From positions 1 to 45,946 of IMG/VR virus record IMGVR_UViG_3300021579_000289: 45,946 bases of DNA; one strand, 5' to 3'. Below, one piece after another: positions 1 through 45,946 of the stretch. The position numbers were made by a program, and so were the translations under genes. The first letter of the stretch is position 1; each line of letters starts with the position of its first letter. Under the pieces are notes generated by a model, which had not been told where the DNA came from, did no database searches, and saw nothing but the letters and a program-made list of their open reading frames with translations. The stretch is from a virus.

Positions 1-111
1 TGGGTCCGAGGGATGGTCGGAGCGGGGCGGGAGGCGGATGCGAACTTTTTTCGGAAATCGACCTGGTCCCCCTTGCGCTGCCCGGGCAGCGGGTATAGGT
101 ATAGGGCATGA
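1..111 (+). CDS. C-terminal part of origin-spanning small early protein
   Basis: This is the second half of the gene that begins at 45803. The frame entering at base 1 is open for 36 codons (WVRGMVGAGREADANFF near its start) and stops with TGA at 109-111. That stop overlaps the ATG at 108 as ATGA, the coupling used throughout this operon. Joined to the 48 codons at the right edge it gives an 84-residue basic protein of unknown function. The join assumes the molecule is circular. The exact frame match and the ATGA overlap support this but do not prove it. The last residues are encoded by the palindromic repeat at 72-90, which is odd for a regulatory element. Confidence 0.6.
   Translation, partial: WVRGMVGAGREADANFFRKSTWSPLRCPGSGYRYRA
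72..90. repeat. 19-bp repeat with 14-bp palindrome, copy 1
   Basis: CTTGCGCTGCCCGGGCAGC occurs here and again, identically, at 883-901. The last 14 bases (77-90) are a perfect palindrome, GCTGCCCGGGCAGC. This copy lies just upstream of the gene at 108. TTGCGC at 73-78 and TATAGG at 94-99 could form a weak promoter with a short 15-base spacer. It may be a regulator binding site, possibly for the ribbon-helix-helix protein at 649; that is inference. Confidence 0.5.
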
Positions 112-572
112 ACTACGCGCAAACGGCACTCGCTCTGAACAGCAACGGCTCCGAACTGCTCGCTCTCCTGGCCCCGATGGGGGATGCGGCGGAAGGGTAT
201 AATATCAAGGTCGTGGGACAGGATTGGGAGAACGAGACGACGATCGTTCGTTTCGAAGACGGCTCGGCCTTGGCGTTCTCCGGATCGGATGTGCGGGTGG
301 TCGGGCCGCGAAAGGCGGCGGTCACTCTCACCGCGTACAACATGGGCGGCGACGCCACCGAGTCTGATTTCGACTCGTTCGCCGCTTACGTTGCTGAGCA
401 CATCGACGAGCGCACCGGGCTCGACGTCACGGTCGACCAATTCCGGTTCGAGGGATCGGGCGTGGCGAAGGATCGTATCGAAGCGGCCTCGGACGACGAC
501 CGCGAGACGATCCAAGGGGCGCTGCGAGGTCTATGGGACGACTGGTGCTCCAGCGGCGCGGAGATCGCCTGA
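108..572 (+). CDS. hypothetical early protein, 154 aa, acidic
   Basis: I do not recognise this family. The protein is acidic and appears soluble, without membrane segments or a signal peptide. Residues 1-70 look beta-rich (IKVVGQDWENETTIVRFEDG), and the C-terminal half looks helical with many Asp/Glu residues (DDDRETIQGALRGLWDDW). The ATG overlaps the stop of the preceding origin-spanning gene as ATGA, so translational coupling is likely. It is the seventh gene of the rightward early operon and is followed by a strong hairpin at 603-633. An anti-host or regulatory role is possible from position alone. Confidence 0.7.
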   Translation: MNYAQTALALNSNGSELLALLAPMGDAAEGYNIKVVGQDWENETTIVRFEDGSALAFSGSDVRVVGPRKAAVTLTAYNMGGDATESDFDSFAAYVAEHIDERTGLDVTVDQFRFEGSGVAKDRIEAASDDDRETIQGALRGLWDDWCSSGAEIA

Positions 573-602
573 TCAACACTGTCACCGTACATGCGGGGCC
601 CC

Positions 603-633
603 GCCCCTCCGGTCCAGGCCGGAGGGGCTTTCT
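603..633 (+). terminator. Rho-independent-like terminator hairpin
   Basis: A perfect 10-bp stem, GCCCCTCCGG at 603-612 and CCGGAGGGGC at 619-628, encloses a 6-base loop and is followed by TTTCT. It sits between the genes at 108 and 649. The U tract is short, so termination may be partial, which would attenuate the distal early genes. Confidence 0.6.
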
Positions 634-648
634 GGCTGAAAGGACCGA

Positions 649-867
649 ATGGCCCACAAGAAAACCGCCGCCCACTCCCGCTCCGGAACCGTACAGACCA
701 AGGCCGAACGACGCGCGCGCGGCAAGCGACGGATCGAGATCGAAATGGATGAGGACTTACTACAAGCGCTCGACGCCCTCTGCGCCATCTCCGGGCGCAA
801 CCGGTCCGAGGCGATCCGGGATCTGCTCCTTGCCGCCGCGGGGAGGCCGGGGAAGAAATCTGAGTGA
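649..867 (+). CDS. ribbon-helix-helix (CopG/Arc-type) regulator
   Basis: This is a 72-residue DNA-binding protein. A basic, Arg/Lys-rich N-terminal arm (residues 1-28) precedes a compact RHH motif: beta strand RIEIEMDEDLLQALDAL, then helix and turn ISGRNRSEAIRDLLLAAA. The pattern R-I-E-I-x-M-x-x-x-L-L-x-x-L and the N-R-S-E-A-I-R-x-L signature are typical of CopG-like dimers. AAGGA lies just upstream of the ATG. It follows the terminator-like hairpin at 603-633 and precedes the second copy of the 14-bp palindrome, which makes autoregulation plausible. RHH proteins act as phage or plasmid repressors and antitoxins; no toxin partner is evident. Confidence 0.8.
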   Translation: MAHKKTAAHSRSGTVQTKAERRARGKRRIEIEMDEDLLQALDALCAISGRNRSEAIRDLLLAAAGRPGKKSE

Positions 868-882
868 TGCTGTCGGTCGTGT

Positions 883-901
883 CTTGCGCTGCCCGGGCAG
901 C
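883..901. repeat. 19-bp repeat with 14-bp palindrome, copy 2
   Basis: This is identical to 72-90 and lies 16 bases after the stop of the RHH gene. The palindrome occupies 888-901. Being intergenic and next to a DNA-binding protein gene, it is a reasonable operator candidate. Confidence 0.5.
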
Positions 902-909
902 TCCGACTC

Positions 910-934
910 GCCCCAGAGCCCACGGGCCTGGGGC
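910..934 (+). promoter_or_regulatory. stable hairpin upstream of gene 961
   Basis: GCCCCAG (910-916) pairs with CTGGGGC (928-934), with further GCC/GGC pairing inside. No U tract follows. The Shine-Dalgarno AGGAGG at 945-950 begins 10 bases later, so the hairpin could tune translation or act as a weak terminator. Confidence 0.35.
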
Positions 935-960
935 TCGCGGCGTTAGGAGGACACGAAAAG

Positions 961-1215
961 ATGGCTACGTACATCCACAGTTTTCAGGACCTACGCACGT
1001 GGGTTCTCAACGCGAACCCCGGTAACATCGTCGCCGAGCGCGAGACAGGCGCGAACAGCGGCCCGGCGGATACGGTAGGCGATGTGGCCCGGGCGCTACG
1101 TGACGCGCCGACCGCGAACGGTTACGTTCTGCGCTTTGTCGTCGTAGCCGTCCAGCTCGCGGTGAGCGTCGTCCGCACCGCCGCGGACCATTGCACCGCT
1201 CGCGGTACAGTGTGA
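961..1215 (+). CDS. hypothetical small protein, last rightward gene
   Basis: An 84-residue protein of unknown function. The ATG is preceded by a strong AGGAGG at proper spacing, so this start is convincing. Residues 1-57 look like ordinary soluble coding sequence (HSFQDLRTWVLNANPGNIVAE). The last 28 residues are more hydrophobic and basic. The 3' end overlaps the convergent tail-protein gene for 94 bp (1122-1215), and it is not clear which protein is constrained there. It is the distal gene of the rightward operon and no terminator is visible after it. Confidence 0.6.
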   Translation: MATYIHSFQDLRTWVLNANPGNIVAERETGANSGPADTVGDVARALRDAPTANGYVLRFVVVAVQLAVSVVRTAADHCTARGTV

Positions 1216-3131
1216 GCTACGACGCTCGTCGTAGTCCGTGCGGGGCGCATCGTGAACGTCACGTCAGCCGGAACGACTCCCGTGCTGAGAGCGCTCCGCG
1301 AACTGCCGAGGGACGATGCGCGACCGCTCGCAGACAGCCCCGCTCGTGCGTACGCGGACGCGAGCGCTGCAGCTCTGCCCGTGACACCCGCCGCCGACAC
1401 GGACGCGGAGGCGCGCGCTGCAGAGCAGGACTGCGCCCGTCCGGTGGCGGAGACGGTCGGCGCGGCGCGCACGGCGCCGAAGCTGGCCGCTCTCCCGCGT
1501 GCTGAGGCGCCGGCCGATGCTCGCGCCCCGTCGGCTCCACCGGCTCGAGCTGCAGCGGCAACAGAGCCCGACGCTTTGGGGCTGGCAGCGCCCGACATCC
1601 GGGGGCTCACGGAGATGCTGGCGAGCGCCCGAGCCGACGCAATGCCTCCGCCCCTCCCCGTCGTGCTCCCTGCGCCCGCTACTGCTCCTGCTGCCCTCCC
1701 TGCGGCTGCGCCCGAACCGCGCCCCGCGGCGCTCACCCCGGCTCCGGACCGTGCCGCGGCCGCCCCGGAGGCGCGAGCCGTCGCAGCGACGCCACCGCGC
1801 GCGTACGCTGACGCCGCTCCAGCGGCTCTTCCGGGCGCCCCGGACCCAGCGACCGCACCGGAGGCCCGGGACGCTCCGGCGCCCGATCCCCGGGCGACAG
1901 CGGACACGGAAGCAGCGCACCGAGCTGCTCCCCCTGAGCTCGCTCTGCCGGAGCACGAGACGGCCGCGCCCCCGCGCCCGGAGGCCCCTGCTGCTGCTCT
2001 CCCGGGCGCTCCCACGCTGCCCCCCCCACGGGCCGACGCGACGGATGCCGCGCGAGCTACAGCCGTCAGCCCCGCGCTGGTCCTCGGTGTGCCCGCCGAC
2101 CCCTCGCGCCCTGCGGCTGTGACGGACGCCCCGGCGCGTGCCGAGGCCAATCCGCCCTGTCGGCCCTGCCCAGAGACAGTGGTCCCTGCAGAGACAGATC
2201 CCGCAGCGGCTCCCGCTCCGGCACCCGCTGCATTCCCGGAGAGGGACGGATCGTCAAAAAAACGGTTCGCGAGCCGCCATTGATCGCCTGGCCCGGCAAA
2301 TGACCAAATCCTCTGGCCGCGCACGAGCTCAGGGAATTGAATCCGCTCTCCTCCAGCGTAGCCCCGGCGCCATTTCGGCGGCAGGATGCTCCCGCCGTAC
2401 ACGACGCTCGCGGAAGCGCGCGCGCTGCCCATGCCCGACCCGGCGCCGAAGGGGCCCGCCGGCGGCGCTGGGTCGAGCAGAACGACCCCGAGGGCAACGG
2501 TGGGGCCGGCGGCAGATTGAGTGAACGTCGCAGCAACCGGCGAAGCGGAAGCGAGCGTCTTTGCGACGATCACGGATTGCGCGGACCCGCCGCCGAATGA
2601 CCACGCGTTGCCGACGAGGGACAGCCCGGATCCGGACGTGGGCACCGCTGCGCCGCTCGTGTCGAGTGCGAGCCCGATCAAGATCCCAGCAGCGGCGCTA
2701 GGCGTCATCAAACCGGACGTGATTGCGTCGGTCGCTGTCCCCGGAGCGGACTGATACTGTCCGGCGGAGGCTCCGACCACAGCAGATGTCGCTACTCCCG
2801 AAACCTCGACGAGAGCGAGACCTCGAAAATCCACGGACGAGCCGCCAAACCCGACTGTCGTCGTGACGTTTCCGCCGGCCGAGTTCGGCGCGACGAACGC
2901 GAAAATGCATTGGTGATTTGTGGGGTCGTTTGGGACCGTGGAGATGAGCTGAGATCCGTACGCCCCGCCCGCGTCATCCGAACACGTGAACGATGGGACT
3001 CCGCCGCCCGTCCCGCACGACCCGATCGCAACGAGAGCATTCCCTGGTGTGACCCCATTCCTTGTCACAAGTAGGGACGTAGCCGTGGCGGCTCCCGTCG
3101 AAGCTTCGCTGAATCCGACGACGGTTCCCAC
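1122..3131 (-). CDS. tail protein with 18-residue Ala/Ser/Gly/Arg repeats
   Basis: This 669-residue protein is the last gene of the leftward array, after other tail genes, so a distal tail or fibre component is likely. Residues 1-222 form a beta-rich domain common in phage and exported proteins (PGNALVAIGSCGTGGG, GLALVEVSGVA, VALGVVLLDPA). Residues 250-296 are a short distinct segment with aromatics. Residues 309-612 are about fifteen degenerate copies of an 18-residue unit, roughly xASARAGASVSAxGRAxS, with two or three copies extended to 21-22 residues. The regular Arg spacing suggests a solenoid or extended fibrous fold. The C-terminal 55 residues are Thr/Arg-rich. The opposite strand is also open through the repeat but is judged a shadow. 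Confidence 0.8.
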   Translation of the reverse strand: MGTVVGFSEASTGAATATSLLVTRNGVTPGNALVAIGSCGTGGGVPSFTCSDDAGGAYGSQLISTVPNDPTNHQCIFAFVAPNSAGGNVTTTVGFGGSSVDFRGLALVEVSGVATSAVVGASAGQYQSAPGTATDAITSGLMTPSAAAGILIGLALDTSGAAVPTSGSGLSLVGNAWSFGGGSAQSVIVAKTLASASPVAATFTQSAAGPTVALGVVLLDPAPPAGPFGAGSGMGSARASASVVYGGSILPPKWRRGYAGGERIQFPELVRGQRIWSFAGPGDQWRLANRFFDDPSLSGNAAGAGAGAAAGSVSAGTTVSGQGRQGGLASARAGASVTAAGREGSAGTPRTSAGLTAVARAASVASARGGGSVGAPGRAAAGASGRGGAAVSCSGRASSGGAARCAASVSAVARGSGAGASRASGAVAGSGAPGRAAGAASAYARGGVAATARASGAAAARSGAGVSAAGRGSGAAAGRAAGAVAGAGSTTGRGGGIASARALASISVSPRMSGAASPKASGSVAAAARAGGADGARASAGASARGRAASFGAVRAAPTVSATGRAQSCSAARASASVSAAGVTGRAAALASAYARAGLSASGRASSLGSSRSALSTGVVPADVTFTMRPARTTTSVVAHTVPRAVQWSAAVRTTLTASWTATTTKRRT
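1296..2204 (-). repeat. 54-bp degenerate tandem repeats (18 aa) in tail protein
   Basis: About fifteen units of 54 bp encode the Ala/Ser/Gly/Arg repeat of the tail protein. The units diverge strongly in sequence while keeping the 18-residue register. Conserved points are Arg at positions 5 and 15, a hydrophobic residue at position 10 and Gly near position 14. This indicates an old expansion under structural selection rather than a recent slippage event. Confidence 0.8.
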
Positions 3132-3137
3132 AGCGGG

Positions 3138-3962
3138 TCACTGCTTCCCGATCAGCAGGCCGCCCTGGATATTGCCGCTCGTCGTCGCGCTGCAGAGCAC
3201 CATGATCGAGAGGCACGAGTCATCGAAGATCCGCTGTAGCCCCGTCCCGAATGCGTCGAGAGTGACACCGACGTTCGCTAGCCCAAGCCCGACGCTGCTC
3301 AATCTGCGGAGCAGCGTCACGCCGACATCTCCGGCAGTGCCGGAGGACACAGAGCACGTGAGTGACGTGACTTGCCGAATCCCGGGAGTCGACGCAGTAC
3401 CCGGGACGAACGGCGCCATTTGTCCGACCGTCTCTGCGTTCGCGGGATGGGTGTACGTCCACGTTCTCCCCGTGTTTCCGGCGGCGTCAACACCGGTCAG
3501 CGTCCACGTAGCGCCGGTAGCGCCGGGGGCCGTGTAGATCTCGACCCATGGCTCGACGTCCGCTCCGCTGTTCGGGTCGCGTCCGCTCGGCAGGGCTCCA
3601 GGAGTCGTCACCGCCTGCGCGGTGAGCGTCGTCGTATTGAAGCCGCTGCACGCCCAGAGCCGATCATAGATCTCGACGCTCCCCACGACGCTCGACTTAA
3701 GCCCGATTACTCCGGCGAGGTACGCGAGCGACGGACTGGCCGGGTTCGTGTACGGGACCGCTCCCGCCGTCGCGGCGGTCGGGACGTATCCCGACCCGGC
3801 GGAGAATGCGGGCGGAGAGGCGCCGGCAATGGGCCATCCCGCGACCTTCCACATGCTGTGAAACGTAGCCGCGCCTTCCGTAGTTTGGCTCGGCTTGTAG
3901 ATCCGCATGAACTGCCCATTGTTTAGGGCAGCGACGAGATCGCTTTCGCTGTAGACCGGCAC
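3138..3962 (-). CDS. phage tail structural protein
   Basis: A 274-residue protein of a type often seen among tail genes of tailed phages. It opens with a short helical segment (SDLVAALNNGQFMRIYKPS). A beta-rich body follows with TTEGAATFHSMWKVAGWP, NPASPSLAYLAGV and WVEIYTAPGATGATWTLT, and then a C-terminal region ending SGNIQGGLLIGK. No enzyme motif is visible. It lies between two other tail proteins with only a few bases between genes, so a particle component (fibre, adhesin or decoration) is most likely. The exact role is unknown. Confidence 0.65.
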   Translation of the reverse strand: MPVYSESDLVAALNNGQFMRIYKPSQTTEGAATFHSMWKVAGWPIAGASPPAFSAGSGYVPTAATAGAVPYTNPASPSLAYLAGVIGLKSSVVGSVEIYDRLWACSGFNTTTLTAQAVTTPGALPSGRDPNSGADVEPWVEIYTAPGATGATWTLTGVDAAGNTGRTWTYTHPANAETVGQMAPFVPGTASTPGIRQVTSLTCSVSSGTAGDVGVTLLRRLSSVGLGLANVGVTLDAFGTGLQRIFDDSCLSIMVLCSATTSGNIQGGLLIGKQ

Positions 3963-3965
3963 AGC

Positions 3966-4685
3966 TCACGCCTCCGCGAAGGTCGTGCTCGTGTTCAGTG
4001 ACGGCGTGATCCCGGAGCCGACCGTGAGCGGAGTGACTTTCTGGTACCTGCCTGCTCCGACGGCGGTGATGTCCAGCGTTGCGCCGCCGGAAGTCGCCGA
4101 GATCGTAATGGTGTCTGCATCCGGCGTCGTTTTGACGAAATAGACGATGCCCTCCGTGATCCCAGTTGGCAGGGCTTGATCGGTGGTTGCCCAGAAGACG
4201 ATTTCGTCGAGCGCAGTGAGCCCGTGGCCCGGGAGCTTCATCGTATCCCCGGCGGTGTCCGTCGCCGTGAACGGCTTCATCGCCGTCCCGATCGCTCCGT
4301 ACCGGCGGAACTTCGTCGCGCCGGTCGAAGCGTCGCCGATCGAGAAAAACCGAGCAGTCTGGGGAGACCCTGTGTTCTGCGGGAACCCGATCGCGGAAAT
4401 CGGAACGACCGCCCCACCCGACACGGTGAACCCAGCACCAGAGCGAGCGATCGGCGTGCGGGCATAGCCCGTGTACGTGCACTCATTCGTCGACTGATTC
4501 GCCCCTGTCTGGTCCGGGAGCGCAGTGTGCAGCGCGACGTAGTAGTTGCCTGCGGCTGTCGAGCCGCGTAGACCCGTGGCGTCACCGAGTCCAGCGGCCG
4601 TCGTGTTCGTGAATTCGAGGGCGAGCTCTTCGTTCCGCCACACAGTGGTCTTCATGACCGCAGCGTGAGAGCCGGGCGCACGCAT
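3966..4685 (-). CDS. tail fibre-like protein
   Basis: A 239-residue protein with the pattern of a short phage tail-fibre family: a hydrophilic start, WRNEELALEFTNTTAAGL, then NYYVALHTALPDQTGANQ, TGYARTPIARSGAGF, and AIGFPQNTGSPQTARFFSIGDA. The YVALHTA and GYARxPI signatures are typical. The C-terminal 80 residues resemble a small beta domain. The start is uncertain: 4685 follows the upstream stop closely and has a weak GAGG, while ATG at 4655 would give the more usual N-terminus MKTTVWRNEE but has no ribosome binding site. Confidence 0.7.
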   Translation of the reverse strand: MRAPGSHAAVMKTTVWRNEELALEFTNTTAAGLGDATGLRGSTAAGNYYVALHTALPDQTGANQSTNECTYTGYARTPIARSGAGFTVSGGAVVPISAIGFPQNTGSPQTARFFSIGDASTGATKFRRYGAIGTAMKPFTATDTAGDTMKLPGHGLTALDEIVFWATTDQALPTGITEGIVYFVKTTPDADTITISATSGGATLDITAVGAGRYQKVTPLTVGSGITPSLNTSTTFAEA

Positions 4686-4694
4686 GACCCTCGC

Positions 4695-5021
4695 TCATAT
4701 TGTCTGGAGCAGCGCTTCTCCGGACACTCTCTCGCCAGATGGGTGCACGGTGATCACTCGAATTAGGCGGATCTCACGCCGAGGGCAGTCGCTGCCGTCA
4801 GCAGAGAACGTGTGCGTTGCCTTCGCTGAGCTGGCAGTTTGCTCGGAAAGAGTGGCCGGCCATTGCACCTTCTCCCCGTCGATATTCTCGACCTCGAAGT
4901 GAGCGGACGTCGCCGTCGTGAAGTCGGGAGGGTCAACGTCGGTCGCATCACGGACCAGGACGGCCTGCAGGGTGTACGGCGCCGCGACGCCCTGGAGCAC
5001 TCGTATTTCGGACCTGGCCAT
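4695..5021 (-). CDS. baseplate upper protein-like Ig-fold protein (tentative)
   Basis: A 108-residue protein with the spacing of the N-terminal domain of BppU-type or other phage Ig-like proteins: a binding-type opening (VLQGVAAPYTLQAVL), TTATSAHFEVEN, a middle strand, and IRVITVHPSGERVSGEALLQTI at the end. No catalytic motif is seen. It lies between the endolysin and a tail-fibre gene with about 10-base gaps. The family assignment rests on the pattern alone. Confidence 0.5.
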   Translation of the reverse strand: MARSEIRVLQGVAAPYTLQAVLVRDATDVDPPDFTTATSAHFEVENIDGEKVQWPATLSEQTASSAKATHTFSADGSDCPRREIRLIRVITVHPSGERVSGEALLQTI

Positions 5022-5029
5022 GTCGCAAT

Positions 5030-5740
5030 TTACGCGGACGCGATACCGTCGACCCAGTCTGCGGGCCTCGAGTACACCGTCTCCATTAGGGACAGCGCCA
5101 CGGCGCTGATGTGTTCTCGGTCCTGCCCCGTGATCCCATAGTCGTCCCCGGTGATCACTCGCTTGCAGATCGGCAGGATGCGCTTCGCGATCGATGCGAG
5201 ACCCGCGGTGTACGCTCCGACGTCCGCGGTGTAGTAGCCCGCGGCGCCGAGCTCGAGTGAGAATCCCACCGCGTCACCGACAAACGCACGTTTCCAAGCG
5301 CGCCGGTACCGCTCGCGGCAGGAGAGGAACTCGAAATACCTGGCCGTCCCCTGCGCCGCGGTTTCGAACGCGACGAACTCTGTCCACGGGTGCGGCGGGA
5401 GGAGCACCACACGCTGCCTGGGGCCGCCCTTCCACGGCGACACGACGCAGGGACCGAGCTTCTGCGCCAGCGCGGCGGTGTTCGCGTCGAAAATCTCGTC
5501 ACACTTGAAGCGTGTGAACAGGCCAGTCCAATCCTTGCTGCGTTTCTCGTTGTGAAAATTGAATTGGTGGGCATGCTGCCCGTTGCCTGACTCAAGGCAG
5601 AGCTGCGCTCCGGTTGCCGCGAGGCACTCCGCGCTATCGGTCTCCGCGCCCATGACGATCTGGTAACCGTCATGCGCAGCGAGGAGCAGTTCCTCGACAG
5701 AGAGCGGCGTGATCTTGTCCGGAACGAAAGTAGCGGTCAA
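5030..5740 (-). CDS. endolysin, glucosaminidase-like peptidoglycan hydrolase
   Basis: This 236-residue protein should cleave host peptidoglycan at lysis. CLESGNGQHAHQFNFHNEKR (residues 48-67) matches the catalytic-Glu motif of glucosaminidase/muramidase-type phage lysins, with Glu50 the likely acid. Downstream motifs PPHPWTEFVAFETAAQG, FLSCRERYRRAWK and LGAAGYYTADVGAYTAGLAS are characteristic of the same group. There is no signal peptide, so it should need a holin; candidates are the genes at 5981-6187 and 6171-6722. The start overlaps the preceding gene by 4 bp. Confidence 0.8.
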   Translation of the reverse strand: MTATFVPDKITPLSVEELLLAAHDGYQIVMGAETDSAECLAATGAQLCLESGNGQHAHQFNFHNEKRSKDWTGLFTRFKCDEIFDANTAALAQKLGPCVVSPWKGGPRQRVVLLPPHPWTEFVAFETAAQGTARYFEFLSCRERYRRAWKRAFVGDAVGFSLELGAAGYYTADVGAYTAGLASIAKRILPICKRVITGDDYGITGQDREHISAVALSLMETVYSRPADWVDGIASA

Positions 5741-6054
5741 GGCTGTGGCCTTTTCGTTTGGGGGAGCGTCGGGGGCTCGTCGTCGAATTGCGGCAACGGA
5801 AGCGTCGCCGGGATCGTCGGGGTCGGGGTGTAGGAGCGCGGCGGAGGCACTACCGGAGTGCGCTCGGGATCCGTCTCTTTCACTTCGCGCAGGAGAACAT
5901 TCAGATCCGTGATCACGTCACCGAGCTGCAGCGCTGCGCGATGCACGGAGAGCCCCAGCGTCGCACATGCCGCGACCGCATCACTGACGGCGGCGGTTGC
6001 AAGATTGATCAAGGTCTCGAGCTCTCTTCGCGATTGCGCGCTGTCGCGGATCAT
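5737..6054 (-). CDS. hypothetical protein in lysis cassette, proline-rich C-terminus
   Basis: A 105-residue protein I do not recognise. Residues 1-60 are helical (SRRELETLINLATAAVSDAV), and residues 66-105 are dominated by Pro and Thr (PPPRSYTPTPTIPATLPLP). It overlaps the endolysin start by 4 bp and the upstream membrane-protein gene by 74 bp in another frame. Overlap of that size is typical of lysis cassettes, where spanin genes are nested, but no lipobox or membrane segment is visible here. A lysis accessory role is a guess from position. Confidence 0.55.
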   Translation of the reverse strand: MIRDSAQSRRELETLINLATAAVSDAVAACATLGLSVHRAALQLGDVITDLNVLLREVKETDPERTPVVPPPRSYTPTPTIPATLPLPQFDDEPPTLPQTKRPQP

Positions 6055-6187
6055 CGGTCACCCACCCCACCGAAAGCATGAAGGCCCCTGGGATCCACAG
6101 CGGTGAGGAGGCGGCCAGGAGCAAAACCCCACTCCAGGTCACCGCTGTGGACCCCAACAGGGCGAGTCGTTTACGGAGCGCCAGCAT
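5981..6187 (-). CDS. small membrane protein, possible holin
   Basis: A 68-residue protein with a basic N-terminus (MLALRKRLALLGS), a hydrophobic segment of about 30 residues (residues 8-40, long enough for one or two passes) and a charged C-terminal tail (RQRAIAKRARDLDQSCNRRR). Size, topology and location beside the endolysin fit a holin or antiholin. It overlaps the upstream gene by 17 bp and the downstream gene by 74 bp. A 17-bp near-perfect inverted repeat lies inside it. Confidence 0.5.
   Translation of the reverse strand: MLALRKRLALLGSTAVTWSGVLLLAASSPLWIPGAFMLSVGWVTDDPRQRAIAKRARDLDQSCNRRRQ
6090..6155. repeat. 17-bp inverted repeat inside lysis gene
   Basis: GGGATCCACAGCGGTGA at 6090-6106 and TCACCGCTGTGGACCCC at 6139-6155 are complementary with one mismatch and are separated by 32 bases. 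The repeat lies within the coding sequence of the 68-residue membrane protein. In RNA it would form a strong stem that could regulate the lysis genes. Confidence 0.5.
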
Positions 6188-6722
6188 CGGAGGAAAGCGC
6201 CCTCGCTGCGTCCTGAATTGCCTGAGCGGCGAGCGCCCCTTCTGCGAGTCGAAGCGTGACCTCGACCTGCTCCGGGATCGGGTCGCCCGCCGCGCGAGAC
6301 GCTGTCACGATGCGCGTCGCCAGCTCGAATGCCAGCGCATAGTCGCGCTCATCGATTGCCTGCTTCGCCATAGCTACGGTCGAAGGCTGAATGCCGCGGT
6401 CATCGCACCAGCCCACCACGTGAGCGAGTCCTCGACCGATCGCATCCGCCTGCGAGAGCATCGGCACCCCAGTCTTGAGCGCTGCGCACCCGGATAGGGA
6501 TGCGAGTGCGGCGAGCAGAATGAGGCTCTTCGTTGCTACAGCGGAGGCGTCGATCTTCGCCGCATTCTTCGGCTCGAGCCGGTGAGCAACGTCGGTGAAA
6601 ACGCTACCCACACCGGAAAGCACCGCGATGATCACGCCCGGCGATACACCAAAGCGATCCATTACCGCTCCGCATAGGGAGGCGACGAGCAGCTGCATCA
6701 GCATGGGCCACGATTTGAGCAT
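6171..6722 (-). CDS. holin-like protein with internal lipobox-like segment
   Basis: This 183-residue protein has three hydrophobic segments: about residues 7-20 (LMQLLVASLCGAVM), 27-43 (PGVIIAVLSGVGSVF) and 66-82 (SLILLAALASLSGCAAL). The third is preceded by Lys and ends in L-S-G-C, a textbook lipobox, followed by a soluble helical region of about 100 residues. No ATG, GTG or TTG stands just before the lipobox segment, so it cannot easily be a separate lipoprotein. The protein could be a three-pass holin with a long tail, or a fusion of a holin-like part to an outer-membrane spanin-like part. It lies at the head of the lysis cassette. Confidence 0.5.
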   Translation of the reverse strand: MLKSWPMLMQLLVASLCGAVMDRFGVSPGVIIAVLSGVGSVFTDVAHRLEPKNAAKIDASAVATKSLILLAALASLSGCAALKTGVPMLSQADAIGRGLAHVVGWCDDRGIQPSTVAMAKQAIDERDYALAFELATRIVTASRAAGDPIPEQVEVTLRLAEGALAAQAIQDAARALSSDAGAP

Positions 6723-6758
6723 GCGGATCGGAGTAGCAGCCGCACGTGGAATTGACCG

Positions 6759-7112
6759 TCAGACGAACTTCGGTGGCTCGAGCAGCTCACCGTCGATCGA
6801 TATCCGCAGCGAACCGAACCACCGGTTGTGAGCCACCTCTCGCAGCACCACGAGATGATCTCCGCCTTCGATTGGAGTGAAACTCACCGAGTCGGGCGCG
6901 GTGCCCGTGAACTCGCGGCGCTGGTAGCTCGCGGAGCTCGACCCCTGCACCTCTAACACCAGCGGGAGCATGACTCCCTCGGGCTTACAGCGCGTGTAGC
7001 TCACGGTCACGAGCACGGGAGCGAACGCGCGCGGTGGAGGAGACTGATCGTCGGTCGACAGATCGATCCGCCGCTCGCGGATGTAGTCCGGGGCGAGTTC
7101 GTCGAGGATCAA
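6759..7112 (-). CDS. hypothetical beta-rich protein, 117 aa
   Basis: An unrecognised protein with alternating hydrophobic residues suggestive of a beta sandwich (AFAPVLVTVSYTRC, GVMLPLVLEVQG, GGDHLVVLREV, GSLRISIDGELL). No signal peptide or catalytic motif is seen. The start overlaps the upstream gene by 4 bp, so the pair is probably translated together. Position between tail-fibre and lysis genes favours a small tail or receptor-binding accessory protein. The 36 bases to the next gene hold nothing notable. Confidence 0.6.
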   Translation of the reverse strand: MILDELAPDYIRERRIDLSTDDQSPPPRAFAPVLVTVSYTRCKPEGVMLPLVLEVQGSSSASYQRREFTGTAPDSVSFTPIEGGDHLVVLREVAHNRWFGSLRISIDGELLEPPKFV

Positions 7113-7495
7113 AATATATCGAACGGTACGAGTACCGCCCCCCCGTTTCTTCGGCCCATTCCGATCACGTAGTGCCCGGGTGACACGGGTCGCAGTATCT
7201 GCAGTGACGACCGGCCAGGGGCCTCTTCTGTCGGCAGCATCTCGACGGGCCCCTGCACGAGCCAGACCGAAAACAGCTCCCCACCGAGCGCCGTGTCCGG
7301 AGGTGACACGACTCCCGAGACCACTGCGCGCAGTTTGAGGATGTCACCGCTCCGCGCCGTGTGGCGCATATGCGTGGTCCCATGCCTGGGGTTCAGCCGA
7401 CTCGGACGCACCGGTTCGTCACCGGGGGGGGCCCATGCTGGGTCCGTCCACTGCGCAACAGTCGTCCCTTCGAGCTGCACGTCGAAGTTCGGCAT
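7109..7495 (-). CDS. hypothetical tail-region protein, 128 aa
   Basis: An unrecognised soluble protein, beta-rich in its second half (GDILKLRAVVSGVVSP, GELFSVWLVQGPVEML, GHYVIGMGRRNGGAVLVPF). It starts directly after the stop of the Asp-box tail-fibre gene and overlaps the next gene by 4 bp. The last residues, VLVPFDIF, look like a closing beta strand. A tail-fibre accessory role is plausible from the neighbours only. Confidence 0.6.
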   Translation of the reverse strand: MPNFDVQLEGTTVAQWTDPAWAPPGDEPVRPSRLNPRHGTTHMRHTARSGDILKLRAVVSGVVSPPDTALGGELFSVWLVQGPVEMLPTEEAPGRSSLQILRPVSPGHYVIGMGRRNGGAVLVPFDIF

Positions 7496-7496
7496 T

Positions 7497-8564
7497 TCAT
7501 GGCCCCAGAGCGATCGACGCGTAATGCACCCCGCCCGTGTCTGCGAACAAGAGTTGCCCTCGACCGAGCGCTATCCGGCTGCCCGGAGCGTTGCTCGCAA
7601 TCGTCCCGATTGTCCAGCTCACTCCGCCGTCCACGGAGTACCGCACTACAGCTTCCGACGATGCCATCGTGTCCACACAGACGATCATTCGACCGAACGC
7701 GACCGCTGACTTGATCGTGGATGGCCCGAAGGGTCCAGAGGACCACGTCAGCCCATCATCCGTAGACACTCGGCTGAACCCGGAACTGCTGTCCCAAATA
7801 ATGAACTTGGCCAGCCCTGGAATGTACAGCGGGATCTCGTATAGTTTGGGCAGCAGGTTCGTGGCGTCTACCAGCGTCCACGCTATCCCGTCTACGGACC
7901 GATAGACTCTGCCCATCCCATCGGCGCGAATGATCGCTGTCGGTGAAGCGGCTAGCTTGTACCCGGGCCCATACGAGGACGGCAAAGTTCGCGCCGTCCA
8001 GGCTGTCCCTGTGGGGCTGGTGGCGATTAGGCCAGCATCGGTGCTGAGCACGAACAGATTCGCCGATGGCGCCCAAGCTACGTCCGATTTCTGCGTGTCT
8101 AGAGCCCATGGAGTGCTCGCTCGAGACCACGTGAACCCGAAGTCTGTTGATAGGATCACCGTCTGTACGTTGGTCGAACGGTCGGCGACGACCACGACGT
8201 TCCCCCCTGTATTTACAGCAGCGGAGAGCAGAGAGACGTAGATCTCTAGGGTGGAAAAAATCTCACCGAAAGAGTTCCGGATCGGGATCCACCGCTTCCC
8301 GTCCACGGAGTAAGACGCGACGGGCCCCGTTCCGCCTTCGTGCATCGTGATCCAGACCATGCCGGTCCAGAACACGAGATCGCCCCTAGATGTAAGAGTC
8401 GCAGTGTTCACCCAATTTCGCGGCAGGACGGCATCCGTGTACGAGAGGCCATCGGCGGCCTGCGAGCAGATGCGATCGATCTTGTCGAGCTCGCTCGCTG
8501 TAGGGATGTCATCGGTCACGAATCCCGCGGGACGCGCACGAGAGAATGGCCACTTTTCCGACAT
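7497..8564 (-). CDS. Asp-box beta-propeller tail fibre / receptor-binding protein
   Basis: A 355-residue protein starting at the ATG that overlaps the upstream stop as TAATG. It carries at least five BNR/Asp-box-like motifs of the type S-x-D-x-G-x-T-W: SVDGKRW, STDFGFTW, SVDGIAW, STDDGLTW and SVDGGVSW. Such repeats form sialidase-like beta-propellers. The catalytic Arg triad of true sialidases is not recognisable, so carbohydrate binding is safer than enzymatic cleavage. It directly follows the gp48-like baseplate gene, the usual place for a tail fibre or receptor-binding protein. A longer reading from 8657 exists, but its extra 31 residues look non-coding. Confidence 0.75.
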   Translation of the reverse strand: MSEKWPFSRARPAGFVTDDIPTASELDKIDRICSQAADGLSYTDAVLPRNWVNTATLTSRGDLVFWTGMVWITMHEGGTGPVASYSVDGKRWIPIRNSFGEIFSTLEIYVSLLSAAVNTGGNVVVVADRSTNVQTVILSTDFGFTWSRASTPWALDTQKSDVAWAPSANLFVLSTDAGLIATSPTGTAWTARTLPSSYGPGYKLAASPTAIIRADGMGRVYRSVDGIAWTLVDATNLLPKLYEIPLYIPGLAKFIIWDSSSGFSRVSTDDGLTWSSGPFGPSTIKSAVAFGRMIVCVDTMASSEAVVRYSVDGGVSWTIGTIASNAPGSRIALGRGQLLFADTGGVHYASIALGP

Positions 8565-9253
8565 TACCCAAGAGCTCCCATCCCCAGAGGGGTTGAACCG
8601 AGATGCCAGGCACCGGTCCCGATCGTGAAATCGACCCAGCTCGGCAGCACGTCGCACAGGAAAGCCCTAACGCGTTCCCTGATGCGCATCTCCTCCGCCG
8701 TCAGCTGACCGGAATGGCCCACCGCGAATCGCACTCGCACGACAAAATTCGTGGAGTAGTTCGGGTAAGCAGCGTACTCGAGCCCTCCGAAGATTGCGCC
8801 TTCTGCCGTCGGGTCGTGCGGCGCAATCGTGCGGCCGAACTGCGTACACGCAGCCGTGTCGTGATTGACCGCAAGGAGAGATAGTCGCGCGTCGATCTTG
8901 GTGAGCTCAGCTGCGAGATTCGGTGTCGTCGCATCGATGCTCCGTGTCCAACGCTCAGCGGCTCGTTCGGCCCGCGTCGACGGCGCGTCCTCCGGCGACG
9001 GTACAAGCCCCGTGACGCGCTCGTAATAGGGCAGGAAATCAGTAGCGAGCGACGGGTCTAACTGCAAGATAGCACGGTCGTATGCGCTATTCGCCGCAGC
9101 AAGCCCGATCGCGCGGGACTCACGCCAGAGCCCCTCGATACCCGAGTCGGCGCGAGCGCTCCCGCCGATCCCGACGGCGCTGCGAATCAGCGCGTACGCC
9201 TTCGACGCGGGCGTCGGCTCTCCGCCGACCTGGAACGGGAGAGGGTTCAGCAT
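8564..9253 (-). CDS. baseplate/tail protein, Mu gp48-like (DUF2313/YmfQ)
   Basis: This 229-residue protein belongs to the family that joins baseplate to fibres. The signature is SAYDRAILQLDPSLATDFLP followed by YYERVTGLVPSPEDAPSTRAERAA, the typical DP-x-T-A-x-x-L-L-P-x-W/Y-E-x-x-x-G-L pattern. I chose ATG 9253 because GGAGG lies 9 bases upstream and because residues before it in the longer frame look like a shadow. It follows the gene at 9255 with a 1-base gap. Gene order gp47 then gp48 matches phage Mu. The C-terminal half (FVVRVRFAVGHSGQLTAEEM) is beta-rich. Confidence 0.8.
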   Translation of the reverse strand: MLNPLPFQVGGEPTPASKAYALIRSAVGIGGSARADSGIEGLWRESRAIGLAAANSAYDRAILQLDPSLATDFLPYYERVTGLVPSPEDAPSTRAERAAERWTRSIDATTPNLAAELTKIDARLSLLAVNHDTAACTQFGRTIAPHDPTAEGAIFGGLEYAAYPNYSTNFVVRVRFAVGHSGQLTAEEMRIRERVRAFLCDVLPSWVDFTIGTGAWHLGSTPLGMGALG

Positions 9254-9254
9254 C

Positions 9255-9755
9255 TCAGAATACCTCCAGCCAGAACGGCGCATCGACGAGCGTTCCAGCC
9301 GTGTCCCACAATCGAATTTGGACCCGTAGTGGGTTCGTTGCGTCCTTCCACGCGCGCGCCTCGATCCGGTCGGCGAATGCTGCCAGCGCCTTTTGATCGT
9401 GGACGCGGGCGGCGAGGAGCACGGTTGGGACTGCGATTTCGTTTTCGTCCACATAGCTGGACGCAAACGTGTACGTGTAACTTCCTGCTGCGGTGCGCGC
9501 GAGAACCGGGCGGGCTTGCGTCCCGTCCGGGTTCCAGGCTTCCGCCTGTATGCTCACATCGAAGACGGCACCCCCAGTATTCCAGCTCGCGATCACGGTA
9601 GCGCGAGGCACCACCAGGCTCATCCCGGAGGCAGCCCAGAACAGCGCGTTGAGCGTGACTTTTCCAACCTGCTGCTTCGGGTTGCGAATAGGCGCCGCAT
9701 CCTCGAGCTTGGGCCCGAGCGATGCTCGCGTAATCCGAGTGGGGAATGCTGCCAT
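9255..9755 (-). CDS. hypothetical baseplate-region protein, 166 aa
   Basis: I do not recognise this family. The protein is beta-rich, with AAFPTRITRASLGPKLEDA at the start, two long strand-like stretches (MSLVVPRATVIASW, VFDVSIQAEAWNPDG), and RVQIRLWDTAGTLVDAPFW at the end. It lies between the gp47-like and gp48-like baseplate genes, where Mu itself has no gene. It may be a lineage-specific baseplate component. The start follows the upstream gene by 7 bases. Confidence 0.6.
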   Translation of the reverse strand: MAAFPTRITRASLGPKLEDAAPIRNPKQQVGKVTLNALFWAASGMSLVVPRATVIASWNTGGAVFDVSIQAEAWNPDGTQARPVLARTAAGSYTYTFASSYVDENEIAVPTVLLAARVHDQKALAAFADRIEARAWKDATNPLRVQIRLWDTAGTLVDAPFWLEVF

Positions 9756-9762
9756 ATGTAAC

Positions 9763-11355
9763 CTAGAGAGAGTACAGCCCGCAGGTTCCGAGAGTGATCA
9801 TATTGGGCCCAGCGGTGAGTACCGCTGGGTAGTCCGGCGTCGTTCGGCTGAGGCTTGCCAGCGCAGCGTCCGAGCTACTGCCGCCGAGCGCCTCGATCAC
9901 CCGCGTCGCTACAAGCGCTCCGGCGCGAAAGGGCTTCTCCTCGCTCGCGAGCGGGAAACGAACACAGCGCCCCCCGCGCACGTCACCAGTCGCGTCGATA
10001 ACCTCTCCGGGGCCGAGTGCGTCGAAATATCCTTCGACTGCTCTTGCCACGGTGTCGCGTCGAGCCATGTCCGGACAAATAACGAAGCCAACAGAGAGAG
10101 CGGGGACTGGCCCGGAGCAGAGCACACGGAAAGTGTTTCCGCCGAGGTCTTGGACGGACGTTGCCATGATGCGGACGTATCGGCTCGTTGCCCGATCCCA
10201 CAGCATCATAGCCGGTGCGTTCGCGCCGGAGAGCGTCGTCCCTGCGAGCTGCCCGGGAAGGGTCGCGTCGCCGGGACATGTGATCACGAAATCCGTGAGA
10301 GAGGTCACCGCCGACACGTACGGCGTGATCGCGTGGTAGGACGGGAACGGGCGCGCGTCCGTCCAGCCCGAGAGCGACCCGCGTGCCATCTCGAGTCGCA
10401 GCACGACATTAGCTGGCTGGCTCACCGGGGGGGTAACGAGGACGAAGGGCGGAGTCGGGTAGACCGCACTCGCCGGCGGCGTCATGTGCGCGATGGCGGC
10501 GGCGAGCGTTCCAGCGCTCGGGAAGCGACCGAGTGGCCCCACCGCGTTGCCCCGTTTTTGAGTGATCGCGATCAGCGTTGACCCGGCATGGAACGCGCAG
10601 GGATAGACGAATGCGTCCTCGACCGCGTTGCTGGATTTCCTGGTCCATCCGCGCGTCTGCGAGTCGTTGCCGGCGCCTTGCGCATGGCGGATCCGAGCGA
10701 GAAGCCTCGACGCGAACTCCGCATCCGTCTCCCTGTCCGTCCCGCCCGAGAAATCTGCGGAGACCGTGGCTTGCGGCTCCATCGAAGGATCTCGCAGCGT
10801 CCATGTGAGCGTCGTGCCCTCGGTGGGGTTCGTCGCGCTCCCGCTTCCGGTCGCCATCATCTGCACAGAGACGGTTCCGTCAGCGCCGACAGTGGCACCG
10901 GTCAGAACCTGGTACATGTTGCCCGCATCGTCGCGTGCCCGGTGTGCTGTCGGATCCCCAAGGGTCGTCGAGCCGACCACGCTCGTCCCCGACACACCAC
11001 GGACGAGCACCGAGCCCGATCCTCCGGTGGCAGGGAGCAGGGACTCTCCCCACATGCGACCATGGAAATCCACGAGCCATTTCGTCGGAGCGCGGTCGAT
11101 TCGTAGGCAGTCCGCGAGGTAGATCGCGCGGCGCTGCTCGCTCTGGCCGTAATCGTCGATCGCCTGCGCTTCGTTGTACCAGCGCGACTTCGGTTGCGTC
11201 GCTCGCTGGATCTCCGACTCGGTGAAGGGCAGCCCCGTTTCCGGGTTCAAGAGTTGCCGGAGGCCTTCGCGAAAATTCGCGAGCACCACGCGATCACGGA
11301 GCCACCCGCGGGCGACGACGGCGAACTCTCGATCGACGGGGGTCTGCAATGCCAT
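9763..11355 (-). CDS. baseplate J-like protein (Mu gp47-like)
   Basis: This 530-residue protein is a wedge component of the contractile-tail baseplate. The central region has the conserved J-like signature: GGTDRETDAEFASRLLARIR, followed by SNAVEDAFVYPCAFHAGSTL and the AVGPLGRFPSAGTLAAA segment. N-terminal residues 1-100 contain LADCLRIDRAPTKW. The C-terminal residues carry MARRDTVARAVEGYFDALGPGEVIDA, the usual end of J-like proteins where a circular wedge contact forms. The start overlaps the upstream wedge gene by 1 base. Length is normal to slightly long for the family. Confidence 0.9.
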   Translation of the reverse strand: MALQTPVDREFAVVARGWLRDRVVLANFREGLRQLLNPETGLPFTESEIQRATQPKSRWYNEAQAIDDYGQSEQRRAIYLADCLRIDRAPTKWLVDFHGRMWGESLLPATGGSGSVLVRGVSGTSVVGSTTLGDPTAHRARDDAGNMYQVLTGATVGADGTVSVQMMATGSGSATNPTEGTTLTWTLRDPSMEPQATVSADFSGGTDRETDAEFASRLLARIRHAQGAGNDSQTRGWTRKSSNAVEDAFVYPCAFHAGSTLIAITQKRGNAVGPLGRFPSAGTLAAAIAHMTPPASAVYPTPPFVLVTPPVSQPANVVLRLEMARGSLSGWTDARPFPSYHAITPYVSAVTSLTDFVITCPGDATLPGQLAGTTLSGANAPAMMLWDRATSRYVRIMATSVQDLGGNTFRVLCSGPVPALSVGFVICPDMARRDTVARAVEGYFDALGPGEVIDATGDVRGGRCVRFPLASEEKPFRAGALVATRVIEALGGSSSDAALASLSRTTPDYPAVLTAGPNMITLGTCGLYSL

Positions 11356-11771
11356 CAGCGACTCACGATCTCGCTCAGGCGCACGCGAACATTGCGCTCG
11401 GCCTGTTGCACCTGATTGGAGTACGTCACTTGCAGCTCCGCCCAGTCGTCACCGGTGAGGATGTCCACGGACAGGATTTCGACCTGCCGGTCGTCGACGA
11501 GGTGCGCGAGAGCGAAGGCGACCTCCTGCTGCAGGAACGGCGCGAGCTGAGGGTCGATGCGCTCGTGCTCGTGGAACTTCTGACCGAAGCCCTGAACGGC
11601 GCTACCTGAATCGCGGACGGTGCGCAGCGCGGCGAACACCGCGGCGTCCGTCGGGTCGTATCCGCGCTCGACGGAAAGGAGCTCACCCGTCGCGAAGTCG
11701 ATCGGATCCGCGAGCATCGCGGGCACGGTCACCGTGAATTGCGGCGCGATCAGGAAGTCCTGCGACGACAC
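11355..11771 (-). CDS. baseplate wedge protein, gp25/gpW/gp46-like
   Basis: A 138-residue protein with the gp25-like lysozyme-related fold typical of wedge proteins: DPTDAAVFAALRTVRDSGS, then HERIDPQLAPFLQQEVAFAL, and the closing ILTGDDWAELQVTYSNQVQQ. It precedes the J-like gene, as in Mu and P2. The first usable start is GTG at 11771, with no Shine-Dalgarno. Upstream the same frame stays open for 12 further codons to the TGA (11808-11810) that ends the tripeptide-repeat gene. The start is therefore uncertain, and readthrough from the repeat gene is conceivable. Confidence 0.75.
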   Translation of the reverse strand: MSSQDFLIAPQFTVTVPAMLADPIDFATGELLSVERGYDPTDAAVFAALRTVRDSGSAVQGFGQKFHEHERIDPQLAPFLQQEVAFALAHLVDDRQVEILSVDILTGDDWAELQVTYSNQVQQAERNVRVRLSEIVSR

Positions 11772-11807
11772 GACGCGGAGCTTGGCGACCGGCCGTGGGA
11801 GTGACCC

Positions 11808-12131
11808 TCAATCGAGAGGACAGAACAACCCGGGTAGCCCCGGGGGCGTCGGCAGCGTCGGCAGCGTCGGCAGCGTCGGGATGCCGGGGAGGCCCGGCAA
11901 TGCCGTCAGCGCTGGGACGCCAGGGAGCGCCGGGAGAGCGGGTAGCCCCGGGGGCGTCGGCAGCGTCGGCAGCGTCGGGATGCCGGGGAGGCCCGGCAAT
12001 GCCGGCAGCGCTGGGACGCCAGGGAGCGCCGGGAGAGCGGGTAGCCCCGGGGGCGTCGGCAGCGTCGGCAGCGTCGGCAATGGAAACGACAACGCGATCA
12101 GCGGCAGCGGCGGGAACGCGCAGCGAGACAC
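11808..12131 (-). CDS. (X-hydrophobic-Pro)n tripeptide-repeat protein
   Basis: A 107-residue protein starting at GTG 12131, which overlaps the upstream TAG stop by one base (TAGTG). After an 18-residue hydrophobic lead, almost the whole protein is tripeptides ending in Pro: ALP, GVP, GLP, GIP, TLP, TPP, with Ala, Gly or Thr first. This is collagen-like in period but has Pro rather than Gly as the fixed residue, so a polyproline II helix is likely. It stands between the spike-region gene and the wedge gene, so it may be a short stalk or linker in the baseplate. The C-terminus is GLPGLFCPLD. I know no named family. Confidence 0.6.
   Translation of the reverse strand: MSRCAFPPLPLIALSFPLPTLPTLPTPPGLPALPALPGVPALPALPGLPGIPTLPTLPTPPGLPALPALPGVPALTALPGLPGIPTLPTLPTLPTPPGLPGLFCPLD
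11833..12090. repeat. 99-bp tandem repeat with 9-bp subunits
   Basis: About two and a half copies of a unit beginning GGTAGCCCCGGGGGCGTCGG start at 11833, 11941 and 12040. The step between the first two is 108 bases and between the last two 99 bases; the difference is one extra CAGCGTCGG nonamer. The copies are nearly identical, so the expansion is recent. Every step is a multiple of 9, preserving the tripeptide code on the minus strand. Confidence 0.85.
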
Positions 12132-12451
12132 TACGCGATCGTCCCCGTCGCAGTGCCCGCCGACGTAGTCGCCCCCGTTTGCGCCGCCGCCGTGCCTGCT
12201 GTGGATACAGGGATCCCTGGTGCCACCGTCGACGATACCTGCGCGTGGGCGGCGATGTGAGGGATCACCTTGGCGACCGCGCGTGCAATCGCGGCGAGTT
12301 GCTCTTTCGCGACGGCCTGCGCGGCAGGCGTCATGCCGACCGGAAACGACACGGGAGCGACGAGCGCGTCGAACACCTCTTTCGCGCAGCCTGCTCCGGT
12401 CACGGTGCCGGTGACGGGGTTCACGGTGACGGAGCCTTCGATCATCGCCAT
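12131..12451 (-). CDS. hypothetical baseplate protein, 106 aa
   Basis: An unrecognised small protein starting MAMIEGSVTVNPVTGTVTG, with GTGAGGT just upstream. A beta-type N-terminus is followed by a helix (AAQAVAKEQLAAIARAVAKV) and an Ala/Thr/Ser-rich tail (AAAQTGATTSAGTATGTIA). It lies directly after the gp45/V-like spike gene and before the tripeptide-repeat gene. The context suggests a small baseplate or spike accessory protein. Longer readings in the same frame start at 12616 but add only shadow sequence. Confidence 0.65.
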   Translation of the reverse strand: MAMIEGSVTVNPVTGTVTGAGCAKEVFDALVAPVSFPVGMTPAAQAVAKEQLAAIARAVAKVIPHIAAHAQVSSTVAPGIPVSTAGTAAAQTGATTSAGTATGTIA

Positions 12452-12459
12452 GGGGGACC

Positions 12460-13194
12460 TCACACCGGGGACACGAACACGCTGGGGCTCGGCGGGCTCG
12501 CTGGCCCCGCGAGGAGCGGCACCGCCGCCGTCGGGTTCGCGCCGAGGGCGACGTTGCCCTGGAGCACAACTTTCGACGCGCACACCGTAAACTCTCCGGG
12601 CTTCAGATTCAGCCACGTCGTCGAGTCCGCCCGCATCGTGATCCCGTTGTCCTTGTCGAGCACGACGGCGAACCCGTCGCCGTGCACCAGCATGACGCTC
12701 TCTCCGTCCGGATCGAACGCGAGCACGTGGGCCTTCGTCGCCGTCCCTCCGGCGTAGGCGTACGGCACATACAGGGTGGCCTTCGAGGCTTTGCCGTCTT
12801 CGGGCCCGCTCGAGGCCGCATCGTCGAAGGAGAGGAACGCGCCGCCGTACCCGACGAGGGCCACCGAGCCCGCCTTCGGCTCCGGATACCGCCGGTTCAG
12901 CCGCAGGTCACGCCACGCGACGGGAGTGAGTTTCCCCCCGAGACGTACGGCCATCGCTTCCGCCGCGAGCTGGTCGCCCGACGCATCCGGGGGGCGCGGG
13001 CGGAACACGATGCCGGGGGCCCCGTACGCCTCGGCGTCGGGAGCGCTCTCCCCTGACGCCGTCTCGTCGTCGCTGTCGAGATCGCCGACCGCGCCTTCGC
13101 CTCCGACGAGTACTGCGGAGTGCCGGCCGACCACCGTCGATCCGACGACGCGCATGAACGACACCAGAAACCCCGAGAGTAGCGACGGTCTCAT
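12460..13194 (-). CDS. baseplate assembly/spike protein, gpV/gp45-like
   Basis: A 244-residue protein consistent with the central spike of contractile tails. The middle region (YPEPKAGSVALVGYGGAFLSF) and the later strand series (GESVMLVHGDGFAVVLDKDNGITMRAD, then LKPGEFTVCASKVVLQGNVALG) fit an OB-like domain followed by a beta-helix tip. The C-terminus ASPPSPSVFVSPV is Pro/Ser-rich. The position right after the gp44-like hub agrees with Mu order. The start overlaps the hub gene by 4 bp (ATGA). Confidence 0.75.
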   Translation of the reverse strand: MRPSLLSGFLVSFMRVVGSTVVGRHSAVLVGGEGAVGDLDSDDETASGESAPDAEAYGAPGIVFRPRPPDASGDQLAAEAMAVRLGGKLTPVAWRDLRLNRRYPEPKAGSVALVGYGGAFLSFDDAASSGPEDGKASKATLYVPYAYAGGTATKAHVLAFDPDGESVMLVHGDGFAVVLDKDNGITMRADSTTWLNLKPGEFTVCASKVVLQGNVALGANPTAAVPLLAGPASPPSPSVFVSPV

Positions 13195-14345
13195 GCGAGC
13201 CTCCAGATCCCCCGGCCCACGCCGGTAAGCGTCGTGCGGTGCGACTCACCCGCGGAGCCGCGCATAGTGCACTGCCAGACTAGGTACGGACCGTTTGCCG
13301 CGCCTGCAACATCGACGCGCACGTCAGCCACGGTGTCCACGCCGTACGGGATCTTCTGCGAGCCGGACCAGTACGAAAGCCCGTCGGTCTCGAGCGTCCA
13401 CGAGTCCTTGTGCAGCGAGCGTCTCATCATCTCCCGGCGCGCCCGGCCCTCGGCCTGCGCCTTCGTTGTCACGCCCTCATCGATGACGATCGCAACGCGG
13501 TCAAGCGGGGAGTCTAGAAACGCCAGCGTACGGTCGAGCTCCACGCCTCGCGCCCGCGCCTTGCTCTGATCCTTCCCGCCGCCGATGCCGTACACGAAGA
13601 GCTTCGACGGAACGTCCTCGAAGTCTTCGGTCTTGCGCACGTCGAGCAGGTTGTTCGTGCGGCCCTGCGCGCCGCGCCTGCAGGTCATGACGTAGAGCGG
13701 ATCCTGCGTGTCGTCGGGCGCGCCGATCACGATCCGGCCGTCCGCGGTGTCCCACATCATCAGACCGAAGCGCGAGAGGTGCCGATCGACGAAGGCATAG
13801 ATCGACTCCGGCGGATGCGGGCGCGCCTCCTCCTCCTTGATATCGTGGATCTCGAGCGCGGGCTTCGTCGGGGTGGAAGAGCTCCGCCCGGTGATGATGT
13901 TGCGCGCAAGGTCGGCGCGAAAGATGAGGTCCTTTTCCTCGAGCCGCATGCCCGCAAAGGCCTTCAGTACCACGTCCTTCAGGGTCGCCTTCGTCACTCC
14001 GATCGCGGGGTTCACGGCCGTGAATAGCGCGTCCGCAAGGAGCGTACGCACGACAACCTGGACCGTCGCCCCGGCGCTCGCCGAAACGGCAAGGTTGCGG
14101 GTCAGAAGTCGCCCGGTGATGCGCGGCGCATCGTTAACCGTAACCTTGAATCGTCCTCCGATCGCAATCGCGTCTCGGATGGCGGACCACGTACCCGAGT
14201 CGCCGAGCTCGAAGCGCGCGGCGGAGGGCTGAGTGAGGTCCGTCGCGATCTCGTACTGCGTGGCCCGGTCCACGACGATCGAGAAGTCCCCGCCCTGGAT
14301 GGACTCGATCTGCACGGTGTCGCGTTCGCGCTTCACCATGCTCAC
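13191..14345 (-). CDS. baseplate hub protein, Mu gp44 (gpP/gp27)-like
   Basis: This 384-residue protein is the tail hub that joins tube and spike. Recognisable features are ARFELGDSGTWSAIRDAIAIGGRF at the N-terminus, DVVLKAFAGMRLEE, IYAFVDRHLSRFGLMMWDTADGRIVIGAPD in the middle, and the C-terminal HRTTLTGVGRGIWRL. All are typical of the late-control/gp44 family. GTG 14345 overlaps the upstream stop as GTGA; ATG at 14339 is an alternative start two codons later. Gene order gp43, gp44, gp45 is as in Mu. Confidence 0.85.
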   Translation of the reverse strand: MSMVKRERDTVQIESIQGGDFSIVVDRATQYEIATDLTQPSAARFELGDSGTWSAIRDAIAIGGRFKVTVNDAPRITGRLLTRNLAVSASAGATVQVVVRTLLADALFTAVNPAIGVTKATLKDVVLKAFAGMRLEEKDLIFRADLARNIITGRSSSTPTKPALEIHDIKEEEARPHPPESIYAFVDRHLSRFGLMMWDTADGRIVIGAPDDTQDPLYVMTCRRGAQGRTNNLLDVRKTEDFEDVPSKLFVYGIGGGKDQSKARARGVELDRTLAFLDSPLDRVAIVIDEGVTTKAQAEGRARREMMRRSLHKDSWTLETDGLSYWSGSQKIPYGVDTVADVRVDVAGAANGPYLVWQCTMRGSAGESHRTTLTGVGRGIWRLA

Positions 14346-15295
14346 CCAACGAAGACGAGCACGGGGGTGTTTGCGGGGATGTACGCGGGATCCTCGATCT
14401 GGCTGTTCACCCCGATGAGGTCCCGGACCGATTGACCCCGCTCCGTCGCGATGTCGTAGATGCTGCGGTCGGTCGCGTACCGCACGGTCACGGTCTTCGG
14501 GAGGCGCTCGCGCGACTCCATCTCCGCGCGAGCCGCGAACTCGATGAGGTCGAGGAGCCCCTGTCGCGCGCGCGAGCCCTCGGGGTCGTTCAGCTGCCCC
14601 CGGCCCGTGGCGGCGCTCGTGAGGGAGTCGGTGAGGAATCGAGCGGCGCGCATGACGCGGCCCGCCTGGTGCGCGATCGCAGCGGCGTAGTCCCCCGGCG
14701 TGTTCATCAGCCCGACGAGGTCAGCGGCGAGCTGCGTAATGTCCTCTATTGAGCCGTCCCAGCCGCCGATGGAGTCCATGTCGAACTGCGTGGTTTCCGC
14801 CTTGCGCTGGACCTGCGATTTCACGGACACCGCCTCGAAGGCCTCGCGGTCCAGGTCGTCTTCATTGTCCGAGCAGAAAGAGGCCGTCAGGATCTCCCCG
14901 CCGCGGAAGTCGTCGCCGATCGCGCGCCGGTCCCACGTCGTGGGCTTCACGCGCATGTTGCGTTTCCACGGCAGGTGCAGCGTCGCCGTCTTCCCCGTCT
15001 TGAACTGCTTCAGCAGCGCCTCGAGGCGGTCGGGCCAGATCGCCGGCTGCCCATCGCCCTCGGTGTCGCCCTCGGCCACGTCGGGGTGGAACAGGAGCTC
15101 GAGCGTGAAATCGTCCGGCTCCGCGCCCGTCGAGTCGAGTTTCGCTCCGTCCTGCCACGGGCGCGCGTGCTTCACGATCCGGTTGCCGCCCTTCTCGGTG
15201 ATCTGGCGGGCAATCACGCGGAGCTCGCTCTCCCCGTCGGCCATGTAGGTCGAAGGGCCTAGCCCTTCCCAGTCGTCGGGAGCTTCGTCCGCCAT
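14342..15295 (-). CDS. DNA circularisation-family tail protein (Mu gp43-like) with LysM-like end
   Basis: This 317-residue protein has the N-terminal domain of the so-called DNA circulation family, a tail-tip protein despite its name: GLGPSTYMADGESELRVIAR, then TLELLFHPDVAEGD and LHLPWKRNMRVKPTTW. A helical middle region (ITQLAADLVGLMNTPGDYAA) follows. Residues 280-317 (DRSIYDIATERGQSVRDLIGVNSQIEDP) resemble a LysM domain, common at the end of tail-tip proteins. It sits between tape measure and hub as in Mu. A 37-base gap separates it from the tape measure gene. Confidence 0.8.
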   Translation of the reverse strand: MADEAPDDWEGLGPSTYMADGESELRVIARQITEKGGNRIVKHARPWQDGAKLDSTGAEPDDFTLELLFHPDVAEGDTEGDGQPAIWPDRLEALLKQFKTGKTATLHLPWKRNMRVKPTTWDRRAIGDDFRGGEILTASFCSDNEDDLDREAFEAVSVKSQVQRKAETTQFDMDSIGGWDGSIEDITQLAADLVGLMNTPGDYAAAIAHQAGRVMRAARFLTDSLTSAATGRGQLNDPEGSRARQGLLDLIEFAARAEMESRERLPKTVTVRYATDRSIYDIATERGQSVRDLIGVNSQIEDPAYIPANTPVLVFVG

Positions 15296-15332
15296 CGCGG
15301 AGTCTCTACCGCAGAGAGAGCAGGCTCAGCCG

Positions 15333-17429
15333 TCAGTCCGCACTGCTTCCCGAGCCGTTGCCGGGTTTGGGCGGGAGGCCGTTGGATGCTCCGCCGCCGC
15401 CGGCGCTGCCCGCCGCGCGGTCGAAGGAACGGGACAGCCTCTCTGCCGCCTGCGCCGCGCGCTCCATCGAGCTTGCCGCCTTGTCGGAGGCCTGGTCCGT
15501 TCGGTTGAGGCGTGTGAGATCTGCCTTCGCCCGTGCGATGGCGTTCTCCTGCGTGTCGAACTGCACATCTCCGGTCATGCTCGCCGCCCCACGGAACCAT
15601 CGCTTCACCGCCCCTGTTGCACCCTGCTCGCCTTTCTCGGCATCCGCGATCGCCCGAGAAAGTCTCGCTCGCGCCGCTGCAATCTGGACCGGATCTCCGC
15701 TGGATTCGGCGGCGCCCGCTTGAGCTCTCGCTGCAGCCAGGCCGCCTTCGTTGCTGGCGTCCTCGGTGACCATCTTGTCGATCTGGTTCTTCCCGACTTC
15801 GTAGGCGAGGTAAGCGCCGAGGGCGGGACCGACCACGGAAGCGAAGACGTGCGCCGCCGCGCCCCATTTTCCGCTCGTCGCTGCCACGGCCGCAATCTCC
15901 GCGCCGATTGTGGCCGCCTGCTTCTTGCCGAAACCAGCGAGCAACTCTCCACCCATTGATGCGGCGCCACTGAAGGCGGGCCGTCCTCCTGCGAGCGCCA
16001 TACCAGCGAGGGCAGGGTGCTCGGCGGCGAACTCGACGGCCTTGCCCAAGACGGAGGCGAGCTTCGGCAGGTGCGTGGCGAGCTTGTCGATCGCCTCCAC
16101 GACTTCCTTCTTTTCGAACGAACGCTTGAATCGGTTCATCGCGTCGTCGAGCTGGCGCGCGGGGTCCTTGAGCCGCGCAGTCGCCTGCCGCTGCACGTCC
16201 GCTGCCGTGAGTGTTTGCTCGCTCGCAGCCTCGACTGCCGCGTCGAATGCGTCGAGGGCGGCGGCGCTGCGCTTCTTGTCCGTGCCTTTCGTATCCTCGA
16301 ACGCCTTCGCGAAGGTCTCGCCAAAGCCGCTCATGATCTTGAGCTGCTCGCCCGAGAAGAGCTTGGCGAGCTCTTCGTGAGACCCCTTCGTCTTCACGAT
16401 GATCTGCTCCATCGCGTCGTCGCGGATGTGGCCCTTCTTGTCGGTGAGCTTCAGGCCCGTGAGCTTCTGGATGTTCTTGATCTTGTCGGGGTCCGCCAGA
16501 TCCGCCATGAGCGCCGAGACGCCGGTGACCGCGCCCTTCAGCGACTTGGTCGAGCCCTCCGCGAGGTTCATCATCCCGACCACGCGTTTTAGCCCCTCAG
16601 GCCCCTGAATCCCGATGGCCTTCGCCGCGGAACCGACCATGCCCAGTGTCGCGGAGAAGTCCTCCATCGATAGGCCGCCCTTGTTGCTCATCGCAATGAC
16701 GGCCGCCATCGACTCGGGCAGCTGAGACGCCGTGATGCCGAACTTCTCGTTTAACGCGCCGACCACGCTCGTGAGCTGCTCGACGGAGCCGGCTCCGGCC
16801 GTGGCTCCCTTCGCTACCTCATCGATCGCAGCCCGCGCGAAGTCTGCGTCCCCAATGTCGTCCCACAGCTTACGGTAGGACGCGGCGATCTTGTCGTTGG
16901 ACTGCTTCCAGCGAGATCCAACCGACTCGACGTCGCCTTGAATTGCTCGCCAGTCTTGCGCTTTTCCGGTCCCTGCCTGGATCGCAAACGCGAGGTCCTT
17001 GTACGTGCTGATTAGCTCGGTCGCGCCGTGGATGCCGGCGCCGACGGAGAGCGCACCACCGAGAGTCGCGGCCTGCGCAAGGTGCGTTCTGAGCGCTCCT
17101 CCGAGCTCCGACAGCGACTCCTTCGCGGCACCGATACCGGACTTGAAGCTCTTGGTAAAGAGCGAGGCTTTGCGGTGACTCCGCTCCGCGGCGTCTCCGA
17201 CGTGGTCGACGGCCGACCCGACGCCTTTTGCTTCGCGCTCGACGTCCTTCAGTCCCGTCTTCGCCGCGGTCGTGAACGCCTTCGTTTCCTTGCCCGCCTC
17301 TTCGGCGCCGTCGCCGATGTCCTCGAGCGATTGCTCGACGGCCTCCGCCTCCTTCTGCAGAGTCTGCAGTGCGGTCAAGAAACCCGACGCAGCGAGGTTT
17401 AGGCGGACTGCGGCTTCTCTATCCGCCAT
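15333..17429 (-). CDS. tail tape measure protein
   Basis: A 698-residue protein, mostly helical and Ala/Lys/Glu-rich, with the tape measure signature AGIHGATELISTYKDLAFAIQA and a conserved middle segment (QLPESMAAVIAMSNKGGLSME, GLKRVVGMMNLAEG). A hydrophobic stretch around residues 470-545 (ALAGMALAGGRPAFSGAA; VGPALGAYLAYEVG) fits membrane interaction during DNA entry. By the usual rule of about 0.15 nm per residue, the tail would be near 100 nm. It follows the frameshifting chaperone pair and overlaps its second frame by 11 bases. Confidence 0.9.
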   Translation of the reverse strand: MADREAAVRLNLAASGFLTALQTLQKEAEAVEQSLEDIGDGAEEAGKETKAFTTAAKTGLKDVEREAKGVGSAVDHVGDAAERSHRKASLFTKSFKSGIGAAKESLSELGGALRTHLAQAATLGGALSVGAGIHGATELISTYKDLAFAIQAGTGKAQDWRAIQGDVESVGSRWKQSNDKIAASYRKLWDDIGDADFARAAIDEVAKGATAGAGSVEQLTSVVGALNEKFGITASQLPESMAAVIAMSNKGGLSMEDFSATLGMVGSAAKAIGIQGPEGLKRVVGMMNLAEGSTKSLKGAVTGVSALMADLADPDKIKNIQKLTGLKLTDKKGHIRDDAMEQIIVKTKGSHEELAKLFSGEQLKIMSGFGETFAKAFEDTKGTDKKRSAAALDAFDAAVEAASEQTLTAADVQRQATARLKDPARQLDDAMNRFKRSFEKKEVVEAIDKLATHLPKLASVLGKAVEFAAEHPALAGMALAGGRPAFSGAASMGGELLAGFGKKQAATIGAEIAAVAATSGKWGAAAHVFASVVGPALGAYLAYEVGKNQIDKMVTEDASNEGGLAAARAQAGAAESSGDPVQIAAARARLSRAIADAEKGEQGATGAVKRWFRGAASMTGDVQFDTQENAIARAKADLTRLNRTDQASDKAASSMERAAQAAERLSRSFDRAAGSAGGGGASNGLPPKPGNGSGSSAD

Positions 17430-17679
17430 CGCAAACGCTCCTCAGTTTCTCGAGCAGGTCGCGCCACTCGTTGGGCGCTCCATCGATGATCTTCTTCAGT
17501 CCTGGGACGTCGAGTGCTCCGGCGTCGAGATCCCGAACAATCGCGCAAAAGACTTGCCCGTCGGTGAGAGCAAGGCTTCCCTCGCCATACGCAGCACGAA
17601 GCTGGGCTGCGCGCGCCCAGCGATATCGGTCAAAGGGAGCATGTTGCCGGCCCTCCCGAGCTCGGCCACTTTCCTCCAA
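17419..17679 (-). CDS. tail assembly chaperone, -1 frame extension
   Basis: This open frame lies in the -1 register of the chaperone gene at 17496-18113, overlaps its last 184 bases and continues past its stop to the tape measure start. The residues after the zero-frame stop (GLKKIIDGAPNEWRDLLEKL) look genuinely coding. This is the arrangement of lambda gpG/gpGT and Mu gp41, so the product is probably made as a fusion by -1 ribosomal frameshifting rather than from the TTG at 17679. No perfect slippery heptamer is visible. AAGTCTTTTGC near 17548 is a candidate. Confidence 0.65.
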   Translation of the reverse strand: MEESGRAREGRQHAPFDRYRWARAAQLRAAYGEGSLALTDGQVFCAIVRDLDAGALDVPGLKKIIDGAPNEWRDLLEKLRSVCDGG

Positions 17680-18113
17680 AACCGGTCCTCGGTGATATCC
17701 GCTTCTCGCGGGTCGAGCATCGCCTTGTAGGCGTTGATCCGCTCCTGCACGTCGTGAATGGATGACTCGTCCAGCTCGGCGAGTTCCTCCACGTCGTACT
17801 TCTGAGCGTGCGGTTCCTCGTGCGTGCGGATCGCGCGAGCGAGCAGGCAGAGCTGCTCGACTTCGGCGAACAGGTCCTTGTCTCGCTCGGCGTCGAGCTT
17901 CTTCTTTGCAAAGAGAGCGCGAGCCGCGACGCGCGCCTCGATCTGATCGCTCGGCTGGGGGACGCAGACGCGGATCTTTCTCTCCTCGACGATGCCCGCG
18001 GGGTTCCGCATCCGCAGCACGTCGGCAAACATCAGTCGGCCGTTCTCGTGGCGAGAGACCTCGAGCTCCCCCCAGGTGCGCCCACCGAACTCTGGCAGCG
18101 GCTTATCGCTCAT
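17496..18113 (-). CDS. tail assembly chaperone, zero-frame product
   Basis: A 205-residue acidic helical protein between tail tube and tape measure, the invariable position of the tail assembly chaperone. Notable stretches are GRTWGELEVSRHENGRLMFA at the start, then FAEVEQLCLLARAIRTHEEP and MAREALLSPTGKSFARLFGI near the end. I chose ATG 18113 (MSDKPLPEFG), one codon away from the tube gene, because the longer reading to 18224 adds only tube-gene shadow. It is probably the gpG-like partner of the -1 frame at 17419-17679. Confidence 0.8.
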   Translation of the reverse strand: MSDKPLPEFGGRTWGELEVSRHENGRLMFADVLRMRNPAGIVEERKIRVCVPQPSDQIEARVAARALFAKKKLDAERDKDLFAEVEQLCLLARAIRTHEEPHAQKYDVEELAELDESSIHDVQERINAYKAMLDPREADITEDRFWRKVAELGRAGNMLPLTDIAGRAQPSFVLRMAREALLSPTGKSFARLFGISTPEHSTSQD

Positions 18114-18115
18114 GG

Positions 18116-18496
18116 TCACACCGGAGCGACGTCGAACTTGCCGATCACCGAGATCGTGAACTCGATGTAGTTGTCGACGTTGCTCGTGATCTGCGGCTTG
18201 GTGAGCCGGCCCGTGAAGACCCACGTGACGCCCGGCGCCTTGATGCGGAGCTGCACCACCTTGCGCTTGCGGTACATCCCGAACCAGTCACGCTCGAAGC
18301 CATCCTGCGAGATCGCGCTCTTGAACGTGGCGGTGCCGGAGCGCGTGCCGCCGGTGGAGCCCGCCGGGTTCCGCCGCAGCGTAGCGACGATCTTCTCGCC
18401 GTCCTCGGTGACGCCAGAAACATCGAAGGCGTCCTGGAGATCGCCCGCGCCGAGCGCGACGCGCGCTTTGGGGTAGTCGAGAAATTCCTGGGACAT
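18116..18496 (-). CDS. tail tube protein (Mu gpM-like)
   Basis: A 126-residue protein forming the inner tube through which DNA passes. The fold is suggested by FKSAISQDGFERDWFGMYRK, KVVQLRIKAPGVTWVFTGRL and the closing IEFTISVIGKFDVAPV, all typical of Mu/P2-like tube proteins. It follows the sheath gene by 6 bases, as in Mu. Length is within the family range. No anomalies are seen. Confidence 0.85.
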   Translation of the reverse strand: MSQEFLDYPKARVALGAGDLQDAFDVSGVTEDGEKIVATLRRNPAGSTGGTRSGTATFKSAISQDGFERDWFGMYRKRKVVQLRIKAPGVTWVFTGRLTKPQITSNVDNYIEFTISVIGKFDVAPV

Positions 18497-18502
18497 GCGC
18501 TA

Positions 18503-20023
18503 TCACCCGACCTTCGCGATGTAGAGACCGATCTTGGCGAGGATCTTGAAGACCTTCGCGGGAATGAAGACGTCGACCTGGTTCGGGTCGGAGGCGTTGA
18601 CGGTGACCGCGAGCGAGCCGTCGTCGACCGTCGACTGGAAGGCCACTCCGTCGATAACGCCCTTCGGCACCCAGAACGCGAGCGTGCGCTGCACGATGAA
18701 CGCCTTCACGTCGCGCTCCTCGACCACTCCGGCGGGGAGATCCTCGTCTCCCTCCTGGCGGTTCTTGGCGATCTTCACCTGCCCGTCCGGGGCGATGAAT
18801 TGCGCGGGCACCGCGGCGCGGAGATCCTTCGCGTAGTCGTATAGGGAGTCCGGCTCGTTGGTGTCGTAACAGCGCTTGTCCGGGTTCCCGAGCGTGTCCT
18901 GGGAATGGGTCGTGATCGACCGCATCACCATCGGGTCGCCTTGCGCCGTGTACGACAGCAGCGTGACGCCGTTCGAGAGCGCGTCGAGCGCCATCGGGTC
19001 GCTCGGCGTGTTCGCGGCCACGTCGGCGGCTCCGCGGAGGCGCTTCAGCGGCTGGAGCACGCGGTTCGCGTTGATCTCGCGTCGGCGGCGCCGCATGCGG
19101 TCGCCGAGCTCGGCCGCGGCGATCTCGCACGGCAGGGACTCGTAGTTGATGCCCAGCACGTGCTCGAGGTTCGGGTTGTTTCGGGCGACGGTGTTCGTCT
19201 TCGCCGCAGCGATCGTACCGTTCGAGCCGTACACGCATTGCTGCAGCTTCGCGCTCGAGCCGGCCTTGTACGTGTCGATGTGGGTAGCGATCTTCTGCGT
19301 GTTGCCTGTCGCGGACTGGGCATCCACGGCCGATAGGCACGGCAGGATGAAGTCGTACTCCCTGACGCTGGCCGTCTGCAGAGCAGTCGTCAGATCGACC
19401 TCCGTCGTGCCGCCCGTGAGCGTGGCCCCGCCGGCGGTGAGCGTGCCGCCCGCGCCGCTGATCGTCACAACGCGGACAGGGATGTCGTTCCCTGCCGGCC
19501 CCTTCGAGCGAGCGGTCAGGTTGATCACCCCACCCGCACCAGCGCTTGCGACAGCCGGCAGGTCGGCGGAGTTCTGGTTGATTGCCGAGACGCCGTTCGT
19601 CTTCGCGAGGGTGTTCGCGTCACCGACGTTCCAGGCGACCAGCGAGAGCACGCCACTGATGTAGACGCCGAACGTCATGTTCGACGTCGGGGTGCCGGCA
19701 AAGGTGAGCGTTTGCGTGGCCGCTGCACCCGCGGACTCCGCGCAGGCGACCAGGTCCACGAGAGCGAGAGGGTCGTTCGCGACGAGGGTCTTGTATGCGA
19801 AGTAGCCGGGGCCGCGACCGATTGCTGTTTCGACGTCCTCCGCGGAGTACACAGGGCGGAGCTCGGTGCCGATCGTGATGTTCCCCTGTCCGCTTGCCGG
19901 CGGGGAAATCATCAGACAGCGAAGCCCCGCTGCGCCCGGGCTGCTCGTTCCTCGGAGCAGGTCGACGGTGAGATACAGGCCGGGTTTCGGGTTGCTCGGA
20001 TCGACTGCAAGAGGCTGCGGCAT
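18503..20023 (-). CDS. tail sheath protein
   Basis: This 506-residue contractile sheath subunit shows that the phage has a myovirus tail. Signatures are GLRCLMISPPASGQGN with the following sheath-type segment, GPGYFAYKTLVANDPLALVD, and the central VREYDFILPCLSAVDAQSA. The C-terminal sheath domain includes DLPAGVVEERDVKAFIVQRT, TLAFWVPKGVIDGVAF and VDVFIPAKVFKILAKIGLYI. Start and upstream stop overlap as TGATG. Size is standard for Mu-like sheaths. Confidence 0.92.
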   Translation of the reverse strand: MPQPLAVDPSNPKPGLYLTVDLLRGTSSPGAAGLRCLMISPPASGQGNITIGTELRPVYSAEDVETAIGRGPGYFAYKTLVANDPLALVDLVACAESAGAAATQTLTFAGTPTSNMTFGVYISGVLSLVAWNVGDANTLAKTNGVSAINQNSADLPAVASAGAGGVINLTARSKGPAGNDIPVRVVTISGAGGTLTAGGATLTGGTTEVDLTTALQTASVREYDFILPCLSAVDAQSATGNTQKIATHIDTYKAGSSAKLQQCVYGSNGTIAAAKTNTVARNNPNLEHVLGINYESLPCEIAAAELGDRMRRRRREINANRVLQPLKRLRGAADVAANTPSDPMALDALSNGVTLLSYTAQGDPMVMRSITTHSQDTLGNPDKRCYDTNEPDSLYDYAKDLRAAVPAQFIAPDGQVKIAKNRQEGDEDLPAGVVEERDVKAFIVQRTLAFWVPKGVIDGVAFQSTVDDGSLAVTVNASDPNQVDVFIPAKVFKILAKIGLYIAKVG

Positions 20024-20373
20024 CAGCTATTCCCTTTCGGCGCGTCGGCAGTGGTCTCCTCAGCGCCCTGGACTCCGTTGGCTGCGGCGTCGCGCTCCTG
20101 CTCGAATTCGAGCCACGCGCGATAGTCCGCTTCACTGCGCTCGATCAGGTCGCCGTTCCTCAGCTGATGCTGGAGGTCTCGACCGTACCGAGCGCAGTAC
20201 TCGCCGGTGAGAGCTACGACCTGCTCGAGGTCCCATACGATGCGCTCCCCCGAGGCTCGCGCCTCTTCCTCGGTCGCGCGTCGTGCACCGATGAAGCTCT
20301 GGGGAGAGTCCGACCGTGAGACGAGGCGTCCGGGAGCGGCGCTCACGAATTGTACGAACTGCGGCTCAGCCAT
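20023..20373 (-). CDS. hypothetical protein between gp37-like and sheath genes
   Basis: A 116-residue protein of unknown function in the place where Mu-like phages carry a small gene before the sheath (gp38/DUF2635 position). The N-terminal part is beta-like (PQFVQFVSAAPGRLVSRSD), and the rest is helical and acidic (ADYRAWLEFEQERDAAANG). Its stop overlaps the sheath ATG. The 44 bases upstream, towards the next gene, show nothing notable. A tail assembly role is inferred from position. Confidence 0.65.
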   Translation of the reverse strand: MAEPQFVQFVSAAPGRLVSRSDSPQSFIGARRATEEEARASGERIVWDLEQVVALTGEYCARYGRDLQHQLRNGDLIERSEADYRAWLEFEQERDAAANGVQGAEETTADAPKGNS

Positions 20374-20417
20374 CGCGGCGTAAGCTGGCAGCCGCGGATC
20401 CGGGTGACCCTGACCCT

Positions 20418-21359
20418 TTACGTCTTGGTCATTGGCACGGTGATGTCCGGCAGGTCGATCTTCGCGCTGCCCTGCTCGGTCGTCTGCTCGCGGATGCGAG
20501 TGCGCATCCAGTCGTTGAACTGAGCGTCACCCTGGAACTGCATCGACGCGATCGTGCCGACTCGAATCAGGTCAACGTAGGACGTCGGTGTGACCTTGTA
20601 GACGCGCGCCTCGAGGATCTCCGTCCCGGGGCTGTTCGACAGGCGGAGCTTGCGAGCGACAGCGCGCTGGTGCAGCCGTCCCATCACCGCGTCTCGGATG
20701 GCGTCTCCCTCGTCGCGGCGTTCGCCCTCCGTGTCGAGCCGGCTCGTGATCAGAAAGAGAGACCAGGTGTGCCGGTACAGCACCGTGTCGACTCCGGTCC
20801 GAGCGGTCCGTGGTCCAGGGCTCGAGCCCATCGAGCCGCCGAGCGGCTGCGTTGCCTCCCATGCGAGCACGAGGGCGGGTGACTCAGAGACCTGCGCGCG
20901 GAAGAGCTGCTCGACGTCGGCGCGGTCGATCTGCTTGTACAAGCGCACCTGCCGAATCGGACTCACCGCGAGGAACGCCCCCCCGGAGATTCCGGAGGCG
21001 TCCGCGGTGGCCGTCTCCTCGAGACCGCTGATCGTCGGAGCCCATCGGAACACAGTCCCGCTTTCCGAGTTGCCGATCGGTCCGCCGTGGAGAGCGGCAA
21101 CGTCCACGAGCGTCCCCGCCGCGGTCACCGTCCAGCCGGCGGCGTTCGCGGCGTTCGGCTGCACGAAGGCGATGCCCGACTCGTCGAGGCTGCCGCGGAT
21201 CGGCACGGCCATCGCTCCGGGCTTCAGCACCACACTCGCGCCCGTCGCCCTCACGAGCAGCTTGCCGCTGGCCGCTGGTCCCGTGAGCGGTTGGAGGGCC
21301 GCGCAGATTGCTCGAGCAACGTCGACGGTGTTCAATTCGGCTTGGGCGGCCGGTGCCAA
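20418..21359 (-). CDS. gp37-like neck/tail terminator protein
   Basis: A 313-residue protein in the Mu gp37 position, between gpG/gp36 and the sheath. The C-terminal half resembles the Mu gp37/tail terminator type: YRHTWSLFLITSRLDTEGER, then GDAIRDAVMGRLHQRAVARK and the end strand pair (ARVYKVTPTSYVDLIRVGTI). Residues 1-130 form a separate beta domain (LLVRATGASVVLKPGAMAVP, GTVFRWAPTISGLEE) also seen in larger gp37-like proteins. It overlaps the small upstream gene by 28 bases. Confidence 0.6.
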   Translation of the reverse strand: MAPAAQAELNTVDVARAICAALQPLTGPAASGKLLVRATGASVVLKPGAMAVPIRGSLDESGIAFVQPNAANAAGWTVTAAGTLVDVAALHGGPIGNSESGTVFRWAPTISGLEETATADASGISGGAFLAVSPIRQVRLYKQIDRADVEQLFRAQVSESPALVLAWEATQPLGGSMGSSPGPRTARTGVDTVLYRHTWSLFLITSRLDTEGERRDEGDAIRDAVMGRLHQRAVARKLRLSNSPGTEILEARVYKVTPTSYVDLIRVGTIASMQFQGDAQFNDWMRTRIREQTTEQGSAKIDLPDITVPMTKT

Positions 21360-21529
21360 GTGCCCGGCTCGCGGCGCTCAGAGTGCCGCGCCCGCACGAC
21401 CGTGAGGCACGCCAGCCCGCCCTCGGAGATGAGAACTTGGTAGCGTCCGTCGTATTCCTCCCCGCTCAGGAGTCGCCCCTCCTGGGGCCTTCCCGTTGCC
21501 GAGACGTACACGACGCGCTGCACCGTCAC
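21332..21529 (-). CDS. hypothetical 65-aa protein
   Basis: A small protein with a beta pattern (RVVYVSATGRPQEGRLLSG, RYQVLISEGGLACLTVV) and a basic C-terminus. It is supported mainly by tiling: its ATG overlaps the upstream gpG-like stop as ATGA, and its 3' end overlaps the next gene by 28 bases. It may be a small neck component. I cannot assign a family. Confidence 0.55.
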   Translation of the reverse strand: MTVQRVVYVSATGRPQEGRLLSGEEYDGRYQVLISEGGLACLTVVRARHSERREPGTWHRPPKPN

Positions 21530-21939
21530 GACGTGATCTCGGTGGTGATGAGCGAGGCAACCTCATCGAGCAAAGGAGACTCGAAGGGGCCGAGATCGAA
21601 GGGATTGCGTTTGGGCATGTGAACCGTGCCCTCGACGTGGAAGATCGCGTAGCTCACGCCGGCGGCGGCTTCAGCGTACGTGTCTCCCCAGGCCGGGTCG
21701 ATGCCCGCGAAGAGCCCGGTATCCTGCAGGATCTTGTGGCTCGTGCCGCGGCGCGCCTTGAGGGTGGACTCGGCGAGCGGCTCCCACCCTGGACCCTCCG
21801 CCTCGAAGACGTCCTCGACGGCACTGACGAGCATCTCCGCGATGGCCGGCAGCAGCGTGTGCACCTTCTCGGACTGCTGCCGCATCTCCCTGAGGACGCG
21901 GGCAAGGTTCGACTCGACCTTCACCTCGATGTCGGCCAC
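21526..21939 (-). CDS. virion morphogenesis protein, Mu gpG / tail completion family
   Basis: A 137-residue protein with the family hallmark of this head-tail joining group: an N-terminal helix (ADIEVKVESNLARVLREMRQ), GPGWEPLAESTLKARRGTSH (the conserved W-x-x-L-x-x-x-T-x-x-x-K motif), DTGLFAGI, and the H/G-rich segment YAIFHVEGTVHMPKRNPFD. These proteins act in tail completion. It lies between the gp36-like and 65-residue genes. Length is normal. Confidence 0.85.
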   Translation of the reverse strand: MADIEVKVESNLARVLREMRQQSEKVHTLLPAIAEMLVSAVEDVFEAEGPGWEPLAESTLKARRGTSHKILQDTGLFAGIDPAWGDTYAEAAAGVSYAIFHVEGTVHMPKRNPFDLGPFESPLLDEVASLITTEITS

Positions 21940-21942
21940 TGC

Positions 21943-22410
21943 TCAGAACCCGCCGCCGGAGCGGTTGCCGCGGGTGGACTGGTACATGAACGCGGGGGAC
22001 TCGGCCGTCTGCACGCGGGGCAGGTGCGTGGTGTTCGCGCCCGCCTTCGCCTCGGCTGGGCTCCGGAGCTCCGCGTCTGCGATGTCCCGCAACATCTGCC
22101 GCGCCTTCTCGTACAGCCCCGTGTACGGCGCGCCCTGGCCGCTCCACTCAGCGCGCCCCTCGCAGCCAGCAGCAAGCACAAGCTTGCAGAACGCACCTTT
22201 CACCGCGGCGTCCTCGGCGACCAGCGTTGCGATCTGGTCTCGCGTGAAGGCCCGCAGCAGGATGGCCTCGCCCTGCCGCGAAGCCTCGTCAACGATCATG
22301 TCGAACCGCGGCCCCATCGTGACCGAGCCATCGTCCGAAAAGACGCGGCGGACATGGGCCGGGGGAAACCGGGCCTCCATGTCCGCCTGGGTGACGAGGG
22401 GAATTCCCAC
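21943..22410 (-). CDS. Mu gp36-like head-tail connector (DUF1320)
   Basis: A 155-residue protein with the DUF1320-type start PLVTQADMEARFPPAHVRRV and MIVDEASRQGEAILLRAF, followed by a second helical half (VKGAFCKLVLAAGCEG, YEKARQMLRDIADAELRS). These proteins are small adaptors between capsid and tail. The C-terminal 40 residues are Ser/Arg/Gly-rich and look disordered. The order MCP, gp35, gp36 is the same as in Mu. Confidence 0.8.
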   Translation of the reverse strand: MGIPLVTQADMEARFPPAHVRRVFSDDGSVTMGPRFDMIVDEASRQGEAILLRAFTRDQIATLVAEDAAVKGAFCKLVLAAGCEGRAEWSGQGAPYTGLYEKARQMLRDIADAELRSPAEAKAGANTTHLPRVQTAESPAFMYQSTRGNRSGGGF

Positions 22411-22419
22411 GTCGCGTCC

Positions 22420-22887
22420 TTACCGAATGAACCCGTCGCGCGCGAGCTCTTGCAGGCAGCTCGGGTCGATGCGGTGCACGTTCGCGAGCTTGCCGATGTC
22501 CCGCTGAAGCATGTCCGCGTCTCGTTGTTCGAGGTCGGTCAGTACATCACCCTTGTTCGCGCGCACGGCCGTTTTGCCGTCGGCGCCGGGCACGGTGACA
22601 GAGTCGAGCACCTGGACGCATCGGCTCGGGAGCTCCGGTAAAACCGGAACGCCATCGGTCTGAATGCGGCGCTTGACGTTAGCGAGTTCGGCCTTTGCCG
22701 ATTCCGCCGTCGCCGCCGCGGTGCCGAGATCCGACTGCAGCTGGTCGTTCTCTGCCTGTAGCTTTGCGAGTTGCTGCCGCAGGAGCGCGTTCTCGTCGAC
22801 GATGGGCGTCGGGTCCAGAGCGACCGGCGCCGCCGCGGAGACATCCGCGGGAGCATCCGCGGCGGTATTTTGATTGGGTTTGGCCAT
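22420..22887 (-). CDS. gp35-like protein with coiled coil
   Basis: A 155-residue protein directly after the major capsid gene. An Ala/Pro-rich N-terminus is followed by a clear coiled coil (residues 32-73: ENALLRQQLAKLQAENDQLQ and onwards). The C-terminal part (TAVRANKGDVLTDLEQRDAD, KLANVHRIDPSCLQELARDG) resembles Mu gp35-type proteins. AGGAG lies ahead of the ATG. A small head or neck role is inferred from position. Confidence 0.65.
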   Translation of the reverse strand: MAKPNQNTAADAPADVSAAAPVALDPTPIVDENALLRQQLAKLQAENDQLQSDLGTAAATAESAKAELANVKRRIQTDGVPVLPELPSRCVQVLDSVTVPGADGKTAVRANKGDVLTDLEQRDADMLQRDIGKLANVHRIDPSCLQELARDGFIR

Positions 22888-22908
22888 GCTTGTACTCCTG
22901 CAGAGGAC

Positions 22909-24066
22909 TCAGTTGATCACGTTCTGGATGAGGCCGCCCGCGACGTTGCTCGCGAAAAACTGGTCCTCTGCATAGCCCATCTCGAACATTGTTCCGCCGT
23001 TGATGCCGCGGCCGTTCGGGATGTACTCGTTCGTTGTGACCCCGGTCCCGCTCCGCCCCTTCGTACGGAACGTGTAATGCGTCGCGATCCGGTTGCCGTC
23101 TCGCGGCACGCCCGGCTGATTCGTGACGAGAACCACATGCTTCCCGAGCACGTAGTCGAGCGCCCCAGTCGACTCGTTCAGCACCTTGCTGCCAACGATC
23201 CAGATCGTCGGCAGACCAGGTACCTTGAAGCTCTGGATCCCGCCGTCGCCCGCCATCGCCGCGGCCGCGACGTCCGCCGTCGGAGCAGCGTCGCCGAGCA
23301 TCTGCCGCATGTACGCGATGACGCCCGCGTCGGAGAGGAACCAAAACGCAACATCGGGATTCATTCCGATATCCGTGACCGGCTGCGCGGAGGCTTTCAG
23401 GCGGGCCTGGAGGTCCAGGCGCGGGTTCTTCGTCGAGCCCGTGTCCCACTTGAAGTTGGTGGTGAGCGACGTGGTGTTGTTCGCGTTCCACAGGGCGGAG
23501 TTCGTCAGGTCGGTGAAGACCCGAACTTCACGCGCGAGCGCGAGTTTCCACGCGATCGTTTCGCCGAGTGCGGCTCGCACGTTGTAGAGCGCCGTCGCGT
23601 CGTTCTCCGTCTGCCAGGGTACGAAGCCTGCGAGGGCGTACTCCTGGACCTTGTACGGTACGAGCTGAGAAACGTGGTCTATCTCGTTGATCGCTCCGTT
23701 GCGGCCGCTGCGCACGTTGGCGAGTCGGAAAGCGTTCTCCAAGCTGAAGTCCCGCCGATTTCCAGCTTCCTTATCGACCGGCACTACCTTCGAGAAAATG
23801 TCGGCGCCGAATCCGAATGGAGAGTACCCACCCAGGTACGTATCGAGCTCCGTCGTCTGAACGGAGACATCGGCGGGCGTCGCCGCCATCGTGATCACCT
23901 GGCCGGCGGATCCGACTCCGGGGGCGTCCTCGACCAGACGTAGCGTCACCTGCTGATTGTTCGCCGGCTGTCCCGGGCGCAGCGCGGACAGCATATGGGG
24001 GTCGGCCGGAATGAATCGCGGCTGCGCGAGCGCGGCATTTCCCTGGAGGTATTTGGAAATCGACAT
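22909..24066 (-). CDS. major capsid protein
   Basis: This 385-residue protein is the main shell subunit, presumably HK97-fold. It follows the decoration gene and precedes the connector genes. Typical parts are YSPFGFGADIFSKVVPVDKE, FSLENAFRLANVRSGRNG, ETIAWKLALAREVRVFTDL, DIGMNPDVAFWFLSDAGVIA and the C-terminal YVLGKHVVLVTNQPGVPRDG. There is no long N-terminal delta domain, which agrees with a separate scaffold made from the protease gene. Size is slightly larger than Mu gpT. Confidence 0.88.
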   Translation of the reverse strand: MSISKYLQGNAALAQPRFIPADPHMLSALRPGQPANNQQVTLRLVEDAPGVGSAGQVITMAATPADVSVQTTELDTYLGGYSPFGFGADIFSKVVPVDKEAGNRRDFSLENAFRLANVRSGRNGAINEIDHVSQLVPYKVQEYALAGFVPWQTENDATALYNVRAALGETIAWKLALAREVRVFTDLTNSALWNANNTTSLTTNFKWDTGSTKNPRLDLQARLKASAQPVTDIGMNPDVAFWFLSDAGVIAYMRQMLGDAAPTADVAAAAMAGDGGIQSFKVPGLPTIWIVGSKVLNESTGALDYVLGKHVVLVTNQPGVPRDGNRIATHYTFRTKGRSGTGVTTNEYIPNGRGINGGTMFEMGYAEDQFFASNVAGGLIQNVIN

Positions 24067-24099
24067 GTGATTCCGTTTCGTTGGTGGTGGAAGTCGCGC

Positions 24100-24474
24100 T
24101 CAGCGCGAGGTGAACAACTCGACTTCGATGGGTTGCCCTGCGGCGGTCGCTGCCGTCATTGCGCGTCCTGCCTTCGTGTTCGTTGTCGTCTGCGTGACCG
24201 CTCTGCCGGTTGCATCGGGCATCACGATTGCGTGGAGTGCGACAGCGGCGCCGGATTCGACGATTGCCTTTCCGCTGGATTGGTAGCTCTGGCTCTTTCC
24301 GAGCAAGATCGTCTCGGTCGTGACTCCAAGCACGTCGTCCGTGTTCGCGCTGGAGATCGCCACGCCGTCCTGCGCGGCGCCAGGCTTGATAAAACGCTTG
24401 GGGACGATGTCGGCACCTTCGGCGACACCGACGCGGAAGCAGGACGGCTGGTCGATTACTCGGGGAGTGGGCAT
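24100..24474 (-). CDS. head decoration protein (DUF2190-like)
   Basis: A 124-residue protein with the features of capsid-stabilising decoration proteins: CFRVGVAEGADIVPKRFIKP, TDDVLGVTTETILLGKS, ESGAAVALHAIVMPDATG and the Ala/Thr-rich strand before the end, GQPIEVELF. These proteins form trimers on the capsid surface. It lies between protease/scaffold and major capsid genes. The 33 bases to the capsid gene show no terminator. Confidence 0.75.
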   Translation of the reverse strand: MPTPRVIDQPSCFRVGVAEGADIVPKRFIKPGAAQDGVAISSANTDDVLGVTTETILLGKSQSYQSSGKAIVESGAAVALHAIVMPDATGRAVTQTTTNTKAGRAMTAATAAGQPIEVELFTSR

Positions 24475-24498
24475 TGATGTGTCCTCGTGTTGCTGCGA

Positions 24499-25212
24499 TC
24501 AGAGAGTCGGCGCGCCGCTGCGCAGGTATTGTCCGGCCTCGTGCACCTGGTCGTTGCGGCTGAGCACTTTGAACCCCGGGCGCTTGTCGCTGAGATAGGC
24601 CATAGCCTTCTCGATATCGTTGCGGCCCGGGTAAGCGTCAGCCGGGTGCGTAGAGGGGGAATGCGACGGAGCCATGAGCGGGGCCGTGGCGGAGAAATGC
24701 ACGGCTCCAGTCGCCGGGCTGCCGAGCTGCGTCCCGTTGTGCCCCGCGACGATCGGCGTGGTGAGCAGTCGCTGCGCCGCGTTCAGCACCGGGTACTGCG
24801 CGCGCCATGCCGCGAGCCTCACCGGGTCGCCGGCGATGCCGATTCGTTCGCTCAGCAGGAGCGGCTTCAGCCGCTGCGACTGCGCATCGTCGAGTCGAAG
24901 GCTCGCGGCCACTTGCTCGACCTCCGCCTCGGCGTCCTTCTTGTCGTACGCGCCCAGGCGCTCGTTCGCGGCATTCAGAGCACCGAGGTACTCCTCCGCC
25001 TTCTTCGCCTTCTCGACGAGCGTTGCCGCATCCGTCAGGAGCGACTGGGTATCGCTCGAGCCGAAGAGCGCGAGCAGCTTGTCGAGTGCGTCTCCCTGCG
25101 CCGCGGACGCTTCCGCGCTCGCGAGGATCTGCGCGTCCGTCGCCCCATCGCGGAGCTTGAGGATCTTGCAGAGGGCCGACATGAGGGTGGGGCTGATGTT
25201 CGCGACGGACAT
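24499..25212 (-). CDS. internal scaffold protein (Mu gpZ-like), nested in-frame start
   Basis: The ATG at 25212 (MSVANISPTLMSALCKILKL) lies in frame within the protease gene and is preceded by GGAGACCAAAAC, a good ribosome binding site. It yields 237 residues, helical and Ala/Glu/Lys-rich with coiled-coil character (AATLVEKAKKAEEYLGALNA), ending in a basic tail (AGQYLRSGAPTL). Nested protease/scaffold genes are known in Mu (gpI/gpZ) and lambda (C/Nu3). The scaffold would fill the prohead and then be cleaved. Confidence 0.65.
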   Translation of the reverse strand: MSVANISPTLMSALCKILKLRDGATDAQILASAEASAAQGDALDKLLALFGSSDTQSLLTDAATLVEKAKKAEEYLGALNAANERLGAYDKKDAEAEVEQVAASLRLDDAQSQRLKPLLLSERIGIAGDPVRLAAWRAQYPVLNAAQRLLTTPIVAGHNGTQLGSPATGAVHFSATAPLMAPSHSPSTHPADAYPGRNDIEKAMAYLSDKRPGFKVLSRNDQVHEAGQYLRSGAPTL

Positions 25213-26169
25213 GTTTTGGTCTCCGGTGGCCGGTTGGCCCTGCGGTTGAACGAGTGACAGCGCCGAAAGAATCTGACCCCCGGCGGCAATGATTTCGTCG
25301 AGCGTGGCGAGTGCGGGCACGCCGAGCAGATCGCGCAGGCAGCTCGCGATGCACTCGGCGCGGTCGTAGAGTTCGTCCTCTTCGCCTGCGGGCTGCGCGG
25401 AGAGGATCGTGCGGAGCCGCTCGAACTGCGACGCGATCTCGGACACGGACGCTTCCGGCTTCAGGCCGAAGATCTGCCGCATTCCGACGATCGCCTCTTC
25501 GGGGCTCGCCGCGGTTCCGTACACCGAGACGGAGGCGTTGACCTGCCGCGCGCGCGCTGCGATGGCCATCGGCTCCATCCCCTTGATGAACGGGTGGTTG
25601 GTGAATGCGATGCTGGTGAGCAACGCGCCGATCGGCTTGGCCGTCGTCGAGTCCTGCGCGCGGGGCCAGATCGAAACGCTGGTCCACAGGTACTCGCGTT
25701 CTTTCACCTGTTGGCGCGCTCGGTTGCCCATGGTGGTGAGCGCCCAAAGCTCTTCCGTGCCCCCGTCGGAGGCCCGGAGGTCGAGGTCAAGCGCCCACGC
25801 CGGCGCCGGAGCGCCCTCCTGCGGGATCGTCCCGCTGGTGGGGTCCATCTCGCTCGCGTGCTCGTAGTCGTAGGGGATGACCGGCTTGCACCCCCAGCCG
25901 TCCGCGCCCTGCAAATACGAGGGGTTCGCGCGGAAGTTTGCGACGACCTGCTCGAACGTGGAGCGGGTGAACTCGACGCCATCCGGATGGTCGGGGTGTC
26001 CCATCCACTTTCCAGCGCGGGCGATCTGCACCCACACCGGCTTGGGCTCGGCATCCGGCTGGACGTCGGAAAGCTTCAGCTCGCCTCGCAGGTTCGCGCT
26101 CCCGAAGAGCGGAGCCCCGAGGAGCAGTGCCCCGAACCGAATCAGCGTCCGACTTACGAGCTTCGCCAC
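24499..26169 (-). CDS. head maturation protease with C-terminal scaffold (Mu gpI-like)
   Basis: A 556-residue protein. Residues 35-215 match Mu-like prohead proteases: PVWVQIARAGKWMGHPDHPD, PYDYEHASEMDP with the conserved His, WALTTMGNRARQQVKEREYL, TSVSIWP (probable catalytic Ser region) and LTSIAFTNHPFIKGME. The remainder is helical scaffold. An internal ATG at 25212 with its own GGAGA ribosome site probably gives a separate scaffold. The predicted GTG start lies 3 bases after an 8-bp hairpin with no clear ribosome site, inside a 128-bp duplication, so the first 30 residues are doubtful. Confidence 0.85.
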   Translation of the reverse strand: MAKLVSRTLIRFGALLLGAPLFGSANLRGELKLSDVQPDAEPKPVWVQIARAGKWMGHPDHPDGVEFTRSTFEQVVANFRANPSYLQGADGWGCKPVIPYDYEHASEMDPTSGTIPQEGAPAPAWALDLDLRASDGGTEELWALTTMGNRARQQVKEREYLWTSVSIWPRAQDSTTAKPIGALLTSIAFTNHPFIKGMEPMAIAARARQVNASVSVYGTAASPEEAIVGMRQIFGLKPEASVSEIASQFERLRTILSAQPAGEEDELYDRAECIASCLRDLLGVPALATLDEIIAAGGQILSALSLVQPQGQPATGDQNMSVANISPTLMSALCKILKLRDGATDAQILASAEASAAQGDALDKLLALFGSSDTQSLLTDAATLVEKAKKAEEYLGALNAANERLGAYDKKDAEAEVEQVAASLRLDDAQSQRLKPLLLSERIGIAGDPVRLAAWRAQYPVLNAAQRLLTTPIVAGHNGTQLGSPATGAVHFSATAPLMAPSHSPSTHPADAYPGRNDIEKAMAYLSDKRPGFKVLSRNDQVHEAGQYLRSGAPTL

Positions 26170-26373
26170 GCGGCCCAGCTTGCGGAGCTGGGCTTGCGCT
26201 GACCCGGTGCTACGGTCGCCGCATGTGGCTGTTCACCGCGTTCGGGGTTCGCGCTCCCGAAGAGCGGAGCCCCGAGGAGCGGTGCCCCGAACCGAATCAG
26301 CGTCCGACTTACGAGCTTCGCCACGCGGCCCAGCTTGCGGAGCTGGGCTTGCGCTGACCCGGTGCTACGGTCG
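26091..26373. repeat. 128-bp direct duplication at protease gene start
   Basis: Bases 26091-26218 are repeated at 26246-26373 with a single mismatch (CAG versus CGG at 26126/26281), period 155 bp. Each copy contains an 8-bp stem-loop, GCCCAGCT-TGCGG-AGCTGGGC (26173-26193 and 26328-26348), and ends in GGTGCTACGGTCG. The copy nearest the protease supplies its start. The other copy lies between the gpF stop and the protease. One mismatch in 128 indicates a recent event. Confidence 0.9.
26223..26357 (+). CDS. possible 44-aa antisense ORF across the duplication
   Basis: On the strand opposite to all neighbouring genes, ATG 26223 opens 44 codons: MWLFTAFGVRAPEERSPEER, ending PTYELRHAAQLAELGLR. The sequence TGCTACGGT lies 6 bases upstream, an extended -10-like element that would give a leaderless transcript. 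The protein is helical and charged and looks coding. Its body is copy 2 of the 128-bp repeat; copy 1 encodes the same C-terminus without a start. It may be a real moron gene, a host gene fragment, or chance. Confidence 0.3.
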   Translation: MWLFTAFGVRAPEERSPEERCPEPNQRPTYELRHAAQLAELGLR

Positions 26374-28302
26374 GGGCGGCCAGGCGGCGGGCTTCGTGAT
26401 CTCCGTCAGCTTGCCCTCAAGGAAGCTCGTCCGCGCTTCGAGCATGCCGATCATGCGCTCGCGGTCGAACGCCGTGAGGAACTTCCCCTCTGCCTCGACG
26501 AACTTGCGCCACCCACCGACGTCCCTCCGGAGTTCGATGATGCGCTTGATGCCACGGATCGCAGCGTCGCCCAGCTCTTCGGCGGATGTGACGCTGGCGG
26601 CCTCAGCGAGGCGCGCGTACCCGGGGTTGACGCTCGGGTCGAAGAAGGACTCCCACTCGGTGACGTTGCCGAGTGCCTCGACCGGTTTGCGCCCCGCGTT
26701 CGCGCGCGAGAGGAGCGCTCCGCCGTTGTCGATGCGGAAGAGCTTGCCGCGAGCGTCGACGACGATGTTTTCCAGCCCGAGGCCGGCCGCGTCCCAGTTG
26801 GCGGTGAGCACGTCCGCTGCGAATCCCTCGAGCGCCTTCTTCGCGAGTCCTCGAGTGAGTCCCTTGTCGGCGAGCGTCTTCGCTTTCGGAATGAGCTCAC
26901 TCGCGTAGGCGAGCTTCCCGTCGCGCACGAAGGTGACGCTCTTCACAGTGCCGAGACCGAGCTTCGCGTAGATCTTGTTGGCGATGTGCTCGCCGGCCGC
27001 CTGCGCAGGGTCGTCGTAGAACTTGACGTAGCGCTTCTTGCCGTCCAGTCCTTCATACACCCCGCCCGGGTTGCTGCCGGTTGCATCGGAGATCTTCTTC
27101 GCGAGAACGTTCTCCGCGCTCGCGACCGCTGGCTTGGGCGTCGGTGGAGGGGGAGGCAACACCGCGGGCGGCGGTGGAGGGGGAGGCTTCGGCCCCTCGA
27201 AGGGTATCGACACGGGCAGAGCACCAGGGCCCACCTGCGGGGCGGCCGGCGGGGGCGGAGCGGGCGGCGCCTGTTGCGCGCTGTCGTTCGCAGGCTTCGC
27301 CGGCGGCGTCTGCAGCGACGGCGGTACCGTCGGCAGCACCCGCGTGCCCGAGTCGAAGTCCGGATCCGGGAGCCCCTGCGGCTCGGGACCGATCGGCGCC
27401 TTGTGCTGGTCGATCCAGCGCTGCGAGCGCGCGACGACGCGGCACCGGCAGTTGTACCCGAACGGCGGATAGGCGCGCTTCCAGAACGGGTGATTCGCCG
27501 GGAGGATCACACCGTGCGCTCGCTTGTGCGCGGGGCGAGCTCTCGAGTCGTCGACGCCACGGATCTGCCAGTACGGCATGAGCGCGACGACGGCCGGCGA
27601 CGTCATCTGCGCGTGCCGGCCCGTGGCATACGCGCTCGCGACGTTCGTTCTGTAGATCGTCTCGACGTGGCTCGGATTCGACGGCGTCCAGCCCGCGGAC
27701 TCGAGGCGCTCCCGGACGAACTTCTCGAACTCGCGCAGGTTCGGGCCCTCGTAGACCCACCCCGTCTCGGGATCCTTCTGCGTCCGCCCCTGGCTGCCCT
27801 GCAGCTGACGAATGAGCTCGGCGTGTGCCGTGTCGAGTAGTTCCTGCTTTGCGAGCCCGGCGACCGTGAAGGCCTTCCGTTTCGCCTCGCGCTCGAGCAG
27901 GTCGAAGGCCGCCCGGGGCATCACCTCGCGCTTGCGGAACTCCGCAATCGCTTCGGCGAAGGGGAGGTGACCGAACGCTCCAGCCGTGTCCGTTCCGGTC
28001 GCCGCGAACTTCGCGATCTCGACCTCGTCCTCGTGCTGGACCTCCCAATCCACGTCCAGGATGCCGAGCATCAGGCTGCGTAGGATCTGCTCCTCGACGA
28101 CCTTCGCGAAGGCGTGCGTGTCGAAGCGCTCACCCGCCGCAGCGATGGCCCCGCGGATCCCGGCCTCCGTGTCGCGGCCCGAGCATGCGTCCGCAATCTG
28201 CTGCGCCCACCGCTTGGTAATCTCGGCGCCGCTCGCGACGCCAGCGTCGACCAGGTGCTCGGGGGAGCCGTTCACCGTCGCGGGCTGTGCCGCGCAACAC
28301 AC
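26365..28302 (-). CDS. gpF minor head protein fused to HipA/PI-kinase-like domain
   Basis: A 645-residue protein. Residues about 70-300 are the Mu F/SPP1 gp7 head morphogenesis domain (HVETIYRTNVASAYATGRHA; PFWKRAYPPFGYNCRCRV). Residues 324-392 are a polyproline linker with runs of seven and five Pro. Residues 397-560 resemble a small HipA/phosphatidylinositol-kinase-like fold: GSNPGGVYEGLDGKKRYVKF with Lys427, Glu438 in EHIANKIYAK, a catalytic-loop-like NWDAAGLGLENIVV (Asp504, Asn512) and a metal-binding-like RIDNGG (Asp525). gpF proteins are packaged in few copies, so the kinase could be delivered with DNA. GTG 28302 has no ribosome site, and the frame is open upstream into the portal gene. 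Confidence 0.8.
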   Translation of the reverse strand: MCCAAQPATVNGSPEHLVDAGVASGAEITKRWAQQIADACSGRDTEAGIRGAIAAAGERFDTHAFAKVVEEQILRSLMLGILDVDWEVQHEDEVEIAKFAATGTDTAGAFGHLPFAEAIAEFRKREVMPRAAFDLLEREAKRKAFTVAGLAKQELLDTAHAELIRQLQGSQGRTQKDPETGWVYEGPNLREFEKFVRERLESAGWTPSNPSHVETIYRTNVASAYATGRHAQMTSPAVVALMPYWQIRGVDDSRARPAHKRAHGVILPANHPFWKRAYPPFGYNCRCRVVARSQRWIDQHKAPIGPEPQGLPDPDFDSGTRVLPTVPPSLQTPPAKPANDSAQQAPPAPPPPAAPQVGPGALPVSIPFEGPKPPPPPPPAVLPPPPPTPKPAVASAENVLAKKISDATGSNPGGVYEGLDGKKRYVKFYDDPAQAAGEHIANKIYAKLGLGTVKSVTFVRDGKLAYASELIPKAKTLADKGLTRGLAKKALEGFAADVLTANWDAAGLGLENIVVDARGKLFRIDNGGALLSRANAGRKPVEALGNVTEWESFFDPSVNPGYARLAEAASVTSAEELGDAAIRGIKRIIELRRDVGGWRKFVEAEGKFLTAFDRERMIGMLEARTSFLEGKLTEITKPAAWPPRP

Positions 28303-28337
28303 GTGGTCGCCGTACGTCTCGCGGGCGGCGAGGCAGA

Positions 28338-29909
28338 CTAGGAACTGCCCGAACTCCTCGAGAGCAAGTCGAGCAGTCTTGCGGCCCTCGCCAAGACTAA
28401 AGGGTCGTGGGCGCCACCACGGAGCGTCGACGGATCGCCGGTGGCCTGGCCGCCCTGGCCCAGCGGAGAGCCGCCCCCACCGCCGCTTGAGTTATCACTG
28501 GGTGAGGGACTTCCCGGATCTTGCGCATTGGGTGAGGGACTTCCGGGGAGCTCTGGGGCCGCCTGCGGCGGCTGCTTGATGACGCGATCGGTAGGCCCCG
28601 GCTTCGTCCACCCGGTGCGCTCGTATACCTCGTCCTCGACGAGCGGGAGGCCGAGCGCGAGCGTCTTCGTTGCGACGTCGGCCTCCACGCCGCGGTTGCG
28701 CGGGAGCTCGTAGCGGATCTCGATGCGCGGGCAGTGGTCTAGGTACTCCGGGCCCTCGTTCAGTACGATGATGTCTGCGGCGAGTTGCTCGGTGAGCAGG
28801 TCGGAGAGGTTCCAGCCGTCGGCCTCGACGACGCTGCCCTGTTCCTCCTGCCCCACCTCGTCGCCGGTGGAACCGAGCGCGCCCGGCTTCGCGTCGGTGG
28901 TTCGCGTGGTGCCGAGTACCAGCTTCGAGATCTGATCATCCGCGTCCATCCCTGCGTCGCGGTGGTTCTGCCCGCTGCGGTCACCGGGAACGCTCGTCTC
29001 GACTTTCACGCCGGGGGGCATGACAGCGGTGGAGCTCCCGCCCATGCCGTCGATGACCTCGCCGGCCCTGTCGAGAGCGTCGGGCTGCACCGCCGGGTTG
29101 TCCGTGTAGGCGATGCGCCACGGCTTCCCGAACACCTCGAGCAGCACCATGCGCTCACGCCAGCTGAAGCGCTTGTGAAAGCTCCAGTACAGGCAGCGCG
29201 GCCCGAAGCCCTCGCGCTCCGGCGTCTCGTTGAACAACTGCGGAGTGAAGCAGATGAACTTCAGCGGCACTTCGGCGAGGTCCAGGCCAACCGGGGAGAA
29301 CCCCGTGCCGTCGAAGACCCCGTCTCTGACCCGTAACTCACGTTGCGGACCGAAGGACAATCGCCGCGGCTGGATCCAGTTGAGTCTGTCGACGCGCCAG
29401 CGGACGTTACCCGCGGGGTTCTCCCGCCATACCTTCTCGAGCGCTGCTCGGCCGTGGAGATGGCCCCAGTTCAGCCGGAGAATCGACTGTTTCAGGTTCG
29501 GGATCCACGCGAGCTGCTGACGTACCATGTCCGCGTAGCGAGTCGCGCGGGGCTCGTCGATCCCGTCGCCCTTCGCGGGCACCACGGTGATCTTTGCGGA
29601 TGCGAGAGACCGGAACCGCTTGCCTGTCGCCCCAGCATAATGCGTGTCGATGAACAGCGTCTCATTGCTGAGGTCTGTCAGGTCCCGCATGAACCCGAGA
29701 TTTGCGGATACGAGTACCTGCTCGATTGTTGCCGGTGTGAGCGCGCGACCGAAGTACCGGCGGTACTGCTCCATCTCCGGCACGCCATTGAGCATCGTGG
29801 CCTGAAGATCGTCACGGAACTCTGAGGATCTGAACCACCAGCGGCCGTCGCCCGTTCGATAGCCCTGGACTCTGCGCGACGACATCAGCGCTGCTTCTGC
29901 CACGGCCAC
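28338..29909 (-). CDS. portal protein, Mu gp29-like (DUF935)
   Basis: This 523-residue portal forms the DNA gateway of the capsid. Recognised segments are SSEFRDDLQATMLNGVPEME, LSNETLFIDTHYAGATGKRF, LRLNWGHLHGRAALEKVW, YWSFHKRFSWRERMVLLEVF with FGKPWRIAYTDN, and SKLVLGTTRTTDAKPGALGS. These match the DUF935 family. The C-terminal 80 residues are Pro/Ser/Gly-rich (SPSDNSSGGGGGSPLG). The start overlaps the upstream gene by 25 bases. It is followed by gpF as in Mu. Confidence 0.88.
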   Translation of the reverse strand: MAVAEAALMSSRRVQGYRTGDGRWWFRSSEFRDDLQATMLNGVPEMEQYRRYFGRALTPATIEQVLVSANLGFMRDLTDLSNETLFIDTHYAGATGKRFRSLASAKITVVPAKGDGIDEPRATRYADMVRQQLAWIPNLKQSILRLNWGHLHGRAALEKVWRENPAGNVRWRVDRLNWIQPRRLSFGPQRELRVRDGVFDGTGFSPVGLDLAEVPLKFICFTPQLFNETPEREGFGPRCLYWSFHKRFSWRERMVLLEVFGKPWRIAYTDNPAVQPDALDRAGEVIDGMGGSSTAVMPPGVKVETSVPGDRSGQNHRDAGMDADDQISKLVLGTTRTTDAKPGALGSTGDEVGQEEQGSVVEADGWNLSDLLTEQLAADIIVLNEGPEYLDHCPRIEIRYELPRNRGVEADVATKTLALGLPLVEDEVYERTGWTKPGPTDRVIKQPPQAAPELPGSPSPNAQDPGSPSPSDNSSGGGGGSPLGQGGQATGDPSTLRGGAHDPLVLARAARLLDLLSRSSGSS

Positions 29910-30208
29910 CGCAACCCTGACCGGACGCGCGGGGGCTCAGGGGGCACCAGGGTGGCCTGCCTCTCGAGCTCCGCCGCTTGCCGATCGAGATCTGACGCAA
30001 GCGCCTCAACCTGTGTGCACCAGGTCTCCGTCACGGACTCTACGAGAGCGGCCCTAAGGCGTGCCCGGAATCCCGCCGGTTGCGCTCTCGCAGTAGCCGC
30101 GACGCCGCGCAGATGCGCGGCCAGAGCGCGTGCGGCATGGACCTGCCCAGCGATCCAGCCGGCGCGGTAGTCAGGCGTTCGAGCTTCTTGCACGCCGCGA
30201 GCTTCCAC
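29885..30208 (-). CDS. hypothetical helical protein before portal
   Basis: A 107-residue, Arg/Ala-rich helical protein of unknown function (RAGWIAGQVHAARALAAHLR; QVEALASDLDRQAAELERQA), ending in an aromatic basic tail (GLRWPWQKQR). It overlaps the portal start by 25 bases. The GTG start is weak. The frame remains open for about 14 codons upstream (ending RIRWRVTRFGA) without another standard start, so the true N-terminus may be longer. A competing 69-codon frame from ATG 30249 looks less convincing. Confidence 0.5.
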   Translation of the reverse strand: MEARGVQEARTPDYRAGWIAGQVHAARALAAHLRGVAATARAQPAGFRARLRAALVESVTETWCTQVEALASDLDRQAAELERQATLVPPEPPRVRSGLRWPWQKQR

Positions 30209-30251
30209 TGCTCCGAACCGCGTGACCCGCCACCGGATACGCGCGTCATGT

Positions 30252-30265
30252 GTTCACGCGTGAAC
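30252..30265. promoter_or_regulatory. 14-bp palindrome GTTCACGCGTGAAC
   Basis: A perfect palindrome in the 117-base gap between the tailspike cassette and the portal-side genes, followed by GAACGACGCGT. It is the only sizeable intergenic space in the structural region, so an operator or a recombination scar is possible. No good promoter could be placed beside it. Confidence 0.35.
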
Positions 30266-30325
30266 GAACGACGCGTATTTCTAAGGCAGAACCGCGCACC
30301 AGTGCGGGCCGGGGCGCTCGCTGGA

Positions 30326-30943
30326 TTACGGGACGTTCGGCGAGCCGTCCTGTCGGTAGTCCTGTGGGTACTCCGCGGCGTCCTGTCGCCGCGCCCGCTC
30401 AAGCGCCTCCGCCGGGTCTTCGGAGCCAAACTCGGCACGCAGGATCCTGCGGAGGACAGCGTCGGGGTGAATCTCGTCGAGCGAGGCGATCGGCGGGAGC
30501 TTTCGGGCTTTCCTGCACTGATTGACGTGCTCGAGCGAGCCGACCGGAGCCGCGGCATCCGCGTCGAGCACCATCTCGTGCATATGCTCGATGCGGAACA
30601 CCAGGTCCCCGAACGGCACGAACTCGCGGTGCGTGATGTCCGGATTCTTCGTGTCGAACGGGTCCTCGTCGACCCGATCGCTGGTCATATCGATCGGCAC
30701 ATCGGCGGTCGGCAGTGAAGCCAAGATCGCTTGCGCCTGCACGAGCATCATCGGGTCGAAGGAGACCACGCGATATACGGCGCCCTTCGGCGCTCCGTCC
30801 TGCGCCCAGTGCAACCAGCATATCTGCCGAGCGTCCTCGAGCACATCGAATCCCGACTCGTCGTCGCTCGGCACGACAGCGACGAACCCGAGTGCCGACT
30901 TGACCTCTGCGATGAAGCGTCTCCGGACGTCCGGGTGTGCCAT
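30326..30943 (-). CDS. hypothetical protein paired with tailspike, 205 aa
   Basis: I do not recognise this protein. It starts MAHPDVRRRFIAEVKSALGF at an ATG that overlaps the tailspike stop as TGATG, so the two are translationally coupled. The middle region is mixed alpha/beta (QICWLHWAQDGAPKGAVYRV, EFVPFGDLVFRIEHMHEMVL), and the C-terminal 60 residues are charged and helical. Coupling to a tailspike suggests a tail-fibre chaperone or assembly factor, but no known chaperone motif is present. Longer readings in this frame up to 32551 are tailspike shadow. Confidence 0.65.
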   Translation of the reverse strand: MAHPDVRRRFIAEVKSALGFVAVVPSDDESGFDVLEDARQICWLHWAQDGAPKGAVYRVVSFDPMMLVQAQAILASLPTADVPIDMTSDRVDEDPFDTKNPDITHREFVPFGDLVFRIEHMHEMVLDADAAAPVGSLEHVNQCRKARKLPPIASLDEIHPDAVLRRILRAEFGSEDPAEALERARRQDAAEYPQDYRQDGSPNVP

Positions 30944-33900
30944 CAGTTGTATGCCTTCCTGACCGAAGTCTTGCACGACACCGCGCTCGCGTCGACAGTG
31001 CCGCCGCTGCCGTTGTAGCACCGCCAAGTCACCGTGTTCGCCGCCGTGACGTATGCATCGAAGATGAGTCCGGCCGGCGCCGAAGCCACCGCCTTGTCGA
31101 CGTAATCCCCCGTGGCCGCCCCAGTGATCGTGACGGTCGCCGTCGCCACTGCACCCGCCGCGAGAGCCGCGCCGAAGTTCAGCGCCGACGTGTTGGAGGC
31201 GAACGGGATTGTCGGGCCTTCGGTCCAAGTCAGGTTGTTCGAGCCGTCGATCGACGTGACGACGGCGCACATCGATTGTCCAGCGGCCGCATCCGTGTAC
31301 CACCAGATGGAACCGACCGTCCACACGCCTGGCGAGTCGTTCAGCGTCGCGATCGTCGTGCTCGTCGTCGTCGGGCGCGACGCGCGGAGACCCCATTGGG
31401 CTCGTTTCGGCGCTGCTGTCGTGCCCACGGCGATCCCGCGGCGCAGCATTATGTGGCCAGGGCCGAGCGGGAAGTTCGGGCCGGTCAACGTCCACGCCAT
31501 TCCCAGCGAGGAGCCGCTGTAGCTCATCGCGTATTCGTTGGAAAAGCCGCTGAACACACCGAATTGGTATCCAGCGTCCCCGGTTTTGCCGAACTGCGTG
31601 GTGATGTCCGTTCCCCACAGACCCATCCGCATCCAGTGCCCCGCGGAACCGCCGGGGAGGCAGTACATGCTCGCGAATTTGCCGGCGCTCGCGTTCTCGC
31701 TGTAGCCGGCGAGCTTCGGCTCCGGCTTTCCCGGGCGATTGGCGACCGTCCCACCGACGATGAGCGCGGGCGCGGCGACGAGTGAGTCGGGCGGCAGCTC
31801 CTGGTAGCAACCGAACAGAACGCTCTGTCCCTGGTCCACCTTGTAGGACACGCCCCAGTTCGACGCCGTGTGGCACTGAGTGAACGTGTTCCCGATAAGC
31901 GCCGAGTCCCAGTAGCCGCCGGCGTCCGGGTCGGTTCCGACGGTGGTTGGCGTGCCGCTCAGATTCGTGATGGTGGTCGATGGCAGGGCGATCGACGTCG
32001 AGTGTCGGACCGTGATCGTTCCAGCGGCGGGGGCGTTCCAGGCCGAGCTGTGCGCGTCGACGAACAGGTCGACAGCCTCGAAGGTCCAGTCGCTGGTGCC
32101 TGCGGGGACCTGCCCGCTGGTCGGAGTTGCGTCGGGTCCGGCGCTCACGTTTCGGTACGTGAGACCGTACTTGCTGTCGCTGATGACGATGTTCCCGGCG
32201 ACCACGCCAGAGATCGCGGACCCCGAGTTCGTCAGTCGGATCGAGAACCGCGCGCGGACGCCAGGCACTTTCCGCTTGCCGTTGCCGGAAGAGTCGCAGT
32301 TCTCGAAGTGGCAAGCGTTCGCGTCGCTCCCATCGACCCTCAGGCCCCACTTGCCGTTGCCGTAGAGCCGACAGCGACGGACACTGCTGATGTTCGCGCC
32401 GCTCGGGTACCTGCCCACCGTGGCGTCCGCTGCGTTCGTAGCGCTCGTCCAGCCCGTCACTCCGCCGAGCGTCGTCGTGAGCGATCCGGCGGGAGCAAAG
32501 ACCGGCGCGCCGTAGCCGATGAACGCTGCGCCGGCGAGAATGCCCTCGCACTCCATCGTCACCGGCACCGTCCCAGCGCCAGCTGCCACAGCCGAGACGT
32601 TGCGGAACACGATGGCCGCGTCATCGCTCTTCTGCACGCGCAGCTTCTGCCCAGTGGCCGCCGTGCCAGAGACCGCGCCGGTGAAGGAGGCGTCGAAGAC
32701 ACACGTGACCACGGCCGAGCTGCGCCCGCCCTGCACGGTCGCATCGATGTGCAAGCCCTGCGCCGAGAAGTTGTAGACCAGGCACTCGTCCACGTGCACG
32801 TTGGCCTGGGCGTAGATGCCGTGGAAGTCGTTCGAGGCGGTCGCGGCGTTGCCGTTCGCCCACAGGATGAGCCCGGTGATCGAGGTCCACGCGAGCTGAT
32901 TCGTCGGCTGCCCGTTGGTGAACAGAAAGCGGGTTCGGATGCCGTGCGTCTCGGCCGGGAAGATCAGCTTTCCGCGCCCGTTCCCATTCGCGACACGCCC
33001 CTTGGCTGGCCCGCGGATCGTGATGCCGTTCTTCGTCACATGCATGGTGGCGTCGAACCCGTAGACGCCACGGCGCACGAACGTGATCTCACCCGCGTTG
33101 TCCGCTGCCTCCTGCGCGCGCGACCAAGCCTGGTCGTATTTCGCGAACCCGACGGCCGCCATGCCGTCGGAGTCGAGGCGCCAATCGTCGCAGTCGTAGC
33201 AGTAGTAGTCGTAACCGCGATCCGCGTCCGCCGTGAGCACGTTGCCGACGCCGGACGTCCAGCGGTAGTAGCCGGCGCCCGTGCCCTCTTCGACGGCGAG
33301 GTGAATGCCGAACCCGACTTGCGCCACCGCGTCTAGAGTCGCGAGTCGGTACAGTTTGCAGGTGGCGCCGGAGACCTCGGCGACCTGGTAGGGGCCCTTC
33401 TCGCTCGAGACGGCCTGCCCGTTGAGGAAGACCCGGTCGCCATTTGTGAGCGTGACCCCGCCCTGCGCGACGCTCACGCCGGAGATGACCGCCCCCGTGT
33501 ACAGCGTGTCTGGCGTCGGGTTCGGGGCTGCCGCGTAGACCGCGTATCCGGCCAGGTTCGTGGCCACGAGAGCCCGGACGACCATGCGCGGGACGCGACG
33601 CCGGCGGCGCGCGATCGGCTTCCCACCGGAGGTCGACAGGTCCACGTCCTCCAGCTGCAGCTGCGTCGATGTCGCCACCGAGGCGCCCGTCGCGTCGTAC
33701 ACGCTCAATCCAGCGTTGGATCCGACCAGAGAGAACGTCATCGCCGTAGTCCCCGGCGTGATCGGGTCCGGCGTTGTGAGCACGGCGACTTTCCCGCCGT
33801 TCTGCGTGCCGAGCGTTACCGGGATGAGCGACCCGGAGATCGCCTCACTTGTCGTGTCGAAGTCCGTTGCCCGCGTCCACGCGCCGGAGTCCTGGATCCA

Positions 33901-34533
33901 CACGCCGTTCTCGACGGGGTTCGTCTGCTGCCACACGAGCGTGCGGCGGCCGGCGACGCCTGCGACTCCGTCGATCGTCTGAATCCCCGAGAGCGCGATG
34001 TTCGCTGTCGTCGCAACGACGCACGATTCCTTGTACGCGCCAGAGCCGGCGCTGCCGGTGAAGCCCTCGACCATCTCATTCTGCGCGTCCTCCGCGCCGG
34101 TAGCGCCGTACGCGGCCCCCTCCTCCTTCACGACCTTCCGCAGCCCCGCACTAGACCGGATAGTGACCAATCGCTCGAACACGTAGTCCGGGTGAGGACG
34201 ACCGAGCGCATCGAGCCCGCCATTTACAGTGCAGCGAATTCGCCACGAGTGCCCGCCTGGGCTGACGCCTGGCAGGGTCGTAGTCACTGCGGCAGCTGGC
34301 GTCGCAGCGTCGACCTTTTGCCCCGTCGTCACGCCGACGAGCGATAGCGTCGGAGCATCGAGAGAGCATCGAGGGGAGTTTGGATCTGTGGGGTCGTACG
34401 TCTCGAATGTCACGCGCTGCACGACACTCGCCGCCCATCCCTCAAGCTGCAGGTGAAGGGTTTGCCCCGCAGTTCCGTCGAATCCGGAAGCGCTCGCAGG
34501 CGATGTTTCGATCAAAAAGCGCGCGTAGTTCAC
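30943..34533 (-). CDS. tailspike with right-handed beta-helix
   Basis: This 1196-residue protein probably recognises and may cleave a host surface polysaccharide. Residues 165-235 contain an attachment-type domain seen in many phage fibres (ALSGIQTIDGVAGVAGRRTL, WQQTNPVENGVWIQDSGAWT). Another such segment follows near 345-430. From about residue 470 a pectate-lyase-like beta-helix runs for over 350 residues (AGEITFVRRGVYGFDATMHV, KNGITIRGPAKG, DFHGIYAQANVHVDECLVYN, CRLYGNGKWGLRVDGSDANA). The C-terminal 250 residues are beta-rich (YQFGVFSGFSNEYAMSYSGS). Its site between large terminase and portal is unusual, so it is probably a mobile receptor cassette. Confidence 0.85.
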   Translation of the reverse strand: MNYARFLIETSPASASGFDGTAGQTLHLQLEGWAASVVQRVTFETYDPTDPNSPRCSLDAPTLSLVGVTTGQKVDAATPAAAVTTTLPGVSPGGHSWRIRCTVNGGLDALGRPHPDYVFERLVTIRSSAGLRKVVKEEGAAYGATGAEDAQNEMVEGFTGSAGSGAYKESCVVATTANIALSGIQTIDGVAGVAGRRTLVWQQTNPVENGVWIQDSGAWTRATDFDTTSEAISGSLIPVTLGTQNGGKVAVLTTPDPITPGTTAMTFSLVGSNAGLSVYDATGASVATSTQLQLEDVDLSTSGGKPIARRRRRVPRMVVRALVATNLAGYAVYAAAPNPTPDTLYTGAVISGVSVAQGGVTLTNGDRVFLNGQAVSSEKGPYQVAEVSGATCKLYRLATLDAVAQVGFGIHLAVEEGTGAGYYRWTSGVGNVLTADADRGYDYYCYDCDDWRLDSDGMAAVGFAKYDQAWSRAQEAADNAGEITFVRRGVYGFDATMHVTKNGITIRGPAKGRVANGNGRGKLIFPAETHGIRTRFLFTNGQPTNQLAWTSITGLILWANGNAATASNDFHGIYAQANVHVDECLVYNFSAQGLHIDATVQGGRSSAVVTCVFDASFTGAVSGTAATGQKLRVQKSDDAAIVFRNVSAVAAGAGTVPVTMECEGILAGAAFIGYGAPVFAPAGSLTTTLGGVTGWTSATNAADATVGRYPSGANISSVRRCRLYGNGKWGLRVDGSDANACHFENCDSSGNGKRKVPGVRARFSIRLTNSGSAISGVVAGNIVISDSKYGLTYRNVSAGPDATPTSGQVPAGTSDWTFEAVDLFVDAHSSAWNAPAAGTITVRHSTSIALPSTTITNLSGTPTTVGTDPDAGGYWDSALIGNTFTQCHTASNWGVSYKVDQGQSVLFGCYQELPPDSLVAAPALIVGGTVANRPGKPEPKLAGYSENASAGKFASMYCLPGGSAGHWMRMGLWGTDITTQFGKTGDAGYQFGVFSGFSNEYAMSYSGSSLGMAWTLTGPNFPLGPGHIMLRRGIAVGTTAAPKRAQWGLRASRPTTTSTTIATLNDSPGVWTVGSIWWYTDAAAGQSMCAVVTSIDGSNNLTWTEGPTIPFASNTSALNFGAALAAGAVATATVTITGAATGDYVDKAVASAPAGLIFDAYVTAANTVTWRCYNGSGGTVDASAVSCKTSVRKAYN

Positions 34534-34572
34534 GCCTCGGATCTTGGCCGGAGCGCCGGGGTCTGAGCCGGA

Positions 34573-37086
34573 TCAGAACCCGCCGGAGTTAAGGGCTCGC
34601 CGCTCGCCACGCACCGCCCCACCCTCGGTGCTCGGCGCGGACGTGAGCCAGTTGTGGCCACCAGAGAGCCCATCGACTTGGTCATCGTGGCGCCCCTTGG
34701 GAAACGCCTCGAGCTCCCCAAGGAACGCGCCGTTCCACGCGCCGCGCACGACCGGGATGTTGCCCGCCTTCGCCTGAGCTGAGACGGGGCCGGCACGCAC
34801 GATCTTATTCCCCATGCCCTTGGTCGCAGGAACCGCCACGACGTGCCACCGCGCGAGCAGCTGCATGTAGGCGGCGATCTCCGAGACGCCCGAGGCGCCG
34901 GGCTCTTGCTCGAGCAGGACGGTGAATCCGAAGCGTCCGTACTTTTGCTCGTCGAGCTCCGCCGTGCGCTTGATGGTCTCCATCACGTCGCCGGGTTTGC
35001 CCCGCAGGCGCACGACGTCCTCGACGTAGGTCCTGGCGCGCAGCGTGCCGTCTCCCTCCCTCGCGAGCAGCACGCCGACGGTCCAGTCCGGATCGTTCAC
35101 CGCGCGCGGCTCGAGTGACGCCTGCCCCTTGAACTTCTCCTCCGTCGCGGCGCGGTCCCAGAACCGAACGCGGCGAGCGTGCGCCGGCGCGGCCATGACC
35201 AGCGGGAACCAGCCGCGCTGGAACATCAGCCCCGCGGAGTACTCGGTCTCCCAATCGTTCTCGCGGAGCCGGGCGTACTGCACGGGATCGAGCATCGAAA
35301 GCCGGTGGACGTAGTCCGGATCGTTCTGATGTAGGTGCGGGTTGTCCTCGAGGGCGGACTTGATGAACTGCCGGCCGAAAGCGCCCGTCGTGCCCTTCGG
35401 CACGTATCGCTCCGCACCGCGCTCGGTGAGGAACCACAAAACCGCGCCATCTCCAACGCGCGGCCCCTGGTACTCCGGAGAGGTGCGCACCCACGGTGCG
35501 AAGCGGTCACGCACCCATCCAGGCTCGGGGTTCATCGACGAGCGCAGGCGGATCGGGATGCCCTGCGCGGAACGAAGCCTGGAGACGAAGTACGTGTACT
35601 GAAAACTGGAGAACGTCGGGAGCTCGTCGAACCCGGCGTACTGGTAGGGCGCGCCTCGGTACTCGAGTACGTCCTTATCGTGCTGCAGGTGACCGAGCTG
35701 AATGCGCCCACACGGATTGCCGGCGCCGTCGTAGAATGTCCACCGGTGCTTGCTCTGGTTGTAGTCGCCGCCGACCGGCTTGTACATTTCGAAGGACCGC
35801 GGGATCACCCACTCCTCGAGCTCGCCGAACGTGCGGCGGAAGATGATCCCCCTGAACCCGCGCACGTGGCACCAGCGGTAGGGGATCGCGAGGAGCCAGT
35901 CGGTGTTGTGCGTCGGAACCATAGAGCGGCTCGCCAGGAAGAGCCCCGTCGGGTTGTCCACGGTGATGCAACGCATCGGCGTCCCCGGCACGGGGTCGCA
36001 CGCGACGATGTACCGGAACTGCGTGGTGCGTCTCGAGGCCAGGCGCTGGCGCGAGCGCTTCCGAGGCAGGCGAAAAACGAACTCACTTGGCGTCCACTTG
36101 ACATCCCACTTCGGGCCGCAGTCTAGACCGTTCAGCGTCGCGCGGCCTTCAACGATCCTCGCCTTCCACCCGAGCGAGACGATGAGCTCGTGCGCGGCGC
36201 GCGCGAGACGCCACTTGGTGGTCGTAAACTCGACACTCCCCGACTCCGTGACGGTGCCATCGGTATCGAGCAGCCCCTGGAGCAGAGCGAGACGCTGAGC
36301 GGCGGACGCCCGGAGGTACGACGCCGGAACGTGCTTGTTGCCGAGTACTCCGAGTCCGCGCAGCTTGGCCTGAAGCCCGAGTACGCCACGGGTGCGCGCC
36401 CGGCCACTGTTCCCGTTCTTCTCTTCGACGCCGAGCATGAAGCCCGTCGCTTCAAAGGCTGCGAACACCTCGGGATCTGCGCTCGTGATCCGCCCGCCCC
36501 GTGTGTTCCCGTCGCCGAGCCACACACCCAGCAGGTACGGGTCGAGCGGTAGGGACGCCTCGGGCAACTGGAGCGCGGCAGCGACCGGGATCGCGTGGTT
36601 CCGGCGTCCTCGCACCGTGAGCGTCTCCGCGATCTGCCGGGTTGTGCGCACCGTGCCAGCGGGAGCCGCTTTCGCGGGCGGTGGAGCGGTGCGGTTCCGC
36701 TCTGAGACCGCAGCGGAGAACACCACGGAGCGCTGCGTCAAGGCGCGCAGCTCCGCGGCGGTGAAGGTGATCCATCGGTGGTCCGCGCACGCCTCGATCG
36801 TGGTGCCGTCGTCGAACGTCAGTCGATACGCCACCGGCGACGGGTCGACCGGATGCAAGGCGAGCACGCGGCACGTGTCTCCGCGCTCCGTGAACAGCTC
36901 ATCACCGACGGAGAGATCACCGATGCTCGACCAGCCCCGCGGCGTCGGTACCGGCTCGTCGAGGCGCAGCATCTTCCCGCCCCCGGCCCCGCCTCCGTAT
37001 CCGAGCTCGAACACTCCAGACGCCAGAGCCCGCGTTTGCGGGCCCGGGTTTGGCTGCCAGAGGATCGACTCGGGATCGTGTGTCAC
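34573..37086 (-). CDS. terL: large terminase subunit interrupted by an intein
   Basis: An 837-residue precursor of the DNA-packaging motor. Extein N (1-38) ends GYGGGAGGGK. The intein is residues 39-394, and extein C starts TDWLLAIPYRW. Splicing restores the Walker A GGAGGGKT. Walker B is probably YAGFDELPTFSSFQY. The C-terminal nuclease domain shows RRVRFWDRAATEE, FTVLLEQEPGASGVSEIAAY and RHDDQVDGLSGG with acidic residues expected to bind metal. The mature protein would be 481 residues, normal for the family. Small terminase lies two genes upstream, in the order of transcription. Confidence 0.92.
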   Translation of the reverse strand: MTHDPESILWQPNPGPQTRALASGVFELGYGGGAGGGKMLRLDEPVPTPRGWSSIGDLSVGDELFTERGDTCRVLALHPVDPSPVAYRLTFDDGTTIEACADHRWITFTAAELRALTQRSVVFSAAVSERNRTAPPPAKAAPAGTVRTTRQIAETLTVRGRRNHAIPVAAALQLPEASLPLDPYLLGVWLGDGNTRGGRITSADPEVFAAFEATGFMLGVEEKNGNSGRARTRGVLGLQAKLRGLGVLGNKHVPASYLRASAAQRLALLQGLLDTDGTVTESGSVEFTTTKWRLARAAHELIVSLGWKARIVEGRATLNGLDCGPKWDVKWTPSEFVFRLPRKRSRQRLASRRTTQFRYIVACDPVPGTPMRCITVDNPTGLFLASRSMVPTHNTDWLLAIPYRWCHVRGFRGIIFRRTFGELEEWVIPRSFEMYKPVGGDYNQSKHRWTFYDGAGNPCGRIQLGHLQHDKDVLEYRGAPYQYAGFDELPTFSSFQYTYFVSRLRSAQGIPIRLRSSMNPEPGWVRDRFAPWVRTSPEYQGPRVGDGAVLWFLTERGAERYVPKGTTGAFGRQFIKSALEDNPHLHQNDPDYVHRLSMLDPVQYARLRENDWETEYSAGLMFQRGWFPLVMAAPAHARRVRFWDRAATEEKFKGQASLEPRAVNDPDWTVGVLLAREGDGTLRARTYVEDVVRLRGKPGDVMETIKRTAELDEQKYGRFGFTVLLEQEPGASGVSEIAAYMQLLARWHVVAVPATKGMGNKIVRAGPVSAQAKAGNIPVVRGAWNGAFLGELEAFPKGRHDDQVDGLSGGHNWLTSAPSTEGGAVRGERRALNSGGF
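35905..36972 (-). mobile_element. intein with LAGLIDADG homing endonuclease in terL
   Basis: A 356-residue intein (precursor residues 39-394). Block A is DEPVPTPRGWSSIGDLSVGD, but position 1 is Met, not Cys or Ser. Block B is GTTIEACADHRW with Trp105. LAGLIDADG-type motifs are LLGVWLGDGNT (185-195) and LLQGLLDTDGTV (268-279), with KHVPASYL between. Block F is RCITVDNPTGLFLAS with Cys373, and block G is MVPTHN followed by Thr. A non-nucleophilic residue 1 plus Trp-B, Cys-F and Thr-G (Thr392) is the class 3 signature. Insertion is between Lys and Thr of Walker A. All motifs appear intact, so both splicing and homing may be active. Confidence 0.9.
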
Positions 37087-37329
37087 TCAGGGTGCCCGCA
37101 CTCGGACGAATGCCGAGGGCTCGACCAGCAGCCCCCAGAATTGGAATTCGTCGCCCCACCGGACCACGGCGCGACCTTCGAACGAGCCGTGGACCTTGCA
37201 GCGAAAGGCTTCGTCGGCAGTCAAGCGCAGCTCGTCTCCGTACCGAATCTGGGATCCATTCGCGTCGATCCAATCGTCCTCCGGGTGGCGGATCCGAATG
37301 TGGGCAAGTCGCGTGCTGATGTCCCTCAC
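37087..37329 (-). CDS. hypothetical 80-aa protein between terminase genes
   Basis: The gene starts at GTG 37329 with GGAGG just upstream and overlaps the small terminase stop as GTGA. The sequence reads VRDISTRLAHIRIRHPEDDW and IRYGDELRLTADEAFRCKVH, then a strand region (GRAVVRWGDEFQFWGLLVEP). The pattern suggests a small beta-barrel or SH3-like fold. Its stop is followed immediately by the terL start. A packaging accessory role is inferred from position only. Confidence 0.65.
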   Translation of the reverse strand: MRDISTRLAHIRIRHPEDDWIDANGSQIRYGDELRLTADEAFRCKVHGSFEGRAVVRWGDEFQFWGLLVEPSAFVRVRAP

Positions 37330-37880
37330 CCGTCCTCCTTTTCCGCCGGCAAGACCACGACCCTCGCGACCACCCCCATGCCAATCTCCCCGCCGTCGCT
37401 GCCCGTCACCTCGAGCTTCTTCCGGAGCTCGCCCAGGTGCTCGAACTGCACCTTGATGGCCTGCACCCGGTCCGGTGCGTCCTCGCTCGCGATCTGCGCC
37501 AGGCGTACCCGGCTCACTTGGATCAGCTTCGCCCTGTCGTTCGTACAGATGTCCACCACTCGAGAGGCCTCGGCCGCGAGGTGTCGCACCGTGACCCGCG
37601 AGAGCCCCCACTCCTCCGCCCACTCTTTCTCCGTCGCCCGGTTCCACTCGCCGGCCGCGATTCGACAGGCGATCCGATACACGCGATCCCGCTGAGTGTC
37701 CGCCATTGACACCGCCGGGCGGGCGGGTAGTCGCGCGCGTGGGGCCGCTCGGGACCGGCGCGGCGCAGATCGCGCTTCCGCCTCCTGTCCGACCGGTTTC
37801 CGACCGACCGCCCCCGAAGAACCTGCTACCGACCTCCCGCCGTAGCCCTCGCTTTTGACTTTTTTCGCTTTTTCTGACAT
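37326..37880 (-). CDS. small terminase-like DNA-binding protein
   Basis: A 184-residue protein two genes ahead of terL. Residues about 60-105 contain a helix-turn-helix (DRVYRIACRIAAGEWNRATE, KEWAEEWGLSRVTVRHLAAE), the type found in small terminases that recognise the packaging site. The C-terminal part is helical (RVQAIKVQFEHLGELRKKLE) and ends in a strand (VVARVVVLPAEKED). ATG 37880 gives a basic N-terminal arm encoded partly by the 59-bp direct repeat; ATG 37706 would give only the core domain. Both are possible starts. Confidence 0.7.
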   Translation of the reverse strand: MSEKAKKVKSEGYGGRSVAGSSGAVGRKPVGQEAEARSAPRRSRAAPRARLPARPAVSMADTQRDRVYRIACRIAAGEWNRATEKEWAEEWGLSRVTVRHLAAEASRVVDICTNDRAKLIQVSRVRLAQIASEDAPDRVQAIKVQFEHLGELRKKLEVTGSDGGEIGMGVVARVVVLPAEKEDG

Positions 37881-37978
37881 GGCTGTAAGCCTTGGTGCGG
37901 TCAGCACCGCTGAACTGTCGTCCGACCGGTTTCCGACCGACCGCCCCCGAAGAACCTGCTACCGACCTCCCGCCGTAG
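37787..37978. repeat. 59-bp direct repeat around small terminase start; possible pac site
   Basis: Bases 37787-37845 recur exactly at 37920-37978, period 133 bp. The unit is rich in GTCGG/CCGAC boxes (for example GTCCGACCGG and CCGACCGACC). One copy lies inside the small terminase N-terminal coding region and the other at the end of the upstream gene. Headful-packaging phages often have their pac site in or near the small terminase gene, so this is a candidate. Between the copies is an A/T-rich run coding for Lys residues. Confidence 0.75.
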
Positions 37979-38345
37979 GCAACGCCCCAGCTAGCTCGAT
38001 CTCGAGCTGAGCCTCCTCGGCCGTCATGTCCCACTCCTCGAGCTGCTCTCCGTTGTCAGCACGCACGATTCGGATCTTCTTCGCGGTGTAGTAATACCGC
38101 TTCTCGCAGGGCACCTCACGGTACTCGACCTGCTCGATCACCTTGCGTCTGTCGAGCTGGATCGCCTCCTCCTTCGCGCGGATGCGGTTCCGGTACTGCC
38201 CAGTGACACTCCGCAGCTCATCCTCGAGTTTCGCTTTTTCCTTCTCGTCTGTGGACGTACGCAGGATGGCCTCCCCGACCTCCTTCGGTCCGAGCGGGAC
38301 AGGGACTACGCGAACCGTTTTTTCTGCGCGGAACTGCTTCGACAT
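37959..38345 (-). CDS. hypothetical coiled-coil protein, 128 aa
   Basis: An unrecognised charged protein with a long helical segment (DEKEKAKLEDELRSVTGQYR, then NRIRAKEEAIQLDRRKVIEQ) and a beta segment (CEKRYYYTAKKIRIVRADNG). It begins directly after the upstream stop (TAA followed by ATG). Its last residues (ALPTAGGR) come from copy 2 of the 59-bp repeat, so the C-terminus may have been altered by the duplication. Position before the small terminase suggests a late-gene or packaging link. Confidence 0.65.
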   Translation of the reverse strand: MSKQFRAEKTVRVVPVPLGPKEVGEAILRTSTDEKEKAKLEDELRSVTGQYRNRIRAKEEAIQLDRRKVIEQVEYREVPCEKRYYYTAKKIRIVRADNGEQLEEWDMTAEEAQLEIELAGALPTAGGR

Positions 38346-38777
38346 TTATGGGGTACTCCTTCGTTTCCAGTGACTGCCGTTCACGACCTCGAGGATCCCT
38401 CGGTCCTCGGCGACGATCACGACGTTCAGAGCGAACTCGCGGTGCCACTTGCAGCGCTGGCGCGCGAGCCGCGTGAGCTCGAAGAGCTTGTAGAACCTGC
38501 CCGGCTCCATCTCGCGGAGCAGCGTGCGCACGTGCCCGAGCCACACCGGGGAGCTGATCGGCTCGTCGAGTTCCGGCGGCTGGAACTCCATCTCGAGCGC
38601 GAAGGCAGCCTCTCGGATCTGCTCGTCGGAGAATCCGGGGAGCGTGCGGCGCAGCGCCTTCAAAAAGTACCGCTGCGTGCGGGGCTTGCCGACGAGATCG
38701 TGGAGCGGCTCGCGGACGACGCGCGAGGTGCGGAGGGCGAGGCGGCGGATCGCCGCGTAGTGCGGGTCGTCGCTCAT
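38346..38777 (-). CDS. hypothetical protein, 143 aa, DNA-metabolism region
   Basis: The start is ATG 38777 (MSDDPHYAAIRRLALRTSRV), overlapping the upstream stop as ATGA; the longer reading to 38930 is a shadow. The protein is basic and helical (HDLVGKPRTQRYFLKALRRT, GFSDEQIREAAFALEMEFQP) and ends in a winged-helix-like stretch (YKLFELTRLARQRCKWHREF, then VVIVAEDRGILEVV). A DNA-binding role is possible. No family is recognised. Confidence 0.6.
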   Translation of the reverse strand: MSDDPHYAAIRRLALRTSRVVREPLHDLVGKPRTQRYFLKALRRTLPGFSDEQIREAAFALEMEFQPPELDEPISSPVWLGHVRTLLREMEPGRFYKLFELTRLARQRCKWHREFALNVVIVAEDRGILEVVNGSHWKRRSTP

Positions 38778-39022
38778 GCGGGCTTGAGCCTCCGCGTCAG
38801 GTCCACGCACTCGCGGCGCGGCTGCTGCGACCAGTCGAGCGTTTGCTGCCCGGTGCGGTGCCGGGCGCGCTCGTCGAGGTTCCACCAGAGCCGCCAGAGC
38901 TGCGCGCGGAGCACGGGGTCTTTGATGCACCGGAGCTTATCGAGCCCCTCGAACGCGTTCTCCTGCCCCTCGAGGTGCGGCTCGAACGGGAAGACCTCCG
39001 GGCTGACCTCGCGCGCGCTCAC
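38774..39022 (-). CDS. hypothetical protein, 82 aa
   Basis: This small protein starts at GTG 39022, overlapping the upstream stop as GTGA. The sequence VFPFEPHLEGQENAFEGLDK with LRCIKDPVLRAQLWRLWWNL and RHRTGQQTLDWSQQPRRE is charged, aromatic and helical. Longer starts in the frame give Arg/Pro-rich shadow. No known family. Tight coupling on both sides supports its being real. Confidence 0.55.
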   Translation of the reverse strand: MSAREVSPEVFPFEPHLEGQENAFEGLDKLRCIKDPVLRAQLWRLWWNLDERARHRTGQQTLDWSQQPRRECVDLTRRLKPA

Positions 39023-39252
39023 TCGCTGCGGTCCTCCCCGATGGTCACGTGGATACGCGCGAACGGGCGGCGCGCCTTGTCGCTGTGATCGGTGCCGATC
39101 GGGAAGCAAAGGCGGTCGGCGAGCTCCCACTGGGCTCCCTCCGGCAGTCCGGAGACGCCGAGGTAGCACCAGTTCTTGGTGAACTTCTGCCCGTAGACGC
39201 TCGTCGCGCCGGCGGCCGAAAGCTCGGTGAGGGCCCGCTCAAAGAACGTCAC
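39019..39252 (-). CDS. hypothetical protein, 77 aa
   Basis: A small alpha/beta protein (FFERALTELSAAGATSVYGQ, NWCYLGVSGLPEGAQWELAD, RPFARIHVTIGEDRSE) of unknown function. The ATG overlaps the stop of the DnaC-like gene as ATGA, and its own stop overlaps the next GTG. Probably co-translated with the replication genes. I see no motif that allows a functional call. Confidence 0.55.
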   Translation of the reverse strand: MTFFERALTELSAAGATSVYGQKFTKNWCYLGVSGLPEGAQWELADRLCFPIGTDHSDKARRPFARIHVTIGEDRSE

Positions 39253-39926
39253 CGGCGGCCCTCGGGACTTCCCGCCTGAACGACGATGACGCCCGCCGCA
39301 ACGAACCGTCGCACTATCGCGCCGTCGTAATGGGCCTCGAGTTCGCTTCTCCCGTCCGTGCTCGCGAAGCTCTTGGCGGTCGTGGCCACGGTCACCAGCC
39401 GGGACTCGTATCGGGCGGCCAGGACTTCGCTCACCGCTTTCGGGTCTCGGTCCCAGCCCATGTCATCGAGGAACAGGACGCTCGCGCGGCTGGCGGACAG
39501 GATCTCGGGCGCATCGCCCCTGCCCAACGGGTGCTCGCGCCGTGCCCGCTCGAGCTCGGTCGCGCTGAACCAGCGCATGCCCCGGGCGAGGTTCCAGCGG
39601 GAGCCCCCTTGCGCCACGCCGGTCCCGAGGAGCCGGCGGAAGATGTACCCGGCCGCCGAGGACTTTCCGATCCCCGTGCCACCGATGAGCAGCAGCGAAC
39701 CGTGCTCAGGGAGCCACGTACGCGCATGCTGGACGAGCTTCGGGCAGCCCATGCTCCCGATGAGCTCCGCCGGCTTCGCGACGCGCAGGTGAGGCGGCAG
39801 ACGGCCCAGGAACACGGAGGCGTCGGACGCCCGCTCTCGCCGCTCGATGGCGTCCACCTCGGCGTCCGAGAGCAGACGGAGCCCGGAGAGCAGGTTCGCC
39901 ACGTCGACTTGGCTCGGTTCAGACAA
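39249..39926 (-). CDS. DnaC/IstB-like helicase-loader ATPase
   Basis: A 225-residue AAA+ ATPase that probably loads the host replicative helicase at the phage origin. Walker A is GGTGIGKS (82-89) and Walker B is VLFLDDMG (150-157); a sensor-like region follows (RLVTVATTAKSFA), then a C-terminal arginine-finger-like stretch (YDGAIVRRFVAAG). The N-terminal region (residues 1-60) would contact helicase. It lies immediately after the O-like initiator, overlapping it by 8 bases, as in lambda O-P or DnaC-type pairs. No transposase is nearby, which argues against IstB. Confidence 0.8.
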   Translation of the reverse strand: MSEPSQVDVANLLSGLRLLSDAEVDAIERRERASDASVFLGRLPPHLRVAKPAELIGSMGCPKLVQHARTWLPEHGSLLLIGGTGIGKSSAAGYIFRRLLGTGVAQGGSRWNLARGMRWFSATELERARREHPLGRGDAPEILSASRASVLFLDDMGWDRDPKAVSEVLAARYESRLVTVATTAKSFASTDGRSELEAHYDGAIVRRFVAAGVIVVQAGSPEGRR

Positions 39927-40863
39927 TGCGCACCCCCTTCGAGTCGCGCGAGGCCACGAATGTCGGCGAGTTCTGCAGCGGCGCGTTGCGGACGGGGAAC
40001 TTGCCGCGTCCCTGCTTCTGGGCGGCCTCGACCTCGAGGAACTTGTTGACCTTCGAGTCGAACCACTCGAAATCGTGGAACCCCGTGAGTTTGTCCCGAG
40101 CCTGTGTCAGGGCCGTCTGGACGTCGGCTTCAGTCAGCTGGTTCGTCGCCGCCCAGTCCAGTTGTGTTTGCGACGGGAACCACGCCGAGAACGGGATCCG
40201 CTCGAAAAGAGGGTCGACGCGCACGGGCAGAGCGGCACCGTCGAACGTCCGCTGCGCCAGCCGAGCTCGCAGCGGAGAACCCTCGGCCGAGGGTGCTGGC
40301 GGGGGCGGCTGGGGGCCCGACTGCGCGCCGTGACCTGTCAGATCTTCAGCCACCACCTCTCGTTTAAGATCTGATCCGGAGTAGGAGTAGGATCCTGACG
40401 CGCGCGGGGCTGGCTCGGCTGGACCAGCCGGCTGGGTCTCCGGCTGGAACCGTCCGGCTGGTCCTCGGCTGGCTCGGCTGGCTCGTGCCATCCCACCTAG
40501 TTGGCTGGGCGTCGGCTGGTTGTCGGCTGGACCAGCCGACGATCCAGCTGGAGTGGTAGCGGGTCCGCCTGGCTTGCGCCCGTACACGTCGTGGTAGTCG
40601 TGCACGGCGTAGCCGCCTTCGATTCGCTCCCATAGCCCGCGGTCGACGAGTGCCTTGACGTAGGCGCGAGCCTTCGGTGTGGGCCACAGCGCGAGGCTCT
40701 GCGCTTCCGGGATGAAGTCGACGCGCTCGCCCCGGCGTCGCCGCTCGTCTTCCTTTCGGCGGCAATACATGAGGCCGCAGGCCCAGTACCAGGCGGCGCC
40801 TTCGCCGACGGCCTGCAGCTTCTCGTTCTCGTTAGCGTGGTCGTCGAGAAATGCCCAGCTCAC
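39919..40863 (-). CDS. replication initiator (O-like) with internal iterons
   Basis: A 314-residue protein. Residues 1-95 look like a winged-helix initiator domain (AVGEGAAWYWACGLMYCRRK, PKARAYVKALVDRGLWERIE, GGYAVHDYHDVYGRKPG). Residues 96-200 are a low-complexity Pro/Ala/Ser linker encoded by the CGGCTGG array. Residues 215-290 form a C-terminal helical domain (LFERIPFSAWFPSQTQLDWA, DFEWFDSKVNKFLEVEAAQK). Domain layout and DNA repeats in the middle resemble lambda O. It sits between a DnaA-domain-IV-like gene and a DnaC-like gene, so an initiator role is well supported by context, less so by sequence family. Confidence 0.65.
   Translation of the reverse strand: MSWAFLDDHANENEKLQAVGEGAAWYWACGLMYCRRKEDERRRRGERVDFIPEAQSLALWPTPKARAYVKALVDRGLWERIEGGYAVHDYHDVYGRKPGGPATTPAGSSAGPADNQPTPSQLGGMARASRASRGPAGRFQPETQPAGPAEPAPRASGSYSYSGSDLKREVVAEDLTGHGAQSGPQPPPPAPSAEGSPLRARLAQRTFDGAALPVRVDPLFERIPFSAWFPSQTQLDWAATNQLTEADVQTALTQARDKLTGFHDFEWFDSKVNKFLEVEAAQKQGRGKFPVRNAPLQNSPTFVASRDSKGVRIV
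40339..40374. promoter_or_regulatory. inverted repeat beside origin array, relatively AT-richer
   Basis: TCAGATCT (40339-40346) and AGATCTGA (40367-40374) form an inverted repeat with a 20-base loop, directly beside the iteron array. The segment is less GC-rich than its surroundings (CTCGTTTAAGATCTG), so it could be the first melting site of the origin. It lies in the initiator coding sequence. Confidence 0.4.
40406..40548. other. candidate replication origin: CGGCTGG iteron array
   Basis: CGGCTGG occurs exactly eight times, at 40416, 40429, 40441, 40455, 40466, 40475, 40513 and 40524. Near copies lie at 40407 and 40502. Spacing is mostly 9-14 bases, about one helical turn. Two copies are extended into the palindrome CGGCTGGACCAGCCG (40416-40430 and 40524-40538). 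The array lies inside the initiator gene, as in lambdoid phages. An alternative is that it only reflects low-complexity coding for the linker. Confidence 0.6.
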
Positions 40864-41234
40864 CGAGGATCCTCCCGGAGCGACAGCGCGAACCGTCCGA
40901 GCTCCGTGCCTTCCGCGATCGCTTTCGAGACCTTCTTCACCGCGTAGCTGACGCTCGAATGGTCACGGCCGCCGAGCAAGTGCCCGACGGCTTCGAGGGA
41001 GTGCCCGTTCTCGCGCAGGACCCACGCGACGGCATGGAGCGCGAACGCCGCACGCGAGCGCGGATGAGGGCGCCCCCGCTTGGTCCGCGCGACCAGATCT
41101 GCGGGGGCGAGCCCCACCCAGCGCGCCGCACGCGCCAGGAGGGCGTCCACCGGGTGCTCATGCGTCACCGGCGCCGGGCCCATCGGGACCACCGGCGCGG
41201 TGCAAGCGTGCCACTGCTGTTGCGTCTGCATCAT
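40860..41234 (-). CDS. DnaA domain IV-like DNA-binding protein
   Basis: A 124-residue protein whose C-terminal half resembles the DNA-binding domain of DnaA: HPVDALLARAARWVGLAPAD, RPHPRSRAAFALHAVAWVLR, and HSLEAVGHLLGGRDHSSVSY followed by AVKKV, where G-G-R-D-H-S-S-V is the DnaA-box recognition signature. The ATPase domain is absent, so it would bind DNA only. The ATG overlaps the RusA-like stop. It may bind the origin or compete with host DnaA. Classic DnaA boxes (TTATNCACA) are not seen nearby, so its target may differ. Confidence 0.7.
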   Translation of the reverse strand: MMQTQQQWHACTAPVVPMGPAPVTHEHPVDALLARAARWVGLAPADLVARTKRGRPHPRSRAAFALHAVAWVLRENGHSLEAVGHLLGGRDHSSVSYAVKKVSKAIAEGTELGRFALSLREDPR

Positions 41235-41779
41235 CCCGTCCAGACCTCCAATAGTCCCAGCCCGTACCCTTGCCGCGATTTCTCCCACCACGTGTCGATA
41301 CGGACGAAGCGCGGCGCATCGTCCTGCAGGAAGCCGAGCCCCTTCTTTTTGCGACCGCCGGGCTGCTTCGGTGCACGCGGCACGCACAGCTGATCGATTG
41401 CGACTTTGAACCCGTCGTTCATCTGATCCGGCTCCTTCACCGAGAACCGGATCGCGCGAATCTGCGGGCGGCCGGTGAGGGGAACCGGGCGGATCTGACA
41501 ACCCGCCTGGACCCACAGCAGACGCCAGATCTTTTCCTTCGTCGCCGCGAGGGCGAACACGGGCGCGTGCCGCGTCGCGTTCTGCGGCTGGCAGAGATCC
41601 AAAGGCAGAACGAAACGCGCAACCAACTCGCCCCGCCCGGGCACCCGTGGAAGGTGCCCAGCGCACGGCGCCGAGAGGATCTCGTCGGCACGCGCGAGGG
41701 CGTCCGGCACCGAGAATTCCTTCGGAGCGCACTTCGGCTTCGGTGGCCTCACGAGCACGAGGCGGGGCGGTTCGGTCAC
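41231..41779 (-). CDS. RusA-like Holliday junction resolvase (divergent)
   Basis: A 182-residue protein with a RusA-like layout: an N-terminal strand region (ELVARFVLPLDLCQPQNATR), a middle segment, KEPDQMNDGFKVAIDQLCVP (the D-x-x-N/D-x-x-K-x-x-x-D region), a Gly/Lys loop, then FLQDDAPRFVRIDTWWEKSR with the paired Asp and the closing YGLGLLEVW. Asp pairs would bind metal. Such enzymes resolve branched DNA before packaging. Family assignment is by pattern only. It lies within the replication genes. Confidence 0.6.
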   Translation of the reverse strand: MTEPPRLVLVRPPKPKCAPKEFSVPDALARADEILSAPCAGHLPRVPGRGELVARFVLPLDLCQPQNATRHAPVFALAATKEKIWRLLWVQAGCQIRPVPLTGRPQIRAIRFSVKEPDQMNDGFKVAIDQLCVPRAPKQPGGRKKKGLGFLQDDAPRFVRIDTWWEKSRQGYGLGLLEVWTG

Positions 41780-42474
41780 TGAGCGAGCTCCTGCTGGCGC
41801 GAGTCAGACCTACGGCCCCGGCGCCGCGGGGACTCGTCCTCGTCGTCTCCGCCCTCCCCGGTCGACGCTTTGGTCGGGACCGGGTGGATGCAGCCGGACG
41901 CGGTGGTCTCCTTCTCCGCGCCCGCGACGAACACAACTACCTGGTCCGCGTTCTTGGGCGGGTACCAGTCGACGTGCTCCGCATTCACGGCGTCCGCGGC
42001 GTACTGCACGACCTTGAGGGAGGCGCTGCCCATCGAGACGCAGTGTGCGCGGTCGCGCCGAGAGCTCGGGATCTTCACGTCCCTGGAGATCTGCGGGAAT
42101 GACGCTTGTGCAACGGCCACGTCGCTGGCCGCGGTGACGTGCAGCAGCGTCACCCCGTCCTCTTGGATCAACGCCTCCCGAAGCGACGCGCCGGAGAACG
42201 CGAACACCGCGACCTGTCTGCCCTCGAGCTCTTTTTGCGCGTCCACGAGGAATTTGCGGCAGACGAACCACTCCCCGTTCTTCAGCTTTGCCTGGTTGAT
42301 CCCCTCGAACTGGAGCGAGACCCGGCCGTTGTGCGCACGGGCGAAGCAGCGCTCGCCGTCGATCACGAACTGCACCCCGAAGAGATCTCGGGACTCCGAC
42401 TCCTTCGCCGCCGCCTCGAGCAGCGCTCGCAGCTCTTTTCTGCCCAGACTGATTCCGTTTTTGTTTGTCTGCAC
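41776..42474 (-). CDS. sliding-clamp-like protein (tentative)
   Basis: A 232-residue protein starting at GTG 42474 with AAGGAG 9 bases upstream. Its first half has DnaN-like features: LGRKELRALLEAAAKESESR, DLFGVQFVIDGERCFARAHN and the clamp-like phrase NGRVSLQFEGINQ. Later parts are DVKIPSSRRDRAHCVSMGSA, then NADQVVVFVAGAEKETTASG and CIHPV, similar in placement to the final strands of a clamp domain. The C-terminal 40 residues are charged and disordered. It is shorter than a bacterial beta clamp (about 365 residues), so it may be a two-domain clamp forming a trimer. The alternative is an unrelated DNA-binding protein. Confidence 0.5.
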   Translation of the reverse strand: MQTNKNGISLGRKELRALLEAAAKESESRDLFGVQFVIDGERCFARAHNGRVSLQFEGINQAKLKNGEWFVCRKFLVDAQKELEGRQVAVFAFSGASLREALIQEDGVTLLHVTAASDVAVAQASFPQISRDVKIPSSRRDRAHCVSMGSASLKVVQYAADAVNAEHVDWYPPKNADQVVVFVAGAEKETTASGCIHPVPTKASTGEGGDDEDESPRRRGRRSDSRQQELAQ

Positions 42475-42486
42475 TGTTGTTACTCC

Positions 42487-42894
42487 TTACTCCTGTCGTG
42501 TGCGGCTCGCGCGGTTGGTGGCCTTACACGCGCGGCAAAGCAGTAGTCTGCCGGCCTTCGCTTGGGCGCGAAGCCTGATGCCCGCGTAGACGTCGCGGTG
42601 ACCGCATGCCCGGTGAAGGACGCGCCATGTTGCGTTGCCGGCAACGTTCGCGAGTCGCTCTTCCACGAGGACTGCGCCGCCGAACAGCTCTCGCCCGGTC
42701 ATGTCCACGAGGGCGTACGAGTCGGGCCTCGAAGCGGGTCGCGTGAAGCGTGCGATCGCTGCGTCCATGTGGTGGCTGCGCACGAAGAAACGCAGTGTCG
42801 GCACATCGAGCCCAACGCGCGCGGCGGCCTCCTCGATGGTCCCGGCTCCACGAATCGCTTCAGCCACTTCGCGGCGGCTACGAATCGGAATCAT
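42487..42894 (-). CDS. HTH plus zinc-binding protein, hypothetical
   Basis: A 135-residue protein. Residues 5-45 form a helix-turn-helix (RREVAEAIRGAGTIEEAAAR, VGLDVPTLRFFVRSHHMD). The C-terminal part has the cysteine pattern C-x-x-H ... C-x-x-C (RACGHRDVY and LLLCRACKATNR), a probable zinc site. The ATG overlaps the methylase stop as ATGA. It may be an HNH-like or transcription-regulating protein; the HNH catalytic His-Asn pair is not evident. Function unknown. Confidence 0.6.
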   Translation of the reverse strand: MIPIRSRREVAEAIRGAGTIEEAAARVGLDVPTLRFFVRSHHMDAAIARFTRPASRPDSYALVDMTGRELFGGAVLVEERLANVAGNATWRVLHRACGHRDVYAGIRLRAQAKAGRLLLCRACKATNRASRTRQE

Positions 42895-43430
42895 TCCGCG
42901 GCCTCCACTTGGATCTCATCGCCGAACGTCGTCCAGCCAGGACGGGCCTCGCGGGCGAACAGCTCGAGGTAAGGCCCCGGGGCGAGGCGCTCCACGAGCC
43001 TGAAAAAGGCGATGGGCTTCGCGGAGTGCCTCCCCATCGCCGCGTCGAAGATCGAGCGCACCGATTTGCACTGAACAATCGACCTGCCGCGCGTTGCGAC
43101 GATCGCTGTCTCGTGCGAGTTGCGCACGGTGCGCCCCATCCCGAAATGGACGCGCCCTGAACGCGTGAGCTTCCGCCATACGATCTCGGACTTCGGCGTG
43201 AAGCCCCACGCCCTGCAGACGTCGAGGGCTTCCTGCTGCATTGCTGCGACGCGCCAGAGGAGTAGGATCGCGTCGTCCGCGACTTCAAACGAATGGTCTG
43301 CGAGGAACGACTTGATCTCCCCGATCGGAAGGCAACGGTAGTTCTTCGACGCTCCGCGCGCCTTGCCCGGCAGTGCGTCCTTGAAGAGCCACGGCGGATC
43401 CGCGACGACCACGCGATAGGGCTCGGTCAT
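42891..43430 (-). CDS. MT-A70 family adenine-N6 DNA methyltransferase
   Basis: A 179-residue protein with the catalytic motif DPPW at residues 11-14 (YRVVVADPPWLFKDALPGKA), then YRCLPIGEIKSFLADHSFEV, LLLWRVAAMQQEALDVCRAW and GFTPKSEIVWRKLTRSGRVH, and the C-terminal PGPYLELFAREARPGWTTFG. All are typical of phage MT-A70 enzymes. It uses S-adenosylmethionine to methylate adenine and probably protects phage DNA from restriction. The start at ATG 43430 overlaps the upstream stop as ATGA; residues in the longer frame look non-coding. Confidence 0.9.
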   Translation of the reverse strand: MTEPYRVVVADPPWLFKDALPGKARGASKNYRCLPIGEIKSFLADHSFEVADDAILLLWRVAAMQQEALDVCRAWGFTPKSEIVWRKLTRSGRVHFGMGRTVRNSHETAIVATRGRSIVQCKSVRSIFDAAMGRHSAKPIAFFRLVERLAPGPYLELFAREARPGWTTFGDEIQVEAAE

Positions 43431-43816
43431 CGGGTGCGCTCCGTGCGAAGAGCGTGCAAGGCGGCGGGCAGGTAGAGCTGTTCCACGTCCGGGGTGGCAA
43501 AACCCAACGCGGTGAAATCGCGCACGACGACCCCAAAGGCGATTGCGTGGGCTCTCTCGATCTCCATCCCCGGAGAGACACGCCCCCCGACGAGCCACAG
43601 CTCGTCGCAGCGCTCGACGAGCGCCAGGTCACATTCGAGTCCGAGGTCTCGGTGGTCCTCCGAGAGCACTCCAGAGAGCACGACCCAATCGGCGACCGTC
43701 GTGACGTTGAAGTGCATGACGGCCCAGGAGCACCACGCGGCGGCGTTCTGGCGGTTCGCCTCGCGATCGGGTCCAGACCCGAGCGGGTGGGCGATGTAGA
43801 CGACCTTGCGCTCCAT
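43427..43816 (-). CDS. nucleoside 2-deoxyribosyltransferase-like protein (DUF4406-like)
   Basis: A 129-residue protein with the Rossmann-like start VVYIAHPLGSGPDREANRQN, then ADWVVLSGVLSEDHRDLGLE, CDLALVERCDELWLVGGRVS and PGMEIERAHAIAFGVVV. This matches small phage proteins related to nucleoside 2-deoxyribosyltransferases: GP-x-x-x-N near the N-terminus and the conserved SxGMxxE motif. It may act in nucleotide salvage or base modification. It is translationally coupled to the XRE gene (stop and start share one base). Confidence 0.7.
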   Translation of the reverse strand: MERKVVYIAHPLGSGPDREANRQNAAAWCSWAVMHFNVTTVADWVVLSGVLSEDHRDLGLECDLALVERCDELWLVGGRVSPGMEIERAHAIAFGVVVRDFTALGFATPDVEQLYLPAALHALRTERTR

Positions 43817-44100
43817 CAGAAAAGCCCCCCCGGCGCGAGGCGCGCTTTCGCTGCCTCGACGGCGGCATCGATCTGCTCCTTCGACGGCGGCTCGCCGGCG
43901 CCGAAAAGCACGTACTCAACAGAAGCTCCGAGAGCTTCGGCAATACCGGCGATCTTCCCTACACCCGGGTTCTCAACGTGCCCAGACTCAAGCTGCCCAA
44001 CGTAGGCGGGTGAAGCTCGAGCCAGTTTGCCCAGCAATCGCTGGGACACATTGCCGGATGCGGTTTCGCGAAGTTGCCTAATTCGTTCGGCCATCGTCAT
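43816..44100 (-). CDS. XRE/cI-like transcriptional regulator
   Basis: A 94-residue protein with a helix-turn-helix of the lambda repressor type (AERIRQLRETASGNVSQRLL, GKLARASPAYVGQLESGHVE, NPGVGKIAGIAEALGASVEY). The C-terminal 30 residues are a short helix with no protease or dimer domain, so it is closer to Cro or a short repressor than to full cI. It is the first gene of the leftward array. Its promoter ends about 5 bases before the ATG, so the mRNA should be nearly leaderless. It probably binds the operators within the promoters it shares with the rightward operon. Confidence 0.85.
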   Translation of the reverse strand: MTMAERIRQLRETASGNVSQRLLGKLARASPAYVGQLESGHVENPGVGKIAGIAEALGASVEYVLFGAGEPPSKEQIDAAVEAAKARLAPGGLF

Positions 44101-44142
44101 GTGACGAATGATGTATTAGTCGCGAATAACACGTCAGTCAAC
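44101..44142 (-). promoter_or_regulatory. leftward promoter and operator copy
   Basis: On the minus strand TTGACT (44141-44136), a 17-base spacer and TAATAC (44118-44113) form a near-consensus sigma-70 promoter. Transcription should begin near 44106, about 5 bases before the XRE start. The whole 42-base stretch is an inverted copy of 44242-44283, with 35 of 42 positions identical. Shared inner boxes are ATTCGCGA and CATTCGT, likely repressor half-sites. Confidence 0.85.
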
Positions 44143-44241
44143 ACCGACCTCCGGGCGGCCTTCGTGCCGTTCGAGAAGGCAGGCTTTCTCTGGTCTCGCC
44201 CCTTTGTCGTGGGCAAAGTGAGAAAAAAGCGCCGCGCTCCA
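44143..44241. other. 99-base region between divergent promoters
   Basis: I see no gene here. The stretch separates the outward-facing promoters whose -35 boxes face each other. It contains AGAAGGCAGGCTTTCT, a partly palindromic region, and an A-rich run (GAGAAAAAAG) near 44220-44228. It could host further regulator binding or DNA looping between the two operators. Confidence 0.4.
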
Positions 44242-44283
44242 GTTGACTAATTCGTCATTCGCGAATAATACATCATTCGTGAC
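44242..44283 (+). promoter_or_regulatory. rightward promoter and operator copy
   Basis: TTGACT at 44243-44248, a 17-base spacer and TAATAC at 44266-44271 make a near-consensus sigma-70 promoter. The start point would be about 44278, at or one base before the GTG start codon at 44279, so a leaderless mRNA is predicted. ATTCG boxes at 44250, 44257 and 44275 are candidate operator elements. This is the inverted partner of 44101-44142. Confidence 0.85.
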
Positions 44284-44608
44284 TAACGGCGCTACCTGTC
44301 CCACCTGCAACAACCGCCTCGGCCCTGCCGCGGAGCCCGGGTGCCTCCGGCTCGACCTTGCTGGGAGCGTGCTGCGGGCGCTCTCGGTGTTTCCGCGGGG
44401 CGAAGCTCGTGCCGCTCGGATGGGGGCGCTCCAGGGCGAGGTGCAGCAGGCCAGCGCGGACATCGACGCCGCGTACTGGGCGTTCACGAGGACGCGCCGC
44501 GGGGTGCCGCCCGTGCTCGCGGTCCCCGGCGCGTACGCGACGATCCGGCGCGCCAAGCTCGAACTCCGCGTGCTGCGCGCGGCTGAGCGCGGAACGGAGG
44601 TGGCGTGA
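44279..44608 (+). CDS. early protein with N-terminal CxxC, first rightward gene
   Basis: A 109-residue protein beginning at GTG 44279 (VTNGATCPTCNNRLGPAAEP). A start at 44243 is excluded because it would lie in the -35 box. CPTC and the later GC residue (Cys20) hint at a small metal site. The rest is helical with a W-containing segment (ALQGEVQQASADIDAAYWAF) and a basic C-terminus (YATIRRAKLELRVLRAAERG). It occupies the place of cro or an early regulator. Function unknown; the leaderless start is inferred. Confidence 0.6.
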   Translation: MTNGATCPTCNNRLGPAAEPGCLRLDLAGSVLRALSVFPRGEARAARMGALQGEVQQASADIDAAYWAFTRTRRGVPPVLAVPGAYATIRRAKLELRVLRAAERGTEVA

Positions 44609-45069
44609 TGCTCCTCCTTGAGTTCCTCGGCGATGTGCGCGGCTCGCTCCGCCACTTCGGGAGCTGCCCGGACTGCGGCGCTCAGCACATGAGCACGAGC
44701 GCGCGGGTGGCTCGCAAGCCCGGGGCCGACCACCTGCTCCTCTGCGAGCGCTGCGCCGCTCTCTATGTGACGGCGGGTGTCGTCATGGTGCGCTGCTCGG
44801 ACTGCGGATCGGAGCCGTGCGAGTGCGGGCCGGAGATCGTCTACCCCGGCGATCCGCTTCCCCGATTTCGGATCGAGGACGCGCGGGCGATGGGCTACGG
44901 AGAGTTTGGAGAGCGCTTCGACTGCGTGGCTCGCTGCCGGCAGATCCGCGCGAACGGGAATACCGACCAAGGGCTCTGTGTGCTCGACCGCGCGACGAAT
45001 CTCCGCATCCCGCTGGACGTGTTCGCGTCGCGAGCGTTTGCCCGCGTGAGGGCATCGAGGGTCGCATGA
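44605..45069 (+). CDS. zinc-ribbon early protein, 154 aa
   Basis: A cysteine-rich protein starting at GTG 44605 (GTGA overlap) or ATG 44608, with GGAGG upstream. It has three CxxC clusters: CPDCGAQH (about residue 21), CERC (about 47) and CSDCGSEPCECG (about 64), forming one or two zinc ribbons. The C-terminal half is alpha/beta (GLCVLDRATNLRIPLDVFAS). A role in binding nucleic acid or host transcription proteins is plausible for an early gene. No family is recognised. Confidence 0.7.
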   Translation: MMLLLEFLGDVRGSLRHFGSCPDCGAQHMSTSARVARKPGADHLLLCERCAALYVTAGVVMVRCSDCGSEPCECGPEIVYPGDPLPRFRIEDARAMGYGEFGERFDCVARCRQIRANGNTDQGLCVLDRATNLRIPLDVFASRAFARVRASRVA

Positions 45070-45413
45070 TTGCGGATGTCTCGACCCAGGAGCGGCATCG
45101 ATCGAAGGCCTCAACGTGGTGCCGGCGCGTCGGGTACATGCTGTTCCAGCTGCCCGACGGAATCCCGGAGCACGCTGTATCCGTGGCTCGCATATGGGAG
45201 TCCGCTCCACCGGACCCCTACCGGCTCGTGTACGAGATGACGATCGATGGTCGGAGATTCCCGATCACGATCACTCCGGGTCACATTGTGACCGGTGATG
45301 TTGTCGGGAATGTCCAGATTGGGCTGATCGGCGCTGCCCACCACCCCGGAGACATGTACCGTCGGCTCCGTCGCGAGATCCGAATCGCGCTCGGATTGCC
45401 CGTCCCGCACTGA
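45066..45413 (+). CDS. hypothetical early protein, 115 aa
   Basis: The ATG at 45066 overlaps the upstream stop as ATGA (MIADVSTQERHRSKASTWCR). The sequence is mixed (VGYMLFQLPDGIPEHAVSVA, YRLVYEMTIDGRRFPITITP) with a helical basic end (DMYRRLRREIRIALGLPVPH). It looks like a small alpha/beta protein of unknown function. A longer reading from 44817 is a shadow of the zinc-ribbon gene. Confidence 0.65.
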   Translation: MIADVSTQERHRSKASTWCRRVGYMLFQLPDGIPEHAVSVARIWESAPPDPYRLVYEMTIDGRRFPITITPGHIVTGDVVGNVQIGLIGAAHHPGDMYRRLRREIRIALGLPVPH

Positions 45414-45441
45414 TCAGACTGGAGGAATTTTGGAGGGAGAA

Positions 45442-45642
45442 ATGGCCTTTCGCACGCTCGAGATCTGCCCGGACCCCGTCCGAGGCCTTCGGGTTCGCAA
45501 ATGGTTTTGGACCGATTATTTCGCCCGGCTGCGCGGGGAGCGTCGGAGCTCTCCAGTGGCACTCAACACGCTGGACTCTGTCGTCGCGGAGATGATCGCG
45601 GCGACGCAACGTAACCCGAGGATCGAAGGAGGATCAAAATGA
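45442..45642 (+). CDS. hypothetical early protein, 66 aa
   Basis: The ATG at 45442 (MAFRTLEICPDPVRGLRVRK) is preceded by GGAGGGAGAA, a strong ribosome site; a TTG start at 45430 would lie inside that site. The protein is basic (WFWTDYFARLRGERRSSPVA) with a helical end (DSVVAEMIAATQRN). No family is recognised. The 28-base gap before it holds another GGAGG. Confidence 0.6.
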   Translation: MAFRTLEICPDPVRGLRVRKWFWTDYFARLRGERRSSPVALNTLDSVVAEMIAATQRNPRIEGGSK

Positions 45643-45806
45643 GCGGACCGAACTACCTGTACGTGATCGGCCACGGTCGCGTGTGTTTCGCCGAGCTCGC
45701 GCGGTACCTGCTGCGCGGCTCGCTCCCGACGGAGCTGCTCTCGGACGCTGGCGTCGTGCTCGGCGTCGGAATACCCGCGCGGCTTCTCGGTGGAGGTGAC
45801 GCATGA
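45639..45806 (+). CDS. hypothetical early protein, 55 aa
   Basis: A short gene with start ATGAG overlapping the upstream stop and AAGGAGG ahead of it. The product (MSGPNYLYVIGHGRVCFAEL, then ARYLLRGSLPTELLSDAGVV) is mildly hydrophobic and ends in Gly-rich sequence. It is followed by an overlapping ATGATG start. No function can be suggested. Support comes from the strong ribosome site and tight coupling on both sides. Confidence 0.55.
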   Translation: MSGPNYLYVIGHGRVCFAELARYLLRGSLPTELLSDAGVVLGVGIPARLLGGGDA

Positions 45807-45946
45807 TGCTCGGAAAGATTCTTTCGCGTTTCATCTATCAGTTACGCGTGAAAGCGATTGAGCACTACAGCCGAGCGCTCACATTTGCTCGGCACGACAA
45901 AGCGAAGGCGCGCGAGCTCATCCTCTCCGCCTCCGCGTACGACGCC
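45803..45946 (+). CDS. N-terminal part of origin-spanning small early protein
   Basis: ATG 45803 overlaps the upstream stop. The frame (MMLGKILSRFIYQLRVKAIE, HYSRALTFARHDKAKAREL) is basic and helical and reaches the last base of the window exactly on a codon boundary (48 codons). Read on from base 1 it continues for 36 more codons to a stop at 109-111. The basic helical start suggests an RNA- or DNA-contacting or membrane-edge protein. Function unknown. Confidence 0.6.
   Translation, partial: MMLGKILSRFIYQLRVKAIEHYSRALTFARHDKAKARELILSASAYDA

Follow-up and report, generated by a model that had tools for sequence, protein, structure and literature searches.

Inteins have been described at seven insertion sites in the terminases of mycobacteriophages, and one of these sites, TerL1-a, is the Lys-Thr junction of the Walker A motif (Kelley et al., 2016; PMC5050341). 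Class 3 inteins with a WCT triplet were described in the same mycobacteriophages (PMC5050341), and the terminase intein of cluster E mycobacteriophages reads as class 3 from its sequence. We analysed a stretch of 45,946 nucleotides from an uncultured phage (contig IMGVR_UViG_3300021579_000289 of the IMG/VR virus collection; henceforth the window) and compared the intein that it carries with these elements. Like the TerL1-a inteins of cluster E (e.g., those of TeardropMSU and Toto), the window intein combines the class 3 WCT triplet with a LAGLIDADG domain at the Walker A K/T position of a terminase (the slash marking the insertion point), and the identity is about 40% over the full length of 356 residues. 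It differs from them in having Cys at position B:7 where the TerL1-a inteins have Ser, and in residing in another terminase family and in a high-GC uncultured phage. The terminase intein of Rhodobacter phage RcMenchie is also class 3, lies at GGGK/T, has a CxxHxW block B and is 37% identical over its full length, but its terminase extein is different. The DnaB inteins of M. smegmatis (6BS8) and M. chimaera (6RIX) share the catalytic set with the window intein, including the His65 and Trp67 numbering, the F:4 Cys and the G:5 Thr, whereas they are mini-inteins and lie in DnaB. LAGLIDADG class 3 inteins at the terminase K/T junction are already documented (TerL1-a; PMC5050341) and are common in phages. 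Given this precedent, the arrangement is not new and the window intein is not novel in kind; the block B Cys is the only small difference that we noted.

The insertion site and the terminase exteins

The terminase large subunit precursor is encoded on the minus strand (34573-37086) by an ORF of 837 residues with a GTG start, all of whose codons are open without frameshift or stop. Its assignment relies on matches to phrog_979, Pfam and TIGR01630: the C-extein matches the terminase large subunit family phrog_979 with an E-value of 1.3e-79, and Pfam Terminase_6N/6C and TIGR01630 give weaker matches to terminase protein than PHROG 979. The translated precursor runs from ...ELGYGGGAGGGK into MLRLDEPVPTP...MRCITVDNPTGLFLASRSMVPTHN and from there into TDWLLAIPYRW. 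The N-extein (36973-37086, minus strand) comprises residues 1-38, ends in YGGGAGGGK and aligns with the N-termini of intein-free TerL proteins. The insert (35905-36972, minus strand), delimited by translation and alignments, spans residues 39-394, and the C-extein of 443 residues (34576-35904, minus strand) begins at residue 395 with the Walker A Thr, which is Thr+1 of the intein. The C-extein contains a Walker B-like GFDEL and the nuclease-domain Asp motifs FWDRA and HDDQVDGLSG, and in the aligned region it shares 40% identity with the Methanoculleus virus L4768 terminase. In alignments to TerL homologues, both exteins retain the conserved terminase motifs.

The Walker A motif GGGAGGGK/T is thus split by an insert of exactly 356 codons. 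A search of viral and genome collections for C-extein relatives yielded 151 homologous terminase ORFs, in 126 of which the Walker A-like motif is unbroken, mostly as GGAAGGGKS or GGAAGGGKT. The sequence predicted for the spliced window protein, GGGAGGGKT, occurs exactly in five of these 126 ORFs. Among the remaining 25, one has an intein and 24 fall outside the Walker A search pattern, several being truncated and several having a variant motif (e.g., GGAAFGGK). Once joined, the flanks of the window insert align without gaps to the intein-free TerL homologues. Since these homologues read straight across the site, both boundaries are fixed independently of intein motifs. The insertion, which a preliminary description had placed between the Walker A Lys and Thr with a length of 356 residues, therefore proved exact to the base, and it lies at the TerL1-a type of site, between the Walker A Lys and the Thr/Ser of a phage terminase large subunit.

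Splicing residues, class and predicted fold

The residues named in the preliminary description (Met at position 1, W105, C373, T392 and two LAGLIDADG motifs) are all present, and their numbers are right in precursor numbering. In intein numbering M39 becomes residue 1, W105 residue 67, C373 residue 335, T392 residue 354, H393 and N394 residues 355 and 356, and T395 residue +1. The Trp of the WCT triplet is Trp67 (block B:12; 36772-36774, minus strand), with His65 (B:10) two residues ahead of it and Cys62 at B:7. The predicted initiating nucleophile is Cys335 (block F:4; 35968-35970, minus strand), and the C-terminal splice junction is formed by Thr354, His355 and Asn356 (block G:5-G:7; 35905-35913, minus strand). 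These three triplet residues line up with Trp B:12, Cys F:4 and Thr G:5 of known class 3 inteins, and the His at B:10, the His at G:6, the Asn at G:7 and the Ser/Thr at +1 are represented by H65, H355, N356 and T+1. An alignment of 11 sequences has 14 invariant columns, among them Trp67, Cys335, Thr354 and Asn356. When 13 inteins of cultured phages were aligned, many of them placed at K/T or K/S, the F:4 Cys and the G:5 Thr were found in all 13 and the B:12 Trp in all except that of Vibrio phage JA-1. The terminase intein of this phage (L016) is class 3-like, keeping the F:4 Cys and the G:5 Thr, with HIN replacing HxW.

Between blocks B and F lie two intact LAGLIDADG motifs, YLLGVWLGDGN at residues 146-156 (36505-36537, minus strand) and LLQGLLDTDGTV at residues 230-241 (36250-36285, minus strand; Pfam LAGLIDADG_3, E 6.7e-8), and each has Asp at the catalytic position (LLGVWLGDGN and LLQGLLDTDG). 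An AlphaFold (AF2) model of the intein, built from 17 sequences, has a mean pLDDT of 90.2 and a HINT-plus-LAGLIDADG fold. Foldseek aligned the whole model to PI-SceI with a TM score of 0.75, normalised by query length; for the splicing domain, 6BS8 and 6RIX gave TM scores of 0.82-0.87 by target length, and the model also matches many predicted intein-bearing terminases of phages. Judged by its sequence and predicted fold, the insert is a class 3 intein with a LAGLIDADG homing endonuclease domain, and the class proposed in the preliminary description is borne out by the alignment, the fold match and the intein-free homologues.

We weighed this assignment against two other readings of the same ORF. 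A class 1 or class 2 intein with another boundary might be considered because Pfam sees the LAGLIDADG part alone and the generic intein models of Pfam and NCBIfam match weakly and do not name a class. However, residue 1 is Met (in relatives Ala, Arg, Met or others) and offers no Cys, Ser or Thr as nucleophile, the F:4 Cys stands in a complete WCT triplet, and the intein-free site confirms the boundary. A phmmer search of the PDB returned class 3 DnaB inteins first (6RIX at E 2.6e-21, also 6BS8 and 6RIY), the alignments covering both splicing halves, whereas the class 1 gp41-1 intein was far weaker (E 0.0011); tblastn gave full-length matches to phage terminase inteins (E 2e-47), and with E-values this low the likeness to inteins is not due to chance. 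The search ranking and the fold match of the splicing domain thus place the intein in class 3 over class 1 or 2. We dropped the class 1/2 assignment, which we regard as having next to no chance of being right, on account of residue 1, the WCT triplet and the database ranking. The ORF could instead hold a splicing-dead intein or a pseudogene, leaving this terminase copy inactive, as the uncommon Cys at B:7 might suggest; there is precedent for a class 3 intein pseudogene (PMC3196547). Yet every signature and catalytic residue is present, neither a frameshift nor a stop occurs over 837 codons, the model is confident across the whole splicing domain, both exteins keep the terminase motifs, and the B:7 Cys recurs in four other inteins. 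We therefore judge a dead intein to be highly improbable. The class 3 reading stands with high confidence: the window very probably carries a full-length, probably active phage-type class 3 intein at a TerL1-a-type Walker A K/T site of a phage terminase.

Relatives and genomic setting

The closest intein that we found, in L004 and L006, has a splicing domain 56% identical to that of the window intein. In both records (positions 4001-4603 in each) it is a mini-intein at the Walker A K/S position of a different terminase family, and the L004 extein is 24% identical to the window terminase. This intein shares Met1, the B:7 Cys and the Walker A site of a terminase with the window intein, and it differs in being a mini-intein, its endonuclease mostly deleted and the first motif decayed to LGVRLGANN, as against LGVWLGDGN in the window. 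A close intein that sits in a distant terminase and has lost most of its endonuclease fits horizontal transfer and a cycle of homing and decay. The same terminase family as that of the window includes a homologue (L005) with an intein at the same K/T position, but there the intein is a mini-intein of 181 residues without endonuclease. Related inteins were found at E below 1e-5 in 435 phage records, including phages of Mycobacterium, Gordonia, Rhodobacter, Vibrio, Salmonella, Bacteroides and others, and also on plasmids of several bacteria; among the terminase relatives their distribution is sporadic. Strict peptide patterns of the window intein, run against 84,980 bacterial and archaeal genomes, revealed no relative, and the phage records contained no near DNA match. 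We found no intein-free copy of the same phage that would point to recent homing, and since the GC contents of intein (68.3%) and extein (67.4%) are alike, base composition gives no sign of recent arrival.

Genes near the terminase encode a Mu-like portal, a MuF-like head protein, a Mu I-like protease, a major head protein, a tail sheath, a tape measure and baseplate proteins, which shows that the phage is contractile-tailed and that this is its packaging and structural module. Mu-like genes for portal, MuF and protease (24499-29909, minus strand) stand alongside a non-Mu terminase of the PHROG 979 type. A structural or tail-fibre-like ORF of 1196 residues (30943-34533, minus strand) has an uncommon placement, lying between the genes for terminase and portal; several PHROGs for head decoration and tail fibres match an internal region of it. 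Elsewhere in the window, the product of a gene at 40860-41936 (minus strand) matches the DnaA C-terminal helix-turn-helix at E 5e-7, just under the Pfam cut-off, and adjoins a DnaC-like helicase loader (39249-39926) and a replication-initiation-like protein (39919-40863). A gene for an MT-A70-type adenine methyltransferase (E 3.6e-20) is located at 42891-43598 (minus strand).

Splicing, homing and the question of a switch

From the intact residues and the fold, we infer that the intein splices, cuts DNA and homes. By analogy with the class 3 splicing scheme (PMC5222942, PMC7664689), Cys335, activated by His65 and Thr354, would attack the Lys38-Met39 bond to form a branched thioester, the N-extein would pass to Thr+1, and Asn356 would cyclise with the aid of His355, so that the exteins join and GGGAGGGKT is restored. 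The step at the N-terminal junction may be tuned differently from that of M. smegmatis DnaBi1, since B:7 is Cys62 in the window intein and not Asp. The LAGLIDADG domain is predicted to cut intein-free terminase genes at their P-loop codons, by which the element would spread through homing.

Because the Walker A Lys is parted from its Thr, the unspliced terminase should not hydrolyse ATP, and it is a sound inference that DNA packaging depends on splicing; an equal argument has been made for TerL packaging (PMC5050341). The dependence of packaging on splicing, put forward in the preliminary description, is thus reasonable, but its further suggestion of a condition-dependent switch finds no support. 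Such a switch, in which a reversible block of splicing, for instance a Cys62-Cys335 disulfide or zinc, gates activation of the terminase, would have precedents: M. smegmatis DnaBi1, which is a class 3 intein in a P-loop, is inhibited by oxidation when Cys48 and Cys118 form a disulfide (PMC6195587), and zinc is reported to inhibit the splicing of DnaB (PMC7360933). The window intein has Cys62 (codon at 36787-36789, minus strand) at B:7, where Asp62 of DnaBi1 lies near residue 1 in the active site (PMC6195587). This Cys, in the form CxxHxW, occurs in a subset of class 3 inteins, including those of L004, L005, L010 and L192, the position being usually Asp, Thr, Ser or Gly elsewhere. However, the partner Cys48 of DnaBi1 is replaced by Ala48, the endonuclease has kept its motifs intact, as would be expected for an element maintained by homing, and with 126 of the 151 homologous ORFs unbroken and one fetched ORF carrying an intein, nearly all relatives do without it, so the family does not need a splicing switch. 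We consider a conditional switch very unlikely, and it is very doubtful that a reversible disulfide or metal site formed by Cys62 and Cys335, a cysteine pair unlike that of DnaBi1, makes maturation of the terminase, and so packaging, sensitive to redox or zinc. That inteins are rare in this terminase family, and that the endonuclease is intact, speaks for a selfish homing element, and the intein is most likely such an element rather than a tuned switch.

The window intein adds an uncultured phage whose head module is Mu-like to the carriers of class 3 terminase inteins. At one P-loop site, a clear set of alleles ranges from intein-free through mini-intein to full-length, which should be useful for studies of homing and decay, and the Cys-for-Asp substitution in block B is a small variation that is easily testable.
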